Origin: a virus
Direction: 5' to 3' (one strand)
Virus record (IMG/VR): IMGVR_UViG_3300031566_000076
Coordinates: 1-47,002 of that record
Length of the DNA stretch: 47,002 nucleotides
Shown here: piece after piece, positions 1-47,002 of the stretch
How positions within the stretch are numbered: the stretch's first letter is position 1
How the letters are laid out: every line of letters begins with the position of its first letter
Notes under the pieces: model-generated
What the model was told of the DNA's origin: nothing
The model's input: only the letters and a program-made list of their open reading frames with translations
The model's database searches: none
Made by a program: the position numbers and the translations under genes

Positions 1-66
1 CTTGCGACTTATTGCAGCTCAATTACTTAAGTCGGCTAAGTACCTTGAGAATATATATGTAGTGCA

Positions 67-396
67 TTAATCACCACACTCAATCACTTCTACATAAGAT
101 GCGATTCCTAGTTCCCATCGAGGGTTAAATTGTGCATCATCAAATTTGCTATTATATAGTTCTGAAAGTTTTTTGCCATACTTATCTTTATGTTCAGTTT
201 TGCTTTGCACAATTAAACAATCATCACACCCGAAATCATTTTTTAAGCATATATCATATACTTCATCAAGTGTTGGTTGTTTAAGTTTTTTTAGTTCTTT
301 TGCAGTTTCGGGCACTGCCGTCCCATTACATCCAGTCACGCACTTAAATTGTACTTTATTGTCTTTTATTATGCTAATTATCGCTTGTGTCGCCAT
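67..396 (-). CDS. hypothetical early protein, 109 aa
   Basis: Last gene of the leftward early block. I do not recognise the family. The protein is soluble, with four cysteines in two loose pairs (VTGCNG near residue 22 and CDDC near residue 58) and a C-terminal ECGD, so metal binding is possible but not shown. Start is the ATG at 394-396. Only 66 bases separate its stop from the window edge. Confidence 0.6.
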   Translation of the reverse strand: MATQAIISIIKDNKVQFKCVTGCNGTAVPETAKELKKLKQPTLDEVYDICLKNDFGCDDCLIVQSKTEHKDKYGKKLSELYNSKFDDAQFNPRWELGIASYVEVIECGD

Positions 397-480
397 GTTA
401 TTGCATTTTTGTATAAATCATTAAAGTCTATAATATTATTATCATTGATCTTTTTATTAATTCGTTTTCTGTATAATATA

Positions 481-660
481 CTAATTATTTTTTTCATCAT
501 TAAAGAATTTTTCTAATTTATCACAAAGATTATCCATGTAAATATTCCATTCTTTTTCATATTTTTTTGATTCCGGATCTAATGATTCCATTTTATCATT
601 TGCTTTATCATTCGCTTCTGAAATCATGTTTTTTAATTCGATTTTTCTACTTTTTTCCAT
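481..660 (-). CDS. small charged coiled-coil-like protein, 59 aa
   Basis: Short frame starting ATG at 658-660, overlapping the 3' end of the upstream 198-aa gene by 14 bases, which is typical of packed phage operons. It is rich in Lys, Glu, Asp and Asn with no hydrophobic core segment, and probably helical. No family recognised. Support is the tight overlap and continuous codons up to a TAG stop. Confidence 0.5.
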   Translation of the reverse strand: MEKSRKIELKNMISEANDKANDKMESLDPESKKYEKEWNIYMDNLCDKLEKFFNDEKNN

Positions 661-1243
661 CAGTTATAGTTTTTAAAGTTTCTCTTAAATTTATTACATC
701 TTCCTCCTGGATTGCCTTTTTTAATCCTTCTTGATTCCAAAGGTTATTGATGCAATCATTTCTTAACCTTTCTAATTCCTTAATTTGAAAATCAAGATTG
801 AATTTATTGGTTATTAAATCAAGTTTATTCAATGATTTTTGAAATTTTCCCTTTTGCATATTTTTTTTTATTATTTTTATGTAATGATCGAAACTTTTTA
901 CTATTTCGATCATTTTAATGTCCCTATATGCAATATAAATATAATCCCCGGTATTTATTTTAAAAAGGATTCTGTTTTTTTTATCCTCTTTAATTTTGCC
1001 GATAATGCTGTTTGGCTTTCCGCTTGAAAGATAATCAAGTCTTATTTTATAAGACTTATATTTTTTGATATTTTGTTGACTATATTTTATTTTCGTTTCA
1101 AGATAAGTTCTTAATGCCTTTTCGACATTCTTTATTCGAATGCATTTTTCTTGATATTTTATTCCCGAATAATTTTCTGTGATAGTTGTTCGAATGCCAC
1201 AAAGAATCCTGCTTACCTCAGACCAATTAATTAAATTATTCAT
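647..1243 (-). CDS. hypothetical protein, 198 aa
   Basis: Lys- and Ile-rich soluble protein with predicted helices at both ends and a central beta-like stretch (about residues 65-110). No recognised domain and no membrane segment. Start ATG at 1241-1243 lies just after a hairpin-containing intergenic stretch (1268-1303), so it may begin a separately controlled segment of the early operon. Confidence 0.6.
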   Translation of the reverse strand: MNNLINWSEVSRILCGIRTTITENYSGIKYQEKCIRIKNVEKALRTYLETKIKYSQQNIKKYKSYKIRLDYLSSGKPNSIIGKIKEDKKNRILFKINTGDYIYIAYRDIKMIEIVKSFDHYIKIIKKNMQKGKFQKSLNKLDLITNKFNLDFQIKELERLRNDCINNLWNQEGLKKAIQEEDVINLRETLKTITDGKK

Positions 1244-1267
1244 AATTGTTTATTTTTAGTTTCACTA

Positions 1268-1303
1268 CCAAAACCCCTTGTTTATCTCAGCAGGAGGTTT
1301 TGG
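1268..1303 (+). terminator. hairpin with T-rich tail, reads as a plus-strand terminator
   Basis: CCAAAACC (1268-1275) pairs perfectly with GGTTTTGG (1296-1303), and a T-rich run (TTTTGTTTT, 1304-1312) follows on the plus strand. In this orientation it looks like an intrinsic terminator, although every neighbouring gene is on the minus strand. It may stop antisense transcription, or act as an mRNA hairpin between the 93-aa and 198-aa genes. Confidence 0.45.
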
Positions 1304-1318
1304 TTTTGTTTTAATTAA

Positions 1319-1600
1319 CTATCTCATAATATTTGAAGGTTTCCAATTACAATTTGTACGCAATGAATCATCACCATCACATTCAAATACGGCTACATTA
1401 TTAATATCTTCTGAAAATCGCTTCCGATTCCATGCTTCGCAGGAATTTTCAGCTTGATTATCCGTACCTTCCGGACAGAAATCAATTGCTTCAAACATTC
1501 TTTTAAATTCAATTTCGACTTCTTTTAAATTTTCATTTGCAAATACTTCTTTTGCAATTTGTTGACCGTTTTTGTAAGTTCCAATTTTGTACGTTTTCAT
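1319..1600 (-). CDS. hypothetical protein, 93 aa
   Basis: Small acidic protein beginning MKTYKIGTYKNG. A TTG three codons upstream could extend it, but the ATG at 1598-1600 is the better start. It has several cysteines (CPEG, SCEAW, ECDG, NCNW) without a regular zinc-ribbon spacing. Family not recognised. It sits in a run of short early genes separated by 10-20 bases. Confidence 0.55.
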   Translation of the reverse strand: MKTYKIGTYKNGQQIAKEVFANENLKEVEIEFKRMFEAIDFCPEGTDNQAENSCEAWNRKRFSEDINNVAVFECDGDDSLRTNCNWKPSNIMR

Positions 1601-1621
1601 AGTTGTCAAGTTTTAGTTGAT

Positions 1622-1879
1622 TTATATTTTAGTTTCGTAAATATAAAATGTTCCTTGTTTTGTATTTAATACAAATTGAAATGTCAAATCATCTCTATCT
1701 TTAATTTTCGCATAAAAAATCTGAATAGTAACAGTAGATTTACATTCTGTTGAACGAAAATAAACATTATACACATCATTACAAACACATTCAATTGATT
1801 TGCAATAATACCATTTAAAGCATGCTGAGCTTAACGCTGATTCAAATGTTTCATGAGTTTTTCCGATGTATATTTTCAT
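1622..1879 (-). CDS. hypothetical protein, 85 aa
   Basis: Small protein of mostly beta-like pattern with four cysteines in its first half. No recognised family. Start ATG at 1877-1879. Just upstream lies the tRNA-like sequence at 1904-1946, so the processing or function of that element would affect this gene's leader. Confidence 0.5.
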   Translation of the reverse strand: MKIYIGKTHETFESALSSACFKWYYCKSIECVCNDVYNVYFRSTECKSTVTIQIFYAKIKDRDDLTFQFVLNTKQGTFYIYETKI

Positions 1880-1903
1880 GATTATAGATTTTTGTTAATG
1901 TTG

Positions 1904-1946
1904 AATCCATCGAGGGAATCGAACCCCCGAAAATTCCAAAATGGAT
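1904..1946 (-). ncRNA. tRNA-like element: acceptor stem plus T arm only
   Basis: Read on the minus strand, ATCCATT (1946-1940) pairs with GATGGAT (1911-1905) to give a 7-bp acceptor-like stem with one G-U pair. Between them lie an 11-nt linker and a standard T arm: GGGGG, loop TTCGATT, CCCTC (1928-1912). D arm and anticodon arm are missing. The T loop has the conserved TTCRA core. It lies between two small genes, its 5' edge touching the stop codon of the 57-aa gene. It may be a true tRNA-like RNA, or the tRNA 3'-end half of a phage attachment site whose 5' pairing is accidental. Confidence 0.5.
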
Positions 1947-2119
1947 TATTTTTTATTAGCAATTTTTCTTAAGGTTAAAAATTGTTTTGAACTCAATTTT
2001 CTAAGGTCTTTTTTAGTATAATTTTCAAATTGACTAACAAAATTGATTTCCCAAGCATTTAGTTCGCCAGATTCTCTTTTTCTGAGAACTTCCTGTAAAT
2101 TAATTTCTGCGTTTGTCAT
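1946..2119 (-). CDS. small basic protein, 57 aa
   Basis: Frame begins MTNAEINLQEVLRKRESG, starting ATG at 2117-2119 and ending TAA at 1946-1948. It is helical, Lys/Arg/Glu rich, with no recognised family. The ATG is 15 bases after the stop of the 77-aa gene, matching the spacing of neighbouring genes, which is the main support. Confidence 0.5.
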   Translation of the reverse strand: MTNAEINLQEVLRKRESGELNAWEINFVSQFENYTKKDLRKLSSKQFLTLRKIANKK

Positions 2120-2134
2120 AATCGTAAGTTTTAA

Positions 2135-2368
2135 TTAATGCTGTTTGTTTTCATGATCGTAGATTAAAATGAATGAATTGTCAAATACTGTATTTCCGTT
2201 ACTCATACCTCGATCAAATACTTCAATTGAAGTTTCATTGAATTCAACATGATCAAGTCCGCCGTGCATTCCAGGTAATTCATATAATTCATACAAAAAG
2301 TCAATGTTTTTATTTTCTTTTGCTTTTTGCATTTCTTCTTTTGTGATTTTGATTTTTTGAGTTTTCAT
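2135..2368 (-). CDS. hypothetical protein, 77 aa
   Basis: Small acidic protein with a Lys/Glu-rich helical N-terminus (about residues 1-30) and a beta-like C-terminus. No family recognised. It follows the nucleotidyltransferase gene by four bases and is probably translated from the same mRNA. Confidence 0.55.
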   Translation of the reverse strand: MKTQKIKITKEEMQKAKENKNIDFLYELYELPGMHGGLDHVEFNETSIEVFDRGMSNGNTVFDNSFILIYDHENKQH

Positions 2369-2372
2369 GACT

Positions 2373-2780
2373 TTAGATTTTAGTTGAGTTTATCACTTTC
2401 ATAATTTCACTTAATTCGCCTGAACTTACGTAATTGCGAACTATATTAATTGTCAAATTGAATTTTCTAACCAAAAATTTCATATCATATTCAGCATCGT
2501 CTGCTTTTTGAAAGTTGTAATTTTGCAAATGTTGAACAAATGCGTAAGCTTTTAGTTCTAATAATGACTGAGGACTTGCTATTTGATTGCCCTTTTCAGC
2601 TTTGAAAATTTCAGCGAAAAATTTATTCCTTTTTGCATTCAAATAATCAACATTTTCTTCGTGCAAAAAAGCCTCTTTGGAATCAATATTTATCAAATAA
2701 TCAATATCGTTTGTAGCTCTTGTTGATCCTAAGATTCTTAGTGCCTGCCCTCCGATTAATATTTTAGTTTCTGTTTTCAT
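2373..2780 (-). CDS. nucleotidyltransferase-fold protein (AbiEii/MNT-like), 135 aa
   Basis: The N-terminus contains the nucleotidyltransferase signature GG-x-A (residues about 10-13) followed by R-x-T-x-DID at about 21-27, where the aspartates would bind metal. The fold is shared by antitoxin or toxin-like proteins (AbiEii, MNT) and by tRNA or protein nucleotidyl-modifying enzymes. At 135 aa it is a single minimal domain; no HEPN or AbiEi partner is next to it. It has its own promoter (2809-2839) with a 13-bp palindrome inside, so it heads a transcription unit. A role in defence, counter-defence or host modification is possible but not shown. Confidence 0.7.
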   Translation of the reverse strand: MKTETKILIGGQALRILGSTRATNDIDYLINIDSKEAFLHEENVDYLNAKRNKFFAEIFKAEKGNQIASPQSLLELKAYAFVQHLQNYNFQKADDAEYDMKFLVRKFNLTINIVRNYVSSGELSEIMKVINSTKI

Positions 2781-2808
2781 TATCTGTTTGTTTCTATCTA
2801 ATTATACG

Positions 2809-2839
2809 TAAATATACAACAATTGTTACAATTATGCAA
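2809..2839 (-). promoter_or_regulatory. promoter with embedded AATTGTTACAATT palindrome
   Basis: On the minus strand a TTG (2839-2837), 20 bases, then TATATTTA (2816-2809) approximates the Bacteroidota -33/-7 pattern, about 30 bases before the nucleotidyltransferase ATG. The 13-bp palindrome AATTGTTACAATT (2821-2833) fills the spacer, and a partial copy ACAATTGTTG lies at 2871-2880. The same palindrome recurs, perfect or with one mismatch, at 8162-8174, 19394-19406 and 29340-29352, which suggests a shared operator. Confidence 0.5.
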
Positions 2840-2890
2840 GCTTTTTAACACTTTTCTTCATCTTTTTATTACAATTGTTGTTATTTATAA

Positions 2891-3127
2891 TCATTCTACT
2901 TTGGTCAGAAACTTTTCTTCAAACTCCCATTTAAGATAATTTTTATAATTTTCTTTGCGTTCATGAACTTCAATCATTTCCATAATTTTCAGATAATCTT
3001 CACGCTTGCAAGTATGAATTGATTTTTCATTTTCAAAAAATACTATCCATTTATCGGATGGCCTCGAACTATTTACAAATAAATACCAGGCGAATAGAAT
3101 TAATAATTTATAATTATATTTTTTCAT
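2891..3127 (-). CDS. hypothetical protein with N-terminal hydrophobic segment, 78 aa
   Basis: Starts MKKYNYKLLILFAWYLFVNSS: a short hydrophobic stretch (residues about 7-19) that could be a signal anchor, followed by a charged helical tail. No recognised family. Its start overlaps the end of the next upstream gene by 14 bases. Confidence 0.55.
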   Translation of the reverse strand: MKKYNYKLLILFAWYLFVNSSRPSDKWIVFFENEKSIHTCKREDYLKIMEMIEVHERKENYKNYLKWEFEEKFLTKVE

Positions 3128-3293
3128 TCCTTAATTTTTCATTAATATCATCAATATTATCATTTGCCGTTTTGCGCTGATTTTTGCCCAGATGTTTTAA
3201 TCCTAGCATCTGAACATAATATTGCCTTGCCAAATGCAGTTCGTCTCTTAAAAGATGATATTCTGCGTTTTCTTGAAGTTTTTTGAATTTCAT
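3114..3293 (-). CDS. small basic protein, 59 aa
   Basis: Frame begins MKFKKLQENAEYHLLRDELH, starting ATG at 3291-3293 and ending TAA at 3114-3116. It overlaps the upstream 61-aa gene by four bases (ATGA) and the downstream gene by 14 bases, an arrangement that strongly suggests coupled translation. Helical, with no recognised family. Confidence 0.55.
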   Translation of the reverse strand: MKFKKLQENAEYHLLRDELHLARQYYVQMLGLKHLGKNQRKTANDNIDDINEKLRNEKI

Positions 3294-3475
3294 AATATTT
3301 CTTTAAGTTTATCAAAAATTCGGTTTTTAAATATCAATCTGTCATATAATAGAAATGATTTCAACTCTCTTTTAAACTCAATCTTATCATCACCACCATA
3401 CTTTCGAATTAAATCATAAAGCAATTCATTTTGCTTTGATGTAAAATCTTTTTTAGTTTCGATTAATTGATTCAT
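3290..3475 (-). CDS. small helical protein, 61 aa
   Basis: Basic, helical protein with no recognised family. Its stop overlaps the start of the following 59-aa gene by four bases. Upstream the mRNA has GAAAGG about 12-17 bases before the ATG, an SD-like sequence repeated before the next two genes upstream (starts at 3659 and 4023). Confidence 0.5.
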   Translation of the reverse strand: MNQLIETKKDFTSKQNELLYDLIRKYGGDDKIEFKRELKSFLLYDRLIFKNRIFDKLKEIL

Positions 3476-3485
3476 ATCTTATCTT

Positions 3486-3659
3486 TTACCTTTCATTTTC
3501 GCATTCTATAAACGGAAAAAATTCTTTTCTCAATCTTAATAAAGAGCTAATGCCTTTGTTTATTAAATATTTTTCATAGACATCAATTAAACTATTTTTC
3601 TCATCATTAAGTTTGTTGATTTCATCATTTATCATACCGTAAAATTCTGTTCCTTTCAT
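3486..3659 (-). CDS. small helical protein, 57 aa
   Basis: I chose the ATG at 3657-3659 rather than a longer frame running into the zinc-ribbon gene. This start follows an AAAGGA sequence 7-12 bases upstream and leaves 16 bases after the neighbour's stop. The protein is Glu/Lys rich and helical with no recognised family. Confidence 0.5.
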   Translation of the reverse strand: MKGTEFYGMINDEINKLNDEKNSLIDVYEKYLINKGISSLLRLRKEFFPFIECENER

Positions 3660-3675
3660 GATCTTTTTCCTTTCA

Positions 3676-4023
3676 TTATTTAATAATTTCAGTTGTATAT
3701 GAAAATGATATATCTGTAATGACATTAAATTCATTATCACAATATCCACATTGAAAAACGTATTCCCCATCATTATAAAATATTGGATTTTCACAATCGC
3801 TTTCATGTTCATTTCCGCAATGAGGACAGATTATATTATCGCAATATTCGGTATCAATTTCTTTTTCTTGAAATTCATTAATTTTATTTTCAACTTCTGT
3901 GATTCTGCATTTTCTGCATTGAATACCCCAGCTTCCGTCATTTAACTTTCTAGTCCACGGAAGTTCTTTCATTTCAGATCTGCTTTTTCCACAATCTTTA
4001 CAACTATCATTTTTTAATTTCAT
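3676..4023 (-). CDS. protein with multiple CxxC zinc knuckles, 115 aa
   Basis: Four CxxC knuckles are visible: CKDC (about residue 8), CRKC (about 36), CPHC (about 66) and CGYC (about 97). They can form two zinc ribbons. Such proteins bind nucleic acid or act as small adaptors; the function here is unknown. A short Glu-rich linker separates the two ribbons. The gene is preceded by GAAAGG and followed closely by the 57-aa gene. Confidence 0.65.
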   Translation of the reverse strand: MKLKNDSCKDCGKSRSEMKELPWTRKLNDGSWGIQCRKCRITEVENKINEFQEKEIDTEYCDNIICPHCGNEHESDCENPIFYNDGEYVFQCGYCDNEFNVITDISFSYTTEIIK

Positions 4024-4039
4024 TATCTTTTGCCTTTCA

Positions 4040-4426
4040 TTATTTGATTATGGTTTCAAAATAAAATTGACCGTTAAATGGTTTTGATTCGGTTATTCCA
4101 AAATAAGAAGCAACTTTTAATAAATAAGTTTTTCTTTTAATTGATTTTGGATTTTTTGGATTTTTAGGTAACTTTTTTAAGCGTAAATGCAAGCCACCTA
4201 AAAACCAAGTTCTAAATTTATCTAATGGTAACCCTCTTTTATAATGATTTATTATTTTTTGTACTGGTATTAAATTTTCAATATCATCCGGATTTCCTTT
4301 TTCATAACCAATTTCAAAAGCAATACGAGGTTTTATATGTTCTATTTGCCAATCATCTTCAAGTTTTGTGCCGGAATAACCACACAAACCATTATATTTA
4401 GATTTAATTAACTCTCTTTTTATCAT
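4040..4426 (-). CDS. HNH endonuclease-like protein, 128 aa
   Basis: Contains a Cas9/McrA-like HNH core: CGYSGT (about residue 15), the catalytic-type IEHIKPR (about 29-35) and NLIP...N-H (about 51-61). The second CxxC zinc pair of many HNH proteins is absent. The Lys-rich C-terminus probably binds DNA. HNH proteins in phages act as nicking or homing nucleases or in packaging; this one lies in the replication block, next to the helicase, so a packaging role is less likely. Confidence 0.7.
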   Translation of the reverse strand: MIKRELIKSKYNGLCGYSGTKLEDDWQIEHIKPRIAFEIGYEKGNPDDIENLIPVQKIINHYKRGLPLDKFRTWFLGGLHLRLKKLPKNPKNPKSIKRKTYLLKVASYFGITESKPFNGQFYFETIIK

Positions 4427-4437
4427 TGTTTACTTTA

Positions 4438-4587
4438 TTAATCCTTTTTTGTATTTTTCATTATTTGGTTGTATAACTCTGGAAGATTCTCTTTTAAACC
4501 TGACCAAATTATATTGGCTCTTTGATTTATTGAAATAGGCTCTTTTTTAATTTTATCCTGTACCGGAAATTGATTTGAATAAGTCAT
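4438..4587 (-). CDS. small protein between helicase and HNH genes, 49 aa
   Basis: Frame beginning MTYSNQFPVQDKIKKEPISI, starting ATG at 4585-4587 and ending TAA at 4438-4440. It fills most of the gap between two real genes in the same direction and starts 11 bases after the helicase stop. No family recognised. Confidence 0.5.
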   Translation of the reverse strand: MTYSNQFPVQDKIKKEPISINQRANIIWSGLKENLPELYNQIMKNTKKD

Positions 4588-4598
4588 AATATTTAATT

Positions 4599-5993
4599 TT
4601 AAAATTTAGATTTTCGTTCAATGTAATCATTTATCGATTCTATATGATCAGTTTTTTCATAAAAATTATTAACATATTCATTGCAATAAATCTGAATAAC
4701 TCCTAATGCACCGTTACGATGTTTAGCCACATCAATAAATACCTTTCTGTTTTCTTCATTGGTGTAATCAAGTTCATTATCTTCATTATCGTAACGTTCA
4801 CGTGTTAAAAAAATAACATTATCGGCATCCTGCTCAATATTTCCTGAATCTCTGAGATCACTCAATTTGTGTTTTTTAGACCCTCTTTTTTCATATTCTC
4901 GACTTAGTTGAGATAAAACAATAATAGGAAATTCATATTTAACACATAGTTTTTTTAAGTTCCTTGTTATACTGCCAACTTCATTATTTTTATTTGATTT
5001 ATCAATGCCTTCCATTAGTTGAAGATAATCTATTATAACTAATCCTAGTTTTTTTTGCTTATACTTTTTTCGAACTATTGATCTGATGTAATTTATAGAA
5101 ATATCCATTTCATCATTAATTGAAATAGGATAAGTTTGTATTTTTGCGGTTGCTTTTTCAAGTTGATTCCAATCAACTTTATAACCTGATTGATACATTG
5201 TAGGATTTATATTTGTTTCACCTAAAATCATTCTATCGGTAATCTGTTGAGAAATCATTTCTAAACTAAATATATCAATAGGTACGTTATAATTAGCTGC
5301 TGACTTTGCAAAATTTAAAACCAAAGCTGTTTTACCTACTGATGGTCGAGCTGCTAATATTGTTAAATCTCCGGGTTTCCATCCAATAAGTATTTTATTC
5401 AATTTTCCTATTCCGGTAGTAATGTATGCTTGTAATCCTTTTTCTTTGTCAACAACCCTTTTCTCATATTTATCTAATGAATTTTGAATATTTTCTGCAA
5501 ATGTTCTAGTTCTTCCATGTAAAGTAGAATCATTAATTTTATCAAAACATTGATATGCATAATCTAATACATCACTAATATCTATCGAATCATCATAGCA
5601 TTTACCATTTATTTCTGATGATATCCTAATCCCTTCCCGGGCTAAATATTTTTGATTAATTATTAAAGCGTACTCTTCAATATTTGCAGCAGAAGAAATT
5701 TTACTTATTAAATTTGTAATATAAAAAACGCCACCAACTTGATCTAATTGGTCTAATTTTCTTAAATGTTCGGTTACGGTTAAAACATCAATCGGTTTGA
5801 AATCATCTGATAATTCATATATTGCATTGTATATTTTTTGATGAGAATCTTTATAAAACATTTCAGATTTCAATATATTGGAAACTTCATAAAAACAATC
5901 TGATTCTAACATTAAAGCTCCTAGCAACGTTTCCTCAACATCTAATGCTTGAGGTGAAATTTTGCTATAATCTATGAAATTATCGTTTGTCAT
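4599..5993 (-). CDS. dnaB: replicative DNA helicase, DnaB family
   Basis: 464 aa, normal length for the family. The N-terminal domain (about residues 12-115, beginning PQALDVEETLLGALML) is the primase-interacting DnaB N domain. The C-terminal RecA-like ATPase has Walker A ARPSVGKTA near residues 212-220, Walker B-like LVIIDYLQL and the DnaB H4-type segment LSDLRDSGNIEQDAD. It unwinds DNA ahead of the phage fork as a hexameric ring. It overlaps the initiator gene by four bases, so loader/initiator and helicase are co-translated, as in lambda O and P or DnaD/DnaB pairs of other phages. Confidence 0.95.
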   Translation of the reverse strand: MTNDNFIDYSKISPQALDVEETLLGALMLESDCFYEVSNILKSEMFYKDSHQKIYNAIYELSDDFKPIDVLTVTEHLRKLDQLDQVGGVFYITNLISKISSAANIEEYALIINQKYLAREGIRISSEINGKCYDDSIDISDVLDYAYQCFDKINDSTLHGRTRTFAENIQNSLDKYEKRVVDKEKGLQAYITTGIGKLNKILIGWKPGDLTILAARPSVGKTALVLNFAKSAANYNVPIDIFSLEMISQQITDRMILGETNINPTMYQSGYKVDWNQLEKATAKIQTYPISINDEMDISINYIRSIVRKKYKQKKLGLVIIDYLQLMEGIDKSNKNNEVGSITRNLKKLCVKYEFPIIVLSQLSREYEKRGSKKHKLSDLRDSGNIEQDADNVIFLTRERYDNEDNELDYTNEENRKVFIDVAKHRNGALGVIQIYCNEYVNNFYEKTDHIESINDYIERKSKF

Positions 5994-6664
5994 TGATTTT
6001 TAAATTTTGCTTCGGTTCTTTTTGCCTGTTCTTCAAGTTGTTTTTGTCTATCTATTTTATTATTATTTTCGTTTAAAGGGAAAACTCCTTGCCAACTATT
6101 TATAATTGATTGTTCTAATATTAATATCTGAGTTTTTTCATTACTTGATAATTTATTTAAGTTTATAATTAGTAATTCTTTAGCTCTTTCTGTAAGTGGC
6201 TTTTTTAATTTATTTCTCATTTCTTCAAAATCTAATAAAGTTAAATATAATTTTCCTTTATTATCTTTATTATCTTTATTATCTTTATTAGTTATTGCCC
6301 CTCGCTTGCCCCTCGCTTGCCCCTCGCTTGCCCCTCGCTTGCCCTTTAGTTTTGTAATATCTTGATAACTCTCATAATTACAAACACTTATCATAGTCCC
6401 GTTGTTTGCCCCTTTAGTTATTATTTCACCAGTACTTTTTAATTTATCAATAGATATTCGTACTTGTTTAATTGTTAGGTTTAATTCATTTGATAAATGT
6501 CCTGTTGATGTAAAAAATTGACCTGAATCTATTTTTATACCCCTCCATATTTTTTTGATATGATTAGCTTTTAATAAACAATGTATAAATAAAGATTTTG
6601 TATTTATATCATCATACCACTCCCAATTTAAAAATTTTCTATGTAGAGAAATCCACCCGTCCAT
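5990..6664 (-). CDS. phage replication initiator-like protein with internal origin
   Basis: 224 aa. The N-terminal part (about 1-105, MDGWISLHRKFLNWEWY...) matches the winged-helix domain of phage replication/DnaD-like initiators. A low-complexity hinge (about 108-139) is encoded by four 11-bp GC-rich repeats followed by 9-bp AT-rich repeats. A C-terminal helical segment follows. It lies directly upstream of dnaB with a four-base overlap. By analogy with lambda O, the protein would bind the repeats inside its own gene and load the helicase. The initiator role is inferred from domain, context and repeats. Confidence 0.75.
   Translation of the reverse strand: MDGWISLHRKFLNWEWYDDINTKSLFIHCLLKANHIKKIWRGIKIDSGQFFTSTGHLSNELNLTIKQVRISIDKLKSTGEIITKGANNGTMISVCNYESYQDITKLKGKRGASEGQARGKRGAITNKDNKDNKDNKGKLYLTLLDFEEMRNKLKKPLTERAKELLIINLNKLSSNEKTQILILEQSIINSWQGVFPLNENNNKIDRQKQLEEQAKRTEAKFKNQ
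6257..6290. repeat. AT-rich 9-bp tandem repeat next to iterons
   Basis: Three perfect copies of TTTATTATC plus a seven-base partial copy. On the coding strand it keeps the frame and encodes repeating Asp-Asn-Lys. Its place immediately beside GC-rich iterons fits a DNA-unwinding element. Confidence 0.7.
6297..6344. repeat. four 11-bp iterons, probable replication origin
   Basis: GCCCCTCGCTT occurs four times without any change (6297-6307, 6308-6318, 6319-6329, 6330-6340) and begins a fifth time (GCCC). The unit is about one helical turn, so bound initiator molecules would line up on one face. It is by far the most GC-rich stretch nearby. The period is not a multiple of three, so gain or loss of a copy would shift the reading frame of the initiator gene, which argues that the DNA sequence rather than the peptide is selected. 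Confidence 0.65.
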
Positions 6665-6673
6665 TATATAATA

Positions 6674-7060
6674 TTATCTATTTTCAAAATATTGAGATGT
6701 TAGCCTTTTTAATATATTTTTATATCCACTAAGATACCCTTCTTTGGTAAATATATCGGCAATTTTTTTGCCTATCAAAAAATAATCAGTATACGTCAAT
6801 TTTTCTTTCATAAAATTATATAATAATTCATTTTCATTTTTTTGTTCTTCGTGTATCATACAATGACATTCATTACACAAAGTAATTAATAAGTCACTAT
6901 GATATTCCCACGGCATATTACCTTTGATATACTTTTTATGATGAACAGCTAATGTTTCTTCTTTGCTATAACAGCATTGACATTGAAATCCGTCACGTTC
7001 CATTATTTCTAATCGCTTCTTTTGCCATTTAGGATGCTTTAATTGTTCTTTATAATCCAT
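6674..7060 (-). CDS. HNH endonuclease, 128 aa
   Basis: Classic HNH: CQCC zinc pair (about residues 28-31), LAVHHKKY (about 42-49) with the catalytic HH, then LCNECHCMIHEE (about 68-79) giving the second zinc pair and final His. About 50 residues of helical C-terminus follow. It lies directly upstream of the initiator gene. The first residues (KHPKWQKKRLEIMERDG) are typical of stand-alone phage HNH proteins. Its mRNA leader carries ACATTGTAAA just before the ATG, like the neighbouring HTH gene. Confidence 0.85.
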   Translation of the reverse strand: MDYKEQLKHPKWQKKRLEIMERDGFQCQCCYSKEETLAVHHKKYIKGNMPWEYHSDLLITLCNECHCMIHEEQKNENELLYNFMKEKLTYTDYFLIGKKIADIFTKEGYLSGYKNILKRLTSQYFENR

Positions 7061-7094
7061 TTACTTTACAATGTTAATGTTAATTCAAAAAAAA

Positions 7095-7274
7095 TTAGCC
7101 TTTAAATCCTAATTCTGCAATTCTGGATCTATCAAAGCTATTAAAATTATTCTCTTTTATCTTTTGGCTAATACCCTGTCTGGTTTGATTTAATTTATCA
7201 GCAAGCCATTTCATTGTTTTGTTTTCTCGATATAACCAAATCAAAAGCTTTTCATTATATTTTATTAATTCCAT
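7095..7274 (-). CDS. small HTH protein, Cro-like, 59 aa
   Basis: Begins MELIKYNEKLLIWL and contains the helix-turn-helix pattern MKWLADKLNQTRQGISQKIK (residues about 21-40). It ends in RIAELGF. Size and composition match small Cro-like or XRE-type regulators. It is the first gene downstream of the promoter at 7369-7399 and precedes the HNH, initiator and helicase genes, so it may regulate the replication operon it heads. Confidence 0.65.
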   Translation of the reverse strand: MELIKYNEKLLIWLYRENKTMKWLADKLNQTRQGISQKIKENNFNSFDRSRIAELGFKG

Positions 7275-7304
7275 TTTACAATGTTACTTTGAAGTTCAAG
7301 ATAA

Positions 7305-7322
7305 CCCGGAATTTCTTCCGGG
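7305..7322 (-). terminator. perfect GC-rich hairpin in the leader of the HTH gene
   Basis: CCCGGAA (7305-7311), TTTC loop, TTCCGGG (7316-7322). On the minus strand it is followed by TTATCTT. It lies between the promoter at 7369-7399 and the HTH start at 7274, so it would be in the 5' leader: either an attenuator-like terminator with a weak T tract, or a leader-stabilising hairpin. Confidence 0.5.
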
Positions 7323-7368
7323 CACTAAATCCTAAATGTTCATGAAAATCACTCACTAAAATTCTTTG

Positions 7369-7399
7369 CTAAGATAGTATTATTTTTTTAATTGGCAAT
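7369..7399 (-). promoter_or_regulatory. Bacteroidota-type promoter for the replication operon
   Basis: On the minus strand ATTG (7399-7396), exactly 19 bases, then TATCTTAG (7376-7369), one base from the TAnnTTTG consensus. Expected transcription start is near 7362, giving a leader of about 90 nt that carries the CCCGGAA hairpin and then the HTH, HNH, initiator and dnaB genes. Confidence 0.6.
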
Positions 7400-7411
7400 A
7401 TTTTTGTTATT

Positions 7412-7588
7412 TTAATATTGAAAATTATATTTGTTCAAATCCTGTTTTTCACCGAGCATTTTATTAAACTTCTCAGCTCTTTTCTTTGATTTTTGCTTAA
7501 GTTTTTTATATGATATATATCTTTTAATTGTTATGATAATCGCAAATGTAATTCCTAAAAATGCTAATATTATAAGAAGTGTTTTCAT
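7412..7588 (-). CDS. single-span membrane protein, 58 aa
   Basis: Begins MKTLLIILAFLGITFAIIIT: one transmembrane segment (residues about 3-20) followed by a very basic helical tail (KKLKQKSKKRAEK). Start ATG at 7586-7588, stop TAA at 7412-7414. Family not recognised. Similar small membrane proteins occur elsewhere in this genome (11245-11511, 11842-12000, 18535-18693). Confidence 0.55.
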   Translation of the reverse strand: MKTLLIILAFLGITFAIIITIKRYISYKKLKQKSKKRAEKFNKMLGEKQDLNKYNFQY

Positions 7589-7599
7589 ATCTTGCTATT

Positions 7600-7803
7600 T
7601 TAATTTATTTTTTTGTGCCTTAAAAATATTACTCGTTTATTATCAAAAGTATCATGTGCAGAATTATCGCAATATGAATACTTGATCTTATAACCTTCTG
7701 AAAATTGATTTACGAAGGTGTAAACCTTAGATTTATTGTTCGGAAAATAAAATCTGTCTCCAGGGCTTAAATCGCTTAATCTTGCTATGTCAAATTGTTT
7801 CAT
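7600..7803 (-). CDS. hypothetical protein, 67 aa
   Basis: Beta-rich small protein beginning MKQFDIARLSDLSPGDRFYF, with the LSPGDRFYFP pattern seen in many short Bacteroidota phage proteins of unknown role. No metal or membrane motif. Start ATG at 7801-7803. Confidence 0.6.
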   Translation of the reverse strand: MKQFDIARLSDLSPGDRFYFPNNKSKVYTFVNQFSEGYKIKYSYCDNSAHDTFDNKRVIFLRHKKIN

Positions 7804-7871
7804 TAGAATAATCTTTTTTGTGATTTGTGTATCTCTAATCTATGCTGCTCTGCTGGTTATTACCTGAGTAT

Positions 7872-8153
7872 TCATTTTTTTATTTCAGTTAGCAATTTCT
7901 TTAAATCAGGTTTCAAACAATAAGGAGTGTCAAAGTTTTTGTAATATGTCTTTTGAGGGTTTAAAAACCCCGTTTCTCCGCTTAAGAGATCACAAAGATC
8001 GCATTTGATACATTGTTGTACTTTTAGATCGCCGGTTAAAATATGATGCATTAAAACGCCATTTTCGAGGTCTAATACAATCGTGTTTAATTCAACAATA
8101 AACTCTCCTTTTTGTTTGATAATTTTTATTATCTTGTTGTATGTTCTTTTCAT
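7872..8153 (-). CDS. hypothetical protein, 93 aa, downstream of repeat element copy 1
   Basis: Unknown family. Contains CIKCDLCDLLSGETGF (about residues 48-63), a cysteine cluster that could bind metal. Its ATG (8151-8153) follows the 235-bp repeated element at 8155-8396 with almost no gap, in the same arrangement as the genes starting at 19376 and 29329. That makes this gene one of three likely sharing a control mechanism. Confidence 0.6.
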   Translation of the reverse strand: MKRTYNKIIKIIKQKGEFIVELNTIVLDLENGVLMHHILTGDLKVQQCIKCDLCDLLSGETGFLNPQKTYYKNFDTPYCLKPDLKKLLTEIKK

Positions 8154-8154
8154 T

Positions 8155-8396
8155 TTACTACAATTGTTACAATTAGTTTATGTATATTTGTGTTATTCTG
8201 CATGAACTGATAATCAGAGAGTTGCGTATCTTTAATAAATTCAATATTCTGAAACAACAAAAAATATCATCAATCTTCATAAGTTGCATTATATCAGTTT
8301 GTTATATCTATGTTTAACTCGCTTAGAATTACTTTTGTGTATAATTGTATGTATTCATTTCAAATATGCAATTGTAAGAGGGTTAAGGCTCGTTTC
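8155..8396 (-). repeat. dispersed ~235-bp structured leader element, copy 1
   Basis: Noncoding. It is similar along its whole length to 19380-19620 and 29331-29567. It carries, from the plus-strand left, an AATTGTTACAATT palindrome (8162-8174), CATGAACTGATAATCAG, CTTCATAAGTTGCA, and a stem made by AACTCGCTTAGAATT and AATTGTAAGAGGGTT enclosing about 40 bases. Copy 1 is the most diverged, but the two stem arms have changed together (AATT/AATT and a G-U pair), suggesting the fold is kept. On the minus strand it ends directly at the ATG of the 93-aa gene. Confidence 0.75.
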
Positions 8397-8397
8397 A

Positions 8398-8733
8398 TTA
8401 CATATGACTTTTATAATCGTTAATAATATTCAATCTATCATCCGACTCCTGATTTTTTTGCTCAAATTCAAGAAGAAATTTATTGAATAATTGCTGCAAA
8501 ATCTCAGGATTAAAGTTTTCAATCTCTATTTCAATTAACATTTCTTCAAAATATGCTGCAATCCATTCAGTTTCACAGCATATAAAATCATCAACTATTT
8601 CAAAAGGAATCAGGATTTTGTAATTTTCATAAATAACAATTCGCTCATAATTTATCTTTTTTCGATCATAAACAAAATCTAAATAATCTATGATTATACT
8701 ATAGATTAATTTGGGGGGTATATTTATTTTCAT
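8398..8733 (-). CDS. hypothetical protein, 111 aa
   Basis: I start it at the ATG 8731-8733, one base after the stop of the zinc-ribbon gene; a longer frame would overlap that gene out of frame. Begins MKINIPPKLIYSII; the C-terminal half is helical and acidic. No family recognised. The stop codon abuts repeat element copy 1. Confidence 0.55.
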   Translation of the reverse strand: MKINIPPKLIYSIIIDYLDFVYDRKKINYERIVIYENYKILIPFEIVDDFICCETEWIAAYFEEMLIEIEIENFNPEILQQLFNKFLLEFEQKNQESDDRLNIINDYKSHM

Positions 8734-8734
8734 G

Positions 8735-8944
8735 TTAGCAGTAATGCTGTGTATTGCCACAATTAGGGCATTCAAGAGTATCATCGCTTGAAGAATAATG
8801 GAAATACTCGCCTGTTTCCCAATCTTCCATACATTTAGCAATCTGCCCCTCAAATTCACAACTGTCGCATTTGTAAGTGCCAGTGAAAGCACTACCGCTA
8901 ACAAGTTGTATAGCCGATTGCCGAGTTTGTTGTTTATTCATCAT
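8735..8944 (-). CDS. small zinc-ribbon protein, 69 aa, cassette-type gene
   Basis: Two CxxC pairs, CDSC (about residue 26) and CPNC (about 59), with intervening aromatic and acidic residues, form a zinc ribbon; the C-terminus is QHYC. Its stop lies inside TGCTAAC, and it is preceded by the CTAAC-containing hairpin DNA at 8976-9030. Both features resemble the plus-strand cassettes at 12-17 kb. Function unknown. Confidence 0.6.
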   Translation of the reverse strand: MMNKQQTRQSAIQLVSGSAFTGTYKCDSCEFEGQIAKCMEDWETGEYFHYSSSDDTLECPNCGNTQHYC

Positions 8945-8975
8945 TTCTACTTTTAATTAAATTACTACTAAATTG

Positions 8976-9030
8976 ACAGGTTAGTGCTTTTAAGTCGGCA
9001 ACCTGCCATACAACCGACCGTTAGCCACAA
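8976..9030 (-). other. attC-like remnant between two minus-strand cassette genes
   Basis: On the minus strand the upstream gene's stop lies in GGCTAACGG, followed by a short stem (GTCGG/CCGAC) and then a second CACTAACC. This is the same layout as GCCTAACGG at 12645 and CGCTAAC at 16650 on the plus strand. It lacks a full matching GTTRRR partner, so it is probably a partial or fused site. Confidence 0.4.
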
Positions 9031-9449
9031 TTGGCTGATAAAAAAGCTTTAGCTTCTTTGTAGCCATTGCCATGTCTTAAAGGTTTGTCTATCTGTTCTA
9101 AATGTTCGTAGAAATCAGCCAACAGTTCACGTTGTTGGCTAACATGCGATATAGAAAATACTTTTACTAGCGTTTCTGCTAATTTGTAAGTTGTAGTTTC
9201 ATAATCTGCACCTTCCCTTAATTCTCGTACATACCCACTTAACAACATTATTGTTTTCATTTCGGGGTTGTTTAATGCTTCTTGTTCTGTCATAATATTT
9301 TTAGTTTTTAAATCCGTAAAAGTACTTTCCATATCGCTGTCCGCAAAACGTTCGCTTCGCAACGCTAACACTGCATATATTGCATTTGCCTTCACTTTCA
9401 TTAGCTGCTTGCCATCCCGCATGAAATGAATCAGCAGCAAATTGTTCAT
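9021..9449 (-). CDS. hypothetical protein, 142 aa, with a true Shine-Dalgarno site
   Basis: The frame is open to a TTG at 9480, but AAGGAG lies just before the ATG at 9447-9449, so I start there. A canonical SD is rare in this genome and in Bacteroidota, and base use is more GC-rich than in neighbouring genes, both pointing to foreign origin. Helical protein with no family recognised. The stop codon sits in GGCTAACGG, the cassette-end motif. Confidence 0.55.
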   Translation of the reverse strand: MNNLLLIHFMRDGKQLMKVKANAIYAVLALRSERFADSDMESTFTDLKTKNIMTEQEALNNPEMKTIMLLSGYVRELREGADYETTTYKLAETLVKVFSISHVSQQRELLADFYEHLEQIDKPLRHGNGYKEAKAFLSANCG

Positions 9450-9482
9450 AATCTCCTTGGTATGTTTTGTTAGTTTGTTCAA

Positions 9483-9959
9483 TTAATCAAACATCAAATT
9501 TAAAAACTCCTTATCGAAAATTTCAGGCGTAATATCCGGTAAAAATCGTTTCAAAATAACCGGCTGTGCATTTTTTACAAATGACTGGAATTTAATTTGG
9601 CTCATATTCTTAAAATCAATTGATCGCGGCACGTAAATCTCCTTACCTCCTAAAGAAATATGCAAATCATAATATCCTAATTGTAATTTCAATTCAATCA
9701 AAAGAGTATCGATCGAAGTATAACGATCGCTTATTAATCCAGTTTCTTTGTCAGTATAAGTCATAATTCGCTCCGGAATATGTTCCAAAACTTTAGAAAG
9801 TAATTTAAAAAATCGTCTATGATATAACAGGCTTCTTGCATCATAAGTTTGAAATGAAACAAATTCCCCCTCCAGAAGTTTTTCTAATACTTTTTTATCT
9901 TCTTCTTCATAAGCCAGAAGTTGCCCATTTTCCTTGATTAATAAATTATCTTTTTTCAT
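9483..9959 (-). CDS. DUF1367-like phage protein, 158 aa
   Basis: The pattern LLYHRRFFKLLSKVLEHIPE in the N-terminal half, and a C-terminal SIDFKNMSQIKFQSFVKNAQ with a Phe/Leu-rich end, fits the DUF1367 family seen beside recombination genes in many phages. Biochemical role unknown. It lies in a cluster with the annealing protein gene (10423-10992), and its start overlaps the preceding stop by one base. Confidence 0.6.
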   Translation of the reverse strand: MKKDNLLIKENGQLLAYEEEDKKVLEKLLEGEFVSFQTYDARSLLYHRRFFKLLSKVLEHIPERIMTYTDKETGLISDRYTSIDTLLIELKLQLGYYDLHISLGGKEIYVPRSIDFKNMSQIKFQSFVKNAQPVILKRFLPDITPEIFDKEFLNLMFD

Positions 9960-10426
9960 TATTTCAATGTCACTTTTGCCGTTGTCGTACTCGTTCTTAT
10001 TGGCTGAAATATTTCAATAATCTCTCCGGTTTCTTCATTAATTATATTTACCGATCCTTTAATTCCTTTTAAAAAATTTTGGCGTGATTCTATTTTTGCT
10101 TTTAATTCTAATGTACTTATAGCATATTTTGCAATTTCAAAATCATTACAATTTGAATAATCATATTTTACTCCTGCTTCTACTACACTTAATTTAGCAG
10201 TTTTATATTCAATGTCTTTTTCTGAATATTTGCTAAGTTCATCAACTGCTAATTGATTCAAGTATTCTTTAATATTTTTAACCATTTTTTCAAATCCCTT
10301 GATACATAATAATATATCTAAAGGATTTACATCACCAGAATCTAAAGTATCTTTTAATTCATTTGAAAATTTCGATACTTGATCATTTGATTCTGGTAAT
10401 AATCTGATTACTGACATTACATTCAT
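9959..10426 (-). CDS. hypothetical recombination-cluster protein, 155 aa
   Basis: Soluble helical protein that usually accompanies ERF-type genes in phage operons; no specific family recognised. The C-terminus has the short beta segment INEETGEIIEIF. Its ATG overlaps the stop of the ERF gene (ATGA at 10423-10426), suggesting translational coupling and a shared role in strand annealing or recombination. Confidence 0.6.
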   Translation of the reverse strand: MNVMSVIRLLPESNDQVSKFSNELKDTLDSGDVNPLDILLCIKGFEKMVKNIKEYLNQLAVDELSKYSEKDIEYKTAKLSVVEAGVKYDYSNCNDFEIAKYAISTLELKAKIESRQNFLKGIKGSVNIINEETGEIIEIFQPIRTSTTTAKVTLK

Positions 10427-10992
10427 GATGATTGCTTTATTAATTCGTCTTTAAAATCTTTTCTCATTTTATATACCTTTTCAATATCTTCCATTTTTAT
10501 TGTTTTGGCTTTTAATTTAGCTACTGCATTAGTCCAATCTTTAGTATTTTTGTTTAACCATTTTTTTTCATTAACTTCATTAGATGAAGCATTAGGTTTC
10601 TTTGCATTATCTACATTGTCAGGGTCTAATGTATTATCACTAATTCCGAAAGTTGTCATTTTCAAATATCTCTCAGTATAAGTAACACAACCACCTAGTT
10701 GTTGAGCTGCATTTGTGGCGGTTATTGAAGGAATAGCAGTAGCCATTGTTATTGTTTCCTTTTCGTCAGTTTCTAAATCAATAATAACTAATTCGCCATA
10801 TTCTCCAAATTCATTTCTTTTTAGACTGAATAAAGTTAATAAATTTGCATCTTGACAAGCAAGAAACACTAACTTATTTATCTGATCTGGGGTGAAATAT
10901 TTATATTTAGAATAATCATTCCATCCCTCTTTTTTCATATCAGTCATACTGATATGCTGTTTTGCTGCAAGAATTTTTTTATAAATTTCCAT
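10423..10992 (-). CDS. erf: ERF-family single-strand annealing protein
   Basis: 189 aa. The ERF core is visible: EGWNDYSKYKYFTPDQINKLV near residues 22-42, then a beta-rich middle and the signature AAQQLGGCVTYTERYLKMTTFGI (about 95-117), ending in DNTLDPD. The Lys-rich C-terminal tail is typical. ERF proteins form rings on single-stranded DNA and promote annealing for phage recombination and genome circularisation. It heads a three-gene recombination cluster with overlapping starts. Confidence 0.8.
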   Translation of the reverse strand: MEIYKKILAAKQHISMTDMKKEGWNDYSKYKYFTPDQINKLVFLACQDANLLTLFSLKRNEFGEYGELVIIDLETDEKETITMATAIPSITATNAAQQLGGCVTYTERYLKMTTFGISDNTLDPDNVDNAKKPNASSNEVNEKKWLNKNTKDWTNAVAKLKAKTIKMEDIEKVYKMRKDFKDELIKQSS

Positions 10993-10997
10993 AATAT

Positions 10998-11180
10998 TTA
11001 TAATTTATTGGGGTTAAAAATTTTCATTTCTTCGAATAAATCGGTTTCGACTTCTTCAATATCTTCAACATATTCATAAGTGCAATTTTCGGGCTGTTGT
11101 GACAATACTGTTTTTACAACATCATCAGATTCACATTCTATAATTTTAGAATAGAATACTTTTAGCTTTATTTTTTTCAT
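10998..11180 (-). CDS. small acidic protein, 60 aa
   Basis: Begins MKKIKLKVFYSKIIECESDD; acidic C-terminal half (VEDIEEVETDLFEE). Five bases separate it from the ERF gene. No family recognised; an acidic mini-protein in this place could be a regulator or DNA mimic, but nothing shows that. Confidence 0.5.
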   Translation of the reverse strand: MKKIKLKVFYSKIIECESDDVVKTVLSQQPENCTYEYVEDIEEVETDLFEEMKIFNPNKL

Positions 11181-11244
11181 AGTGATTTATTTAATTTTGT
11201 AATCAACAGATATATTATTACGAGTGATTATGTGACGAATCATT

Positions 11245-11511
11245 TCAAAACGGCTTTCCTCCCTGAATATTTTTCGCAGGTCTAAATCCAATCATAATTT
11301 GATTTGTGTCATTTTTTGATTTCAAATATCCATATTTGAAATAATAATCATTAATATCATTTGGATTCATACTTAATTCTTCTTTCTTATTCTTTTTAAT
11401 ATTATTTCCGACAAAAAAACAAACTCCTAATATGGATGCAATAATCAATACTGCTCCAATAATTACTATTATGATAAATAATTTTTCCATTTTTATGTGT
11501 TCAGTTTTCAT
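11245..11511 (-). CDS. single-span membrane protein, first gene of the leftward early operon, 88 aa
   Basis: One strong transmembrane segment (residues about 10-32, LFIIIVIIGAVLIIASILGVCFFV) and a charged cytoplasmic or periplasmic tail. The internal ATG (MEKLF) is an alternative start eight codons in. It is the first gene after the minus-strand promoter at 11540-11570, about 30 bases from the -7 box. First early genes in phages often target the host; the function here is unknown. Confidence 0.6.
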   Translation of the reverse strand: MKTEHIKMEKLFIIIVIIGAVLIIASILGVCFFVGNNIKKNKKEELSMNPNDINDYYFKYGYLKSKNDTNQIMIGFRPAKNIQGGKPF

Positions 11512-11539
11512 AATTACGATTTATTAATTATTATATCGC

Positions 11540-11570
11540 AAAGTAAGTAATTGTTTTTGATATATCAAAA
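11540..11570 (-). promoter_or_regulatory. leftward early promoter
   Basis: On the minus strand TTTG (11570-11567), exactly 19 bases, TTACTTTG (11547-11540), one base from TAnnTTTG. Its -33 box is the right half of the palindrome at 11556-11571. It faces the 88-aa membrane gene and the early operon. Confidence 0.65.
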
Positions 11571-11571
11571 C
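11556..11571. promoter_or_regulatory. 16-bp palindromic operator between overlapping promoters
   Basis: TTTTGATATATCAAAA is a perfect palindrome. Its left TTTG is the -33 box of the rightward promoter and its right half gives the -33 box of the leftward promoter, so one bound dimer or one polymerase would affect both directions. Confidence 0.65.
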
Positions 11572-11587
11572 TTATTTATATCTTTGT
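11557..11587 (+). promoter_or_regulatory. rightward promoter of the cassette region
   Basis: TTTG (11557-11560), exactly 19 bases, TATCTTTG (11580-11587): a full match to the Bacteroidota housekeeping consensus. Predicted start near 11594, with the HTH gene ATG at 11640. It probably drives the first plus-strand genes and possibly the whole array. Confidence 0.75.
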
Positions 11588-11639
11588 TTCATGTTTAATA
11601 GCATTTTTTTATATCAAGTAAATAACGTTTTTTTGTGAA

Positions 11640-11831
11640 ATGAAACATAAAAGTCATAACGTGGGAGAAAATCATCCCCGGGCCCGATTTACTGATAAAA
11701 TGGTAAAACGAATGAGAGAATTAAAAGAAATGGGAATAAGTATAAAAGAGTTATCAGATTTCTATAAAACTACATATAATCATATGTACAAATTAACATC
11801 TGAAAAGCATTATTTTAAACATTTAAACTAA
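11640..11831 (+). CDS. HTH DNA-binding protein, 63 aa, candidate switch regulator
   Basis: Starts MKHKSHNVGENHPRARFTDK: the GENHPRARFTD lead-in followed by MRELKEMGISIKELSDFYKT (about 26-45) is a helix-turn-helix of the resolvase/homing-associated type. It is the first gene after the consensus rightward promoter, whose -33 box lies in a perfect palindrome shared with the leftward promoter. It is therefore the best candidate for a repressor acting at 11556-11571. That assignment is inference. Confidence 0.65.
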   Translation: MKHKSHNVGENHPRARFTDKMVKRMRELKEMGISIKELSDFYKTTYNHMYKLTSEKHYFKHLN

Positions 11832-11841
11832 AAATAAAATT

Positions 11842-12000
11842 ATGATACCGATAGAATTAGGAATAATAGTGATAATTGCGGCAATAATAGTAGCCTTTTT
11901 ATATGCAAAAATGATATTAATTTGGCGTAATGTAATGCTAAAACAAAATGAAAGATGGTTAAAAGATGCTGAAAGGCTACGGGAATTACGGTATGAGTAG
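11842..12000 (+). CDS. small membrane protein, 52 aa
   Basis: Begins MIPIELGIIVIIAAIIVAFL: one transmembrane span (residues about 5-22) and a basic amphipathic tail (ERWLKDAERLRELRYE). Its stop overlaps the ATG of the next gene (ATGAGTAG at 11993-12000), so the two are probably translated together. Confidence 0.55.
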   Translation: MIPIELGIIVIIAAIIVAFLYAKMILIWRNVMLKQNERWLKDAERLRELRYE

Positions 12001-12199
12001 TGGAACAATTAGAATGAAATTATACGGAAAATACAGGGATGTATGGGTATCTGATACAAAGAATTGTAAAAACTATAAGTGCTTTCATCCACACAACTGC
12101 ACAGTACAAGGAGCAAGGGGTGTTAGAAGTAGTACTGAAAGATATATGTGCCTTACAAATGTAAATCACGGATGTCCAAATGAACCACAAACGCAATAA
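11993..12199 (+). CDS. Cys-rich small protein, 68 aa
   Basis: I start at the ATG 11993-11995, which overlaps the preceding stop; an ATG nine codons upstream is possible. Cysteines at CKNYKC, HNC, MCL and GCP with His residues suggest metal binding or disulfides. No family recognised. After it, GTACAACGG and a short GGCA/TGCC stem resemble a damaged cassette end. Confidence 0.55.
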   Translation: MSSGTIRMKLYGKYRDVWVSDTKNCKNYKCFHPHNCTVQGARGVRSSTERYMCLTNVNHGCPNEPQTQ

Positions 12200-12275
12200 A
12201 AATTACTGCGTACAACGGTTTAAATATGGCAAGTGCCATCACAGACTTTAATTAAAAACACTAAAGATTAGAATT

Positions 12276-12650
12276 ATGAAAAGATTTACCCAAAGAATAC
12301 GAAAGGCATTTGATATATTTTTTGTTAGGCGTATGTACGTTATTACACAAATTGATAATGGCGTAAAATATTACTACAAGGGTGCAGATAGTAAATGGAC
12401 ACCAATTTTTGAAGGGGCTAAACACTATAAAAAGAAACCTGACTTTGATTGGATAAGTGAACTTTGGCATAAGGTAGAAGAGTATGACGCATTGTTAGGC
12501 GTAGTTGCTTCTGAAAAAGAACAAAAGGTATTGATTTGTAATAACTGTAAAAATATATGGATAGCACCAAAAGACAGATGTGATTGTGGATGCACTATAC
12601 TAACAGAAACGCACCCAAGCAACTATAAGTATGCTCGCAATTACGCCTAA
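12276..12650 (+). CDS. cassette gene with C-terminal zinc ribbon, 124 aa
   Basis: Basic N-terminus (MKRFTQRIRKAFDIFFVRR), middle acidic helix, then CNNC (about residue 89) and CDCGC (about 105-109), forming a zinc knuckle. Family not recognised. Its stop codon TAA lies within GCCTAACGG (12645-12653), a perfect RYYYAAC core, as seen for integron cassettes whose genes end in their attC site. Confidence 0.6.
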   Translation: MKRFTQRIRKAFDIFFVRRMYVITQIDNGVKYYYKGADSKWTPIFEGAKHYKKKPDFDWISELWHKVEEYDALLGVVASEKEQKVLICNNCKNIWIAPKDRCDCGCTILTETHPSNYKYARNYA

Positions 12651-12678
12651 CGGCTAAGGTATGCAGCGTTTGAGCGTT
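12645..12678 (+). other. attC-like site, probably truncated
   Basis: GCCTAAC at 12645-12651 matches RYYYAAC exactly and contains the stop of the upstream gene. The following CGGC...GCAGCGTTTGAG can fold back weakly, and GTTTGAG is a poor GTTRRRY. I read it as a short or eroded site. Confidence 0.45.
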
Positions 12679-12712
12679 TTAATTAATTAATACAAACTTA
12701 AAATAATATATT

Positions 12713-13000
12713 ATGATTGACAAATACGAACTAATTGAATGTTTAGAATGGTTACAAGATAAAGGCTTTATTCAGTTTAAAGAAAGTGCAAAAGTTGATA
12801 TGGTTGAAGAATATTTAAGTAATTGCGGTGGAGAAAATGCTGTATTACCTATTGTTATAAACCGTACATACAAATGTGATAGATGTGGTACTGTTTATAT
12901 ACCTGTAAGTGGAATTGTAAATGCAGGATGCTGCACTGCACCAGTAACGCATAGAACTAGCGGACTTTGTGGTGGTCAATTAACAGAAATTACTAGCTAA
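12713..13000 (+). CDS. cassette gene with zinc-binding C-terminus, 95 aa
   Basis: The N-terminal helical half begins MIDKYELIECLEWLQDKGFI. The C-terminal half has CDRC (about residue 59), CC (about 76) and LCGG, consistent with a zinc ribbon. No family recognised. The 70 bases to the next gene hold only a weak AATGTT/AACATT repeat. Confidence 0.6.
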   Translation: MIDKYELIECLEWLQDKGFIQFKESAKVDMVEEYLSNCGGENAVLPIVINRTYKCDRCGTVYIPVSGIVNAGCCTAPVTHRTSGLCGGQLTEITS

Positions 13001-13070
13001 GTATGGTTTATAATGTTGAATAAAATATGGGATGGAAAATTAAGAACATTAACTAAATAACAGATGAATT

Positions 13071-13289
13071 ATGGAAAATGTAGAAAAGAAAAAAATTACA
13101 AAAAAAGAATTAATTGATTTCTATAATAAAATGAAATCTAACGTAATCGAACAAGTTGGTTATATATGGTTACCCTCGATTGACGGATTTAAGATATTTG
13201 AAATACCTGCAGAAAGACTTGATCTGTACTTAAAGGCGGAAAGCATGCATAACCAATTATCAATTAATGAAATCAAAGAGAGTTCTTAA
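13071..13289 (+). CDS. cassette gene, 72 aa
   Basis: Starts MENVEKKKITKKELIDFYNK; helical and amphipathic, with IWLPSIDGFKIFEIP in the middle. No family recognised. It is followed directly by the nested hairpin at 13293-13365, part of a family shared with two other cassettes. Confidence 0.55.
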   Translation: MENVEKKKITKKELIDFYNKMKSNVIEQVGYIWLPSIDGFKIFEIPAERLDLYLKAESMHNQLSINEIKESS

Positions 13290-13292
13290 TTT

Positions 13293-13365
13293 TATTTCCT
13301 ATGATTTTTAGTTAAGATTTGTCGCTTGTAAAAGCACTAATTTACAGATAACTAAGTAGGAAATA
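13293..13365 (+). repeat. cassette-end hairpin, family member 1
   Basis: TATTTCCTA (13293-13301) pairs with TAGGAAATA (13357-13365), TTAGTTA (13308-13314) with TAACTAA (13349-13355), and GCTT with AAGC (13324-13335). The bulge is asymmetric, six bases against one. It is followed by GTGCGAAGGCATAT, almost identical to the sequence after the hairpin at 15342-15416. The stem arms differ between family members while the inner TTAGTTA and outer flank are kept. Confidence 0.65.
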
Positions 13366-13428
13366 GTGCGAAGGCATATTTTATTCAACATTAAGATCAA
13401 TCGGTTTTGGAATTTAAATTTGATAATT

Positions 13429-13662
13429 ATGAAAACATTATTAGAAGCATTAAATGATGAATACAAAGAAAAATTTGCAGCCTTGTTAATAGTTGCAGAA
13501 ATGTTTGAAAAAGAAGATGAATTAATATTTAAGGAATTACTTAAAAAAGCCGCTGGCTGTAAATTGATGATTAAAGAATATGAAGCTGAATTATCAAAAT
13601 TAAATACAGGGGAGAAAGGAAGGGTGAGCGACAGCGAACAGCGAAGGAGCGCAAGCGATTGA
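13429..13662 (+). CDS. cassette gene, helical protein, 77 aa
   Basis: I use the ATG at 13429-13431, after an A/T-rich leader, rather than a distant upstream GTG. It is helical and Glu/Lys rich; the last 17 residues (GEKGRVSDSEQRRSASD) are encoded by GC-rich DNA unlike the rest, as if a new 3' end was joined. The stop TGA ends one base before the attC-like site at 13663. Confidence 0.55.
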   Translation: MKTLLEALNDEYKEKFAALLIVAEMFEKEDELIFKELLKKAAGCKLMIKEYEAELSKLNTGEKGRVSDSEQRRSASD

Positions 13663-13718
13663 TCTTAACGGATGGCAATATGTGGCGTTTTTTCTATGCC
13701 ATATATTGCGTGTTAGGT
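13663..13718 (+). other. attC-like recombination site, best example
   Basis: 56 bp. Left core TCTTAAC (13663-13669), right core GTTAGGT (13712-13718), the latter a full GTTRRRY match and able to pair with the left core. Inside, GCAATATGTGGC pairs with GCCATATATTGC with one mismatch around a T-rich loop. Spacers between core and stem are five bases on the left and two on the right. Position, directly after a stop codon, and size fit integron attC sites. Confidence 0.65.
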
Positions 13719-13772
13719 GTCTGTAAAATAAAAAAATAGGGAAGGCAATTTTTAACTTAAATATATACAAAA

Positions 13773-14306
13773 ATGAAAAAGAATTATAGAGAAATTGAAT
13801 TTGGATTTGGAAACATCGAATCTGCTGTAAAAGAATTGAAAAGCCATAAAGATTTGGTTTGTGGAACATTTAACGGACAAATATTATACTCCGATATTGA
13901 TGATATGGATTCCGCTTACAAAAAAGTAACAGGAAGCACAAAGGCTGAATTTGATGAAGCTAGAAGATTGGAAAATGCAGAATATGAACGCCAAAAGAAA
14001 GAGCATAAAGAAGCAATACCACAGTTAACTATTGAATGGATAGAAAAAGGAAATAAAATACTCGACAAGAAACACCATAAGACTTGGGCTAAATGCGTTC
14101 CAATTAGACTTGGTGATTTGTATCGAGGAATGGAATTAGGAAACTGCCTTGAAATAGTTGAGCAATTAAATAAAGGTGCTGAACTTGAAAAAGTAAAACC
14201 ACTTATAGAAGACCAAGGACACTCTGGAATGTCTTTTGGCTTAGTTTGTTCTATGGTAAAAGATTTTTGCGATAGGGGTGCTGAATTTGTTAGCTATGTA
14301 CGTTAA
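13773..14306 (+). CDS. cassette gene, conserved-looking unknown, 177 aa
   Basis: Largest unknown of the array. Charged helical centre (about 55-90, EARRLENAEYERQKKEHKEA) and a C-terminal part with VPIRLGDLYRGMELGNCLEI and GHSGMSFGLVCSMVKDFCDRG, which has the look of a conserved globular domain found in mobile elements. I cannot name the family. No catalytic triad is evident. Confidence 0.6.
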   Translation: MKKNYREIEFGFGNIESAVKELKSHKDLVCGTFNGQILYSDIDDMDSAYKKVTGSTKAEFDEARRLENAEYERQKKEHKEAIPQLTIEWIEKGNKILDKKHHKTWAKCVPIRLGDLYRGMELGNCLEIVEQLNKGAELEKVKPLIEDQGHSGMSFGLVCSMVKDFCDRGAEFVSYVR

Positions 14307-14319
14307 TCAAATGGTTTTG

Positions 14320-14372
14320 CAAAAACCAAGGTGCGGTGGGATTTTTTTATTTTATTGCACCTAATGTTTTGG
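14320..14372 (+). other. attC-like site, diverged
   Basis: CAAAAAC (14320-14326) and GTTTTGG (14366-14372) form the outer pair; AGGTGC pairs with GCACCT inside, around a T-rich loop. The core sequences depart from RYYYAAC/GTTRRRY, but the AAC...GTT order and size match the site at 13663. Confidence 0.45.
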
Positions 14373-14438
14373 AGAATAAGGGATGGTTTTTAAGCTGTAT
14401 TAGAGATGAAATTTATTGTTAAACTAAAAATAAATATT

Positions 14439-14759
14439 ATGAATTTGATAAACATTGCAGATTTAGAAAACCCGAAAACGGGAAAAACTTACAGAGAAGA
14501 AAATAATGCTAAAGTACATAAGTACAAGATTGATGATCTAATTGAAATTATAGCTTGGGATGAAGATTGTGAGTACGGAGGAATGAGACTTTACGTAATT
14601 GGTTGCGTTAGAGACTGTGACGGCACTCCACTATATGTACTTGGTAGCAAGGGCATGGAATTATATCAGAAAGCATTTGTTAAACCTGATACTTGCTATA
14701 ATTTTAATTCTTTCTCGGGTTTTGGCGAAGAAAGTTTGAAGCTAGTTAAATCTGCTTAG
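14439..14759 (+). CDS. cassette gene, 106 aa
   Basis: Start ATG at 14439-14441, after AAACTAAAAATAAAT, the A-rich leader type of this genome. Beta-rich protein with repeated short loops (DEDCEYGGMRLYVIGCVRDC) suggesting an SH3-like or other small barrel; no family recognised. It is flanked by an 18-bp inverted repeat (14361-14378 and 14884-14901), so the whole cassette sits between complementary ends. Confidence 0.6.
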   Translation: MNLINIADLENPKTGKTYREENNAKVHKYKIDDLIEIIAWDEDCEYGGMRLYVIGCVRDCDGTPLYVLGSKGMELYQKAFVKPDTCYNFNSFSGFGEESLKLVKSA

Positions 14760-14793
14760 TATCTGAATAATATTTATTCTCTATTAAATGCAG

Positions 14794-14872
14794 CTTAAAA
14801 ACTTGCCCTTGATTCTTTAGTTAGAGGTTGTGATATTTGGTAAAAACCTTTATTAGAACGCAAGTTTTTAAG
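14794..14872 (+). repeat. cassette-end hairpin, family member 2
   Basis: CTTAAAAACTTGC (14794-14806) pairs perfectly with GCAAGTTTTTAAG (14860-14872). The left arm is followed by TTGATTCTTTAGTTAGAGG and the right arm by GCGTGAAGGAGTAT, both alignable with members at 13293 and 15342, although the arms themselves are different. Confidence 0.65.
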
Positions 14873-14897
14873 GCGTGAAGGAGTATTCTCCAAAACA

Positions 14898-14983
14898 TTA
14901 GAGTTAATGATATTAGGGTTTTTGTGTGGAGGGCGAGGAAGCGGGCGAAGCCCAATTTAGGATGGGCGTATCATTAACTCTAA
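14898..14983 (+). other. palindromic intercassette site with GC-rich loop
   Basis: TTAGAGTTAATGATA (14898-14912) pairs perfectly with TATCATTAACTCTAA (14969-14983). The loop includes GGGCGAAGCCC, a stable small hairpin. It lies between the end of one cassette (CCAAAACATTAG) and the start of the next (AACATCGCAGG), where an attC is expected. It has no gene. Confidence 0.6.
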
Positions 14984-15091
14984 CATCGCAGGTTATATGA
15001 GATGTAAATTCTACAACATTGATTGATAAAAGATAAAGTAACAAATTGAATATAATTATAAATTTAGTATAAACTAAAAAATAAAAAAGCG

Positions 15092-15295
15092 ATGGAACAA
15101 AAATTATTTACAGAGATGAAGATTAATAACGGAAATACTCATATAATAGCAAGATGTCCAGATGAAGATGATGAAATGTGCATTACTATTAAGAATAGAT
15201 ATAAAGTTAATTTTAGTATGACGCTTCAGGAAGCTAAAGACTTTGCAGACTTTATAAATGCACATGTTAAAAATGCTATTGAATCTAATAAATAG
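15092..15295 (+). CDS. cassette gene, 67 aa
   Basis: Small protein, beta-rich N-terminal half (ARCPDEDDEMCITIKN) and C-terminal helix (MTLQEAKDFADFINAHVKNA). The pattern resembles short DUFs that follow 'CITI...LTxxEAxxLAxxI', but I cannot name one. It lies within an 18-bp inverted repeat (14982-14999 and 15427-15444). Confidence 0.55.
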   Translation: MEQKLFTEMKINNGNTHIIARCPDEDDEMCITIKNRYKVNFSMTLQEAKDFADFINAHVKNAIESNK

Positions 15296-15341
15296 CGGAG
15301 CGTAAGCTTTTATTTTTTATAGATTCTGAGTTGTGGAATTT

Positions 15342-15416
15342 ATGTCTTATGATAACTTAGTTAATGGTAGTTGTTAGTGGTTTGAAAAGAACGTTTCAGA
15401 TACAGTCATAAGACAT
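15342..15416 (+). repeat. cassette-end hairpin, family member 3
   Basis: ATGTCTTATGA (15342-15352) pairs perfectly with TCATAAGACAT (15406-15416). Inner left sequence TAACTTAGTTAATGG and inner right TTTCAGATACAG match the member at 13293; the flank GTGCGGAAGGCATAT follows. The 46 bases between the preceding stop and the hairpin show no gene. Confidence 0.65.
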
Positions 15417-15441
15417 GTGCGGAAGGCATATAACCTGCGAT

Positions 15442-15619
15442 GTTAAAGGTAATTGTTGTTTAGCCTTTTCGTGTGTAGGCAAAAAGGAAGGTTTAAAATT
15501 ATCATGATTAGAGTAGTTACACTACCTAAATAGCAATAAATTTAATGTCATGTATTTGGCACCATTTACTTGACAATTTTAAATAGGAAGGTTTTTAGCG
15601 TGAAACAATTACCTTTAAC
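15442..15619 (+). other. geneless palindrome-bounded segment, 178 bp
   Basis: GTTAAAGGTAATTGTT (15442-15457) pairs perfectly with AACAATTACCTTTAAC (15604-15619). The interior has short repeats (GCCTTTTCG...AAAAAGGAAGG; GTAGTTACACTAC at about 15511-15523) but no open frame of note. It may be the long variable loop of an attC, or a cassette without a protein gene. Confidence 0.55.
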
Positions 15620-15694
15620 GGTTAGCTTAAGTGGAGTTTGCCAACAAATACAGGAAAGATTTAAACGAGAATATTAACCAATAATTTACGAGCG

Positions 15695-15976
15695 ATGGGA
15701 AAAAGTAAGTTAATAACAGTAGATGATATTTATATTGAATTAGAATCAATTTTTGATAACTTCGAATCTGGTTATAACAGGAGAATTGCTGTTTATAAAA
15801 AATTAAATGAATTATTACCAAACTGGGAAGGGCGTGTTAGCAAAAAGAAACAAACGAGTGAGCAAATTCCATTTGAAGCGTTGTTAGGAGTTTCGTTGCC
15901 TATATGTAAAAATTGTAAAAAAACGATGAAGATTGCAGCTTATGAATGTGAATGTGGAATAGTTAGAGAAGGATAG
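15695..15976 (+). CDS. cassette gene with C-terminal zinc ribbon, 93 aa
   Basis: Helical N-terminal domain (LITVDDIYIELESIFDNFES), then CKNC (about residue 73) and CECG (about 86-89) forming a compact zinc ribbon at the end. It is one of several cassette genes here ending in such a module. It sits between GTTAGC (15621) and CCTAAC (15986), the expected cassette boundaries. Confidence 0.6.
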   Translation: MGKSKLITVDDIYIELESIFDNFESGYNRRIAVYKKLNELLPNWEGRVSKKKQTSEQIPFEALLGVSLPICKNCKKTMKIAAYECECGIVREG

Positions 15977-15984
15977 GCAATGAC

Positions 15985-16114
15985 TCCTAACGAATTATGG
16001 TATGAAAAGTTGCGGATTTAATGGTAGAACTTTTCAGCCTACAACAAAATTAAATTAGAATTACAAACCTACGGATTGCTACGCACCCGCAATTTTTTAT
16101 ACCATGTGTTAGCG
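15985..16114 (+). other. attC-like recombination site, long form
   Basis: Left core TCCTAAC (15985-15991) and right core GTTAGCG (16108-16114). ATGGTATGAAAAGTTGCGG (15997-16015) pairs with CCGCAATTTTTTATACCAT (16087-16105), 17 of 19 as Watson-Crick pairs and the other two as G-T. The spacers are again five bases left and two right, as at 13663-13718. About 70 bases of variable loop contain no gene. Confidence 0.65.
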
Positions 16115-16134
16115 TTTCGTGCATTATTAAACAT

Positions 16135-16407
16135 ATGTCAAAAGTAATAGTTAGAAAAACAATCGCGACCAATTATCAATCTGAATTAGATTATCCAATT
16201 TACTTGAATTTTCAAAACGAAGATTGTTTGGATGAATTGGTTAAAGTTGACGAAAAGTATAGAATAACCGTAAAGCATAATCATTTTGGTTTTGAAATTG
16301 ATTACTCTACAATGAACACTATATTTGAACATGACCTATGTAGTTTAACTACAAAAGAACATTTTGAGCAATTTTTAGATGAGGCAATTAAAATATTAAA
16401 CAAATGA
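16135..16407 (+). CDS. cassette gene, 90 aa
   Basis: Starts MSKVIVRKTIATNYQSELDY; acidic beta/alpha protein with no recognised family. It overlaps the next gene by four bases (ATGA), so this cassette carries a two-gene pair. Both are flanked by GTTAGCGTTTCGTGCA (16108) and TGCATGAACGCTAAC (16642). Confidence 0.55.
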   Translation: MSKVIVRKTIATNYQSELDYPIYLNFQNEDCLDELVKVDEKYRITVKHNHFGFEIDYSTMNTIFEHDLCSLTTKEHFEQFLDEAIKILNK

Positions 16408-16655
16408 AACCTGACTTTTTTCAAATAAAAAAAGGATGCTATAAAATCGGCATTAACCAATTTATATCTGGAATGGATAATAAACCAGTAGTTCGAGTAG
16501 AATGCGTAAATGATTATACCCACGCTCAGGATATAGATGACGAATGGATAGACGAACAAATTTGCGCTATGTTTACATTTAGGAATATAGATGATTATGA
16601 TTTATTTATTCAAAAGTTGCAAGATGCACGGTCGTTTCTTTTGCATGAACGCTAA
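16404..16655 (+). CDS. cassette gene, 83 aa, pairs with upstream gene
   Basis: Begins MKPDFFQIKKGCYKIGINQF. Length, acidity and the C-terminal pattern (FRNIDDYDLFIQKLQDARSFL) resemble the upstream 90-aa protein's end (FEQFLDEAIKILNK), hinting at a distant duplication or a toxin/antitoxin-like pair, but this is weak. Its TAA lies in CGCTAAC, the cassette-end core. Confidence 0.55.
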   Translation: MKPDFFQIKKGCYKIGINQFISGMDNKPVVRVECVNDYTHAQDIDDEWIDEQICAMFTFRNIDDYDLFIQKLQDARSFLLHER

Positions 16656-16703
16656 CAACGGTAAGCATAAACAACGTACGCACAGTTTAGTATAAAAGAT
16701 AAA

Positions 16704-16979
16704 TTGAAAAACAAAAATAAAAAGCGAAGCGTGGGAAAAGTTATTATAGTTTTTTTAAGCCAGTTGATTTTCGGATTCGTAAGAAACCTTAACACAAGAT
16801 ACGTATCTAAAGAAAATGTAAAATTAAGCGTGATAACTGGGTTTTTAGTAAAAACATCTTGGTTAGTAGCTACATATTTAGGAGTTTCTTCATTAATAGA
16901 AGGAAATTATATAGTAACTGCATTTTATATAATAGGTGGGGTGTTAGGTGATTATTTATCGTTTAAAATTAAAATATGA
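16704..16979 (+). CDS. multi-span membrane protein, 82-91 aa
   Basis: Either the TTG at 16704 or the GTG at 16731 is the start; no ATG is available, and the GTG follows the same AAAAAGCG-type leader as the 15092 and 15695 genes. Three hydrophobic segments (about residues 12-26, 43-63 and 70-86 of the long form) with FGFVRNLNTRYVS between the first two. No named family. It overlaps the PP-loop gene by four bases, so the two probably act together. Confidence 0.55.
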   Translation: MKNKNKKRSVGKVIIVFLSQLIFGFVRNLNTRYVSKENVKLSVITGFLVKTSWLVATYLGVSSLIEGNYIVTAFYIIGGVLGDYLSFKIKI

Positions 16980-17734
16980 AACAATTTATAAGTTTTAGTG
17001 GTGGCGTTGAAAGCTCAACGATGTGTGTTTTGTTTGGAAATAAAGCAGATGCTATATTTTGCGATACTGGTTTTGAACATGAAGAAATTTATAAAAGAAT
17101 TGATTTGGTTGAACATTGGGTTAAAAACTTTCATAGATCAGATTTTAAAATACATAGAATACAAAACGAAAAGCATGGAAGTTTAATTGACTACATAAAA
17201 GAAGCAAAGTTTTATCCAAGTTTCCAAGCTAGATATTGCACTAGGATGTTTAAAATTGAACCTATTGATAAATACCTAGAGCAATTTAAAGCCGATGGCG
17301 TTGAATTAATGATTGGTTTAAATGCTGATGAAATAGAACAAAGAACTGGAAACCACGGAAATAAAAAGTTTGTTAAATATAGCTACCCTTTAGCCGATAA
17401 TAATTTAACTAGACAGGCTTGCATAGCAATATTAAAGAAAGTTGATTTATATCCTGAATTTCCTGCTTATATGAGGCGTGGCGGTTGCGTAGGCTGTTAC
17501 TATAAAAGTATAAAAGAATATGAAGCAATGGCATTATTGAACCCAAAAGAGTTTAATATAGTACAACTTTTGGAAGAAGAGATTCAAGACATTAGAAAGG
17601 AGTATTTTAGTATAAAACAAAATATTACGATGAAACAAATAAAAGAAAATGTTTCTAATATGTTATTTAAACCAGATGATATTTATCCAATAATTAACGA
17701 TGCCACAAAATGTGGTGTATTTTGTAACCGATAA
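16976..17734 (+). CDS. PP-loop ATPase, PAPS reductase/DndC-like, 252 aa
   Basis: N-type ATP-pyrophosphatase: PP-loop SFSGGVESS (residues about 5-13), then RYCTRMFKIEP (about 87-97) and a Cys motif GGCVGCYY (about 169-176). The C-terminus has KCGVFC. The family includes PAPS/APS reductases, DndC of DNA phosphorothioation and many phage members of unknown substrate. No IscS/DndD/DndE partners are nearby, so DNA phosphorothioation is not supported. It is the best recognised enzyme of the array and is translationally coupled to a membrane protein. Confidence 0.8.
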   Translation: MKQFISFSGGVESSTMCVLFGNKADAIFCDTGFEHEEIYKRIDLVEHWVKNFHRSDFKIHRIQNEKHGSLIDYIKEAKFYPSFQARYCTRMFKIEPIDKYLEQFKADGVELMIGLNADEIEQRTGNHGNKKFVKYSYPLADNNLTRQACIAILKKVDLYPEFPAYMRRGGCVGCYYKSIKEYEAMALLNPKEFNIVQLLEEEIQDIRKEYFSIKQNITMKQIKENVSNMLFKPDDIYPIINDATKCGVFCNR

Positions 17735-17744
17735 AAATAAAAAC

Positions 17745-17963
17745 ATGAAAGACGAAGAAATTAAAAAAGAATTAAAGAAATTAAAAGAACAAAGATTAGA
17801 AATCAATAATCAGATTTCCAGAATTGAGAAAGAATGTCAACACATATGGAAACATGGTTACTTGGCAGAACCTATTATTTATTGCGAAATATGTGATAGA
17901 GAAATACAGGATGTTTACTCCAATATGAGTAATAGGGATATTGAAAAATTAATAGGAAAGTAA
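17745..17963 (+). CDS. small coiled-coil plus zinc-site protein, 72 aa
   Basis: I start at the ATG 17745-17747, 10 bases after the PP-loop gene's stop. Residues 1-32 are a Lys/Glu coiled coil; then ECQHIWKHG and CEIC form a probable Cys/His zinc site. The same architecture (helical part plus C-terminal zinc site) occurs in several other cassette genes here. Confidence 0.55.
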   Translation: MKDEEIKKELKKLKEQRLEINNQISRIEKECQHIWKHGYLAEPIIYCEICDREIQDVYSNMSNRDIEKLIGK

Positions 17964-18242
17964 TAATTATTAAACGTTTGGAACAAACGTAATGAGCGTG
18001 GGGCTTTTTATTTTAGATTAATAACGTAAGATGTTAATTAAATGAAAGGATAAGTATGGTGTTTGATGCATTGTTATGTGGTGGGAATGGATTGTGCGAA
18101 TTTCGGCTTTAGTTTTGCCGATTAAAACCGAGCAACTTTATACCATAATACTGTAAAGTTTGTGGTGTTGTAAAAGTTGCGATGGTTGAGGCAAAATTAC
18201 ACATAACTATGTTGTATATACCATTTAATTTGTAATTGAATT
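17964..18242 (+). other. 279-bp intergenic region with palindromes, no gene
   Basis: Contains a hairpin ACGTTTG-GAA-CAAACGT (17974-17990), a cassette-like outer repeat GTTATGTG (18073-18080)/CACATAAC (18200-18207), a hairpin around TTTCGGC/GCCGATT (about 18102-18124) and GCAACTTT/AAAGTTGC (about 18133-18180). The piece between the GTTATGTG and CACATAAC ends looks like a second geneless cassette. No open frame of note. Confidence 0.5.
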
Positions 18243-18533
18243 ATGAAAGTAATTGAATTTGAGAGAGATAGTTTACAATTAAAATATTTAATTACTACTC
18301 ACAGACTTATTGGATTTAAAAATATAGTTGTTTCAAATAAAAAAATATATCAATTGCCTTGCATGATAGGTAAAAGATCGTATGATTTAAAAGAAATAAA
18401 ACCAAAATATCATATGTGTATGATTCATTATATTATTGAATCAAAAAGATATTCAATTAAGCAATTAAAAAAATTAATAGTAAGATTTGATGATAAGATA
18501 TTAATAGAAAAAACGCCATTATATCCGTTTTAA
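18243..18533 (+). CDS. last plus-strand gene, hypothetical, 96 aa
   Basis: Basic Ile/Lys-rich protein beginning MKVIEFERDSLQLKYLITTH; no family recognised. It ends one base before the convergent minus-strand lysis genes, with no terminator hairpin visible between them. Unlike the other array genes it has no attC-like site after it, so it may belong to the phage rather than to a cassette. Confidence 0.55.
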   Translation: MKVIEFERDSLQLKYLITTHRLIGFKNIVVSNKKIYQLPCMIGKRSYDLKEIKPKYHMCMIHYIIESKRYSIKQLKKLIVRFDDKILIEKTPLYPF

Positions 18534-18534
18534 T

Positions 18535-18693
18535 TTAGTTCAAATCTTCAATATTTACTGTTTTATTTCGCTTTAGTTTAATTTTATTATTATTAACAAT
18601 TTCAGGTTTATCTAAAATTTTGGCATAAAAATAAGCACCAGAAATGAAACCTATAATAAATGCTATCAATACGAATATTATAATTTTTTTCAT
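18535..18693 (-). CDS. small signal-anchor protein, possible spanin component, 52 aa
   Basis: Begins MKKIIIFVLIAFIIGFISGA: one hydrophobic span (about 4-20), then a hydrophilic basic tail. It is the last gene of the holin/endolysin cluster and overlaps the holin gene by four bases. Size and place suit an inner-membrane spanin-like protein, but no outer-membrane partner or coiled coil of normal length is present, so the role is a guess. Confidence 0.5.
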   Translation of the reverse strand: MKKIIIFVLIAFIIGFISGAYFYAKILDKPEIVNNNKIKLKRNKTVNIEDLN

Positions 18694-18902
18694 TTCTTTA
18701 ATTCTGCAAATTTTGAGAATATCTTTTCCCCAAAAGAATATGCAAGCAATACAATAACCATCGGCAATGCATCACCTAAAGTGACATCTTTTACAAATAC
18801 TGACATTATAGCAATGAATATTCCTGCAATTGCTGCAATAAATGTTTTCACACGAGTAGAGCTTAAGACGCCCGGTGATTCTTCAAATAATTTTGTTTTC
18901 AT
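18690..18902 (-). CDS. holin, 70 aa
   Basis: Two hydrophobic segments (about residues 18-38 and 43-58), a charged N-terminus and a Lys-rich C-terminal end (FSKFAELKK), typical of small holins. It sits 17 bases after the endolysin gene. Holins form pores that release or activate the endolysin at the end of infection. Confidence 0.7.
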   Translation of the reverse strand: MKTKLFEESPGVLSSTRVKTFIAAIAGIFIAIMSVFVKDVTLGDALPMVIVLLAYSFGEKIFSKFAELKK

Positions 18903-18919
18903 AATTTCATAATTTTAAT

Positions 18920-19279
18920 TTATACTATATTGCGCTCAAAATGCGGCGTATCTAAAAAGTTTTTGAAATGTCCGCCCCATCTATTTAATTTATTTAAATT
19001 TTCCCAAAATATTCCGATCTCTTCCAATTCATTTTTTTCATAGCAAGGTTTTTTGTTGATAAATATTATCAAATCAACTGCACATCCATATAGGTGATTT
19101 GATTCTTTTACTTTACTTAATCCTTGCTCAAAATACAAATTTTGCATTTCCTGAGGTCTTAAAACCTCTTTGATTGTTACCTTTAATTTTTTTACCCTTA
19201 TTATAAAATCAAGTAATATATTAAAGTCTTTTGCAAATTCAAATTGATGATCTGATAATGTCATTTTCTTTATTTTCAA
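18920..19279 (-). CDS. endolysin, M15-type peptidase, 119 aa
   Basis: Peptidase M15 (L-Ala-D-Glu/D-Ala-D-Ala endopeptidase) signature: ESNHLYGCAVDLI (about residues 59-71, zinc ligands H and D) and LDTPHFE (about 108-114, third zinc ligand His and catalytic Glu region), with RWGGHF before it. Length is that of a single-domain phage lysin such as T5 Lys-like enzymes. It cuts peptidoglycan cross-bridges for lysis. Its start is overlapped by the small gene 19239-19376. Confidence 0.85.
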   Translation of the reverse strand: MKIKKMTLSDHQFEFAKDFNILLDFIIRVKKLKVTIKEVLRPQEMQNLYFEQGLSKVKESNHLYGCAVDLIIFINKKPCYEKNELEEIGIFWENLNKLNRWGGHFKNFLDTPHFERNIV

Positions 19280-19376
19280 ATATATATTTTTCTCTTACCC
19301 TTATCATTAATTCTCTTGCCGAAATATCAGGATATTTTGTTTTTAGTTCTTGATATATTTCATTAAAAGATTTCAT
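19239..19376 (-). CDS. small helical protein ahead of endolysin, 45 aa
   Basis: Begins MKSFNEIYQELKTKYPDISA, ATG at 19374-19376, ending TGA at 19239-19241, and overlaps the endolysin start by 41 bases. It begins three bases before repeat element copy 2, the same relation as the genes at 8153 and 29329. No family recognised; it could act as a leader peptide controlling endolysin translation. Confidence 0.45.
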   Translation of the reverse strand: MKSFNEIYQELKTKYPDISARELMIRVREKYIFENKENDIIRSSI

Positions 19377-19379
19377 TAT

Positions 19380-19620
19380 ACATGTTTTACTGCAATTGTT
19401 ACATTTAGTTTATGTATATTTGTGTTATTCTGCATGAACTGATAATCAATGAGTTACGTACTTTAAGTAAACTCACAATCATCAAAATATAAAAAATCTT
19501 ATTAATCTTCATAAGTTGCACTATATTAGTTTGTTATATCAATTATTAACTCGCTTAGGATTTTGTTCGTGTATAATTGTACATATTCATTTTGAATATG
19601 CGATTCTAAGAGAGTTAAGG
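19380..19620 (-). repeat. dispersed ~235-bp structured leader element, copy 2
   Basis: Nearly the same as copy 3 (29331-29567) and clearly related to copy 1 (8155-8396). It holds the operator-like AATTGTTACATTT (19394-19406), CATGAACTGATAATCA, CTTCATAAGTTGCACTATATTAGTTTG-type blocks, and the arms AACTCGCTTAGGAT / GATTCTAAGAGAGTT enclosing about 45 bases. The right edge overlaps the stop codon of the upstream gene (19615), and the left edge meets the start of the 45-aa gene before the endolysin. Confidence 0.8.
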
Positions 19621-19872
19621 TTCGTTTCTTGTTAATGTATACTGATAGGGTAAAATTATTTCCTCATCATTTGCTATTTTTTGTTGATTAAATTGTAATT
19701 CCAATACCGATGTGCCTAAAATAACAATATCGTTTTTATTTATTTCAATTTGTTTTAATCCAATTCGAATACTACCAAGATTAACTATGAATCCAGTTAT
19801 TATTTGAATTATCACAAATATAATAATCGCTTTCCATAATTTGAAATCGAATATTTTTGTTTCTTTCGACAT
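19615..19872 (-). CDS. single-span membrane protein, 85 aa
   Basis: Hydrophobic segment at about residues 15-33 (IIIFVIIQIITGFIVNLGSI), followed by a hydrophilic domain. It lies between the tail fibre gene and the lysis cluster, so a lysis or superinfection role is possible. Its stop codon is part of repeat element copy 2. Confidence 0.6.
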   Translation of the reverse strand: MSKETKIFDFKLWKAIIIFVIIQIITGFIVNLGSIRIGLKQIEINKNDIVILGTSVLELQFNQQKIANDEEIILPYQYTLTRNEP

Positions 19873-19917
19873 TATATTACTCTTTTAATCAATTCTAAGT
19901 CTTTCATAGTTTGTGCT

Positions 19918-22038
19918 TTAATAAATTATATCATATAAAGCAGATTTAATTTGAGCGTGTCCATCCGTAATCGGATGGACTCCATCCGAATGGTAATTAG
20001 TTGGATAAGTTACGGAATTTTTTATGTTTGCATAAACAGCATAATCTCTAGTATCACATAATCCAGAAATAGCAATTCTGTAATCTTCTAATAAAGATGT
20101 TTCTCCATTTCTATACAGTGGAGCACAACAATAAACAACAATATCTTCATCGGCTGCATTTATAGCATCTAATAAATTACCGTACCATGTGGCAATTATT
20201 GCAGCAGGAGTTGAATCTATACCATAATCATTAGTTCCTAATGCAATAATTAGTTTTTTATCCGTAGAGTCATAAAATAATGAAACTAATTTAGATACAG
20301 CATCAGCAATCAATTCAGGTGTTTCTGCAAAAGTTTCAATTTTTGCACCTCCCCATCCATAAGTTGAAACTACCTTATCATTATCAACACTAAATAAATT
20401 GGGGAATGATTGTACAGCTGGAATTTCCGTTACATCTCCAACAGTTATACTATCACCTATAAATACAAGTCGTTCAGTTGATGATATTATATCTTGTTTA
20501 ACATAACTAACACCTTCTAAAACTGAAGTTATAAATGTACCTACAATTGTGCCCGAATTAGTTATTAATCCTTCTATCAATGTAACTATTTTATTTCCTG
20601 ATGGTAAATTAGTTATTATATAATCAGTATCAATTATATCAATTTTTTTATAAAAAATACCATCAATTAAAATTGTAATATGAGAATATTGTGGGCTACT
20701 AGCATAGATGGTTGGATTAGCTTTTATACTTATAGCTGTTCCATAATATGCAAACGAATATCTGCTAAATGCATTCCTTATCTTGTAAGTTCCTTCATCA
20801 GATATTAATACAGAGTTATCAAATAATCCATCATATTGCTCAGTAAATACATACTGATAATCATTAGTATATAGTAAAACTTTTATTAAATCACTTCCTG
20901 TTTTATTTGTATCATACGAAAATAGTTCTTTTATATAATTTCTATTATGAATTGAATCTAAGTTTAAATTAGGAAATAAAGTTCCAGTATATGATTCATT
21001 TAAATATGATGAAATAACATCTCTGTTTATTTCAGATACATGCCACCATGTAGGATTTGTTATTAAATATAATCCTGTCCTGGCTGTTGCATTGAATATT
21101 GTTTCGTTTGACCGATTCCATAAAGGAATATTTATATAAGTTGGTGTTAAATTGTGATAATTTTCTAATCCTTCATGATTAGAATTTAATTCATATCCAG
21201 CAGGCACTAAAAATGCACTTACATCATTTGGTAATCCTTCGTCGGTATATGGTACATATGCATCATCTTGTCCTGTTTTTGAATAAATAGAATAACCTTT
21301 ATCCAATAAATGTAAATTAGACTCTTCATCATACTTTAAATGAGAAGTTCCAGTATATGAAACGTGCAACGTCCCGATTACATCATATTCATATTTACCA
21401 ATTCCTGTTAATATCCATTTATGAGTATTGTTATAATCTATATAAACTATTTTTAAATTTGGTGATCTTAGCATTGATGTGTACTTCATCACTCCAATTC
21501 CTATATTATCTCGTCCTGTTATTTTATCTAGCCAAAACCCGTTATTTTCGCCTGTGGTGGCAAATTCTTTAGATTCTCCATTAATTAATAAAAAATAAGC
21601 ACTTCCATTACTCATCCATCTAATAGTATACCACCCCTCGGTTAATGGAGTTTCATATTTCAATGTATTACTAACTACACCTAATGCTCTTACTTCTAAA
21701 TATATAAATTTATTTACGACACTAAAAGCAAAATAGTCTGTAGTCGTTGATTCATCCGCAGTTGAAAAAAACATATGTCTATTTGTGGTACCATCAAAAT
21801 AGAATTTTGCTTCTATATATCCTGATGTATCTAATATCCTGAAATTTGCTATCGTTGGAATGATATAATTGCTAATATTAAAATATCCGCAGCTAGGAAT
21901 AATGACAGCGTCATTTTCAGCAATAGTATCAACCATAATTATCCCACTACGACCAATTGATCTAAAGTTTAAATCAGAGCTAAAAGGAATGCCTTGCAAT
22001 CTCCTTCGTCCCACAATATTTAAATTTAAATTATGCAT
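19918..22038 (-). CDS. tail fibre with C-terminal SGNH esterase domain, 706 aa
   Basis: The last about 180 residues are an SGNH/GDSL hydrolase: block I GDSITVG (about 527-533), block II-like GWGGAK, block III GTNDY (about 591-595) and block V DGVHP (about 683-687) with catalytic Asp and His. The N-terminal part is beta-rich with LamG-like strands (FRILDTSGYIEAKFYF), probably a virion attachment and carbohydrate-binding region. Such fibres remove acetyl groups from surface polysaccharides during adsorption. It lies at the end of the tail operon, as receptor-binding genes usually do. Confidence 0.8.
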   Translation of the reverse strand: MHNLNLNIVGRRRLQGIPFSSDLNFRSIGRSGIIMVDTIAENDAVIIPSCGYFNISNYIIPTIANFRILDTSGYIEAKFYFDGTTNRHMFFSTADESTTTDYFAFSVVNKFIYLEVRALGVVSNTLKYETPLTEGWYTIRWMSNGSAYFLLINGESKEFATTGENNGFWLDKITGRDNIGIGVMKYTSMLRSPNLKIVYIDYNNTHKWILTGIGKYEYDVIGTLHVSYTGTSHLKYDEESNLHLLDKGYSIYSKTGQDDAYVPYTDEGLPNDVSAFLVPAGYELNSNHEGLENYHNLTPTYINIPLWNRSNETIFNATARTGLYLITNPTWWHVSEINRDVISSYLNESYTGTLFPNLNLDSIHNRNYIKELFSYDTNKTGSDLIKVLLYTNDYQYVFTEQYDGLFDNSVLISDEGTYKIRNAFSRYSFAYYGTAISIKANPTIYASSPQYSHITILIDGIFYKKIDIIDTDYIITNLPSGNKIVTLIEGLITNSGTIVGTFITSVLEGVSYVKQDIISSTERLVFIGDSITVGDVTEIPAVQSFPNLFSVDNDKVVSTYGWGGAKIETFAETPELIADAVSKLVSLFYDSTDKKLIIALGTNDYGIDSTPAAIIATWYGNLLDAINAADEDIVVYCCAPLYRNGETSLLEDYRIAISGLCDTRDYAVYANIKNSVTYPTNYHSDGVHPITDGHAQIKSALYDIIY

Positions 22039-22307
22039 TATACTTCAAGTCTAATAGTTGCTAATAATGTTGTTGTACTTGCCGTTTTTATTTGTTTAAT
22101 TAGCATGTTTCTCAGGTTTAATTCCTGAGCTGCGATGATTTCAGTCGAACCATCCCAATAAACTACATTTACATTTCCTGTTGCTGTCGTCAAACAGGAA
22201 AATAATGCTGGTTTTAATAGAATTTCATCAAATGCATATGTAATAATTCCAACTCCTTGAGGAATTGCATATGTCTTTTTATCTCCTGTAATAATTTCTT
22301 GTCCCAT
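22038..22307 (-). CDS. small virion-associated protein, paralogue of 40077-40367, 89 aa
   Basis: Shares with the 96-aa protein at 40077 the pattern GDK-x2-YA-x2-QG near the start, PA-x-FS, TGN-x-NVV and R-x2-LIK-x-I near the end, so the two are clearly paralogous. All-beta. This copy lies between two fibre genes, the other next to portal and protease. A role in decorating or trimerising virion parts is inferred only. Confidence 0.6.
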   Translation of the reverse strand: MGQEIITGDKKTYAIPQGVGIITYAFDEILLKPALFSCLTTATGNVNVVYWDGSTEIIAAQELNLRNMLIKQIKTASTTTLLATIRLEV

Positions 22308-22316
22308 ATCTTTTTT

Positions 22317-23870
22317 TTAAAATTCCTTGACTATCATCATTCCTCCGCATATCACCGTAACATCATCATTATCTGTCGTGTTTATAATTTGTAATTCGAA
22401 ATAATCACCTGTATTTACAGGCTGTATGCATTTTCCTGTAATAGTAGTTGTAGTACCCTTTCCCACAAAAGTACTTCCATCAACTCGTGTTGGGCCACCA
22501 TTAATTAATACACTTAATTTATGAGTATCGGCATCTGCGAATGTAGCTGAAACGGTATAAAATATAGAAGCATATCTGCAATTATCGTTTGCAACGATAG
22601 TATCTCCCGCATTAGTGAAATCTTCTGCAACTTGCGATATAAATAATGTATGAGTTGAATTAGTAATTCTTTGCCAAACATTTTGGGTTAAATTAATTAG
22701 TACAGAACTGTCCCTAAAAGCGTAACATGCAAGCATAGGGTCACTGGTAAAATTCCCTGTTACTTCAACACTATCAGCATTTATTTTTAGATAATCATTA
22801 TCAAATTCCCCATAAATTAAAGGAGTTGCGGAGTTTGAGTTTTCAATGTATAATTTGTTTGAACCTGTTGCATTTGATCCTGCCGAATTACCTACAAATA
22901 TATTATAGCCTCCAGAACTGTTTAATCCTGCATTTGCACCTAAAAATGTATTAAAATCCCCTCCATTATTATTAGCTCCTGCGCTATATCCCACATACGT
23001 ATTATTGTCTTTATTTGCAGCATCTTCGCCAGCCGCCTCTCCTATATAAACATTTCTAATTCCTGTTGTTTCTGAATTTCCAGCATTTTTTCCTAAAAAT
23101 GTGTTAGAATTACCAGTTAACATAGATGTTCCAGCTCCTGTTCCTATCAATACGTTATCAATTCCAAAAAGAATATTTAACGTTTTGCCATTCCATTCAT
23201 AATTTTCTCCTACCTGAAAAACTCCATTTATCTTAGTCGTGTCTGTTGTACTTGAGATATTTTTATATAATCTCAAAGTATCATCTTTATATTTGAAATT
23301 ATCACTTGATTCTAATAATCCACCATAATTATATTGTATTTCATAATCGTCACCCGCCACCATTGCCGCACCGATATATATATTAGCTTTTAATGTATCA
23401 AAAACCGCATCTAATCCGCTTAAATCTGATTTAATATAAATCGAATCGTTCAGGCTTCTTAAAGTATCAACTTCTATTTTTGCAGTTGAGATATTATCAA
23501 TGCTATCTTGAATCTCTAATCTCATATCGGTAGTTAATGAATAATATTGCAAAGTATCATTAATAGTTATTCTTTCCCAATTATCATAATTTATCCAATT
23601 GACAGTTAATGTATTAACACCCTCATACCTATCTGTTACCCACTTTCCATTTTCCTTGAAAGAAACCATCATACCAACAACCCGCTTATCTGATGATAAA
23701 TTTGCTTTTGCTGTACTATCAGTAACCTGATGATAACCACCTCCCAAATCAACAGCATAAACAGTTGGTTTATCACTATCATAATTTTGCACATATTCCG
23801 GCACTTGATATTGGGCAAAATTTATTATTGAGATTAGTAATAATATTTTTAAAATTATTAATTTTTTCAT
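22317..23870 (-). CDS. putative tail fibre/adhesin with signal peptide and glycine repeats, 517 aa
   Basis: Begins with a clear signal peptide (MKKLIILKILLLISIINFAQ). Residues about 225-345 are a run of repeats with G-x2-AG-x4-TG-x2-N-x-FLG spacing, the pattern of YadA-head-like and 'TMF family' Bacteroidota adhesins. A beta-rich C-terminus follows. It lies among fibre and baseplate genes, so it is likely a host-range or fibre protein. A secretion signal is unusual for a virion protein; it could be a captured host adhesin gene or be exported. Confidence 0.65.
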   Translation of the reverse strand: MKKLIILKILLLISIINFAQYQVPEYVQNYDSDKPTVYAVDLGGGYHQVTDSTAKANLSSDKRVVGMMVSFKENGKWVTDRYEGVNTLTVNWINYDNWERITINDTLQYYSLTTDMRLEIQDSIDNISTAKIEVDTLRSLNDSIYIKSDLSGLDAVFDTLKANIYIGAAMVAGDDYEIQYNYGGLLESSDNFKYKDDTLRLYKNISSTTDTTKINGVFQVGENYEWNGKTLNILFGIDNVLIGTGAGTSMLTGNSNTFLGKNAGNSETTGIRNVYIGEAAGEDAANKDNNTYVGYSAGANNNGGDFNTFLGANAGLNSSGGYNIFVGNSAGSNATGSNKLYIENSNSATPLIYGEFDNDYLKINADSVEVTGNFTSDPMLACYAFRDSSVLINLTQNVWQRITNSTHTLFISQVAEDFTNAGDTIVANDNCRYASIFYTVSATFADADTHKLSVLINGGPTRVDGSTFVGKGTTTTITGKCIQPVNTGDYFELQIINTTDNDDVTVICGGMMIVKEF

Positions 23871-23888
23871 ATGTCAAAGTTTTTTAAT

Positions 23889-24356
23889 TTATAATGTCTT
23901 TATTTCTTCGATTTTAGCATTAGAAATATCTAAGGTTATTCCGGGCCATGAACCCCCAACAGCTGTAAAAGCAGTAACTAATTTAGAATTCAATTCTGTT
24001 AAATATGATTGCAAATCCGTATTTAATCCATTAAACCTTGTTAAAAAATCAATATTACCACCTATTTCACAAGTCCCATCATTTTTTAATAAAATATCAA
24101 AAACTTCATTACCATTTGAATCTGTTGCATAAATTCTGGTTTCTCCTTCATTTGTATTTTCAAAAGTCTTTAAATAACCTAAAATTATTGCCTGATTTTT
24201 ATTATTAGTTTTGGAATAAACTGCTAAATCATTTTTTACTGGCTTAGAATCTACACCGTATGGCAATATTTGATCAGCAGTTTGAACATCAGATTTTCCA
24301 AATCTCAAAACTTTAATAAATTCGTTAGTTGCTTGTTTCACTCTAGTTAAAATCAT
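23889..24356 (-). CDS. baseplate assembly/spike protein, Mu gp45 or P2 gpV-like, 155 aa
   Basis: The N-terminal half has the OB-fold-like pattern of gpV/gp45 proteins (QTADQILPYGVDSKPVKNDLAVYSKTNN), then KNDGTCEIGGNIDFLT, the start of a spike beta-helix-like segment. It lies between the gp44-like hub and the fibres, the same place as in Mu. It would form the membrane-piercing tip of the contractile tail. Confidence 0.65.
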   Translation of the reverse strand: MILTRVKQATNEFIKVLRFGKSDVQTADQILPYGVDSKPVKNDLAVYSKTNNKNQAIILGYLKTFENTNEGETRIYATDSNGNEVFDILLKNDGTCEIGGNIDFLTRFNGLNTDLQSYLTELNSKLVTAFTAVGGSWPGITLDISNAKIEEIKTL

Positions 24357-25351
24357 TGAAAGATATTTTTAAATTCATTTTCAGTATAAATTTCTGGTAA
24401 AACGCATGTTAATATGTAATTATCAATAGTATTAACTGATCCTGAAATATCTGTTTGTTCAACAAATAATTCAGTAATTTTATTAATTTTGATAGATGGT
24501 GCTAATAAACTTATAGTTCGTCCCGGCTCAACAAATTTTGATGTTTTAAAAGTAATTTTAATATTTGATAATTCTTGAGATAATGCATTTCTGGCGGCTT
24601 TTTTGACATCAAAAATATCCCCTGAATTTAATATCTTAATAACCGGTCTGAATTTTGTTAAATAAGGATTTAATATTGTATATTCCCCAGCATCTGGATT
24701 ATCTTTAGATGCTTCTTTCAAAATAGTTATTTCGCTATGTAATAATTGACTATTAATATTTAAATTCAATTCCATTATTCCCGGTTTATTTTCTTCAAAA
24801 TATGCAGCAGGCAAATATTTAGATGGTTCATATCTATTATAATATAATTCCCCGAAATTATTGCTTGTCATGAAAATATTGCGTTGTGAGGCTAAATTGT
24901 TTAATAGTTGTTTTATTGAAGTTCCCGGGTCAATAATTACTTTATCGTATTTTTTATTCAAATCACTCAATACATTCGAATTGAAATTATATGCAAGATT
25001 AAATGGTTTTAATAATTTTTCAGTAATTTGTAATAATGATAGATTATCGAATTGCAACGGATATAAACTAATTGGTATATTGCAATCTTCTAAAATGCCC
25101 GCAATGCCATATCCTGTTATTTTAATAAATTCAGGATTTGGGGATTCCTTTAAATTTGGTGCTAAAATAGTACCCGTTATTAATAATTCATTATTATCAT
25201 CATATATTTTACATTCTGGATATTCGAGAAAATAGTTTAAAATATCACGTTTTGCCGAAAATCCAAAAATATTGGCAATGGAATCGTATTTCAGAGTAAT
25301 ATTATAATCTGAAAAATATTTATAATCCTTATTGTTAATAGTTATTTTCAT
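24353..25351 (-). CDS. baseplate hub protein, Mu gp44-like, 332 aa
   Basis: Length and layout match Mu gp44 / phage late control D family hubs: N-terminal beta domain ending ITGTILAPNLKESPNP, then SLLQITEKLLKPFNL (about 105-120) and a basic loop, and a third domain with EPGRTISL. It overlaps both neighbours by four bases (gp43-like upstream, gp45-like downstream), reproducing Mu gene order. Confidence 0.7.
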   Translation of the reverse strand: MKITINNKDYKYFSDYNITLKYDSIANIFGFSAKRDILNYFLEYPECKIYDDNNELLITGTILAPNLKESPNPEFIKITGYGIAGILEDCNIPISLYPLQFDNLSLLQITEKLLKPFNLAYNFNSNVLSDLNKKYDKVIIDPGTSIKQLLNNLASQRNIFMTSNNFGELYYNRYEPSKYLPAAYFEENKPGIMELNLNINSQLLHSEITILKEASKDNPDAGEYTILNPYLTKFRPVIKILNSGDIFDVKKAARNALSQELSNIKITFKTSKFVEPGRTISLLAPSIKINKITELFVEQTDISGSVNTIDNYILTCVLPEIYTENEFKNIFQ

Positions 25352-26550
25352 ACAAAATAAGTTATTTCCCTGCCTTTTTGCAATCCTAAATATTCCCTTA
25401 ATGATATATTATTTTGTTTTATGAATTTATTTAAATTATCATCTCCTGTCCCATAATAACGATGAGCCAATACAATAATATTATTATCTTTGTCTAATAT
25501 TACATTTCTTTCTTGCTTGCTTTCGAATGCCACATCATACAATGAGCTCAGGGTAATGTTTATTATATAATCTAATTGCTTCGATAATTCCTTATCTTGA
25601 ACATATCCCAAATCATCTAAATTTTTCAAAAATAATTCATAAGCATCTGATAATGTACTAATAACATCAATTACATCAGATCGTTTATCATAATCATTAA
25701 TATTTGTATTTATTAAATTATGTGATAGCTCAGAAAGCAACATTGTTGATTGAGATTCATACATTATTTGTTTTTCATTATCAGTATCATCACCTAAAAA
25801 AATGCTTGTAAAATCATTGAAAGTATTAATCATTTGATCGACTTTTTGATTAATATTTTGAACTATTAAAAATGGAAAATTAATTAAATCATTAGCCTGA
25901 CTTATATATCTTGTTGTATTTGATATTATTTCCTGAACCGATGCTGATGCTGATCTTATCCTATCTTTCAATAATGTTGCATCACTTTCTGTTTGTATTA
26001 ACACGTTATAATTTCTCCCAGTTCTTAAGATAGAATTATTTGCAGGTTCTATTATTTCAGGTGATGGAGTTTCAATGTTATCAACAAAAACAGCTTGAGA
26101 TTCTATATCTATTTCTGATTTTTTTAAATCAATTTCTTTTTGTGAATTAATAACATCATCTGGGTATTTTTGATCTATTGTTTCCCAAACGGTTCCAGTT
26201 ATTCTTGATATATTATAATCTGAATTATCAATTGATAAATTTAACGGTTGCACTGTAATTTCACCGTAAAATGGATGAGAAATAACCCACGCCCTCTTAT
26301 CTTGTGCAGATAATTCAAACGCCTCGGATTCATCAATACAACTTTCACCTTGAAAATATAATAATATAGGATATTGATTGCTTTTATGTTCTTTTCTTTC
26401 CACGTAAGTCCCGGGTATTCCAACAAATTCAAATGCCTCTGTATTATATTCTATATTTTTTATAGCATTTTTCCATAATGGATAATATATTTTACCATCA
26501 CCCGTTGTAATGCTTAATTTAATATCGTTTAATTTAGTTAACCAACTCAT
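25348..26550 (-). CDS. tail/DNA circularisation protein, Mu gp43 (N)-like, 400 aa
   Basis: The N-terminal domain with FEFVGIPGTYVERKEHKSNQYPILLYFQGE (about 36-66) resembles the DNA circulation protein N domain. A helical middle follows, with several potential coiled segments (DRIRSASASVQEIISNTTRY). It lies between the Z-like tail protein and the gp44-like hub. In Mu this protein is part of the baseplate and is injected with DNA. Confidence 0.6.
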   Translation of the reverse strand: MSWLTKLNDIKLSITTGDGKIYYPLWKNAIKNIEYNTEAFEFVGIPGTYVERKEHKSNQYPILLYFQGESCIDESEAFELSAQDKRAWVISHPFYGEITVQPLNLSIDNSDYNISRITGTVWETIDQKYPDDVINSQKEIDLKKSEIDIESQAVFVDNIETPSPEIIEPANNSILRTGRNYNVLIQTESDATLLKDRIRSASASVQEIISNTTRYISQANDLINFPFLIVQNINQKVDQMINTFNDFTSIFLGDDTDNEKQIMYESQSTMLLSELSHNLINTNINDYDKRSDVIDVISTLSDAYELFLKNLDDLGYVQDKELSKQLDYIINITLSSLYDVAFESKQERNVILDKDNNIIVLAHRYYGTGDDNLNKFIKQNNISLREYLGLQKGREITYFV

Positions 26551-27248
26551 CTTAAATATTTATCAAATTGTTTTTGCGCATTTTCATAAAAAATATTATT
26601 CATGTTTTTTGATGCTTTTAATCCAGATGGTTCAATGAAAGGTGATTTTTTCAAAGTTATAGAACGCCCTTTTTCATATGAATATAATGGTTCCATCTTA
26701 ATAAACAATCCATTTTTTTTAGTTATATTTCTTATTTGTATCAAAATATTTTCAAACAAAAGAAAGCCGTTTTTACCAACTTTAAATGCTGCTCTTATGA
26801 AATCTTGATTTTTAAATATTGGTTTGTCTTTTTTTGCTTTAATATTTTGTAAATAAAATCTCTTACTTATTAATTTAGATGGGCTTTTTGATGCTCTGGA
26901 TGGATTCATTGGGATAAATTCTCTTTTTTTAATAACTCCCCCAAATTCCTGTACATCCAATTCATCACCTGCTTGTGATTTTCCTTTTATCACACCCATT
27001 TCTGATTGCATTTGATTGACATTAAAGGTATTTATTGATTTATTTACAATAGTATGAGCTTTAATAAAATTTCTTTTTCTTATAATAAATTGTTTATTAA
27101 ATTCTTTTTCAACAAATTTTTGTTTTGCTTCAAACGCCACATCATTTAACGTACCCCTTACTGCAATTGGCAAAGCAGATTTATGTAACTTTTCTAGTTT
27201 ATTAGAAAGTTTTACAACTTCATCTGTATTTACATTAAATGCCTGCAT
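26547..27248 (-). CDS. minor tail protein, gpZ-like, 233 aa
   Basis: The N-terminus has VKLSNKLEKLHKSALPIAVRGTLNDVAFEAKQKFVEKEF, a pattern seen in phage minor tail protein Z and related assembly proteins: helix, then RxTLNDxAxxA. The very basic middle (KSPSKLISKRFYLQNIKAKKDK) may contact DNA or acidic partners. Four-base overlap with the downstream gp43-like gene. The assignment rests on N-terminal pattern and place. Confidence 0.5.
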   Translation of the reverse strand: MQAFNVNTDEVVKLSNKLEKLHKSALPIAVRGTLNDVAFEAKQKFVEKEFNKQFIIRKRNFIKAHTIVNKSINTFNVNQMQSEMGVIKGKSQAGDELDVQEFGGVIKKREFIPMNPSRASKSPSKLISKRFYLQNIKAKKDKPIFKNQDFIRAAFKVGKNGFLLFENILIQIRNITKKNGLFIKMEPLYSYEKGRSITLKKSPFIEPSGLKASKNMNNIFYENAQKQFDKYLR

Positions 27249-27785
27249 TTATAGTATATATTGAATTATTATCCATCCACGATTATAACTTGTTGAATCA
27301 TAATCAACAGAATCAAAATATCCGCTAGTATATGCAATCATTTCAATATTTGTGCTTGTGGTAGTAAATTCTCCGGTTGACGGTCCCGTTGTTGGTGAAT
27401 TTTTATTTAATGGCACTTTCAATGTGTTTGCATCATTTCTTATCAATACAGAAACTTCTAATATTTTATCAAAATCCAACCCATGCGCTTTATTTAAAGT
27501 AATTGTAGCATCCATGTTCCAATCACCTATTTCAATAATTTTTTGCAAAAAAACACCTTTTGTTTTCACAAAATCTTGTAATGCATCAATCAACTGATAC
27601 CCATTTGTTTCATTGTCATAATTTTCATTGGGTGATAATGATGCCAAATTCATTAATTTTTGAAAAAATTGAGCTATATCATTATTAATAAATTCACCTA
27701 CTAATGTTTCACCATCTTTTAATTTACCATTCAAATAACCAGATGTTACATTGTCAATTCCCGGTGCGCTGCTTAAATCTTTCAT
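27249..27785 (-). CDS. putative baseplate-associated protein, 178 aa
   Basis: Not recognised. Helical first half, then beta-rich second half ending in IEMIAYTSGYFDS and GWIIIQYIL, which is fibre-tip-like. It overlaps the propeller/gp48-like gene by four bases, so it is probably part of the same virion structure. The long N-terminal polar region carries no signal peptide. Confidence 0.5.
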   Translation of the reverse strand: MKDLSSAPGIDNVTSGYLNGKLKDGETLVGEFINNDIAQFFQKLMNLASLSPNENYDNETNGYQLIDALQDFVKTKGVFLQKIIEIGDWNMDATITLNKAHGLDFDKILEVSVLIRNDANTLKVPLNKNSPTTGPSTGEFTTTSTNIEMIAYTSGYFDSVDYDSTSYNRGWIIIQYIL

Positions 27786-29329
27786 ATATAATCTATTAAT
27801 AAAAATCCCGCTGTCTGAGCTGGTTTTATGGTTAATATTAAATGCCTAAGTTCATTTTTTCTGTCTTCATTTATATCGGCTCTGGTCCCGAATGTTTCTC
27901 CTCCCACAAAAAAAGTTGCTCTCAAATTTATATCATCACCAAAATCAAAATCCAAATCTTTTGATTCTGATACATAATTTGCGATTTTTGTATAATCACC
28001 TATTCCTGTATTTCCATACACATTGTCACCATAATTGAAATTGCCATATAATGAAGAAATAATATTTACGATTTCGTAAATCCCTCCTCCTATATCAATT
28101 CTATTTTCATGAATAAATACATCAAATCCGGCTAATTGTAATTGACCTTGCAAATATAAATAATGTTGACGAGCCGGAATATCGCCTGGATGTTGCATTT
28201 TTCTTAAAATTGCCAATTTACGATCCGCTAAACTTAATCCAGTTTGAATATACAATCCTAAAGCACTCTCCCAATTATATGCATCTTCCTCTGTAAAATT
28301 TTCGTTGTCAGGTAAAATACTATTTAATAATCCCGTACATGTTTGCAATGCTCTGCTTTCTGATAATGCTAATCCTTCATGAAATTTAGAAAAAATATTA
28401 TTAAAATTAAACCACCACACCCTACCTGTCGGATATAATTGTTTAGTTAATTTTAATATTTGATCTTTGTATAAAGGCGTTTCTATCGTGGCAATAGCAT
28501 TTAATATTTTTACCCTAAAATTACCAGAATCAATTATAAATAATAATTCATTATCATAAATAGCATACATTGGAAAATAAAATTCATCATCTCCGCTTCC
28601 GTAACTACCGTAATCTGAAATTAAAGAGCTTGTATTATCAAAGAAAAATATTTTATTTCTAATTTTGTCAACAACCCCAAATATCTCATCATTAATATTG
28701 AAAATTCCTGTCGGATAACCAAATATAGTATCTGTAATTTTAATTATGAAAACTCCTGATATATTGAAAGTTTTTACTTTTTTATTACCAGAATCAACAA
28801 TTATTAAATCATTATTTATAACTGCTAATCCTTCTGGAAAATTTAAATTGTTGTCACCGGTTCCATAACTTCCGAAATTGCTTATAAATGTGCCATCTAT
28901 TAAATGAGTTTTTATCCTGTGATTCTGCTTGTCCGAAACATATAATTTACCATCATTATAATCAATTCCAACTGGATATTTAAAATTATTATTACCAGTT
29001 CCACTACTCCCAAATTCACTTATAAATGTGCCGTCTGTTTGATGTTTTTTTATTCTATGATTTGCGGAATCTGTAATATATAAATCAACTCCATCTGTTG
29101 TTATGCATTCGAGAAAAAAGAAATTATCATTTCCCGAACCAATACTTCCAAATTGCCTTTGATAAACTCCCGAAAAATTAAAAACCTGAATTCTATGATT
29201 TTGTTTATCAACTACAAAAAGTTCATTATTCAAAATACAACATCCCGACGGATAACTAAATTCGCCATTACCTGAACCCTGCGATCCAAAATCATTATTA
29301 TATGTTATATTTACTGAATAATCAGACAT
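27782..29329 (-). CDS. NHL-type beta-propeller fused to Mu gp48-like baseplate protein, 515 aa
   Basis: Residues about 10-280 hold six NHL-like blades with the repeat GSxGSGNxxFxYPxG...LYVxDxxNHRIKxF; residues about 290-515 match the Mu gp48/DUF2313 connector (LTKQLYPTGRVWWF, WESALGLYIQTGLSLADRKLAILRKM). In Mu gp48 links baseplate to tail fibre; here it carries a propeller that could bind sugars or a receptor. Its ATG lies directly after repeat element copy 3, unlike the tail genes around it, so it starts a separately controlled unit. Confidence 0.7.
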   Translation of the reverse strand: MSDYSVNITYNNDFGSQGSGNGEFSYPSGCCILNNELFVVDKQNHRIQVFNFSGVYQRQFGSIGSGNDNFFFLECITTDGVDLYITDSANHRIKKHQTDGTFISEFGSSGTGNNNFKYPVGIDYNDGKLYVSDKQNHRIKTHLIDGTFISNFGSYGTGDNNLNFPEGLAVINNDLIIVDSGNKKVKTFNISGVFIIKITDTIFGYPTGIFNINDEIFGVVDKIRNKIFFFDNTSSLISDYGSYGSGDDEFYFPMYAIYDNELLFIIDSGNFRVKILNAIATIETPLYKDQILKLTKQLYPTGRVWWFNFNNIFSKFHEGLALSESRALQTCTGLLNSILPDNENFTEEDAYNWESALGLYIQTGLSLADRKLAILRKMQHPGDIPARQHYLYLQGQLQLAGFDVFIHENRIDIGGGIYEIVNIISSLYGNFNYGDNVYGNTGIGDYTKIANYVSESKDLDFDFGDDINLRATFFVGGETFGTRADINEDRKNELRHLILTIKPAQTAGFLLIDYI

Positions 29330-29330
29330 G

Positions 29331-29567
29331 TTTTACTACATTTGTAACAATTAGTTTATATACATTTTCATCATTCTGTATGAACTGATAATCAGAGAGT
29401 TACGTACTTCAAATAAACTCACAATCATCAAAATACAAAAAATCTTATTAATCTTCATAAGTTGCACTATATTAGTTTGTTATATCAATTATTAACTCGC
29501 TTAGAATTTTGTTCGTGTACAATTGTGCACATTCATTTCGAATATGCGATTCTAAGAGAGTTAAGCC
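29331..29567 (-). repeat. dispersed ~235-bp structured leader element, copy 3
   Basis: Third copy, with ATTTGTAACAATT (29340-29352), TATGAACTGATAATCAG, CTTCATAAGTTGCACTAT and the arms AACTCGCTTAGAAT / ATTCTAAGAGAGTT, which pair perfectly apart from one G-A. Inside the stem lie GTGTACAATTGTGCAC (nearly self-complementary) and ATTCATTTCGAAT, giving a three-way-junction shape. The right edge overlaps the stop codon of the baseplate J gene (29561), and the left edge abuts the ATG at 29327-29329. Confidence 0.8.
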
Positions 29568-30733
29568 GTTGTTAAATTTCTTAAAAATGGTATATCTCCA
29601 TTTTCAAATTCATAAATATTTTCTAATACCTCATCAACTTTAACTGTTAATGATTCAAATGTTGCTGAACTTCCTATTACCCCTCGTACAACTCCATATA
29701 TATCGGTTTCATATAATAAATCTTGCTGTTGATTGTTTGGGTTGTCCGCCCCATCAATAAATGGACGAATATTAAATAAATAAACAATTATCGCATCTTC
29801 TATCGCTGCTAAGAATCCCACATCACTCAGATTAGTTATTTCAATATCTATAGGCAAAACATTTACAGGTAAAAAATTAATCTGAAATGTTCCCATCGGG
29901 CGCCTACCACGCTCATATAATGGTTTACTATCATCAGGGTCAAATTCCACAACTGCCTCAACATCATCCAATATCGCTTGCGATGGTGTGCCGTAACCAT
30001 CGGTTGAATCATCTGGATTTGCCTCAACATATAAATCAATTATTCCGGAATCACCAGATTTTACATAAGGATAAGCCCTTCGAACTCCTTGAGCATCTAA
30101 TGACCATTGTATATAATCTGATTTTGCCCCACCTTCTGATTCGGTTCGATAAGATTGTATAACTTTTTGCCTGTAAATTTCAATGCTTTCGGCTTCAAAT
30201 GGAGTAGTATCAATGCTTATGACTTCTGCAAAACTATCGACATTAGCAATAGGTTGAGTGACTTGTAATTGATCTGTAACTATTAATGATGCTTGTGTTC
30301 CCAAATCTAATGCTCTCAATAATATACTTCCTGTTTCGCTTGTAAATGTAAAAAGCGAATCTAATACAAATAGTTTATCCGGGGAGGTAGATGTGTCTAA
30401 GCTTTTAAAAGTTGTTCCCGGAGGAATAGTTGCCCCTATTTCTCCCGTAACTTCAACTGTATATATTCCTGCTGTTGCAGATTCCGGATAACGATTTAAT
30501 TTAACAAACCCAAAACGTTCTAAAGACCCCCCTAATGATTGAGAATCCGCTTGATCTGGAAATATATTTTTATAAACAAAAGCTATCCTAAGATAATATA
30601 TTTTCAATTTCGCAGCTTGTACCGCAGAAAAAGCAATTAAAACAAGTTTTCCGATAATTGATTTTGTTCCTAATTTATTTCTTAAATCTGCTAAAACAGA
30701 TATATATAAATCATTATATGTCGGTATTGTCAT
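29561..30733 (-). CDS. baseplate J-like protein, Mu gp47 family, 390 aa
   Basis: Clear baseplate J/gp47 features: N-terminal MTIPTYNDLYISVLADLRNK, a central beta domain with GATIPPGTTFKS (about 94-105), the EGGAKSDYIQWSLDAQGVRRAYPYV segment (about 204-228) and the DGYGTPSQAILDDVEAV stretch. It forms the wedge of the contractile baseplate. It overlaps the gp46-like gene by four bases; its stop codon lies in repeat element copy 3. Confidence 0.85.
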   Translation of the reverse strand: MTIPTYNDLYISVLADLRNKLGTKSIIGKLVLIAFSAVQAAKLKIYYLRIAFVYKNIFPDQADSQSLGGSLERFGFVKLNRYPESATAGIYTVEVTGEIGATIPPGTTFKSLDTSTSPDKLFVLDSLFTFTSETGSILLRALDLGTQASLIVTDQLQVTQPIANVDSFAEVISIDTTPFEAESIEIYRQKVIQSYRTESEGGAKSDYIQWSLDAQGVRRAYPYVKSGDSGIIDLYVEANPDDSTDGYGTPSQAILDDVEAVVEFDPDDSKPLYERGRRPMGTFQINFLPVNVLPIDIEITNLSDVGFLAAIEDAIIVYLFNIRPFIDGADNPNNQQQDLLYETDIYGVVRGVIGSSATFESLTVKVDEVLENIYEFENGDIPFLRNLTTA

Positions 30734-31197
30734 ACTGTTATTGTTTCAATTAATTCCTGTTTCGTCCCGTCCCAAATAAATTTAATCTTTGTTGAATTTT
30801 CATCAGGCTCCATCATATTTACTTGCAATTGAAATTTATTTAATCCTATAATTGAACCTTCGATATTAATATCTGCATATTTTTGTAAATATTTCAAATC
30901 TTTTTTAGCGGCATTTTCTAACAAAGAAATTCCACCGCTTGTTAACGCAATCATATTCAGCGCTCTTTCAAAAAAAGAATTAAATTGTTGTTCAGATTGT
31001 AATAAACTATTACCCCACCAATCATTACGTTCATCCAGTTCTGCTAAATCATCTGATGTATTTTGTTCGATATTTCCTCCAAATAAAGCAAGATAAACTT
31101 GATTTGTTAATCCTGATATTTTTTCAATATCTTCATTTTTTAAATTAAGATCACCCCCCGAACCGGATTCATATATCATTACATCTATTGTGTCCAT
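30730..31197 (-). CDS. baseplate wedge protein, Mu gp46-like, 155 aa
   Basis: Matches gp46/W-like pattern: short acidic N-terminus, DERNDWWGNSLLQ (about 54-66) and a C-terminal beta domain. It sits directly before baseplate J, as in Mu (gp46, gp47). Gene start overlaps the tape measure stop by 13 bases. Confidence 0.7.
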   Translation of the reverse strand: MDTIDVMIYESGSGGDLNLKNEDIEKISGLTNQVYLALFGGNIEQNTSDDLAELDERNDWWGNSLLQSEQQFNSFFERALNMIALTSGGISLLENAAKKDLKYLQKYADINIEGSIIGLNKFQLQVNMMEPDENSTKIKFIWDGTKQELIETITV

Positions 31198-32765
31198 CCT
31201 AGTGTTGGTGTTAATTGAACTTGATTTGTTGTATCTTCAAGAATTTGTGCTTTAGTTCCCGGCATTGCCGTAACTCCAATATTTACTTTTTCATTTTTAG
31301 TTTTTTCAATTCTTTCGGTTCTTACCTGTTCAATTGCAGCTTCTGGATTTAATGCTTCTTGTTGTACTTCAGGAGATGCTGTTAGCTCTGCCCTAAATGC
31401 TTGCATTTTTGCTAATGCTTCACCTCCAACCTTGCCTTTTGTTAATTTATTTGTTATGATTAATATTGCTTCCAATGGGGCAAGTAAAAAAGAAAGTATT
31501 GATTTTCCAATAGATTTTATTGCACCCCAAATACCGCCTCCCGCAAATGCTTCCTTAACTCTCTTCCAGGCCGCAGAAATACCATCTATAATCCAAATTA
31601 TTGGTTTTAATGCACCGCGAATTAGTTTTGCAAAAAAGTTATCTGATGTTTTTATCCAATTTACTAATTCGCTCCAATTTCGTATAAGTGCAATTATGCC
31701 AGCAATTAAACCAATTACAGCCAATGTTATTAAAACAAATGGATTTGCAGCAGCTATTACATTTGTTATTGCCATAACTGTGTTAAGGACTATATTTACA
31801 GCAATTAACGAACCTAATGCTATTGCTACAAATTTTATAACCCCTGCTATTTTAGTAAAATTATCTCTTATCCAAATAGCAGCATTAATTATTTTTTGAA
31901 TATATTCAGAAACTTTTATTTTTATTAAGTCTCTATTTTCCAAAATCCATTTTGTAATATTCTCAGTAGCTTTTTGAATTATTGGAATTAATTCTACTCC
32001 TATAGTAGTTTTTAATCCTTGTAATGCAAATTTCATATTTGTTTGAACATCTATGAATTTTTCCATGCTTATTGCAGCTTCATTACTTATAATGCCACCT
32101 AGTTTACGTGCCTCTTCCCTTAATTTCATCATCCCATCAGGTCCTGCTTCTAATAATTTTAACATTTCTTGACCAGAACGTCCAAAAGCAGCAGATGCGA
32201 GAGATACTTTTTGTAATTGATTAGGAGCATTAGAAATAGCATTTATCATTAATTCAAATGCTTGTTCATTATTTTCAACATTTAATAATTGCTTCAATAA
32301 TGCAGGATTAGTCCGTTTTAACATCGTAGTCAAAGTTCCTTGACCCGCTTGTACATCTCCGACATTCCTATTTAATAACTGTAAAGATTTTGTTAATGTT
32401 TCTGAACTTACTCCTTGTCTATCTGCTGCAAATCTCAATTCTTGTAACGTTTCAGCAGTTATTCCTATCTGTCGCCCTGTTTTTGCCGCCTCATCACCAA
32501 CTTGAGCAATACCTGAAGCCATACCTATGGTTTTTTTTACCGCCATCGCTCCAATCATTAACACAGCGGCATTTCTTAAATTAAATATTTTATTAATTAC
32601 CCCGCCTGTAAATGTTTGCAATGATCTCATAGCTCGTGATGCTCTAGCCATTGCTGCCTTAGTTTTTGAAGCAAATGTATTTGTTGCAGCAGTCATGCGT
32701 TGCATTGTCTGCGAAAATTTATCTACTGCCGTAAATTTTGTTGAAACTACAAGTGCTTTAGCCAC
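31185..32765 (-). CDS. tail tape measure protein, 526 aa
   Basis: N-terminal helices (MAKALVVSTKFTAVDKFSQTMQRMTAAT), Gly-rich first membrane-like segment (about 60-80, NAAVLMIGAMAVKKTIGMASGIA), central hydrophobic region (about 308-365, many Ile/Val/Ala) and basic helical C-terminus: the usual tape measure layout. It fixes tail length and enters the host envelope at ejection. The start is GTG (32763-32765), overlapping the frameshift ORF's stop by eight bases. Length is short, implying a short contractile tail. Confidence 0.8.
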   Translation of the reverse strand: MAKALVVSTKFTAVDKFSQTMQRMTAATNTFASKTKAAMARASRAMRSLQTFTGGVINKIFNLRNAAVLMIGAMAVKKTIGMASGIAQVGDEAAKTGRQIGITAETLQELRFAADRQGVSSETLTKSLQLLNRNVGDVQAGQGTLTTMLKRTNPALLKQLLNVENNEQAFELMINAISNAPNQLQKVSLASAAFGRSGQEMLKLLEAGPDGMMKLREEARKLGGIISNEAAISMEKFIDVQTNMKFALQGLKTTIGVELIPIIQKATENITKWILENRDLIKIKVSEYIQKIINAAIWIRDNFTKIAGVIKFVAIALGSLIAVNIVLNTVMAITNVIAAANPFVLITLAVIGLIAGIIALIRNWSELVNWIKTSDNFFAKLIRGALKPIIWIIDGISAAWKRVKEAFAGGGIWGAIKSIGKSILSFLLAPLEAILIITNKLTKGKVGGEALAKMQAFRAELTASPEVQQEALNPEAAIEQVRTERIEKTKNEKVNIGVTAMPGTKAQILEDTTNQVQLTPTLGWTQ

Positions 32766-32934
32766 CTAATCCCCCATTTTTATTAATTTGTTTAATATAA
32801 TCCTTTGCATCTTCAAACCAATAATATAAGCCATGATAATCTATGTCATCTAAAAATAATTCATCAATAATATTTGGTGTAAATTTATATAATCTGACTA
32901 TTGTATTGATAACAATAGCCAGATCGGTATTTAC
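32758..32934 (-). CDS. tail assembly chaperone extension made by -1 frameshift (GT product)
   Basis: This frame has no start codon. It is entered from the upstream gene at the slippery heptamer T-TTT-TTG (32940-32934), directly followed by the upstream stop TAA (32933-32931). After slippage it reads VNTDLAIVINTIVRLYKFTP... for 58 codons. The fusion would be 204 aa. Programmed frameshifting between the two genes before the tape measure is a general feature of long-tailed phages (lambda G/GT); the ratio of the two products matters for tail assembly. Confidence 0.75.
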   Translation of the reverse strand, partial: VNTDLAIVINTIVRLYKFTPNIIDELFLDDIDYHGLYYWFEDAKDYIKQINKNGGLGG

Positions 32935-33371
32935 AAAAAATACATCACGATTGCCTGACTTATTCTACTATCTTCTGAATCAAGTTTCTCTAAAATCCCC
33001 ATATTAACTTGCGTTAATGCTGATACATAAGCTACTTGTCTTTTATCCGCATCCGAAGCATCTACTCCTTTTAATTTTATATTTAACAACTTAACTGGTA
33101 TTCTGGGAATAAATCTCAATTCTGTTAATATATCATTTCCATTATCATCTATAATTGGGAATATTAATTTTTGAGTAATATAACCATTTTCATCAATTGA
33201 TAAATCACCTTCTGCAATTGAACTAACTATTACATCTTCAAATTTACCTTTTGCATTTTCTTGTCTTTTTTGATCTCTGATTTTTTTAATAAAAATCCAT
33301 TTTTCAAAATCTTTTAATGCCGATTCTTGATCAACTTTTTTACCTGATTTTTCTTTAATTTCTTCTTTCAT
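32931..33371 (-). CDS. tail assembly chaperone G-like, 146 aa
   Basis: Soluble, very charged N-terminus (KEEIKEKSGKKVDQESALKDFEKW), then an all-beta segment (ITQKLIFPIIDDNGNDILTELRFIPRIP) and helical end. Place between tube and tape measure and the slippery site at its 3' end (32934-32940) identify it as the gpG/gp41 equivalent. It starts one base before the tube stop ends. Confidence 0.75.
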   Translation of the reverse strand: MKEEIKEKSGKKVDQESALKDFEKWIFIKKIRDQKRQENAKGKFEDVIVSSIAEGDLSIDENGYITQKLIFPIIDDNGNDILTELRFIPRIPVKLLNIKLKGVDASDADKRQVAYVSALTQVNMGILEKLDSEDSRISQAIVMYFL

Positions 33372-33781
33372 TATGATAATGATTTAAGTTTATTTTCAAA
33401 TGCCAACTTCAAAGTCACTAGAGCCGTATTTGTTGCTCCGGGAATATCACCAACAGGTTTTCCTTTTCCGCCCCATATTTTCCCATTTATATGATTAATT
33501 GTCCAATCAGATAAAATAGGACTTTCAGCCAATAAAACAAGCTTACTCTGCTCATCTACATCTGTCATATCCCAAGCAATAGGAGGAGCTTCAAATGATG
33601 CTCTTCTAAAATTCATTTGATCTATCATTTTCCCATCACCTGTCACAGAATTATCATCATCATTACTTCTGTAGCCTCCCGGTTCAATAGTACCATCTTC
33701 ATTTGCTTTACAATAAATAGTTCCAGAACCAACAACAGGATGATTGTAAGTTATTTCGGTTATATCGCCACCTACATACAT
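33371..33781 (-). CDS. tail tube protein, 136 aa
   Basis: Small all-beta protein directly downstream of the sheath gene, the standard tube position in myoviruses and in Mu (gp39 sheath, gp40 tube). Contains GDGKMIDQMNFRRASFEAPPIAWDM (about 47-71), tube-like strand-loop pattern. Its polymer forms the inner tube through which DNA passes. Confidence 0.7.
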   Translation of the reverse strand: MYVGGDITEITYNHPVVGSGTIYCKANEDGTIEPGGYRSNDDDNSVTGDGKMIDQMNFRRASFEAPPIAWDMTDVDEQSKLVLLAESPILSDWTINHINGKIWGGKGKPVGDIPGATNTALVTLKLAFENKLKSLS

Positions 33782-33794
33782 AATTTACCTCCTT

Positions 33795-35324
33795 TTAATA
33801 TGAAAAATTAAAATCAATTTCAACATCAGAACTAACTATATGTGCAGTCGATGTGATCTTATATCTGTTAAAAAAATCTAATCTTGCAGGATTAGTTTCA
33901 TTAATTTCAACAAGGATACTTTTTTCTGAAAAAGCAACATCGGCAATTAGGGCTAATTCTGCCATACTGTTTATGTGACTTATCAATAATTGTTTTCCCT
34001 GTTTTGGCGAAACGGTGTCTGAAACTCGTGATGGAGAATCATTTGGAACTATTGTTTTATCCTGAACGTCCCTGATCATAACCAATCTCCAATTAAATTC
34101 ATAATTCCAATGAATATTTAAATCTCTAGCAAATCTGAATTTTGGCAAATTTTCACCATTTGGCGCATAAGTAGTTATAAAATCTTCAATCGAATATTTC
34201 CCGCTTCTCAAACTTACGGTAGAACTTCCACGTTTCACCATGAAATCACGGGCATTATAATCAGAAAAATCACCAATATCGCCATTACTCGGCACTGGCA
34301 TGTCTGGGTATGTCTTTGCAGAATTGTCTAAATGTGGATAATTTTGAGCAATTGGCGCAAAAGTCATACACATATTAGCAGCCGCTTCGTAAGCAAATCC
34401 TTTTGAATTTGGAGCCGGGCAATGAACATTTGTAACCTGATCTTGTCTTGCAGCTAAATTTGTTATTGCAACTATATCATCTTTATCTGACAATAAACTT
34501 CCATATAATGCTACAAATGGTTTAAAAACTATTGGTTCATATCTTCCCGTTGGTGTTGTTGGATCAGGAACTCCATTAAATGCTTCAAGAACATCAAATT
34601 GTGCAGCCCCATAAGGGTTAATTACAATTGTATTCCAATTCTCGCCAAATGCAGCTAATGCATTTGTTAACACTACAACTCCCGTACCATTAACATTAGT
34701 CACTTCTGAATAAACTATACCTGCATCTTCGCCTTGCGTATCAATTTCAACCGAAAGTATAGCTGTAGCGCCTTTCCATTTAGTGGTTATTACAACATCT
34801 GCCGTTGCCTCTGCTGCTGTGACTGGTGCAGCTAATACATTATTTATTGCATCAACAACCTTATCCTGAACATCAGTTTGCGATTCACCATTTACAACAT
34901 TAAAAGAATAAGAAACGCCATCTATATTATCTCTTCCGTTAATTATAATTTTATGTGTTGCGTTTTTCGTTACAGTTGTTGCAACTGCAATTCCAAGCGT
35001 ATATACTGCCGCTGTTGCTCCTGTATCGGATTCTTGCGGATATGCTATTGTTGGTATCCCACCTAAAGGATTGCCTGATACTGGTCTTAAGATTCTTGCC
35101 ATTTGATGCAAGGGACTTCCATATCCATATTTTATAGCAGCTTCTTTTGCTGTTATAAATTCGTATGGATCGGTATCCAAAGTACCTTGATTAGCCGTGT
35201 TTGCTTCTCCGAGTATCGCAATTCTTTGAGGTAAATAAGGGGTTGTAGGAGCAAAATTACCGGGCTTAATTTTATACCCGACAACTCTCGAAACCCTTGT
35301 TACATCTATTGCTGTGCTTATCAT
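33795..35324 (-). CDS. contractile tail sheath protein, 509 aa
   Basis: Mu gp39-like sheath: MISTAIDVTRVSRVVGYKIK start, the N-terminal arm and beta domain (ILGEANTANQG), VNGESQTDVQDKVVDAINN segment (about 143-161), and a C-terminal handshake region with IHWNYEFNWRLVMIRDVQDK. The presence of a sheath makes this a myovirus. Length and gene order (completion protein, sheath, tube, chaperones) match Mu. Confidence 0.85.
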   Translation of the reverse strand: MISTAIDVTRVSRVVGYKIKPGNFAPTTPYLPQRIAILGEANTANQGTLDTDPYEFITAKEAAIKYGYGSPLHQMARILRPVSGNPLGGIPTIAYPQESDTGATAAVYTLGIAVATTVTKNATHKIIINGRDNIDGVSYSFNVVNGESQTDVQDKVVDAINNVLAAPVTAAEATADVVITTKWKGATAILSVEIDTQGEDAGIVYSEVTNVNGTGVVVLTNALAAFGENWNTIVINPYGAAQFDVLEAFNGVPDPTTPTGRYEPIVFKPFVALYGSLLSDKDDIVAITNLAARQDQVTNVHCPAPNSKGFAYEAAANMCMTFAPIAQNYPHLDNSAKTYPDMPVPSNGDIGDFSDYNARDFMVKRGSSTVSLRSGKYSIEDFITTYAPNGENLPKFRFARDLNIHWNYEFNWRLVMIRDVQDKTIVPNDSPSRVSDTVSPKQGKQLLISHINSMAELALIADVAFSEKSILVEINETNPARLDFFNRYKITSTAHIVSSDVEIDFNFSY

Positions 35325-35336
35325 GTTTTTATTTTT

Positions 35337-35930
35337 TTATGAATTATCAATTTTTATAAAATATCCCTTATCCGTTTCATCTAATTTTATTTGTGTTGTG
35401 AAAATTTCACCCAAAACTCCTGTTAAATCACCTACTATTTCATTAGCCCTGACTTTAAAAATTATTCGAGCAACAATTGTATGCAAAGCATCCCCCTCGC
35501 TTAATTTTCCAATTTTCAGATCACTCACCCATTTGCTTTGAATTAATCCAGGATTGAAATCAAGCGTATAATATTCAGCACTTGATAAAATATAACAAAC
35601 TATCCCCGCTATTCTTTGAACTAACTTAGATGCTTTTATGTCTGCTTTCTCCGTTACAGAATGCTTTGCATTTACAATTACATCAATATAATATTGATTT
35701 TCTCCATGCCTGCTTTTCGGATCATGTCTATCATAAGGAGTATTATCGTAAGAAATATTGATAGCTGGCAATTCCTCTAAATCAAATGGAATAAATCTCT
35801 CTAACCAAACAGCCTTAATACTACTTGCAGCCGTTTGAACAGGAATTTCTAATGCTAAAATTACAGCAATTTTATCTCGAATTAATTCAAAATTTTGCAC
35901 TGGTATCTGTCCTATTATTTTAGCTGCCAT
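35337..35930 (-). CDS. tail terminator/completion protein, Mu gp37-like, 197 aa
   Basis: Soluble alpha/beta protein with an N-terminal helix (FELIRDKIAVILALE) and central strands (PAINISYDNTPYDRHD), as seen in tail terminator proteins that cap the tube. It lies between the head-tail gene 35920-36294 and the sheath gene, the expected slot. Family assignment is from pattern and place. Confidence 0.6.
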   Translation of the reverse strand: MAAKIIGQIPVQNFELIRDKIAVILALEIPVQTAASSIKAVWLERFIPFDLEELPAINISYDNTPYDRHDPKSRHGENQYYIDVIVNAKHSVTEKADIKASKLVQRIAGIVCYILSSAEYYTLDFNPGLIQSKWVSDLKIGKLSEGDALHTIVARIIFKVRANEIVGDLTGVLGEIFTTQIKLDETDKGYFIKIDNS

Positions 35931-36294
35931 AACTTCCTAATGTACAAACAATTAATCCTAATGTTTCGCTCGGCATCCCCTCATCAATTAAAAAAGTAAA
36001 AGATGATCCACTTGCATCAACAAACGAAACTTTATGAAATTTTAAACTAATATCGTTGCTCACATTTCTAGTTACATAACCAGCATCATTCAATACGCTC
36101 TCTACAATCGAAATATGAACATTTTTAGTGTTTACTGGCAATCCCGTGTCTGGATTAATGCTTAAATTATGTTTAGAAATTAAACCATTTACAACAACTG
36201 TTTTAATTGCTTCCGGATTTGTAAAAGTAATTTCCGCAGAGAATTCTCCCTGCGAAAATCTTTTCATATCTGATATGGCTCTTGCTAAACTCAT
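35920..36294 (-). CDS. head-tail joining/completion protein, 124 aa
   Basis: Begins MSLARAISDMKRFSQGEFSA and is beta-rich with NPDTGLPVNTKNVHISI in the middle. It resembles the small head-tail joining proteins lying between capsid and tail terminator in lambda-like and Mu-like phages (FII/gp36-like). It overlaps the next gene by 11 bases. Confidence 0.6.
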   Translation of the reverse strand: MSLARAISDMKRFSQGEFSAEITFTNPEAIKTVVVNGLISKHNLSINPDTGLPVNTKNVHISIVESVLNDAGYVTRNVSNDISLKFHKVSFVDASGSSFTFLIDEGMPSETLGLIVCTLGSYGS

Positions 36295-36298
36295 TTAA

Positions 36299-36589
36299 TT
36301 ATTTTTTAACATCAGTTTTCGCTTTTGCTTCTTTTTCTTGAGCTTCTTTTAAAGCTTTTGCATCTGCATCAGCTTTCGCTTTTGCTTCTTTTTTCAAATC
36401 ATCTTTATATTGATTTATAACCTCAGCTGGATTTTTAGCTTTTGTCCCAATAGGTTTAATAAATCCTGATTTATAGCATGATTCTAATTCAGATTTACCC
36501 AATTTACTATCATCTAAGATTGCTTTTTCAGTTTTTCGAAAAACTTTCCCTTTAATAGTTACCGATCTGCTTACTAACTCATACCTCAT
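36299..36589 (-). CDS. small Lys/Ala-rich head-tail region protein, 96 aa
   Basis: Beta-like N-terminal half (MRYELVSRSVTIKGKVFRKT) then a long Lys-Ala-Asp helix (DDLKKEAKAKADADAKALKE) forming the last 40 residues. Comparable small proteins sit behind capsid genes in Mu-like phages (gp35-like), where the N-terminal motif is KGKxFRK. Function not known. It overlaps the signal-peptide gene by four bases. Confidence 0.55.
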   Translation of the reverse strand: MRYELVSRSVTIKGKVFRKTEKAILDDSKLGKSELESCYKSGFIKPIGTKAKNPAEVINQYKDDLKKEAKAKADADAKALKEAQEKEAKAKTDVKK

Positions 36590-37263
36590 TGCTTAATAAA
36601 TTTAAAATTTAACCTGCGAATAGATGCCAACAAAGTATTATCAGAACCTAAAATATAAACCCTCCAATATTCGCCCATGTTATTTTGATCTGATTCGGTT
36701 ATTGTTAAGGCAAATGTAGTTGGTTTTATTGTCGCCGTAAAAGTACCTGATTGTGGTGGTACTGCTGTAATTATACTATCAGCCGGATAACCTGCTAAAC
36801 CTGCCGTATCTGTTAGTGATAATAATGTCAATGTATCTAATGCAATAATTCCGGAAATCGAATCTAATCCTGCTGCTGTTAATGTAAATGATTGAGATGA
36901 TGGATTAAAACTAATAATTTCACCATCATCAGTATCATTAATTCCATCCCAAACAACACTTGCAACAGTCGCATAATCGGTATCAGGAAATTTTTTGTTT
37001 TGCAAATAAATAGTTACATTATTGGCAGTTCCTCCTGTCGAATCAATTAATAAATCTACATTACATTGTAATTTATCTCCTGTTTTTTTACGAACCGTAT
37101 AAGTCCATGCCGTGTCAATAGTTGTTAAAACATCAGTTGAAATTCCATTATACCAAACGTAAGTATAGTCCCCGTAATCTAATGTTACATCAATTGCTGC
37201 ATTTTGAGACTTGGCACAAAACGCAAACATTATCAAACTAATTATTATTAGTAACTTTTTCAT
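36586..37263 (-). CDS. secreted or virion beta-sandwich protein with signal peptide, 225 aa
   Basis: Clear signal peptide MKKLLIIISLIMFAFCAKSQ with a cleavage-like AKSQ end, then an all-beta region with repeated Thr/Asp strands (residues about 25-225), Ig-like in appearance. It lies between the capsid gene and head-tail genes, so a capsid decoration role would be expected, yet it carries an export signal. FCAKS is not a clear lipobox. Confidence 0.6.
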   Translation of the reverse strand: MKKLLIIISLIMFAFCAKSQNAAIDVTLDYGDYTYVWYNGISTDVLTTIDTAWTYTVRKKTGDKLQCNVDLLIDSTGGTANNVTIYLQNKKFPDTDYATVASVVWDGINDTDDGEIISFNPSSQSFTLTAAGLDSISGIIALDTLTLLSLTDTAGLAGYPADSIITAVPPQSGTFTATIKPTTFALTITESDQNNMGEYWRVYILGSDNTLLASIRRLNFKFIKQ

Positions 37264-37265
37264 AA

Positions 37266-38369
37266 TTATCCGATTTCAGGGTTTTCAACATTTAAAACTG
37301 TCATAGTATAAATCATATCAACAGTGACTGGAACAGCCAAAGGAGCTGACATAATTTCGAAAGTGTGTGATTTAGCTTTGTAATCTATGTAATTATTGAT
37401 CCAATATTCGCTTGCTTGTTGAGCTATGTATTCGCTAAATTCAGCATTTGTGGTATCTCTTATAATCGCAGGGATTCCAGCATGTGCTAATTCAAATCTA
37501 GTTCCATTTACAGGAGCCATGAAAGCGGTATCAGATGGCAAATAACGAGTAATAACGCCACCTGAACCAGCAGCTTTATAAACTTCGTCGTAAGTCCAAA
37601 TATTAAAAATATATGCTCCTGCTGAGATTCTGCCCATATATCCCGCTCCAAAAGCAGCTTTTTGGGGCATCATTATATCAATTAATTTAACTTGTTGAAA
37701 ATTTGCATTGTCTTTAAAATAATTGGTTTTTTTCAAAGCTACCCATGCTAATCCTGACATAGTTAAATTAAATTCAGAAGTTCCATTTTTACCATTATTT
37801 CTCACAAATTCAGCACCAGCGATTAATTGAGCCTCAATATCAGTAGTAGTAGTACTCCAATAACCTCCTGCACCAACAAGATCAACCATTGATGTAGCCT
37901 TGCGTTTGAAATTAATATTATCACCATTGATTAGTACAACTGTTCCTGTATCAAAAACTTGAGCGCATTGTAATTCTTTTGCACGTTCAATTTTTTTACG
38001 CAACTCTATCAATTTGCGGGATACATCAGTTGCTAAATATCCAATTGTTTTTGGGGTAAATGCTGGGTCTGCCCCAAATACCCTATCATAACGATCTAAT
38101 GATGTTGCATCAAAATATTCATTAAAAAACGGTGGCATCCATTGCTTTTCTGTTGATAATGAAAATTGATTCCTATTTCCATCCGTACCACGAAGTACGT
38201 CAACAGCAATTTTTTCATCCATCCTTTCAACTTCAATTCCTACTGTCTTAGTCTCATAAACCGACGTAGTGAAAAATGATCTCAAAAAAGATGGAACGGG
38301 AATATCTTCCCTATATGCACGCATATACGCGTGTGTAAAAATACCTTTTACTTGTTCAACTGGTAACAT
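37266..38369 (-). CDS. major capsid protein, lambda gpE family, 367 aa
   Basis: Matches the phage capsid E family: long N-terminal arm (VPSFLRSFFTTSVYETKTVGIEVER), KEY segments IAVDVLRGTDGN (about 54-65) and PPFFNEYFDATSLDRYDR (about 79-96), and a C-terminal part with WINNYIDYKAKSHTFEIMSAPLAVP (about 325-349). Length is close to gpE (341). It is preceded by the decoration protein and protease, as in lambda. Confidence 0.9.
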   Translation of the reverse strand: MLPVEQVKGIFTHAYMRAYREDIPVPSFLRSFFTTSVYETKTVGIEVERMDEKIAVDVLRGTDGNRNQFSLSTEKQWMPPFFNEYFDATSLDRYDRVFGADPAFTPKTIGYLATDVSRKLIELRKKIERAKELQCAQVFDTGTVVLINGDNINFKRKATSMVDLVGAGGYWSTTTTDIEAQLIAGAEFVRNNGKNGTSEFNLTMSGLAWVALKKTNYFKDNANFQQVKLIDIMMPQKAAFGAGYMGRISAGAYIFNIWTYDEVYKAAGSGGVITRYLPSDTAFMAPVNGTRFELAHAGIPAIIRDTTNAEFSEYIAQQASEYWINNYIDYKAKSHTFEIMSAPLAVPVTVDMIYTMTVLNVENPEIG

Positions 38370-38387
38370 TTTATTTCCTCCTTTTTA

Positions 38388-38831
38388 TTAATCATTATCG
38401 TAAATAGTCAATTCTTCACCGCCAGCAAGTTCAATACCTAAGTCATTTAAATAATCTCTGTATGATCTTTGATTATTTGCAGGCCCTATTAAAGTTGCTA
38501 ATGTTTCTACATCTAAAAAATTCACCTTGCTTTCTGCAACTTTACCTTTGTTTACCAATCTTACCGTTGCAGTAATTCCATCAAGAATTGTTTGATCAAT
38601 AACACATAAACCTACTGGTATCTGGCTTCCGTTTGTAGCATCTTTGTCAGCAGGAACTAATAATCCGGTACTGTCAATTCGACCCATAACCATTCCTTGT
38701 AATAAGGAAGTAGTGCCACTTGATGTTAAACTTCCATCAATAAACGAATTAAAGCCTAACAGAAATTTGCTTACATCATAATTAGTTGTAAGCTGATTTC
38801 TTGTTTGTTCTACATTTTCAATTTCACTCAT
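38388..38831 (-). CDS. head decoration protein, lambda gpD-like, 147 aa
   Basis: Place directly upstream of capsid E, length, and the pattern LLQGMVMGRIDSTGLLVPADKDATNGSQIPVGLCVIDQTI (beta tulip core) fit the HDPD/gpD family. It would stabilise the expanded capsid as trimers. It overlaps the protease gene by four bases. Confidence 0.75.
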   Translation of the reverse strand: MSEIENVEQTRNQLTTNYDVSKFLLGFNSFIDGSLTSSGTTSLLQGMVMGRIDSTGLLVPADKDATNGSQIPVGLCVIDQTILDGITATVRLVNKGKVAESKVNFLDVETLATLIGPANNQRSYRDYLNDLGIELAGGEELTIYDND

Positions 38832-40072
38832 GATTTTTTCTCCTCATCTTTAAGGTTCATTGACGTCAATACAGCCTTTTTAAAATCAGCAGCCTCTATT
38901 TCTTTAGCTGTTTTTTCTTCTCTGGGAGGTTTCTGAGTATCAATTTGATCATCTTTAATGTCTGATTTCTGAGCAGAAATCATCATTTTTTTTGTCATTT
39001 CTGCCATGAATTTATTTGTAATTCCATGACCTTCTGTAATTTGTTTTTTAACTGATTCTGCATCAATTTCAACAAATTCCAAAAACGCTTCAATCCTGTC
39101 TTTTTCAGAACTTATTCCGGCTTTTTTGCCATCATCATAAATTTGATTATATAATTCAGGATTTTGTACTTTAAATTCTTCTTTTGTCATTTTTTTAGTT
39201 GTTATTTGTTCAATATTTATTTCTGCTTTAACACCACCTCGTGTTTGTAATTCCAATTCACTACCTCGTGAATCAAAATCAGCGAAAGCAATTAATTTTT
39301 CACTCATCGCAACGATCTGCCTAGGCTCTAATCTTACAATGCTGTTAATTAAGCCTATTTTTTTTGCCTGTTTTGCATCTAAATCTATGTCAATTCTTTT
39401 CTCAGAATCAAACATTTCATCAATTGAGATTCCAGTAACTTCCTTAAATGTTTCTGCATCTATTTTTTTTATCATTTTAGCTCTTAAATCTTTATTTATC
39501 TTTTCCAAAAGAGCTTTATCATTATCATTATCAATATAGCCATCCGCCCTGTGAAACCTGAATGTAGAAACATCCAAAGCTTCAACATAATCCATAAATA
39601 ATAACATATAGGCCACCATGCTGTCTGCACTTCCAAAAACTTTAGCATTATTTTTACCTGTTCTTTGGTTCAGTGCGCCAAGCATACTGTACCCCCCCCA
39701 AACAGAACCGCCCGGGCTGTTAATCCAAAATTCCTGATCTTCACTTTCATCTATTTCTAATAATTTTTCAACAAAAATTTCTGCTGTTGATGAATAAATT
39801 GGTGTAAATAATAATAATGGCCTCATGCTTTTAGGTTTTGCTGGTTCAAATGATAGATATTTTATATTATGATCTTTTAACCATTTCTTAGTTTCTTCGA
39901 CTGTAAATTTTTTGGCATCAAAACGATATGCCTGTGTAGTCATTGTAGTTTCTCCTTTTAATCTTCCAATGATAATATCAATACCACTTGAAATATTTTT
40001 TCGTCTAAAAGAATCTTGTTGAAATTTAGATGGTTCAACTATTCGTGCTGCATGTTCGTTTTCGTAAGGCAT
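38828..40072 (-). CDS. capsid maturation protease, ClpP/S14-like, with scaffold-like tail, 414 aa
   Basis: Residues about 75-240 form a ClpP-like serine protease: INSPGGSVWGGYSMLGAL (about 117-134), nucleophile region GSADSMVAYM (about 146-155) and FHRADGY (about 172-178) with the His. The C-terminal about 150 residues are charged and helical, suitable as scaffold, as in lambda gpC/Nu3. The N-terminal about 60 residues (HAARIVEPSKFQQDSFRRKN...) are an extra small domain seen in various phage head genes. Confidence 0.8.
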   Translation of the reverse strand: MPYENEHAARIVEPSKFQQDSFRRKNISSGIDIIIGRLKGETTMTTQAYRFDAKKFTVEETKKWLKDHNIKYLSFEPAKPKSMRPLLLFTPIYSSTAEIFVEKLLEIDESEDQEFWINSPGGSVWGGYSMLGALNQRTGKNNAKVFGSADSMVAYMLLFMDYVEALDVSTFRFHRADGYIDNDNDKALLEKINKDLRAKMIKKIDAETFKEVTGISIDEMFDSEKRIDIDLDAKQAKKIGLINSIVRLEPRQIVAMSEKLIAFADFDSRGSELELQTRGGVKAEINIEQITTKKMTKEEFKVQNPELYNQIYDDGKKAGISSEKDRIEAFLEFVEIDAESVKKQITEGHGITNKFMAEMTKKMMISAQKSDIKDDQIDTQKPPREEKTAKEIEAADFKKAVLTSMNLKDEEKKS

Positions 40073-40076
40073 AACT

Positions 40077-40367
40077 TTATTTATATAAAGTGCAATCCGA
40101 TTCCGAAATTGTCGTATCAGTATCGTATATTTTTTTTATTAAAATATTATCCCTGTGCGCTTGCTGTACCGACATAACAACAGGGGAATCAATTTCTTCA
40201 TCTGCTAAAACTACATTAATATTGCCAGTAGTTGTGTCATCAACTAAACTAAACCACGCAGGAGGACTTATGATAGTCTCTTCATCATCATCAAATACAT
40301 GGCTTATTCTTTTTGTTCCTTGAAGAACTGCATATATTTGCTTATCGCCTGTTGTTATACCACTCAT
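40077..40367 (-). CDS. small head-region protein, paralogue of 22038-22307, 96 aa
   Basis: All-beta protein starting GITTGDKQIYAVLQG. Shares the GDK-x2-YA-x2-QG, PA-x-FS, TGN-x-NVV and R-x2-LIK-x-I pattern with the 89-aa protein among the tail fibre genes. Placed between portal and protease, where minor head proteins are common. Function unknown. Confidence 0.6.
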   Translation of the reverse strand: MSGITTGDKQIYAVLQGTKRISHVFDDDEETIISPPAWFSLVDDTTTGNINVVLADEEIDSPVVMSVQQAHRDNILIKKIYDTDTTISESDCTLYK

Positions 40368-40371
40368 TTTT

Positions 40372-41967
40372 TTATGTATTAAAATTATTACCCGTTTTAA
40401 TGCTTGTAAATTTTTCGGCTAAATCATATTCCTCGCTAACCTGATTTATAATTTGATCATAATCGCCCGTATTTAAATTTTCCATAGATTGTTCAATCGA
40501 ACTCAATGGAATATTTTCTAATGCCTTCCCTAATTTCAAACGCTCGGCAGCCACCTCTTTTACCGGGTCAATATGAGGAACTGTCGATCCTATAAATCTG
40601 CAATTTCTGTATGATTCAAGAATCATATGATTTTTTTCCTGAATCGCTTGTAAATATCCGGGAGCCTGTATCGTCAAATTTAAAATTGCAATATCTAACC
40701 AGAAATCAAAAAACGGTTTGTAAAATTGGCGTTTAAGAATTATCTCCCTATCTACCATTATTTTATATTCCCAACTTTTAATGGCTGCCCTGCTTCCAGA
40801 ATATGCACCACCAAATTTATCCATCGCAACTTCTGGAGGAATTCCTAAAGTTGCATAAACCATATCTATATTTATGCTAAAATAATCCCTAAAATTACTA
40901 TCTGAACTACCGGCATGACGTTTAAATTCAGCTCCAAGTGGCATGTTGTAAGTTTGTTTAGCTGTGCTTTGTGCTATTTTTGTAGCTTTTGCTTCTGCAA
41001 CATCGGTCGCTGTTTCAGGAGCAACTCCTTTTCCTTTTCCAAAAGATGTAGCAATATTTTGAACTAACGGATTTTCACCATCTGAAAACTGCTTGTGTTC
41101 AATAGTATAAGGAATCTTTGCATTTTCCTCCGCCGCTTTTAATGTTGCATCCTTATATCTATCCATATTTGAAGCCGTCTCTAAAACAGCAGTTAATAGA
41201 GACATTCCACGAACATCTGATTTTTTATGCTTTAAACCATACATTAACCAAGCTTGGCGTTTGCCTGATTTGCTTCCGTATGCTAAAATTTTTTTGTATG
41301 TAAAATCTTGTTGTGCTATATAATAAGCAACGTGCGCTCCGGTTTTATCAATTTCAATTCCTTGTTTAATTATATTGTCTCTTTTTGTTGCTTCATTAAT
41401 ATAATTTGACATCAAAGGTGTTTGAATATTTTTACCATCTATCGTTTCAATAGAAGTTCGTAATCCATCATATCTCGAAATACAAAGAATGTCTCCAGCC
41501 AATAATGCATTTTTTAAACTTTCAACCGCTTCATCATGCAGATTATATTCTTTCGAATAAACTGATTGTTTTGTATTTGCATATAACCTAAACTGGCTTT
41601 CAACATTTTCGATATATTCTTTTAAAATTTGTTGATCAATATCAACTTTATATCTTTTTAATACTGACAAAATTGGATTTGATTGAAGTTTCAAACCACT
41701 ACCTACAATCCATAAGCAATATTTGCGAATGGCATTCTGAACAATGTCGCTCATTATATAAGCTTCCCATGCTCGCATTCGGAGGGAATAATAATCTAAT
41801 TTAAAATCTAAAGGATTACCAAGTTCGTAAGGAGTTTTTTCGCCATTAAAAGTTATTGGGGTGAGATTTAATCCAGACCACGATTCGTTAAATACAAAAG
41901 CCTTCGGCTCTAGTTTAATTTCAGATTTAATATTTTTTCTGAATATTTCAAATCCCAATAACTTCAT
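40372..41967 (-). CDS. portal protein, lambda gpB family, 531 aa
   Basis: Lambda-type portal: LRMRAWEAYIMSDIVQNAIRKYCLWIVGSGLKLQ (N-terminal helices and wing), MLLTAV-type MSLLTAVLETASNMDRYKDATLKAAEENAKI (stem), YSGSRAAIKSWEYKIMVDREIILKRQFYKPFFDFWL (C-terminal crown). I start at the ATG 41965-41967, which overlaps the upstream stop (ATGA) and follows GGAGGGG, rather than a TTG five codons earlier. It forms the dodecameric DNA gate. Confidence 0.9.
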   Translation of the reverse strand: MKLLGFEIFRKNIKSEIKLEPKAFVFNESWSGLNLTPITFNGEKTPYELGNPLDFKLDYYSLRMRAWEAYIMSDIVQNAIRKYCLWIVGSGLKLQSNPILSVLKRYKVDIDQQILKEYIENVESQFRLYANTKQSVYSKEYNLHDEAVESLKNALLAGDILCISRYDGLRTSIETIDGKNIQTPLMSNYINEATKRDNIIKQGIEIDKTGAHVAYYIAQQDFTYKKILAYGSKSGKRQAWLMYGLKHKKSDVRGMSLLTAVLETASNMDRYKDATLKAAEENAKIPYTIEHKQFSDGENPLVQNIATSFGKGKGVAPETATDVAEAKATKIAQSTAKQTYNMPLGAEFKRHAGSSDSNFRDYFSINIDMVYATLGIPPEVAMDKFGGAYSGSRAAIKSWEYKIMVDREIILKRQFYKPFFDFWLDIAILNLTIQAPGYLQAIQEKNHMILESYRNCRFIGSTVPHIDPVKEVAAERLKLGKALENIPLSSIEQSMENLNTGDYDQIINQVSEEYDLAEKFTSIKTGNNFNT

Positions 41968-42257
41968 ATTAATCCCCTCCAAGGTCTCAACACAACTGAG
42001 CGACCATTTAATTTGTTTAGAATTTTATTTCTGAGCATCATAAAACGATCTATCGCATTTGCAACTGAAACAACGTCCCTGTATTGTGTATTTATCTGAA
42101 CCTGACCATCGTTTATTGAATAACTTGAGACATCAGAATTGCCAGCACCAACATTCAACATTTGTAATTCTAAGGCATCAATAATTTGATTATAACGTTC
42201 TAATTTTTCTTCGAGCGTAGTTGATGATTCAATGTATAACTTTTCAGTTAATGCCAT
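41964..42257 (-). CDS. small head-tail joining protein, gpW-like, 97 aa
   Basis: Helical N-terminal half (TTLEEKLERYNQIIDALELQ) and small beta hairpin. It occupies the lambda W slot between terminase and portal. First gene of the head operon downstream of promoter 42279-42309, whose -7 box overlaps the palindrome 42267-42283. Confidence 0.65.
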   Translation of the reverse strand: MALTEKLYIESSTTLEEKLERYNQIIDALELQMLNVGAGNSDVSSYSINDGQVQINTQYRDVVSVANAIDRFMMLRNKILNKLNGRSVVLRPWRGLI

Positions 42258-42266
42258 TTGAAATTA

Positions 42267-42283
42267 ATTTGTATAATACAAAT
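42267..42283. promoter_or_regulatory. 17-bp palindromic operator of the head operon
   Basis: ATTTGTATAATACAAAT: eight bases on each side of one central A match perfectly. It covers the region just downstream of, and part of, the minus-strand -7 box, so a bound protein would block head-gene transcription. Confidence 0.6.
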
Positions 42284-42309
42284 CTAATTAAGAAAAAAGT
42301 TGTTTAAAA
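42279..42309 (-). promoter_or_regulatory. head operon promoter
   Basis: On the minus strand TTTT (42309-42306), exactly 19 bases, TAGATTTG (42286-42279), a full TAnnTTTG match. It lies 22 bases before the gpW-like start and faces away from the plus-strand HTH gene. Confidence 0.65.
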
Positions 42310-42367
42310 GTTTTTTGATTTTATCGTATACTTTTACCTTAGTTTGAAATTAATTGTTTATTTTTAC

Positions 42368-42646
42368 ATGATGATGAGTGAAAAACTAGATAAGATATTT
42401 GGATATATTTCTAAAACAAATTTATCTGATATCTTAGGAATTAAGAGCAGAAATACTTTGTATAAAAAAATACAATCAAGCGATTGGAATAATCTTGAAA
42501 TAAAAGCTATTAATTATATTTATAAAACTATTATTGAATGTCCTTTAAAGATCGATAAGATAAAATTAACAAATGATGAGATTCATATAATTTGTGAGAA
42601 TAAAGTTGCTTTAGATTATATTAATATGAATATAAAATTTAAATAA
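42368..42646 (+). CDS. HTH regulator embedded in the late block, 92 aa
   Basis: Reads MMMSEKLDKIFGYISKTNLSDILGIKSRNTLYKKI...: a Cro/C1-type helix-turn-helix with helices SDILGI and NTLYKKIQ (residues about 20-37). I start at the first of three ATGs (42368); a TTG eight codons upstream is less likely. A possible promoter TTTG-N21-TTAGTTTG lies at 42314-42346. It is divergent from the head operon and convergent with terminase (one base apart), so it probably binds the palindrome 42267-42283 to time head genes. Confidence 0.65.
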   Translation: MMMSEKLDKIFGYISKTNLSDILGIKSRNTLYKKIQSSDWNNLEIKAINYIYKTIIECPLKIDKIKLTNDEIHIICENKVALDYINMNIKFK

Positions 42647-44650
42647 TCAATCTATTTTAGCAATCTTCTTAATAATATTTACAAAATCAAACCAAGTTCC
42701 ATTTTTAACTCCCATCTCTTTTAATATTTTTGTTGTAATAATTTCTTTTAATGCCAAATTATAAACTGCTGTATCAAAAAAGTGATTGTGAGCAGTGATG
42801 TATTTTTTCTTCCATTTCCATCCTATCACTTCACCATCATCATTTTCTTCAATTCTTTTTTCCTCAGCTTCATATTGTTCAAAATATTTAGAAGTGTATT
42901 TTTCTCCTGTTGGTATTGGGAAATTCATAAATCCAGCGGGCTGATTTGTTCCATCTGTCCACATTAATTTTATCATTTCAGCAAGTCTATCTTTTAACGA
43001 ATCAGATTCTAATATATATAGATTTGCTCTTTCACGTGCAGGTTTAAAAAAAGCTAAATCTTTATTATATTTAACATACTTATCATCCTGTTTCCCTTTT
43101 AATCCAATTATTAATCCCGGATGTTGATCAATAAATCCATAAGCATAATGAGTATAATAACCAGTATCTATTCCTGTTATTATTATTTTTCTTTCGCCAT
43201 CGTCATCTGTATAATAAGTTTTAGAAATTATTTCATTAAATAAATAATCCCAAACATTATTGGGGTGTTCGTTTCTATAAGTCCACATCGGACGGTCCGT
43301 ATTCGATTTCGGTTGATACGTCCCTATGCTTCCTTGATCAATTGAATAAATAGAGCCATTTTCAGACCATGCAAAAATATCATAATCAAGTCGTGCATCA
43401 TCAATAATCCCATTTAAATCACATGCGCAAGTCAATAATATTATATTTCCATTGCCATCTTTTTTACTCAAATTATTTGGAACTATTCCTGTTTCATATT
43501 TTCTTGAATTTTTTATTAGTCTATTTTTTTTTATACTTTGAATAGATTCCTCCCACGGAAAACCCTCAACTTGATTTCGAAATACTTTTCTTTTAGATTT
43601 ACTTTCATTACCATCTTTCCATATATCAATCCATTTATATGCATAATCAGTCCAATTATACATATGAGGAGCAGATGGAAAGCAAGGAATATGATAACTG
43701 TAATATCCTTCCCTAATAGATTCGGCTGTTGGGATCCATTTTCCTACAAGATTAATATCATATTTGTTTTTTTCTTTAAAAAAACCCCCGCATTCTTGAC
43801 ATATATAACCAACACTTGATTCAATTAATTTTCCTGCACCATCTTTTTCAAAATAAATTCCAATTGTTTCTCCATCTTTTTGTTTATTCCAAAGTATTTC
43901 AATATAAGTTCCACATTTTGGGCAAGGAACATGCCATTTCCTTTGATCTCCCATCAAGTATACTTTTTCAATATTCGACGGTCGTGTTTCAGGAGTTGAG
44001 ATATAATATTGTTTCATTGATTTTGCAGCCGTGCTAAATCGTTGCTGTATTAATTCAAATAAACTTCCCTGTTCCTTGTCAATTATCGGTGCAGCATCCC
44101 AATCATCAAAAAAACCATATTTAATTGATCTTTGGCGTGCTAATTTGTCAATTGAATTCAATCCGCCAGCATACAAACGTCCGCCAGCATATTCTTTATA
44201 TTTAGAAGTATCACCGGTTCTCTGATTTCTTTTTCGAATTGTATTTGGGCGTATGAGATGTTGAATATTGCAGCTGTGCAAACCTTGGTCTAATCTTCCT
44301 TCTATTATTTCTTTTGATAAATCATCATTTGCAGAAAGAAACAAACAATTGCCAGGATTGTTAGCAATCATCCATAAAATGCCATTAATAATCACCCCTT
44401 CAGTAAATCCTATTTGTGCACCCTTCATTATGCCAATTACTTTTGCGGGATGATAGGAGGAAAGTGTATCGACGATTTCTCTTAAATATGGAGTGAGATT
44501 GTACTTGAATTTTCCTGTTATCGTTGACACTTCACTTGTAAGTGTACGATAGCGTTCAGCATATTGGGAGGGGCTTAAGAGCATTCTATCTGTTTTGATA
44601 GAATTAAATAATTTGATCAATTTATTTATTAATTCTTGATCTGAAATCAT
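42647..44650 (-). CDS. terminase large subunit, lambda gpA family, 667 aa
   Basis: gpA-type (GpA/TerL) terminase: N-terminal LSPSQYAERYRTLTSEVST, ATPase Walker-like region (KVIGIMKGAQIGFTEGVI, about 74-91), DDWDAAP (about 185-191; Walker B-like acidic residues), and the zinc-site segment CPKCGTYIEIL...CQECGGFF (about 242-290) typical of gpA. The nuclease domain is in the C-terminal half. It cuts and packages concatemeric DNA. Four-base overlap with the small subunit. Confidence 0.9.
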   Translation of the reverse strand: MISDQELINKLIKLFNSIKTDRMLLSPSQYAERYRTLTSEVSTITGKFKYNLTPYLREIVDTLSSYHPAKVIGIMKGAQIGFTEGVIINGILWMIANNPGNCLFLSANDDLSKEIIEGRLDQGLHSCNIQHLIRPNTIRKRNQRTGDTSKYKEYAGGRLYAGGLNSIDKLARQRSIKYGFFDDWDAAPIIDKEQGSLFELIQQRFSTAAKSMKQYYISTPETRPSNIEKVYLMGDQRKWHVPCPKCGTYIEILWNKQKDGETIGIYFEKDGAGKLIESSVGYICQECGGFFKEKNKYDINLVGKWIPTAESIREGYYSYHIPCFPSAPHMYNWTDYAYKWIDIWKDGNESKSKRKVFRNQVEGFPWEESIQSIKKNRLIKNSRKYETGIVPNNLSKKDGNGNIILLTCACDLNGIIDDARLDYDIFAWSENGSIYSIDQGSIGTYQPKSNTDRPMWTYRNEHPNNVWDYLFNEIISKTYYTDDDGERKIIITGIDTGYYTHYAYGFIDQHPGLIIGLKGKQDDKYVKYNKDLAFFKPARERANLYILESDSLKDRLAEMIKLMWTDGTNQPAGFMNFPIPTGEKYTSKYFEQYEAEEKRIEENDDGEVIGWKWKKKYITAHNHFFDTAVYNLALKEIITTKILKEMGVKNGTWFDFVNIIKKIAKID

Positions 44651-45300
44651 GATCTCTCTCCTCTTGATCTAATCTCTTTGTATTCATCAACAATCCCATC
44701 AAGTCCGTTTAATAAATTTTCTTTTACTAAAGCATGTATTTCATTAACCTTATCCGTTAATTCTTTTTTCAATTCAATAAATTGATTGTGAGTTCCACCT
44801 AAACGTTCAATATAAATATTAGCCAATCCATCAATTTCCTGTAAATACGTATTTCTAAATAATTCGGATGAATATATAAAAACCATTTCAACAGCATCGA
44901 ATGGTATTAATGCACCTTCTAGTTTTTTAATTTTTAAATCATCTAATTTTATTGATTTGACTGTCTTTTTTAGTGTTGCGACTTTCTGTTTGAATTCTAC
45001 ATTTCTCAATTCATCAAAGTTTGTAGTATCTGTCGTTTCTTTTATATATGAACTTTTTAGTGATTCCTCTTTATCCTCTTCTTTTTTAACAATCTCTTTC
45101 GTAAATATTCTATTCAAATCAAATGATTTACCTGATCTCATTTGTGATTCTATCCATAATTTATTGAATGACATTTCAATATCAATTCTTTTTTCTTTTT
45201 CATTTGGAATTAATTTACCATTCTGTATAGCCATGCTTATGCTCGCATTACTAACTCCTAATGTTTTTGCCAATTGACTGTATTTTAATAAATTATTCAT
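44647..45300 (-). CDS. terminase small subunit, Nu1-like, 217 aa
   Basis: N-terminal winged helix-turn-helix YSQLAKTLGVSNASISMAIQNGKLI (about 6-30), then an acidic linker and a long helical region for oligomerisation and large-subunit binding. Length (217) is somewhat longer than lambda Nu1 (181). It recognises the packaging start and hands DNA to the large subunit immediately downstream. Confidence 0.75.
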   Translation of the reverse strand: MNNLLKYSQLAKTLGVSNASISMAIQNGKLIPNEKEKRIDIEMSFNKLWIESQMRSGKSFDLNRIFTKEIVKKEEDKEESLKSSYIKETTDTTNFDELRNVEFKQKVATLKKTVKSIKLDDLKIKKLEGALIPFDAVEMVFIYSSELFRNTYLQEIDGLANIYIERLGGTHNQFIELKKELTDKVNEIHALVKENLLNGLDGIVDEYKEIRSRGERS

Positions 45301-45309
45301 GTCGATGTA

Positions 45310-45384
45310 TTATTTTCCACAATAAACACATCCCATTTGACCAATTAAATCAGCTAATTGTTTTCGTGTTATTAAATTTGCCAC
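45310..45384 (-). CDS. possible mini-protein, 24 aa
   Basis: GTG start at 45382-45384, reading ANLITRKQLADLIGQMGCVYCGK after it and ending TAA at 45310-45312. It fills the gap between the glycosyltransferase-like and terminase small subunit genes. The CxxC end resembles zinc knuckles elsewhere in the genome, but such a short frame could be chance. Confidence 0.3.
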   Translation of the reverse strand: MANLITRKQLADLIGQMGCVYCGK

Positions 45385-45404
45385 TATTGATTCTTTTATG
45401 AAGT

Positions 45405-46352
45405 TTAATTAATATTATTAAATATTATATTTTTAAAATCATTCAGCATTTTTTCACGCAAGAAAGGTTCTTTAAATCTCCACGATTTCTGAATAGCCAA
45501 ATGTTTTTCAAAATCTTGATTGCAATATTCTATTTTATTTTTTAAGCTTTCAGAATCAATAACTATATAATCTTTTATCTGATCTTCAAAACATCCAATT
45601 TCTGATTTTTTTATTGTATTCCAGCAATTTATATCAAAAAATACGACACAATTACAAAAGCCTGCTTCATACCAACGATTCCCTAAATTATTAAATACTG
45701 TATGTGTATACTCATCTTCTATATATAGCGAATATCTAAAATTGTTTAGTGTTTCTTTTTTTTCTTCCCAACTTAGTTTTTTAATCCATTTAGGATTACA
45801 TCCAATATGCTTATATTTTTTAAAGTTTTTATCTGATGTGCTAAGATATATTTGTTCTTTTATATATTTTTGAAAATATTGCTTTCTATTTTCGCGCCAC
45901 CGACCATAATAAATACAATCATATTTTTTAGGAGTTAATTCATTTGATTGGTTTGAAATTAATAAATTAAGATTTAATTCATGAATTTTTGATACATATT
46001 TTTGTTTTTTTGATACATCTACGAAATTTTGAATTATTTCTAGTTTTTTATTTTCTTTAATAACTCCGTAATGAATGGCTGGAAACATTGATTGTTCATA
46101 TTCTCCTATCAACCAAAATATTCTACTATTAGGATTGTCTTTTATTAATTGAGAAGATTTATTGTATTCTGAAAATTGACTACCAAACCCACATATTATG
46201 CAATCATATTTTTTATTAGGTATTTTCCTTTTATCCCAAATCAAATCAGCATTTAAATAATTAGATAATATAACCATATTTCTGGCAGAAACCATGCTGG
46301 AAATATATGGATTTTGTGCATTCATTCTAATATCTAATAGAGCAATATTCAT
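45405..46352 (-). CDS. glycosyltransferase-like protein, 315 aa
   Basis: The alternating strand-helix pattern (N-terminal DCIICGFGSQF near 50, CIYYGRW near 146, YTHTVFNNLGNRWYEAGFCNCVVFFD near 219-244) resembles GT-B enzymes, where a late NRxxEAxxxG-type motif binds the sugar nucleotide; here it is NRWYEAGFCNC. It may modify phage DNA, virion or host surface sugars. It overlaps the ParB-like gene by four bases. The family call is tentative. Confidence 0.5.
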   Translation of the reverse strand: MNIALLDIRMNAQNPYISSMVSARNMVILSNYLNADLIWDKRKIPNKKYDCIICGFGSQFSEYNKSSQLIKDNPNSRIFWLIGEYEQSMFPAIHYGVIKENKKLEIIQNFVDVSKKQKYVSKIHELNLNLLISNQSNELTPKKYDCIYYGRWRENRKQYFQKYIKEQIYLSTSDKNFKKYKHIGCNPKWIKKLSWEEKKETLNNFRYSLYIEDEYTHTVFNNLGNRWYEAGFCNCVVFFDINCWNTIKKSEIGCFEDQIKDYIVIDSESLKNKIEYCNQDFEKHLAIQKSWRFKEPFLREKMLNDFKNIIFNNIN

Positions 46353-46891
46353 AATCCTGCTTTAATTAAAAAATCTTTATATGATATTTGCTTTCCGGAA
46401 ATATTTATTTTTGTTTGCAATTGTTCTAATTGCTCTATTGAATCACATTTTATAACAAAATTAACTGACTCACTAAATGATGAAACTTCTTCTATATCAT
46501 TAATATTTTTATTTCCATAATCCACATCTGAAATATCCGACAAATCTAAACCCCAATCTTCAAGTAATTCAATATCCCAATCTTCGTTTAATAATTCATA
46601 ATCCCAATTGCCGAAACTTATATTATCTGCTATAATAAATCGTTTATACTCATCCTCAGTTAAATTATCTGATTTTTTAATCCATTCATCAGGAATTTCT
46701 TCATATCCTAATTCTTGCAAAGCTCTGAATCGCATATTTCCACCTAAGATAATATTATTATTATCTACAATAATTGGGCGCAACTTCATCATTTTTGGAA
46801 ATTCTTTTATTGATTGAATAAGTTTCAAAAACTTATCATCTTTTATGAAGCGTGGATTTTTTGAATTTAATTTAATGTCAGATAATTTCAT
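46349..46891 (-). CDS. ParB/Srx-fold nuclease-like protein, 180 aa
   Basis: N-terminal half is a ParB N domain: KLSDIKLNSKNPR (about 2-14), RPIIVDNNNIILGGNMRFRALQELGYEEIP (about 38-67) with the GG-x-MR-x-RA motif, where Arg contacts the nucleotide. The C-terminal half is acidic (YELLNEDWDIELLEDWGLDL). In phages these proteins often precede terminase and DNA-modification genes. First gene after the promoter at 46923-46930. Confidence 0.75.
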   Translation of the reverse strand: MKLSDIKLNSKNPRFIKDDKFLKLIQSIKEFPKMMKLRPIIVDNNNIILGGNMRFRALQELGYEEIPDEWIKKSDNLTEDEYKRFIIADNISFGNWDYELLNEDWDIELLEDWGLDLSDISDVDYGNKNINDIEEVSSFSESVNFVIKCDSIEQLEQLQTKINISGKQISYKDFLIKAGL

Positions 46892-46922
46892 GATTCAGCA
46901 TTTGATTAACTAATTAACTTTT

Positions 46923-46930
46923 CAAAGATA
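46923..46930 (-). promoter_or_regulatory. late promoter -7 box TATCTTTG
   Basis: On the minus strand TATCTTTG is a complete match to the Bacteroidota -7 consensus, 32 bases before the ParB-like ATG. A clear TTTG 19 bases upstream is not present, so it may need an activator or be partly sigma-dependent in another way. It would start the ParB, glycosyltransferase and terminase genes. Confidence 0.55.
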
Positions 46931-47002
46931 CAAAAAATTAATCAATTTGTTAATTAAGCCAAAATCTATGTAGAAATATGAATTTTCGGACTTACGACTT
47001 AT

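Follow-up and report, generated by a model that had tools for sequence, protein, structure and literature searches.

A block of small plus-strand genes, separated by palindromic spacers and set amid minus-strand genes, raises the question of whether this phage carries integron-type gene cassettes and, if so, by which enzyme they could be moved. The window analysed here is the whole of a 47-kb IMG/VR virus record, whose structural set is that of a contractile-tailed phage (sheath, baseplate, major head protein). By tail sheath, the nearest named phages include the distantly related Flavobacterium columnare phage FCV-1 (49% identity). A 38-kb record is the sole twin of the phage and is identical in sequence, so that it provides no size variant of the array. 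The first-pass annotation had proposed an array of gene cassettes with attC-like sites, lacking an integron integrase, at 11993-18242.

Organisation of the array in the window

The region has been parsed by dynamic programming into an alternating chain of bodies (TT...AA inverted repeats round a gene) and attCs (AAC...GTT hairpins). A first model requiring C or G at the core misassigned sites of the AAT/ATT type, and the core rule was relaxed. Alignment of attCs with MAFFT for a covariance model left the stems poorly aligned, and anchored pairwise scoring has been used in its place.

The best chain (12495-16655) consists of 15 alternating segments with boundaries coinciding to the base. It scores 83.5 on a scheme that is our own and not a standard attC covariance model, against a best of 18.7 among 300 first-order shuffles and no more than 13.7 in the rest of the window. 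Within the plus-strand block, perfect inverted repeats 13-19 bp long follow one another end to end, and six that are perfect over at least 14 bp and lie at most 700 bp apart are found in the region, where about 0.06 are expected per 7.2 kb. The alternation of palindromic spacers and small genes proposed earlier is thus borne out. The two sites singled out as best were correctly recognised (measured between crossover points, 13669-13712 and 15991-16108), and the stop codons said to lie within the TAA(C) core are indeed there, at 12650 and 16655. The array itself stands with narrower limits, about 12216-16657 (Table 1), as the plus-strand genes at 16704-18533 are without convincing sites. No Rfam match reaches the gathering cut-off.

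Seven attC-type hairpins lie in one chain, and an eighth precedes them at the start of the array (12216-12324). Five attCs, of 204-533 bp, are oversized and contain genes or gene starts; three of them (13014-13390, 14365-14897, 14984-15442) enclose a complete gene with its own repeat pair and hairpin. These three look nested, resembling the outcome of an insertion of body plus hairpin into an attC loop. Two attCs of the window carry A-T in place of C-G as the crossover pair. Some of the oversized, nested or A-T-core attCs may be dead, and the oversized ones possibly arose by insertion at secondary sites via the opposite strand, or through decay once a recombinase had been lost.

Table 1. Features of the cassette array in the window, with crossover points at AA^C of the gene strand
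Feature	Position	Strand	Remarks
Whole cassette array	12216..16657	+	genes on plus strand; unit is attC and following body; from chain
First attC	12216..12324	+	87% identical in L026, match starting at same AA^C
Cassette body, ORF from ATG 12331	12325..12490	+	next attC deleted relative to L026; ORF 12276-12650 a fusion
Body, zinc-ribbon-like 3' part of ORF	12495..12650	+	stop inside TAA core
Oversized attC, 204 bp	12651..12854	+	contains start of ORF 12713-13000
Body, zinc-ribbon-like part of ORF 12713-13000	12855..13013	+	from chain
Oversized attC, AAT/ATT core	13014..13390	+	loop with gene 13071-13289 and further hairpin
Body, gene 13429-13662	13391..13668	+	13-bp terminal repeat
Plain short attC (first of the sites proposed earlier)	13669..13712	+	between crossover points
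Body, 177-aa gene 13773-14306	13713..14364	+	family occurs as cassette in other phages
Oversized attC	14365..14897	+	loop with gene 14406-14759, its own repeats and hairpin
Short geneless body	14898..14983	+	15-bp perfect terminal repeat
Oversized attC	14984..15442	+	loop with gene 15092-15295 and further hairpin
Geneless body	15443..15618	+	16-bp perfect terminal repeat
Oversized attC	15619..15883	+	contains start of ORF 15695-15976
Body, zinc-ribbon-like part of ORF 15695-15976	15884..15990	+	from chain
attC of common 118-bp class (second of the sites proposed earlier)	15991..16108	+	between crossover points
Last body, genes 16135-16407 and 16404-16655	16109..16655	+	stop inside TAA core

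With at least two close attC sites, by our own scoring, and no integron integrase nearby, the region is supported as a CALIN-like attC cassette array in a phage. Such arrays without integrase (CALINs) have been published for virulent phages by Qi et al. 2023 (PMC9892861), a precedent that the first-pass annotation had not noticed. The sites of Polaribacter phage P12002L, which have been detected by IntegronFinder/HattCI models, belong to the same class, and a published assay showed recombination of one of them with IntI1 (PMC9892861). P12002L and the other phage CALINs resemble the window in having attC arrays without an integrase; the window differs from them in its oversized and nested attCs. 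Taken alone, the window would be a further case of these known integrase-less phage attC arrays.

Related units and sites in other phages

The attC signature common to the arrays considered here reads NNNTAACG..TATG.. on the left and ..TATA..TGTTA on the right, and P12002L shares it. attC lengths of the phage arrays cluster at about 80-89 and 110-129 bp. Long, clean arrays by chain score have been identified in L038/39 (135.6, with 14 bodies), L032 (94) and L034 (58). A scan with a DNA pattern of the commonest stem returned 4 stretches, of which two belong to records analysed before.

The comparison of relatives that the first-pass annotation had named as a refuting test speaks for its proposal: the same units recur in other phages and in other neighbourhoods, and near-identical phages carry different arrays (see below). 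One window unit is found at 87% identity in the phage contig L026, the match running from AA^C of the attC through the whole body. L026 also has the next attC, which in the window is deleted just before 12494, and two window ORFs are fused because of this deletion. The family of the gene at 13773 has members in eight phage contigs other than the twin, where it is mostly a cassette, and in a single Flavobacteriales MAG prophage. In L038/L039, gene 14406 occupies a normal cassette body.

Sheath-related phages, FCV-1 (Ficleduovirus) included, are devoid of arrays by chain scoring except for a weak chain (28.3) in the relative G004, which has been rejected as it is produced by a single 42-bp palindrome. 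The use of these phages as empty-site controls was dropped, since homologues of the genes flanking the array are absent from all of them, FCV-1 again included. The strand of the array may, as the first-pass annotation proposed, mark a block insertion. Searches of named phages with two cassette proteins of the window found nothing.

The mobile unit and the hairpin strand

Homologous blocks have been compared over a set of 44 arrays with 226 bodies and 269 attCs. Crossings of G^TT with at least 30 bp on each side number 87, against five of AA^C, these mostly at the junction of array and recombinase. The mobile unit is therefore an attC with the gene that follows it, joined at AA^C in the direction of the gene, and the hairpin lies on the 5' side of its gene, an arrangement not recognised in the first-pass annotation. 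As judged from the sequences, the cassettes are inverted relative to those of standard integrons, which agrees with the position of the attI-like site described below. Many ORFs begin in the attC loop and are read in frame across G^TT into the next body. An interpretation of such ORFs as two-cassette fusions, with domain shuffling across the attC, was dropped because attC and following body have been shown to be one unit.

At 155 of 174 sites the hairpin of the gene strand is the stabler of the two (Wilcoxon p=1.5e-24), since its G.T pairs become A.C mismatches on the complement. The same strand is the more stable at all eight sites of the window.

A tyrosine recombinase beside the arrays

Two array-bearing phages encode a tyrosine recombinase of 266-267 aa at the 3' end of the array. 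Its profile matches are to XerA, IntI and Xer, the best being NF040815 with 175 bits, and each lies under the curated cut-off. Its assignment as an IntI proper has been rejected, TIGR02249 being among the matches under cut-off. Alignment with IntI4 reveals that it is without the extra IntI domain, the accepted mark of IntI (PMC9668308). XerA, XerC and XerD (NF040815, TIGR02224, TIGR02225) are of the same size and share the catalytic residues, but the phage enzyme falls below all their curated cut-offs and is found at cassette arrays, not at dif-like sites.

A scan of viral sequences identified 67 contigs or loci encoding relatives of this recombinase of about 266 aa. Among the 42 testable loci, that is, non-redundant and with upstream sequence, an array lies directly upstream in about 36 at a threshold score of 20, one of them scoring exactly 20.0. 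The five weakest recombinase matches (24-30% identity) have upstream chain scores of 7-13. Of the catalytic residues, R, K, H, R and Y are conserved in 46/46 recombinases and the second H in 44/46. The genes of the arrays point towards the recombinase, and between it and the last cassette there is a conserved attI-like sequence, TAAC-TATTATATATA, in most loci TAAC-TA(T/C)TATATATA.

Neither recombinase nor junction is present in the window. PF00589 has no match in the 47-kb record or the 38-kb twin, as the first-pass annotation had stated for the window, and no attI-like site or TAAC-TATTATATATA junction is found in the window. L026, L032 and L038/39 are likewise without a tyrosine recombinase and without this junction. 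The window thus shares with the group of inverted arrays the attC signature and the stability of the gene-strand hairpin, and lacks the adjacent recombinase and the TAAC-TATTATATATA junction.

Integrons have in common with these arrays the hairpin attC, the logic of circular cassettes and the G^TT core; in the recombinase-bearing relatives the attI beside the integron recombinase also has its attI-like counterpart, which is absent from the window. They differ in possessing an IntI with the IntI-specific domain, where the window encodes no recombinase and its relatives encode one without that domain, and in placing the gene before the attC, where here the attC is 5' of the gene and the crossover is at AA^C of the gene strand.

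Variation of arrays among near-identical phages

Near-identical phages carry different arrays with breakpoints at TAAC, on both sides in L103/L104 and L087/L088 and on the recombinase side in L068/L069. L063 and L064 share 6,851 bp at 99.97% identity adjoining different arrays. The cultured isolates of Polaribacter phage Freya (MT732463-72) are 99.7-100% identical over the rest of the compared sequence, and what distinguishes them is the presence or absence of whole cassette blocks. Compared with Freya_10, the missing blocks measure 4,942 bp in Freya_1, 4,100 bp in Freya_2, 3,198 bp in Freya_5 and 902 bp in Freya_8. Every junction coincides exactly with AA^C; three involve the attI-like site, and that of Freya_8 joins two attCs.

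Relatives on host chromosomes and plasmids

Among 300 genomes from one Flavobacteriales family, 184 encode relatives of the recombinase (E<=1e-40), mostly of about 375-395 aa. An array begins just after the recombinase gene in the host regions L152, L153 and L155, and L162 has the phage layout. A Chryseobacterium plasmid carries recombinase and array arranged likewise. A related recombinase also adjoins tet(X3) on an Acinetobacter plasmid, an observation to be taken as a lead only.

The first-pass annotation is right as to the attC-like array and the lack of a recombinase in the window, and entry of the cassettes by an enzyme from outside is likely. A host IntI is not required, as many Bacteroidota phages encode an Xer/IntI-like recombinase beside their arrays. 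Since host recombinases too are found beside arrays, supply of an enzyme in trans, though not IntI, is plausible for the phage of the window.

Proposed explanation and its alternatives

We consider the window, with a probability of roughly four in five, to hold an array of integron-type cassettes belonging to a class common among Bacteroidota phages, many of which have a dedicated Xer/IntI-like recombinase beside the array; for the window such an enzyme may be supplied in trans. Each cassette comprises one attC hairpin and then a small gene, in gene direction, with its boundary at AA^C; the hairpin would form on the gene strand, whose AA^C would also be the place of joining. As the sequences show, the array of many phages abuts the attI-like TAAC-TATTATATATA and the recombinase of about 266 aa without the IntI-specific domain. 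To judge from its position, this enzyme may act on the cassettes of the adjacent loci; we infer a single-strand hairpin chemistry for it. Because the phage of the window has an array and no recombinase, its cassettes would most likely have been acquired through the recombinase of another phage, a prophage or a host element in the same cell, and the same outside enzyme could presumably still move them. It is also probable, with somewhat less assurance, that Bacteroidota phages own a self-contained integron-like device (an attI, inverted cassettes exchanged among phages and an Xer-type recombinase that lacks the IntI domain), that many phage 'integrases' are cassette recombinases and do not serve lysogeny, and that the window holds a satellite array on which an enzyme acts in trans.

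A possible alternative, though the less probable course, is that the phage or its ancestor lost a recombinase and that the sites no longer recombine. The missing recombinase and attI-like site, the attC deleted at 12490, the oversized or nested attCs and the AAT/ATT cores are in keeping with such decay; perfect repeats of 15-19 bp indicate little of it, and L038/L039 and L032, equally without recombinase, have clean arrays. It is unlikely that the array is a bacterial CALIN of the ordinary kind, derived from part of a chromosomal integron of Bacteroidota and gained by illegitimate recombination with no phage-specific system involved. Phage CALINs are already known (PMC9892861) and one Flavobacteriales family has chromosomal arrays beside related recombinases, yet the 13773 family is present in nine viral contigs against one genome contig, itself prophage-like, the window units match phage arrays, and the site class and gene families are common to the recombinase-bearing phage arrays.

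That the 'integrase' beside the arrays is an ordinary lysogeny enzyme and the adjoining hairpins unrelated to it appears improbable. The authors of the Freya, Leef, Danklef and Ingeline genomes read the integrase as pointing to a temperate lifestyle, with no mention of integrons or cassettes (PMC8776804), and Ingeline has a second integrase. Lysogeny nevertheless leaves unexplained why variable segments end exactly at AA^C of attCs, by attI x attC and, in Freya_8, attC x attC exchange, and why the breakpoint is the conserved junction TAAC-TATTATATATA itself. Chance palindromes or transcription terminators between phage genes, which the AT-rich sequence and the terminator-like look of some spacers might suggest, are practically out of the question, as chain score and shared boundaries lie far above those of shuffles and control phages and the block crossings and Freya junctions at AA^C refute them as well.

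Implications

Qi et al. describe for their CALINs no dedicated recombinase without the IntI domain, attI-like site, inverted unit or isolate variants, and none of these features, the recombinase being linked to the array, was found in the open-access journal literature searched. If the proposed explanation is true, small accessory genes would be shuffled between phages by site-specific recombination, beyond the homologous or illegitimate recombination blamed for mosaicism, and a class of 'orphan' phage attC arrays would be explained. It would suggest that cassette recombination is possible without the IntI-specific domain, and 'integrase' genes as markers of lysogeny in Bacteroidota phages would need rereading. 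The recombinase family may matter for resistance genes too, a lead given by the arrays on Bacteroidota chromosomes and plasmids and by the tet(X3) neighbour. The cultured Freya isolates make the cassette-exchange device directly testable.

Hairpins, reading frames and neighbouring features

A GTGCGAAGG-like sequence is common to the right halves of the window attCs with a gene in the loop. ORFs beginning in an attC loop have been identified in the window and in the array-bearing phage contigs L038 and L026. These ORFs stay open across the hairpin's right half and extend into the cassette body, and the hairpin itself is therefore protein-coding; the products are often zinc-ribbon-like.

Hairpins with genes in the loop and ORFs that begin in a loop
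Feature	Locus	Positions	Loop content
attC hairpin with loop gene	window	13014-13390, 14365-14897, 14984-15442	entire gene with repeats of its own, plus a further hairpin
ORF beginning in attC loop	window	12713-13000, 15695-15976	
ORF beginning in attC loop	L038	3290-3466, 5137-5388, 5856-6161	
ORF beginning in attC loop	L026	3361-3618	

Just downstream of the array, the window encodes a PAPS-reductase-like protein (PF01507; 16976-17734) with distant relatives in many phages. The related contig of phage G004 (L017) carries at its end, outside any cassette chain, a 42-bp perfect inverted repeat with copies 421 bp apart (4474-4978).

Relatives of the recombinase

Host relatives of the phage recombinase adjoin cassette arrays in Flavobacteriales genomes (L152, L153, L155, L159, L162), as does a relative on the Chryseobacterium plasmid NZ_CP041688 (L176). 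These arrays begin immediately past the recombinase gene, except at L162, whose layout is phage-like. On the Acinetobacter baylyi plasmid pJAT2044 (L175, NZ_CP104735), tet(X3) directly adjoins a related 222-aa tyrosine recombinase, and the chain score detected no array. Isolates of Polaribacter phage Freya (L163, L164, L168-L174; MT732463-MT732472) are distinguished from one another by exact cassette blocks beside the integrase, a gene that the published reading takes as a lysogeny marker (PMC8776804).

Follow-up and report, generated by a model that had tools for sequence, protein, structure and literature searches.

The window analysed here is a 47,002-nt stretch of viral DNA (IMG/VR virus record IMGVR_UViG_3300031566_000076, positions 1 to 47,002) that carries tailed-phage genes for a DnaB-like helicase, tape measure, portal, protease and large terminase. 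With the terminase of Flavobacterium phage FCL-2 the large terminase shares 41% identity, and this similarity suggests that the carrier is a tailed phage of Flavobacterium type. Between leftward replication genes and leftward structural genes we find a rightward block of small ORFs at ~11.6-18.5 kb, most of which have no Pfam or PHROG match.

Three hairpins in this block (A, B and C; Table 1) had been described in an initial annotation as having perfect but mutually unrelated arms of 9-13 bases. We found all three to be present, with arms that pair within a copy only; pairing with the own partner gives −8.0 to −14.5 kcal/mol, whereas mismatched arms give +2.2 to −5.3 kcal/mol. The constant framework is also recovered, with TTAGTTA following the left arm in 3/3 hairpins and the right arm being followed by GTGCGAAGGCATAT in A, GTGCGGAAGGCATAT in C and a looser GGCGTGAAGGAGTAT in B. 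Perfect arms of at least 9 bp with loops of 40-75 nt occur 33 times in the window versus 21 in shuffles (largest 33), and those of at least 11 bp in the same loop range 5 times versus 1.75 (largest 5). Because these counts lie near the shuffle level in an AT-rich genome, the arms by themselves prove little; what is significant is the combination of own-partner pairing, recovery of B by a covariance model and a further copy in another phage. The proposal that arms change together on a fixed framework is confirmed, and the helices P1, P2 and the Y stem behave likewise.

A long-range complementarity search resolved the region at 12.2-16.7 kb into an unbroken chain of 16 consecutive segments, in which X segments, running from a TAAC/TAAT core to a GTTA/ATTA core, alternate with Y segments, running from GTTA/ATTA to TAAC/TAAT. 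Each segment is closed by its own complementary arms and every core is common to two neighbouring stems, an arrangement expected from strand exchange and not from plain RNA hairpins. Matched arms have mean energies of −25.0 (X) and −22.4 (Y) kcal/mol versus −11.9 and −10.8 kcal/mol for wrong-partner arms, and the only weak member of the chain is the first, J1-J2. Since the junctions had been placed by eye, an automatic chain finder was written as well, which returned 9 consecutive links here; of 144 control segments taken from other loci, the twelve with the best scores gave at most 3. None of the nine TAAC cores lies inside an ORF, though the array is 66% coding, stop codons fall within the core in two cases and three ORFs cross GTTA cores; as core placement was not blind to the ORFs, this comparison serves only as supporting evidence for the polarity described below.

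Table 1. Coordinates of the hairpins, double-core modules and chain segments in the window
Feature	Positions	Strand	Content
Hairpin A	13293-13365	+	9-bp arms: TATTTCCTA 13293-13301 / TAGGAAATA 13357-13365
Hairpin B	14794-14872	+	13-bp arms: CTTAAAAACTTGC 14794-14806 / GCAAGTTTTTAAG 14860-14872
Hairpin C	15342-15416	+	11-bp arms: ATGTCTTATGA 15342-15352 / TCATAAGACAT 15406-15416
Module A	13311-13393	+	core 1 (GTTA of TTAGTTA) at 13311, scaffold, H2, GTGCGAAGG, R2, core 2 13390-13393
Module B	14820-14900	+	core 1 (GTTA) at 14820, core 2 14897-14900
Module C	15360-15445	+	core 1 (GTTA) at 15360, core 2 15442-15445
Y1	12494-12651	+	zinc-ribbon-like tail of ORF 12276-12650; stop codon within core TAAC
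X2	12648-12857	+	start of ORF 12713-13000
Y2	12854-13014	+	zinc-ribbon-like tail of ORF 12713-13000
X3 (attC-like)	13011-13393	+	ORF 13071-13289 within; P1 13011-13029/13375-13393, 19 bp perfect
X3 inner arms P2	13037-13047/13282-13292	+	
Y3	13390-13669	+	arms 13390-13403/13656-13669; ORF 13429-13662
X4	13666-13715	+	short attC-like hairpin: TAAC, 5-nt spacer, stem, 2-nt spacer, GTTA
Y4	13712-14365	+	177-aa gene 13773-14306
X5 (attC-like)	14361-14901	+	ORF 14439-14759 within; P1 14361-14378/14884-14901, 18 bp perfect
Y5	14897-14984	+	no ORF; perfect arms
X6 (attC-like)	14981-15445	+	ORF 15092-15295 within; P1 14981-14999/15427-15445, 19 bp perfect
Y6	15442-15619	+	no ORF; 16-bp perfect arms
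X7	15616-15886	+	start of ORF 15695-15976
Y7	15883-15991	+	zinc-ribbon-like tail of ORF 15695-15976
X8	15988-16111	+	attC-like hairpin, no ORF
Y8	16108-16656	+	ORFs 16135-16407 and 16404-16655 (stop in core)

In five Y segments (Y1, Y2 and Y7 in Table 1, 8734-8902 in the window and 4447-4599 in contig L128) the coding sequence supplies a cysteine-rich, zinc-ribbon-like C-terminal tail whose start coincides with the GTTA core. These tails are joined in frame to unrelated N-terminal parts, from which domain shuffling through cassettes appears possible. An in-frame fusion over a recombination boundary, considered for the three zinc-ribbon-like ORFs, was abandoned, as it vanishes if TAAC cores bound the cassettes. 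The segment at 8734-8902 belongs to another small array, of Y-X-Y layout and on the minus strand (8734-9143), in which the cysteine-rich tail of ORF 8944-8735 starts at the GTTA core.

When the hairpins are placed in this chain, in each of A, B and C a whole ORF occupies the loop of an X site, whose right flank ends at the GTTA of TTAGTTA. TTAGTTA is the right core of the site and part of the repeated recombination-type core GTTARR. The X arms at core 1 are attC-like, with a core, an unpaired spacer of greater length on the left side, a long stem and a single bulged base. A module insert of 77-82 nt, measured core to core, follows the right core of the site and consists, in order, of a conserved scaffold, the hairpin right arm H2, GTGCG(G)AAGGCATAT (GTGCG(G)AAGG), R2, the second core and y2. 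H2 is the perfect complement of the site's right flank, R2 is the perfect complement of the outer left flank over 17-19 bp, core included, and y2 is complementary to the far end of the cassette over 14-16 bp in a scan tolerating a mismatch at the first core base. In hairpin A the left arm is part of the site's right flank R1 and the right arm, H2, is part of the module, and the second junction of C is exactly complementary, over 31 nt, to the sequence that joined cassette ends would create. Of the selected fold proposed in the initial annotation, the co-changing arms stand; the hairpins are not a free-standing family but a sub-module of attC-like cassette sites. Their supposed location at the 3' ends of cassettes needs correction: each hairpin comes after the gene and before the final segment of its cassette.

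In 2.7 Mb of sequence, covered on both strands, an architecture of this kind in which two arm pairs are perfect was found only at A, B and C and as the mirror image of the B/C junction. The whole-element folds have z-scores of −4.1, −6.3 and −6.0 for A, B and C, compared with −0.6 and −0.5 for controls, and the minimum-energy fold of all three elements contains P1 and P2. Additionally, summed helix energies, with loops ignored, are more favourable for a three-way junction than for the core-1 fold at all three sites. Hairpin H forms in A; in B and C it competes with an extended P2, which prevails in the minimum-energy fold, and this counts against the reading that we prefer below.

A fourth copy, D, is present in phage G002 (16439-16585). 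It is 80% identical to A over 73 nt (E 1e-10), and a longer alignment of 151 nt gives 76%. Copy D keeps the hairpin and the core-1 pairing, and a left partner for P1 is absent, which counts against an attC-like explanation. Pattern and covariance searches of IMG/VR viral contigs, GTDB contigs and phage or plasmid records returned no further module copies; the remaining inspected pattern matches were chance, mostly coding sequence, with D alone genuine. Neither model search nor BLAST found module copies in 395 genomes from the phylum to which an Ignavibacteriales genome belongs, the model search being weak and shallow, with few candidates scored per genome. A covariance model built from A, C and D recovered B as the third-best match in the window (E 0.04). 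In the three aligned rows both sides have changed in 3/8 pairs, and 16/500 shuffles did equally well. The family therefore amounts to four copies in two phages, which is too few for R-scape-grade covariation.

Other phage contigs carry similar chains, of 9 and 4 links in L142 and of 7 links in L144. Genes have, moreover, shifted position between contigs: the B gene, which lies in an X loop in the window, has homologues (88-89%) that occupy a Y segment between attC-like sites in L127/L128 and have no arms in L129, and the 177-aa gene lies in a Y segment in the window, L139, L141 and L142 and in an X loop in L144. Chains and shifted gene positions in other contigs indicate that the chain is general to a set of phages; the module, unlike the chain, is not general. 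We found no such chain in Polaribacter P12002L or Flavobacterium FCL-2, and no attC was resolved in phage TJE1. The long X/Y chains span 549-1553 and 1671-4174 in L142 and 1731-4313 in L144, where, as in B, a short Y hairpin lacking an ORF (72 and 81 nt) comes after each of two ORF-holding X loops. In phage G002 (contig L029, 2573-2920), an 18-bp AAT...ATT inverted repeat surrounds a minus-strand ORF and resembles the gene-holding X segments.

Next, we considered the polarity of the sites, scoring imperfect arm pairs without strand preference. On the gene-sense strand the window arms show G.T:A.C wobbles at 22:2 (p 4e-5), and 44 sites at seven loci in other contigs show 68:11 (p 4e-11), with a mirror bias in the X site of the minus-strand small array. 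In contrast, a classical control (the integron plus CALIN set of Shewanella phage M16-3) gave 0:7, a count based on small numbers and some weak sites, and its extra bases are all on the left arm (9 left, 0 right). Classical attC sites recombine as the bottom strand (PMC2727003), so the gene-sense bias implies that the sites are reversed relative to the genes or that they belong to another system. Judged indirectly, through the wobbles, the folding strand appears to be the gene-sense strand, opposite to that of classical integrons.

Integron cassettes and CALINs, the latter reported from virulent phages, a Polaribacter phage among them (Qi et al. 2023, PMC9892861), are likewise made of tandem small ORFs between palindromic AAC...GTT sites. 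As in integron attC, the sequence of the window sites is variable, the fold is conserved and an unpaired spacer separates core and stem. This spacer measures ~5 nt on the left and 1-3 nt on the right in the window X sites and in 20 X sites elsewhere (~5/2, versus the classical 3/3), and it is missing from the outer stems of A, B and C, unlike attC. Furthermore, the window stems extend beyond the R box in both directions, a gene may occupy the loop of a site, and three sites carry an extra module and a second core, all of which differ from integron sites. The R box GTTRRRY / RYYYAAC compares with GTTAR at most window cores, whose final base is often not a pyrimidine; GTTAGGA, GTTAGCG and GTTAAGA depart from it, and a few cores read ATTA/TAAT instead. 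Among attC sites, large ones such as VCR have a complex variable terminal structure, and their loop end can, as here, be long and branched with no conserved sequence, but the VCR terminal structure is 65 bp (PMC2727003), whereas the loops here contain an ORF of 67-106 aa. Published attC lengths are 57-142 nt (PMC2727003), compared with 124 nt for X8, 50 nt for X4 and 383, 539 and 465 nt to the second core for X3, X5 and X6. The extrahelical bases, which in attC lie on the R''-L'' arm (the 5' arm in gene sense), are on the 3' arm in X2, X3, X5, X6 and X7; the bulge side is inconsistent in other arrays, which counts against our preferred reading, and its use as a general sign of polarity was given up, as other arrays give it no support. 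A tyrosine recombinase (PF00589) was found neither in the window phage nor in five related records, while 14 control genomes were positive.

Given this architecture, we favour, with a probability of roughly 0.55, the reading that the hairpins are part of structured, attC-like putative recombination sites in an integron-like cassette array of a tailed phage. The gene-sense strand, when single-stranded, would adopt the fold of the site, and strands would be exchanged at the core by a recombinase provided in trans. The module arms, fitted to the cassette by pairing of H2 with the right flank, R2 with the left flank and y2 with the far end, would swap the attC-type fold, with its unpaired spacer and bulged base, for a fully paired three-way junction. 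Because a fully paired spacer lowers attC recombination 27-fold in VCR (PMC2727003), we infer that the module probably locks or retunes the site, which is the least certain step. Excised circles, empty sites and strain-level rearrangements were not seen, and the second contig of the window phage is identical to it across the 20 kb compared. A broader and rather unlikely proposal is that Bacteroidota-type phages carry a new, reversed-polarity class of cassette arrays, served by a recombinase acting on the gene-sense strand, in which the A-D module would be a transferable regulator or maker of sites, with arms that fit both cassette ends and switch the site between open and locked folds.

An RNA role is the chief rival, since the folded strand is also the mRNA strand. 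Under this alternative, gene-sense mRNA stems would protect, insulate or regulate each small gene, and the module would be a structured 3' UTR; the G.T (G.U) wobbles on the coding strand and folds far stabler than shuffles fit it. Nevertheless, it leaves unexplained why the same 4-nt core occurs in both neighbouring stems and why genes change from X to Y settings or back. Conserved linkers with variable stems about them, such as TTAGTTA and GTGCG(G)AAGG here, are a feature shared with Rfam-type RNAs, but the hairpins differ from Rfam families in being linked to recombination-type cores and cassette ends, and Rfam 15 covariance models gave no match better than chance with E values of up to 5 allowed. 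On this ground, known RNA families and self-splicing introns were rejected; transcription terminators were rejected as a T run is absent after the hairpins, and transposon terminal repeats as the arms differ among copies. We regard the RNA element as unlikely, though the folds may act at the RNA level.

We assign a distinctly low probability to a by-product of template switching, in which phage replication would have turned imperfect palindromes into perfect ones by copying, leaving the second core as a functionless duplicated junction. H2, R2 and y2 are indeed perfect complements where the core-1 flanks are imperfect, and the exact 31-nt junction complement of C is what such copying could leave, but the scaffold and GTGCG(G)AAGG recur at three sites and in a second phage with the same 77-82 nt spacing, and the places copied by R2 and y2 are not adjacent in the linear array. 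Ordinary classical integron cassettes (a CALIN) with standard attC sites would account for the R-box-like cores, paired arms and short ORFs, and phage CALINs have been reported (PMC9892861); this alternative is very improbable given wobble polarity opposite to the classical control, spacers of ~5/2 in place of 3/3, many R boxes that break GTTRRRY, and three sites of 383-539 nt with a gene inside, against the published range (PMC2727003). Chance likeness of AT-rich hairpins can practically be discounted: although 9-bp arms at these spacings are about as frequent in shuffles, every helix set shows the matched/mismatched contrast, a fourth copy exists in another phage, the architecture has zero background and control sequences do not reproduce the chain.

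In the open literature we found no description of reversed-polarity sites, of genes inside attC loops or of a double-core module. The origin of integron cassettes and their sites is an unsettled question, to which junctions complementary to both neighbours, reversed polarity and in-site genes would add a testable, related but distinct phage cassette system. Sites this large exceed the published attC range, and searches built on that range could miss them. The module arms, being fitted to their own cassette ends, may preserve in their sequence the way in which sites are switched or made.

Finally, directly after the array lies a PAPS-reductase-like gene (16976-17734), and a similarly annotated gene is found near the FCL-2 terminase. 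The leftward gene blocks of the window contain three largely intergenic repeats of ~240 nt that are 85-91% identical (8153-8396, 19380-19619 and 29326-29565). Parts of these repeats are also present in phage G002, and they are possibly shared promoters or leaders.

Follow-up and report, generated by a model that had tools for sequence, protein, structure and literature searches.

A Probable Integron-like Cassette System, Distinct from Integrons Proper, Carried by Phages of Bacteroidota

The 47,002-base virus record IMGVR_UViG_3300031566_000076, which was analysed whole and which we call the window, contains an array of small genes and hairpins. In arrays of this kind many cassettes are complementary between their own start and their own end, and not to their neighbors. 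We think it probable, at about 0.6, that these arrays represent an integron-like cassette system that is distinct from integrons proper and is carried by phages, and equally so that the window is best explained as a tailed phage of Bacteroidota bearing such an array without its own recombinase.

Results

Phage setting of the array

The window has portal, GpA-type terminase, DnaB, Erf, and tape-measure genes, and no PF00589 recombinase anywhere in its length; none of eight related phage records carries PF00589 either. The terminase occurs at seven loci elsewhere. One of these is the contig IMGVR 3300031565_000147, which is 100% identical over window positions 8642-24303 and, as a twin, contributes no variation. 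None of the 11 records given contains the window's terminase. Judged by the terminase, at 66% identity, the most complete relative is G411, which itself bears eight attC-like hairpins. The comparison turned up no near relative whose array differs, the Erf gene was not found in three of the terminase-bearing records, and blastn of the whole region against phage records gave no match. In Rfam nothing reached the gathering score, and three matches over 12900-16800 (E about 1-4) are taken as chance. For ten open reading frames (ORFs) of the cassette region, Pfam and PHROG gave weak matches only, none of them at E <= 0.001. The genome also contains a dispersed repeat of ~240 bp, 85-91% identical, at three sites (8153-8396, about 19385-19628, and 29326-29565).

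Inverted repeats and units of the window

The inverted repeats of the window are real and far above chance. Exact inverted repeats within 1.5 kb comprise one of 18 bp and two of 19 bp, and 20 Markov shuffles gave none of at least 18 bp. A reading of the window made from sequence only had proposed three such pairs as the boundaries of single cassettes. The first, 14361-14378 with 14884-14901, is exact over its 18 bp. The second, 14982-14999 with 15427-15444, is also exact and in fact longer, at 19 bp (14981-14999 with 15427-15445), or 27 nt at 93%. The third, described as near-perfect at 16108-16123 with 16642-16656, holds for nine exact base pairs (GTTAGCGTT / AACGCTAAC) and is then interrupted, with TGCA-type pairing thereafter. 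Together with additional pairs at 13011/13393 (19 bp), 13391/13668 (13 bp), 14898/14983 (15 bp), and 15442/15619 (16 bp), these repeats tile 13011-16656 head to tail, adjacent ones overlapping by 3-4 bp of TAA/TTA.

The three proposed pairs are two different things, because the last is an ordinary cassette body (unit K) and the first two (units E and G) stand in the opposite register. The canonical register, (G)TTR...YAA(C), is that of units B, D, I, and K and of the non-coding F and H; the hairpin register, YAAC...GTTR, is that of C, J, and a hairpin at 8899-9023 on the minus strand. From its 5′ end, the plus-strand array runs as follows. Unit A (13011-13393; ORF 13071-13289) is in the reversed register, TAA...TTA, with 19-bp arms and a 3′ domain at ~13288-13375. 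Unit B (13391-13668; ORF 13429-13662) is a canonical body with 13-bp arms; an exact search for its end found two other phages, in which the unit B ends surround different ORFs (L003 and L030 have the same ends and other ORFs). The short attC-like hairpin C (13666-13715), whose left arm has two G.T mismatches, precedes the canonical unit D (13712-14365; ORF 13773-14306), with the arm GTTAGGTG / CACCTAA and a 14-bp extension. Unit E (14361-14901; ORF 14406-14759) has 18-bp outer arms, 24-nt inner arms, and a 3′ domain at 14796-14885, and unit G (14981-15445; ORF 15092-15295) has 19-bp outer arms, inner arms, and a 3′ domain at 15336-15427. Between them lies F (14898-14983), a hairpin with a perfect 15-bp stem, and after G lies H (15442-15619), with 16-bp arms. 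Unit I (15621-15991; ORF 15695-15976) is a canonical body whose core matches directly over only 5 bp, with more beyond an apparent short insertion, and its self-match score (see below) is less than 8. The long attC-like hairpin J (15988-16111; 124 nt, with G.T at nt 13 and 18) is followed by unit K (16108-16656; ORFs 16135-16407 and 16404-16655), the body with the 9-bp core arm and interrupted extension described above.

attC-like hairpins

Across the 15 phage and prophage sequences that we compared, 57 hairpins have two left-arm G.T mismatches at constant positions; when all 15 were shuffled, one hairpin was obtained. The two mismatches are 5 nt apart in 31 of 37 hairpin cases. Over the 57 hairpins, 91 G.T on one side compare with 22 A.C and 15 C.A, and 37 positions are bulged. 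Thus, where two extrahelical bases would be expected of an attC site, these hairpins have G.T mismatches, at equivalent positions and in a different form. In all 14 elements tested, the coding strand gives the more stable fold, a stability that the G.T mismatches raise.

A model built from 27 long hairpins (R2) found no match in four class 1 plasmid regions. In the window it gives 103.5 bits to the minus-strand hairpin at 8899-9023, which agrees with the minus-strand genes there, and 95.7 bits to hairpin J, both of which are in its seed, and 43.5 bits to a weak, possibly decayed plus-strand hairpin at 12213-12327, which is outside the seed. With two strong and two weaker attC-like hairpins in a record without a recombinase, the window has the composition by which a CALIN is defined (at least two attC sites, no intI), the hairpins being called by our own scan and R2.

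Cassettes match their own ends and not those of their neighbors

Taking a cassette as the sequence between successive hairpins, we obtained 49 distinct cassettes from the 15 sequences. A self-match score of at least 8 was reached by 26 of the 49, versus 0.9% of 2,108 cross pairs; in every score the anchors fix the initial three or four bases on both sides. These 26 cassettes, 190-880 nt long, share one anatomy. Nucleotides 1-9 are paired in 230 of 234 cells, of which two are T.G; nt 11 is unpaired throughout, with T as the end base in 25 and a G.T in 15; nt 12-15 are paired in 20, 19, 22, and 15; and pairing is at background level beyond nt 15. The bases past nt 4 vary freely. The cores YAAC/GTTR are built into the scan, and some boxes fit RYYYAAC/GTTRRRY, others not. 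Among the 23 cassettes scoring less than 8, some span a probably missed hairpin and some are bounded by false hairpins admitted at the lower threshold. Longer arms were found under loose boundary rules, and such repeats were kept only for the window, G003, and L014.

At the 12 junctions where both neighbors self-match, the score is 3-7 in every case. Because neighbors are unmatched, an extended stem is possible only in an excised circle or in one folded cassette. The earlier proposal that each excised circle would rebuild an extended, cassette-specific stem is partly supported: it agrees with the self-matching bodies and not with units E and G, which are out of register. Its premise, that the ends of integron cassettes match for about seven bases only, is not supported. 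Among 14 class 1 genes of four plasmids, 10 self-match over 8-13 bp (catB3, 13; aadA2 and three copies of aacA4, 12; oxa1, 9; four others, 8), and four score 3-6 (aadA1, qacG, one aacA4, and aadA16, the last near a locus edge); the seven class 1 junctions score 3-6. A match of more than 7 is thus normal, and the difference lies in the regular 15-nt arm with its built-in mismatch.

Two further observations concern cassette ends. In L014, positions 7655-8370 have 25-nt arms (~22 matched) around what seems from its sequence to be a methylase-like gene, and GTGCGGTGGG precedes the 3′ arm, as it does in unit D. Cassettes at L012 9055-9322 and G005 10804-11251 have identical first 22 nt and last 15 nt and lengths of 268 and 448 nt, so apparently different cargo occupies one frame.

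Sharing of cassettes between loci

Unit D has homologues in eight other viral contigs and one Flavobacteriales MAG prophage. At 91-92% DNA identity it is found in L014, L016 (the same as G004), and that prophage, L024, with homology running from 1 nt before GTTA to 0-4 nt past TAAC; between L014 and L024 it begins 9 nt before GTTA, where the hairpin arms agree. For the site-specific excision and insertion at G^TT that mark integrons, these block edges at GTTA/TAAC are indirect evidence. The flanking hairpins are not common to the three loci, a small sample in which cassette D does not travel with its downstream attC-like hairpin. The sequence-only reading had named two findings that would speak against it. 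One was arms lying within longer conserved intergenic blocks, which is not so here, since the homology of cassette D stops at the arms. The other was a relative that keeps both arms and lacks the cassette; none was found, and the gene E homologue in L021 has no arms. Among more diverged copies of D with different arms, self-match is kept in L011, L012, L014, and L015 and is imperfect in L016, and L013, L017, and L018 have no core-anchored match. Many chromosomal blocks common to genomes consist of a hairpin alone, the block edges coinciding or nearly coinciding with the hairpin ends.

Gene E is bare in L021, has other arms in L020, and is in the reversed register in the window. Relatives of this gene (14406-14759) occur in 14 records of phages of Pseudomonas, Achromobacter, and Caulobacter, so ordinary phage genes are part of the cargo. 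The analysed sequences showed neither excised circles nor empty sites nor any recombination event.

Reversed-register units

Units A, E, and G and one unit of L003 are a separate family, defined by 17-bp covarying arms and a conserved 3′ domain. All 68 cells of their 17 outer-arm positions are Watson-Crick pairs, with no wobble, and 11 of these positions covary. The 3′ arm is broken by a domain of 80-95 nt with an invariant TTAGTTA and a GTGCG-type motif, in which seven pairs have changed on both sides, a result from five sequences only that none of 500 shuffles matched. L030 carries the same domain, and no 5′ arm was found there. The inner arms of A, E, and G have seven G.T and no A.C. No canonical cassette shares the 3′ domain. 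Motif searches of viral contigs for the domain gave 11 stretches each, with real context only in the twin, L003/L025, and L030. A model of it (R1) returned from 41 sources (720 kb) its five seeds, one duplicate, and two weak matches (E 0.24 and 0.76), and it matched none of 60 genomes of the order. These nearly empty searches indicate that the family is rare within the searched sequence.

Units E and G had been taken for whole cassettes that would rebuild a stem on excision. Their TAA...TTA register is the opposite of that of integron cassettes, and closing their ends would yield a plain palindrome with no core site. An intron or ribozyme reading was dropped, as there is no Rfam support and the outer arms lack wobble pairs. 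Nor do the units of the array, in either register, resemble terminal inverted repeat transposons, because the arms differ in every unit, there is no transposase, and the unit ORFs have no family match at E <= 0.001. In L003, a long near-perfect palindrome (CCAATACTACTTATAACAAGCATA...) at about 14650-14730, just upstream of the reversed-register unit, repeats the left-boundary sequence.

A, E, and G stand where attC hairpins normally stand, and from their ends only, which are hairpin-like in register, we infer that they are gene-bearing sites of the same system. The competing view, which takes them for a mobile element of another kind, with variable terminal repeats, that only happened to enter the array, is doubtful but merits serious consideration. 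It draws on the 3′ domain common to A, E, G, L003, and L030 and absent from canonical cassettes, on cargo that consists of unrelated small ORFs, and on a terminus that is TTA and not a core box. However, in all three phages the reversed unit stops exactly at the start of canonical unit B, no copy lies outside such arrays in the 720 kb or the 60 genomes, and the element encodes no enzyme.

Chromosomal arrays and a candidate recombinase

R2 matches were found in 31 of 40 genomes of the class to which the Flavobacteriales MAG belongs, with up to 43 per genome. Nine chromosomal pieces chosen for their R2 matches contain 22 cassettes, of which 21 self-match and show the anatomy seen in phages. Nucleotide 11 is unpaired in 21 of 21 (G.T in 18, C.T in 3), nt 12-15 are paired in 19, 21, 20, and 19 of 21, and the 11 junctions score 3-6. 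The cross-pair background, 6.5%, is above that of the phage set, in our view because similar ends recur. The spacing of the G.T mismatches is mainly 5 in phages and 3 in chromosomes. Genes run with hairpin polarity in all 28 phage cases that have an ORF of at least 60 amino acids and against it in 20 of 21 cases in chromosomes, an opposition that one insertion mechanism does not explain and that counts against the interpretation we prefer.

In G019, a 370-residue recombinase adjoins the array. It passes the Xer-type model NF040815 (233 bits, cut-off 220) and fails the integron integrase model TIGR02249 (206 bits, cut-off 265), and when it and six relatives were aligned with IntI1 and one true IntI of the class, all seven lacked the IntI insertion. 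The array-linked enzymes keep, in this alignment, what we take to be the catalytic residues. They also have an N-terminal segment of ~90 amino acids without a Pfam match (L113:12173-13285 and relatives), which may resemble HARP-type DNA-binding domains. The recombinase (E <= 1e-50) is present in 22 of the 40 genomes, all 22 among the 31 with hairpins, a co-occurrence with a chance of about 2e-4 when phylogeny is not corrected for. At seven of 21 recombinase loci, the closest hairpin lies 3′ of the gene in antiparallel orientation; 11 more have a contig end within 1.5 kb on that side, one of them with a 5′-side hairpin, and three, with sequence in reach, have no hairpin. Shuffles gave none. This linkage and co-occurrence suggest that the Xer-type recombinase is likely the mobilizer. 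By comparison, IntI exceeds its cut-off in one of 395 genomes of the class, and that genome, G151, has no strict-box hairpins in 18 kb and one weak R2 match (E 0.03).

Discussion

The arrays resemble integrons in having promoter-poor small genes between hairpins with RYYYAAC/GTTRRRY-like cores, in having two irregular bases on one hairpin arm, and in having cassettes whose start is complementary to their own end and not to the neighbor (26 of 49 in phages, 21 of 22 in chromosomes). They differ in the constant 15-nt arm, mismatched at nt 11, in the conservation of GTTR/YAAC only, and in bodies that are shared without their hairpin. Published attC sites, in the available part of one description (PMC3053210), have extrahelical bases such as T-N6-G, in contrast to the G.T mismatches here. 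The additional domain of IntI, which the accessible text of another study uses as a criterion for selecting intI genes (PMC2426708), is missing from the chromosomal array-linked enzymes, which lack the insertion, and the window has no PF00589 gene at all. Those enzymes are like XerA, XerC, and XerD in passing NF040815, and unlike them in having a hairpin array alongside and the extra N-terminal segment. In the Treponema chromosomal integrons, as far as the consulted sections describe them (PMC3607928), the integrase is likewise transcribed toward the array and the cassette genes share one direction, but the enzyme is described as intI, whereas ours fails the integron integrase model.

Phage CALINs are already known. 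Qi et al. 2023 described them in virulent phages, and one of these, Polaribacter phage P12002L, has a site, attC2, that recombines with IntI1 (PMC9892861, in the portion available). Integrase-free arrays in tailed phages, and P12002L itself, are thus common to both studies, and P12002L has hairpins of the present type, one of which may be attC2. Reversed-register gene units, the anatomy of the self-match, and an Xer-type chromosomal link were not met in that portion of the paper. The 11 published taxon-specific attC models include none for Bacteroidota, in the sections we could consult (PMC8352920). Integrons are regarded as almost missing from Bacteroidota; the available text on IntegronFinder 2.0 mentions one complete integron, in Salinibacter, besides earlier reports of nothing more than In0 elements (PMC9024848). 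Within the open-licence literature, outside which lie most subscription papers and all preprints, no arrays of this kind with an Xer-type enzyme were found.

We propose that in these arrays cassette bodies (GTTR...YAAC) alternate with attC-like hairpins (YAAC...GTTR), and that in a canonical body ~15 nt at the two ends would pair with each other as nine base pairs, the fixed mismatch at nt 11, and about four pairs more. As neighbors are unmatched, this arm could form only in a closed body, either circular or folded as a single strand. In the closed body it would complete the outer arm of a recombination site beside the GTT/AAC core. A recombinase would fold the single strand, with arm and hairpin as the two halves of one site around that core. 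Since the complete site would exist only in the circle, capture should be favored over loss, a prediction that can be measured. The home of the system would be Bacteroidia chromosomes, where same-ended arrays adjoin the Xer-type tyrosine recombinase, and units such as E and G would be a sister type in the opposite register, with a small ORF inside the hairpin and a conserved domain in the 3′ arm. A bolder form of this proposal, to which we give somewhat less than an even chance, is that Bacteroidota own a second, IntI-independent system, in which the Xer-type recombinase moves bodies, hairpins are interchangeable modules, phages ferry the cassettes, and units A, E, and G are sites that have swallowed genes.

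Several other explanations were considered. The arrays could be classical CALINs whose cassettes are moved by an ordinary IntI encoded elsewhere, with the long matches being the upper tail of the normal range. The 8-13-bp self-match of 10 of the 14 class 1 cassettes, which likewise excludes neighbors, and the use by IntI1 of a site in P12002L (PMC9892861, available portion), a phage with hairpins of the present type, are what this would predict. We nevertheless consider it unlikely, because IntI was found in one of 395 genomes while hairpins are in 31 of 40, beside a recombinase without the IntI domain, because mismatches stand in for the bulged bases of class 1 sites, and because cassette D is shared without its downstream hairpin.

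Alternatively, the hairpins and clamped ends could act in RNA, shaping, protecting, or terminating transcripts, with no role in mobility. Such a role would account for the greater stability of coding-strand folds in 14 of 14 elements and for the prevalence of G.T over A.C and C.A, both in the 57 hairpins (91 versus 22 and 15) and in the inner arms of A, E, and G (7 versus no A.C). It is made quite improbable by arms almost without wobble (two T.G among 234 cells at nt 1-9, none of 68 in the reversed units), by block edges that are sharp at GTTA/TAAC, and by chromosomal genes that oppose hairpin polarity in 20 of 21 cases, such that the favorable strand is not the coding one there. The same scarcity of wobble intermediates would fit neutral correction of palindromes, in which template switching during replication copies one arm from the other and keeps them alike without function. 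Correction would, however, erase the mismatch at nt 11, which stays unpaired in all 26 phage and all 21 chromosomal cassettes with a self-match; pairing drops to background beyond nt 15; and the arms of cassettes of 190-880 nt are far apart unless circular or folded. We regard this as very improbable.

If the integron-like reading is correct, with arrays in most of the class and an Xer-type enzyme, a system not filed as an integron works like one, and gene capture through folded DNA is wider than the IntI family. The self-match rule offers a direct sequence test for intact cassettes. It also bears on how genes enter cassettes, as with gene E, bare in L021 and armed in L020 and the window.

Finally, 11 of 35 long attC-like hairpins contain an ATG frame of at least 90 nt that runs through the GTTR core into the next cassette, so that the following gene may take its start from the hairpin. 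Such hairpin-leader ORFs were seen in G411, G003, G008, G409, L012, P12002L, and the window hairpin at 8899-9023, with similar peptides across phages (MIREQNIQ... and MNKEQNTS...).
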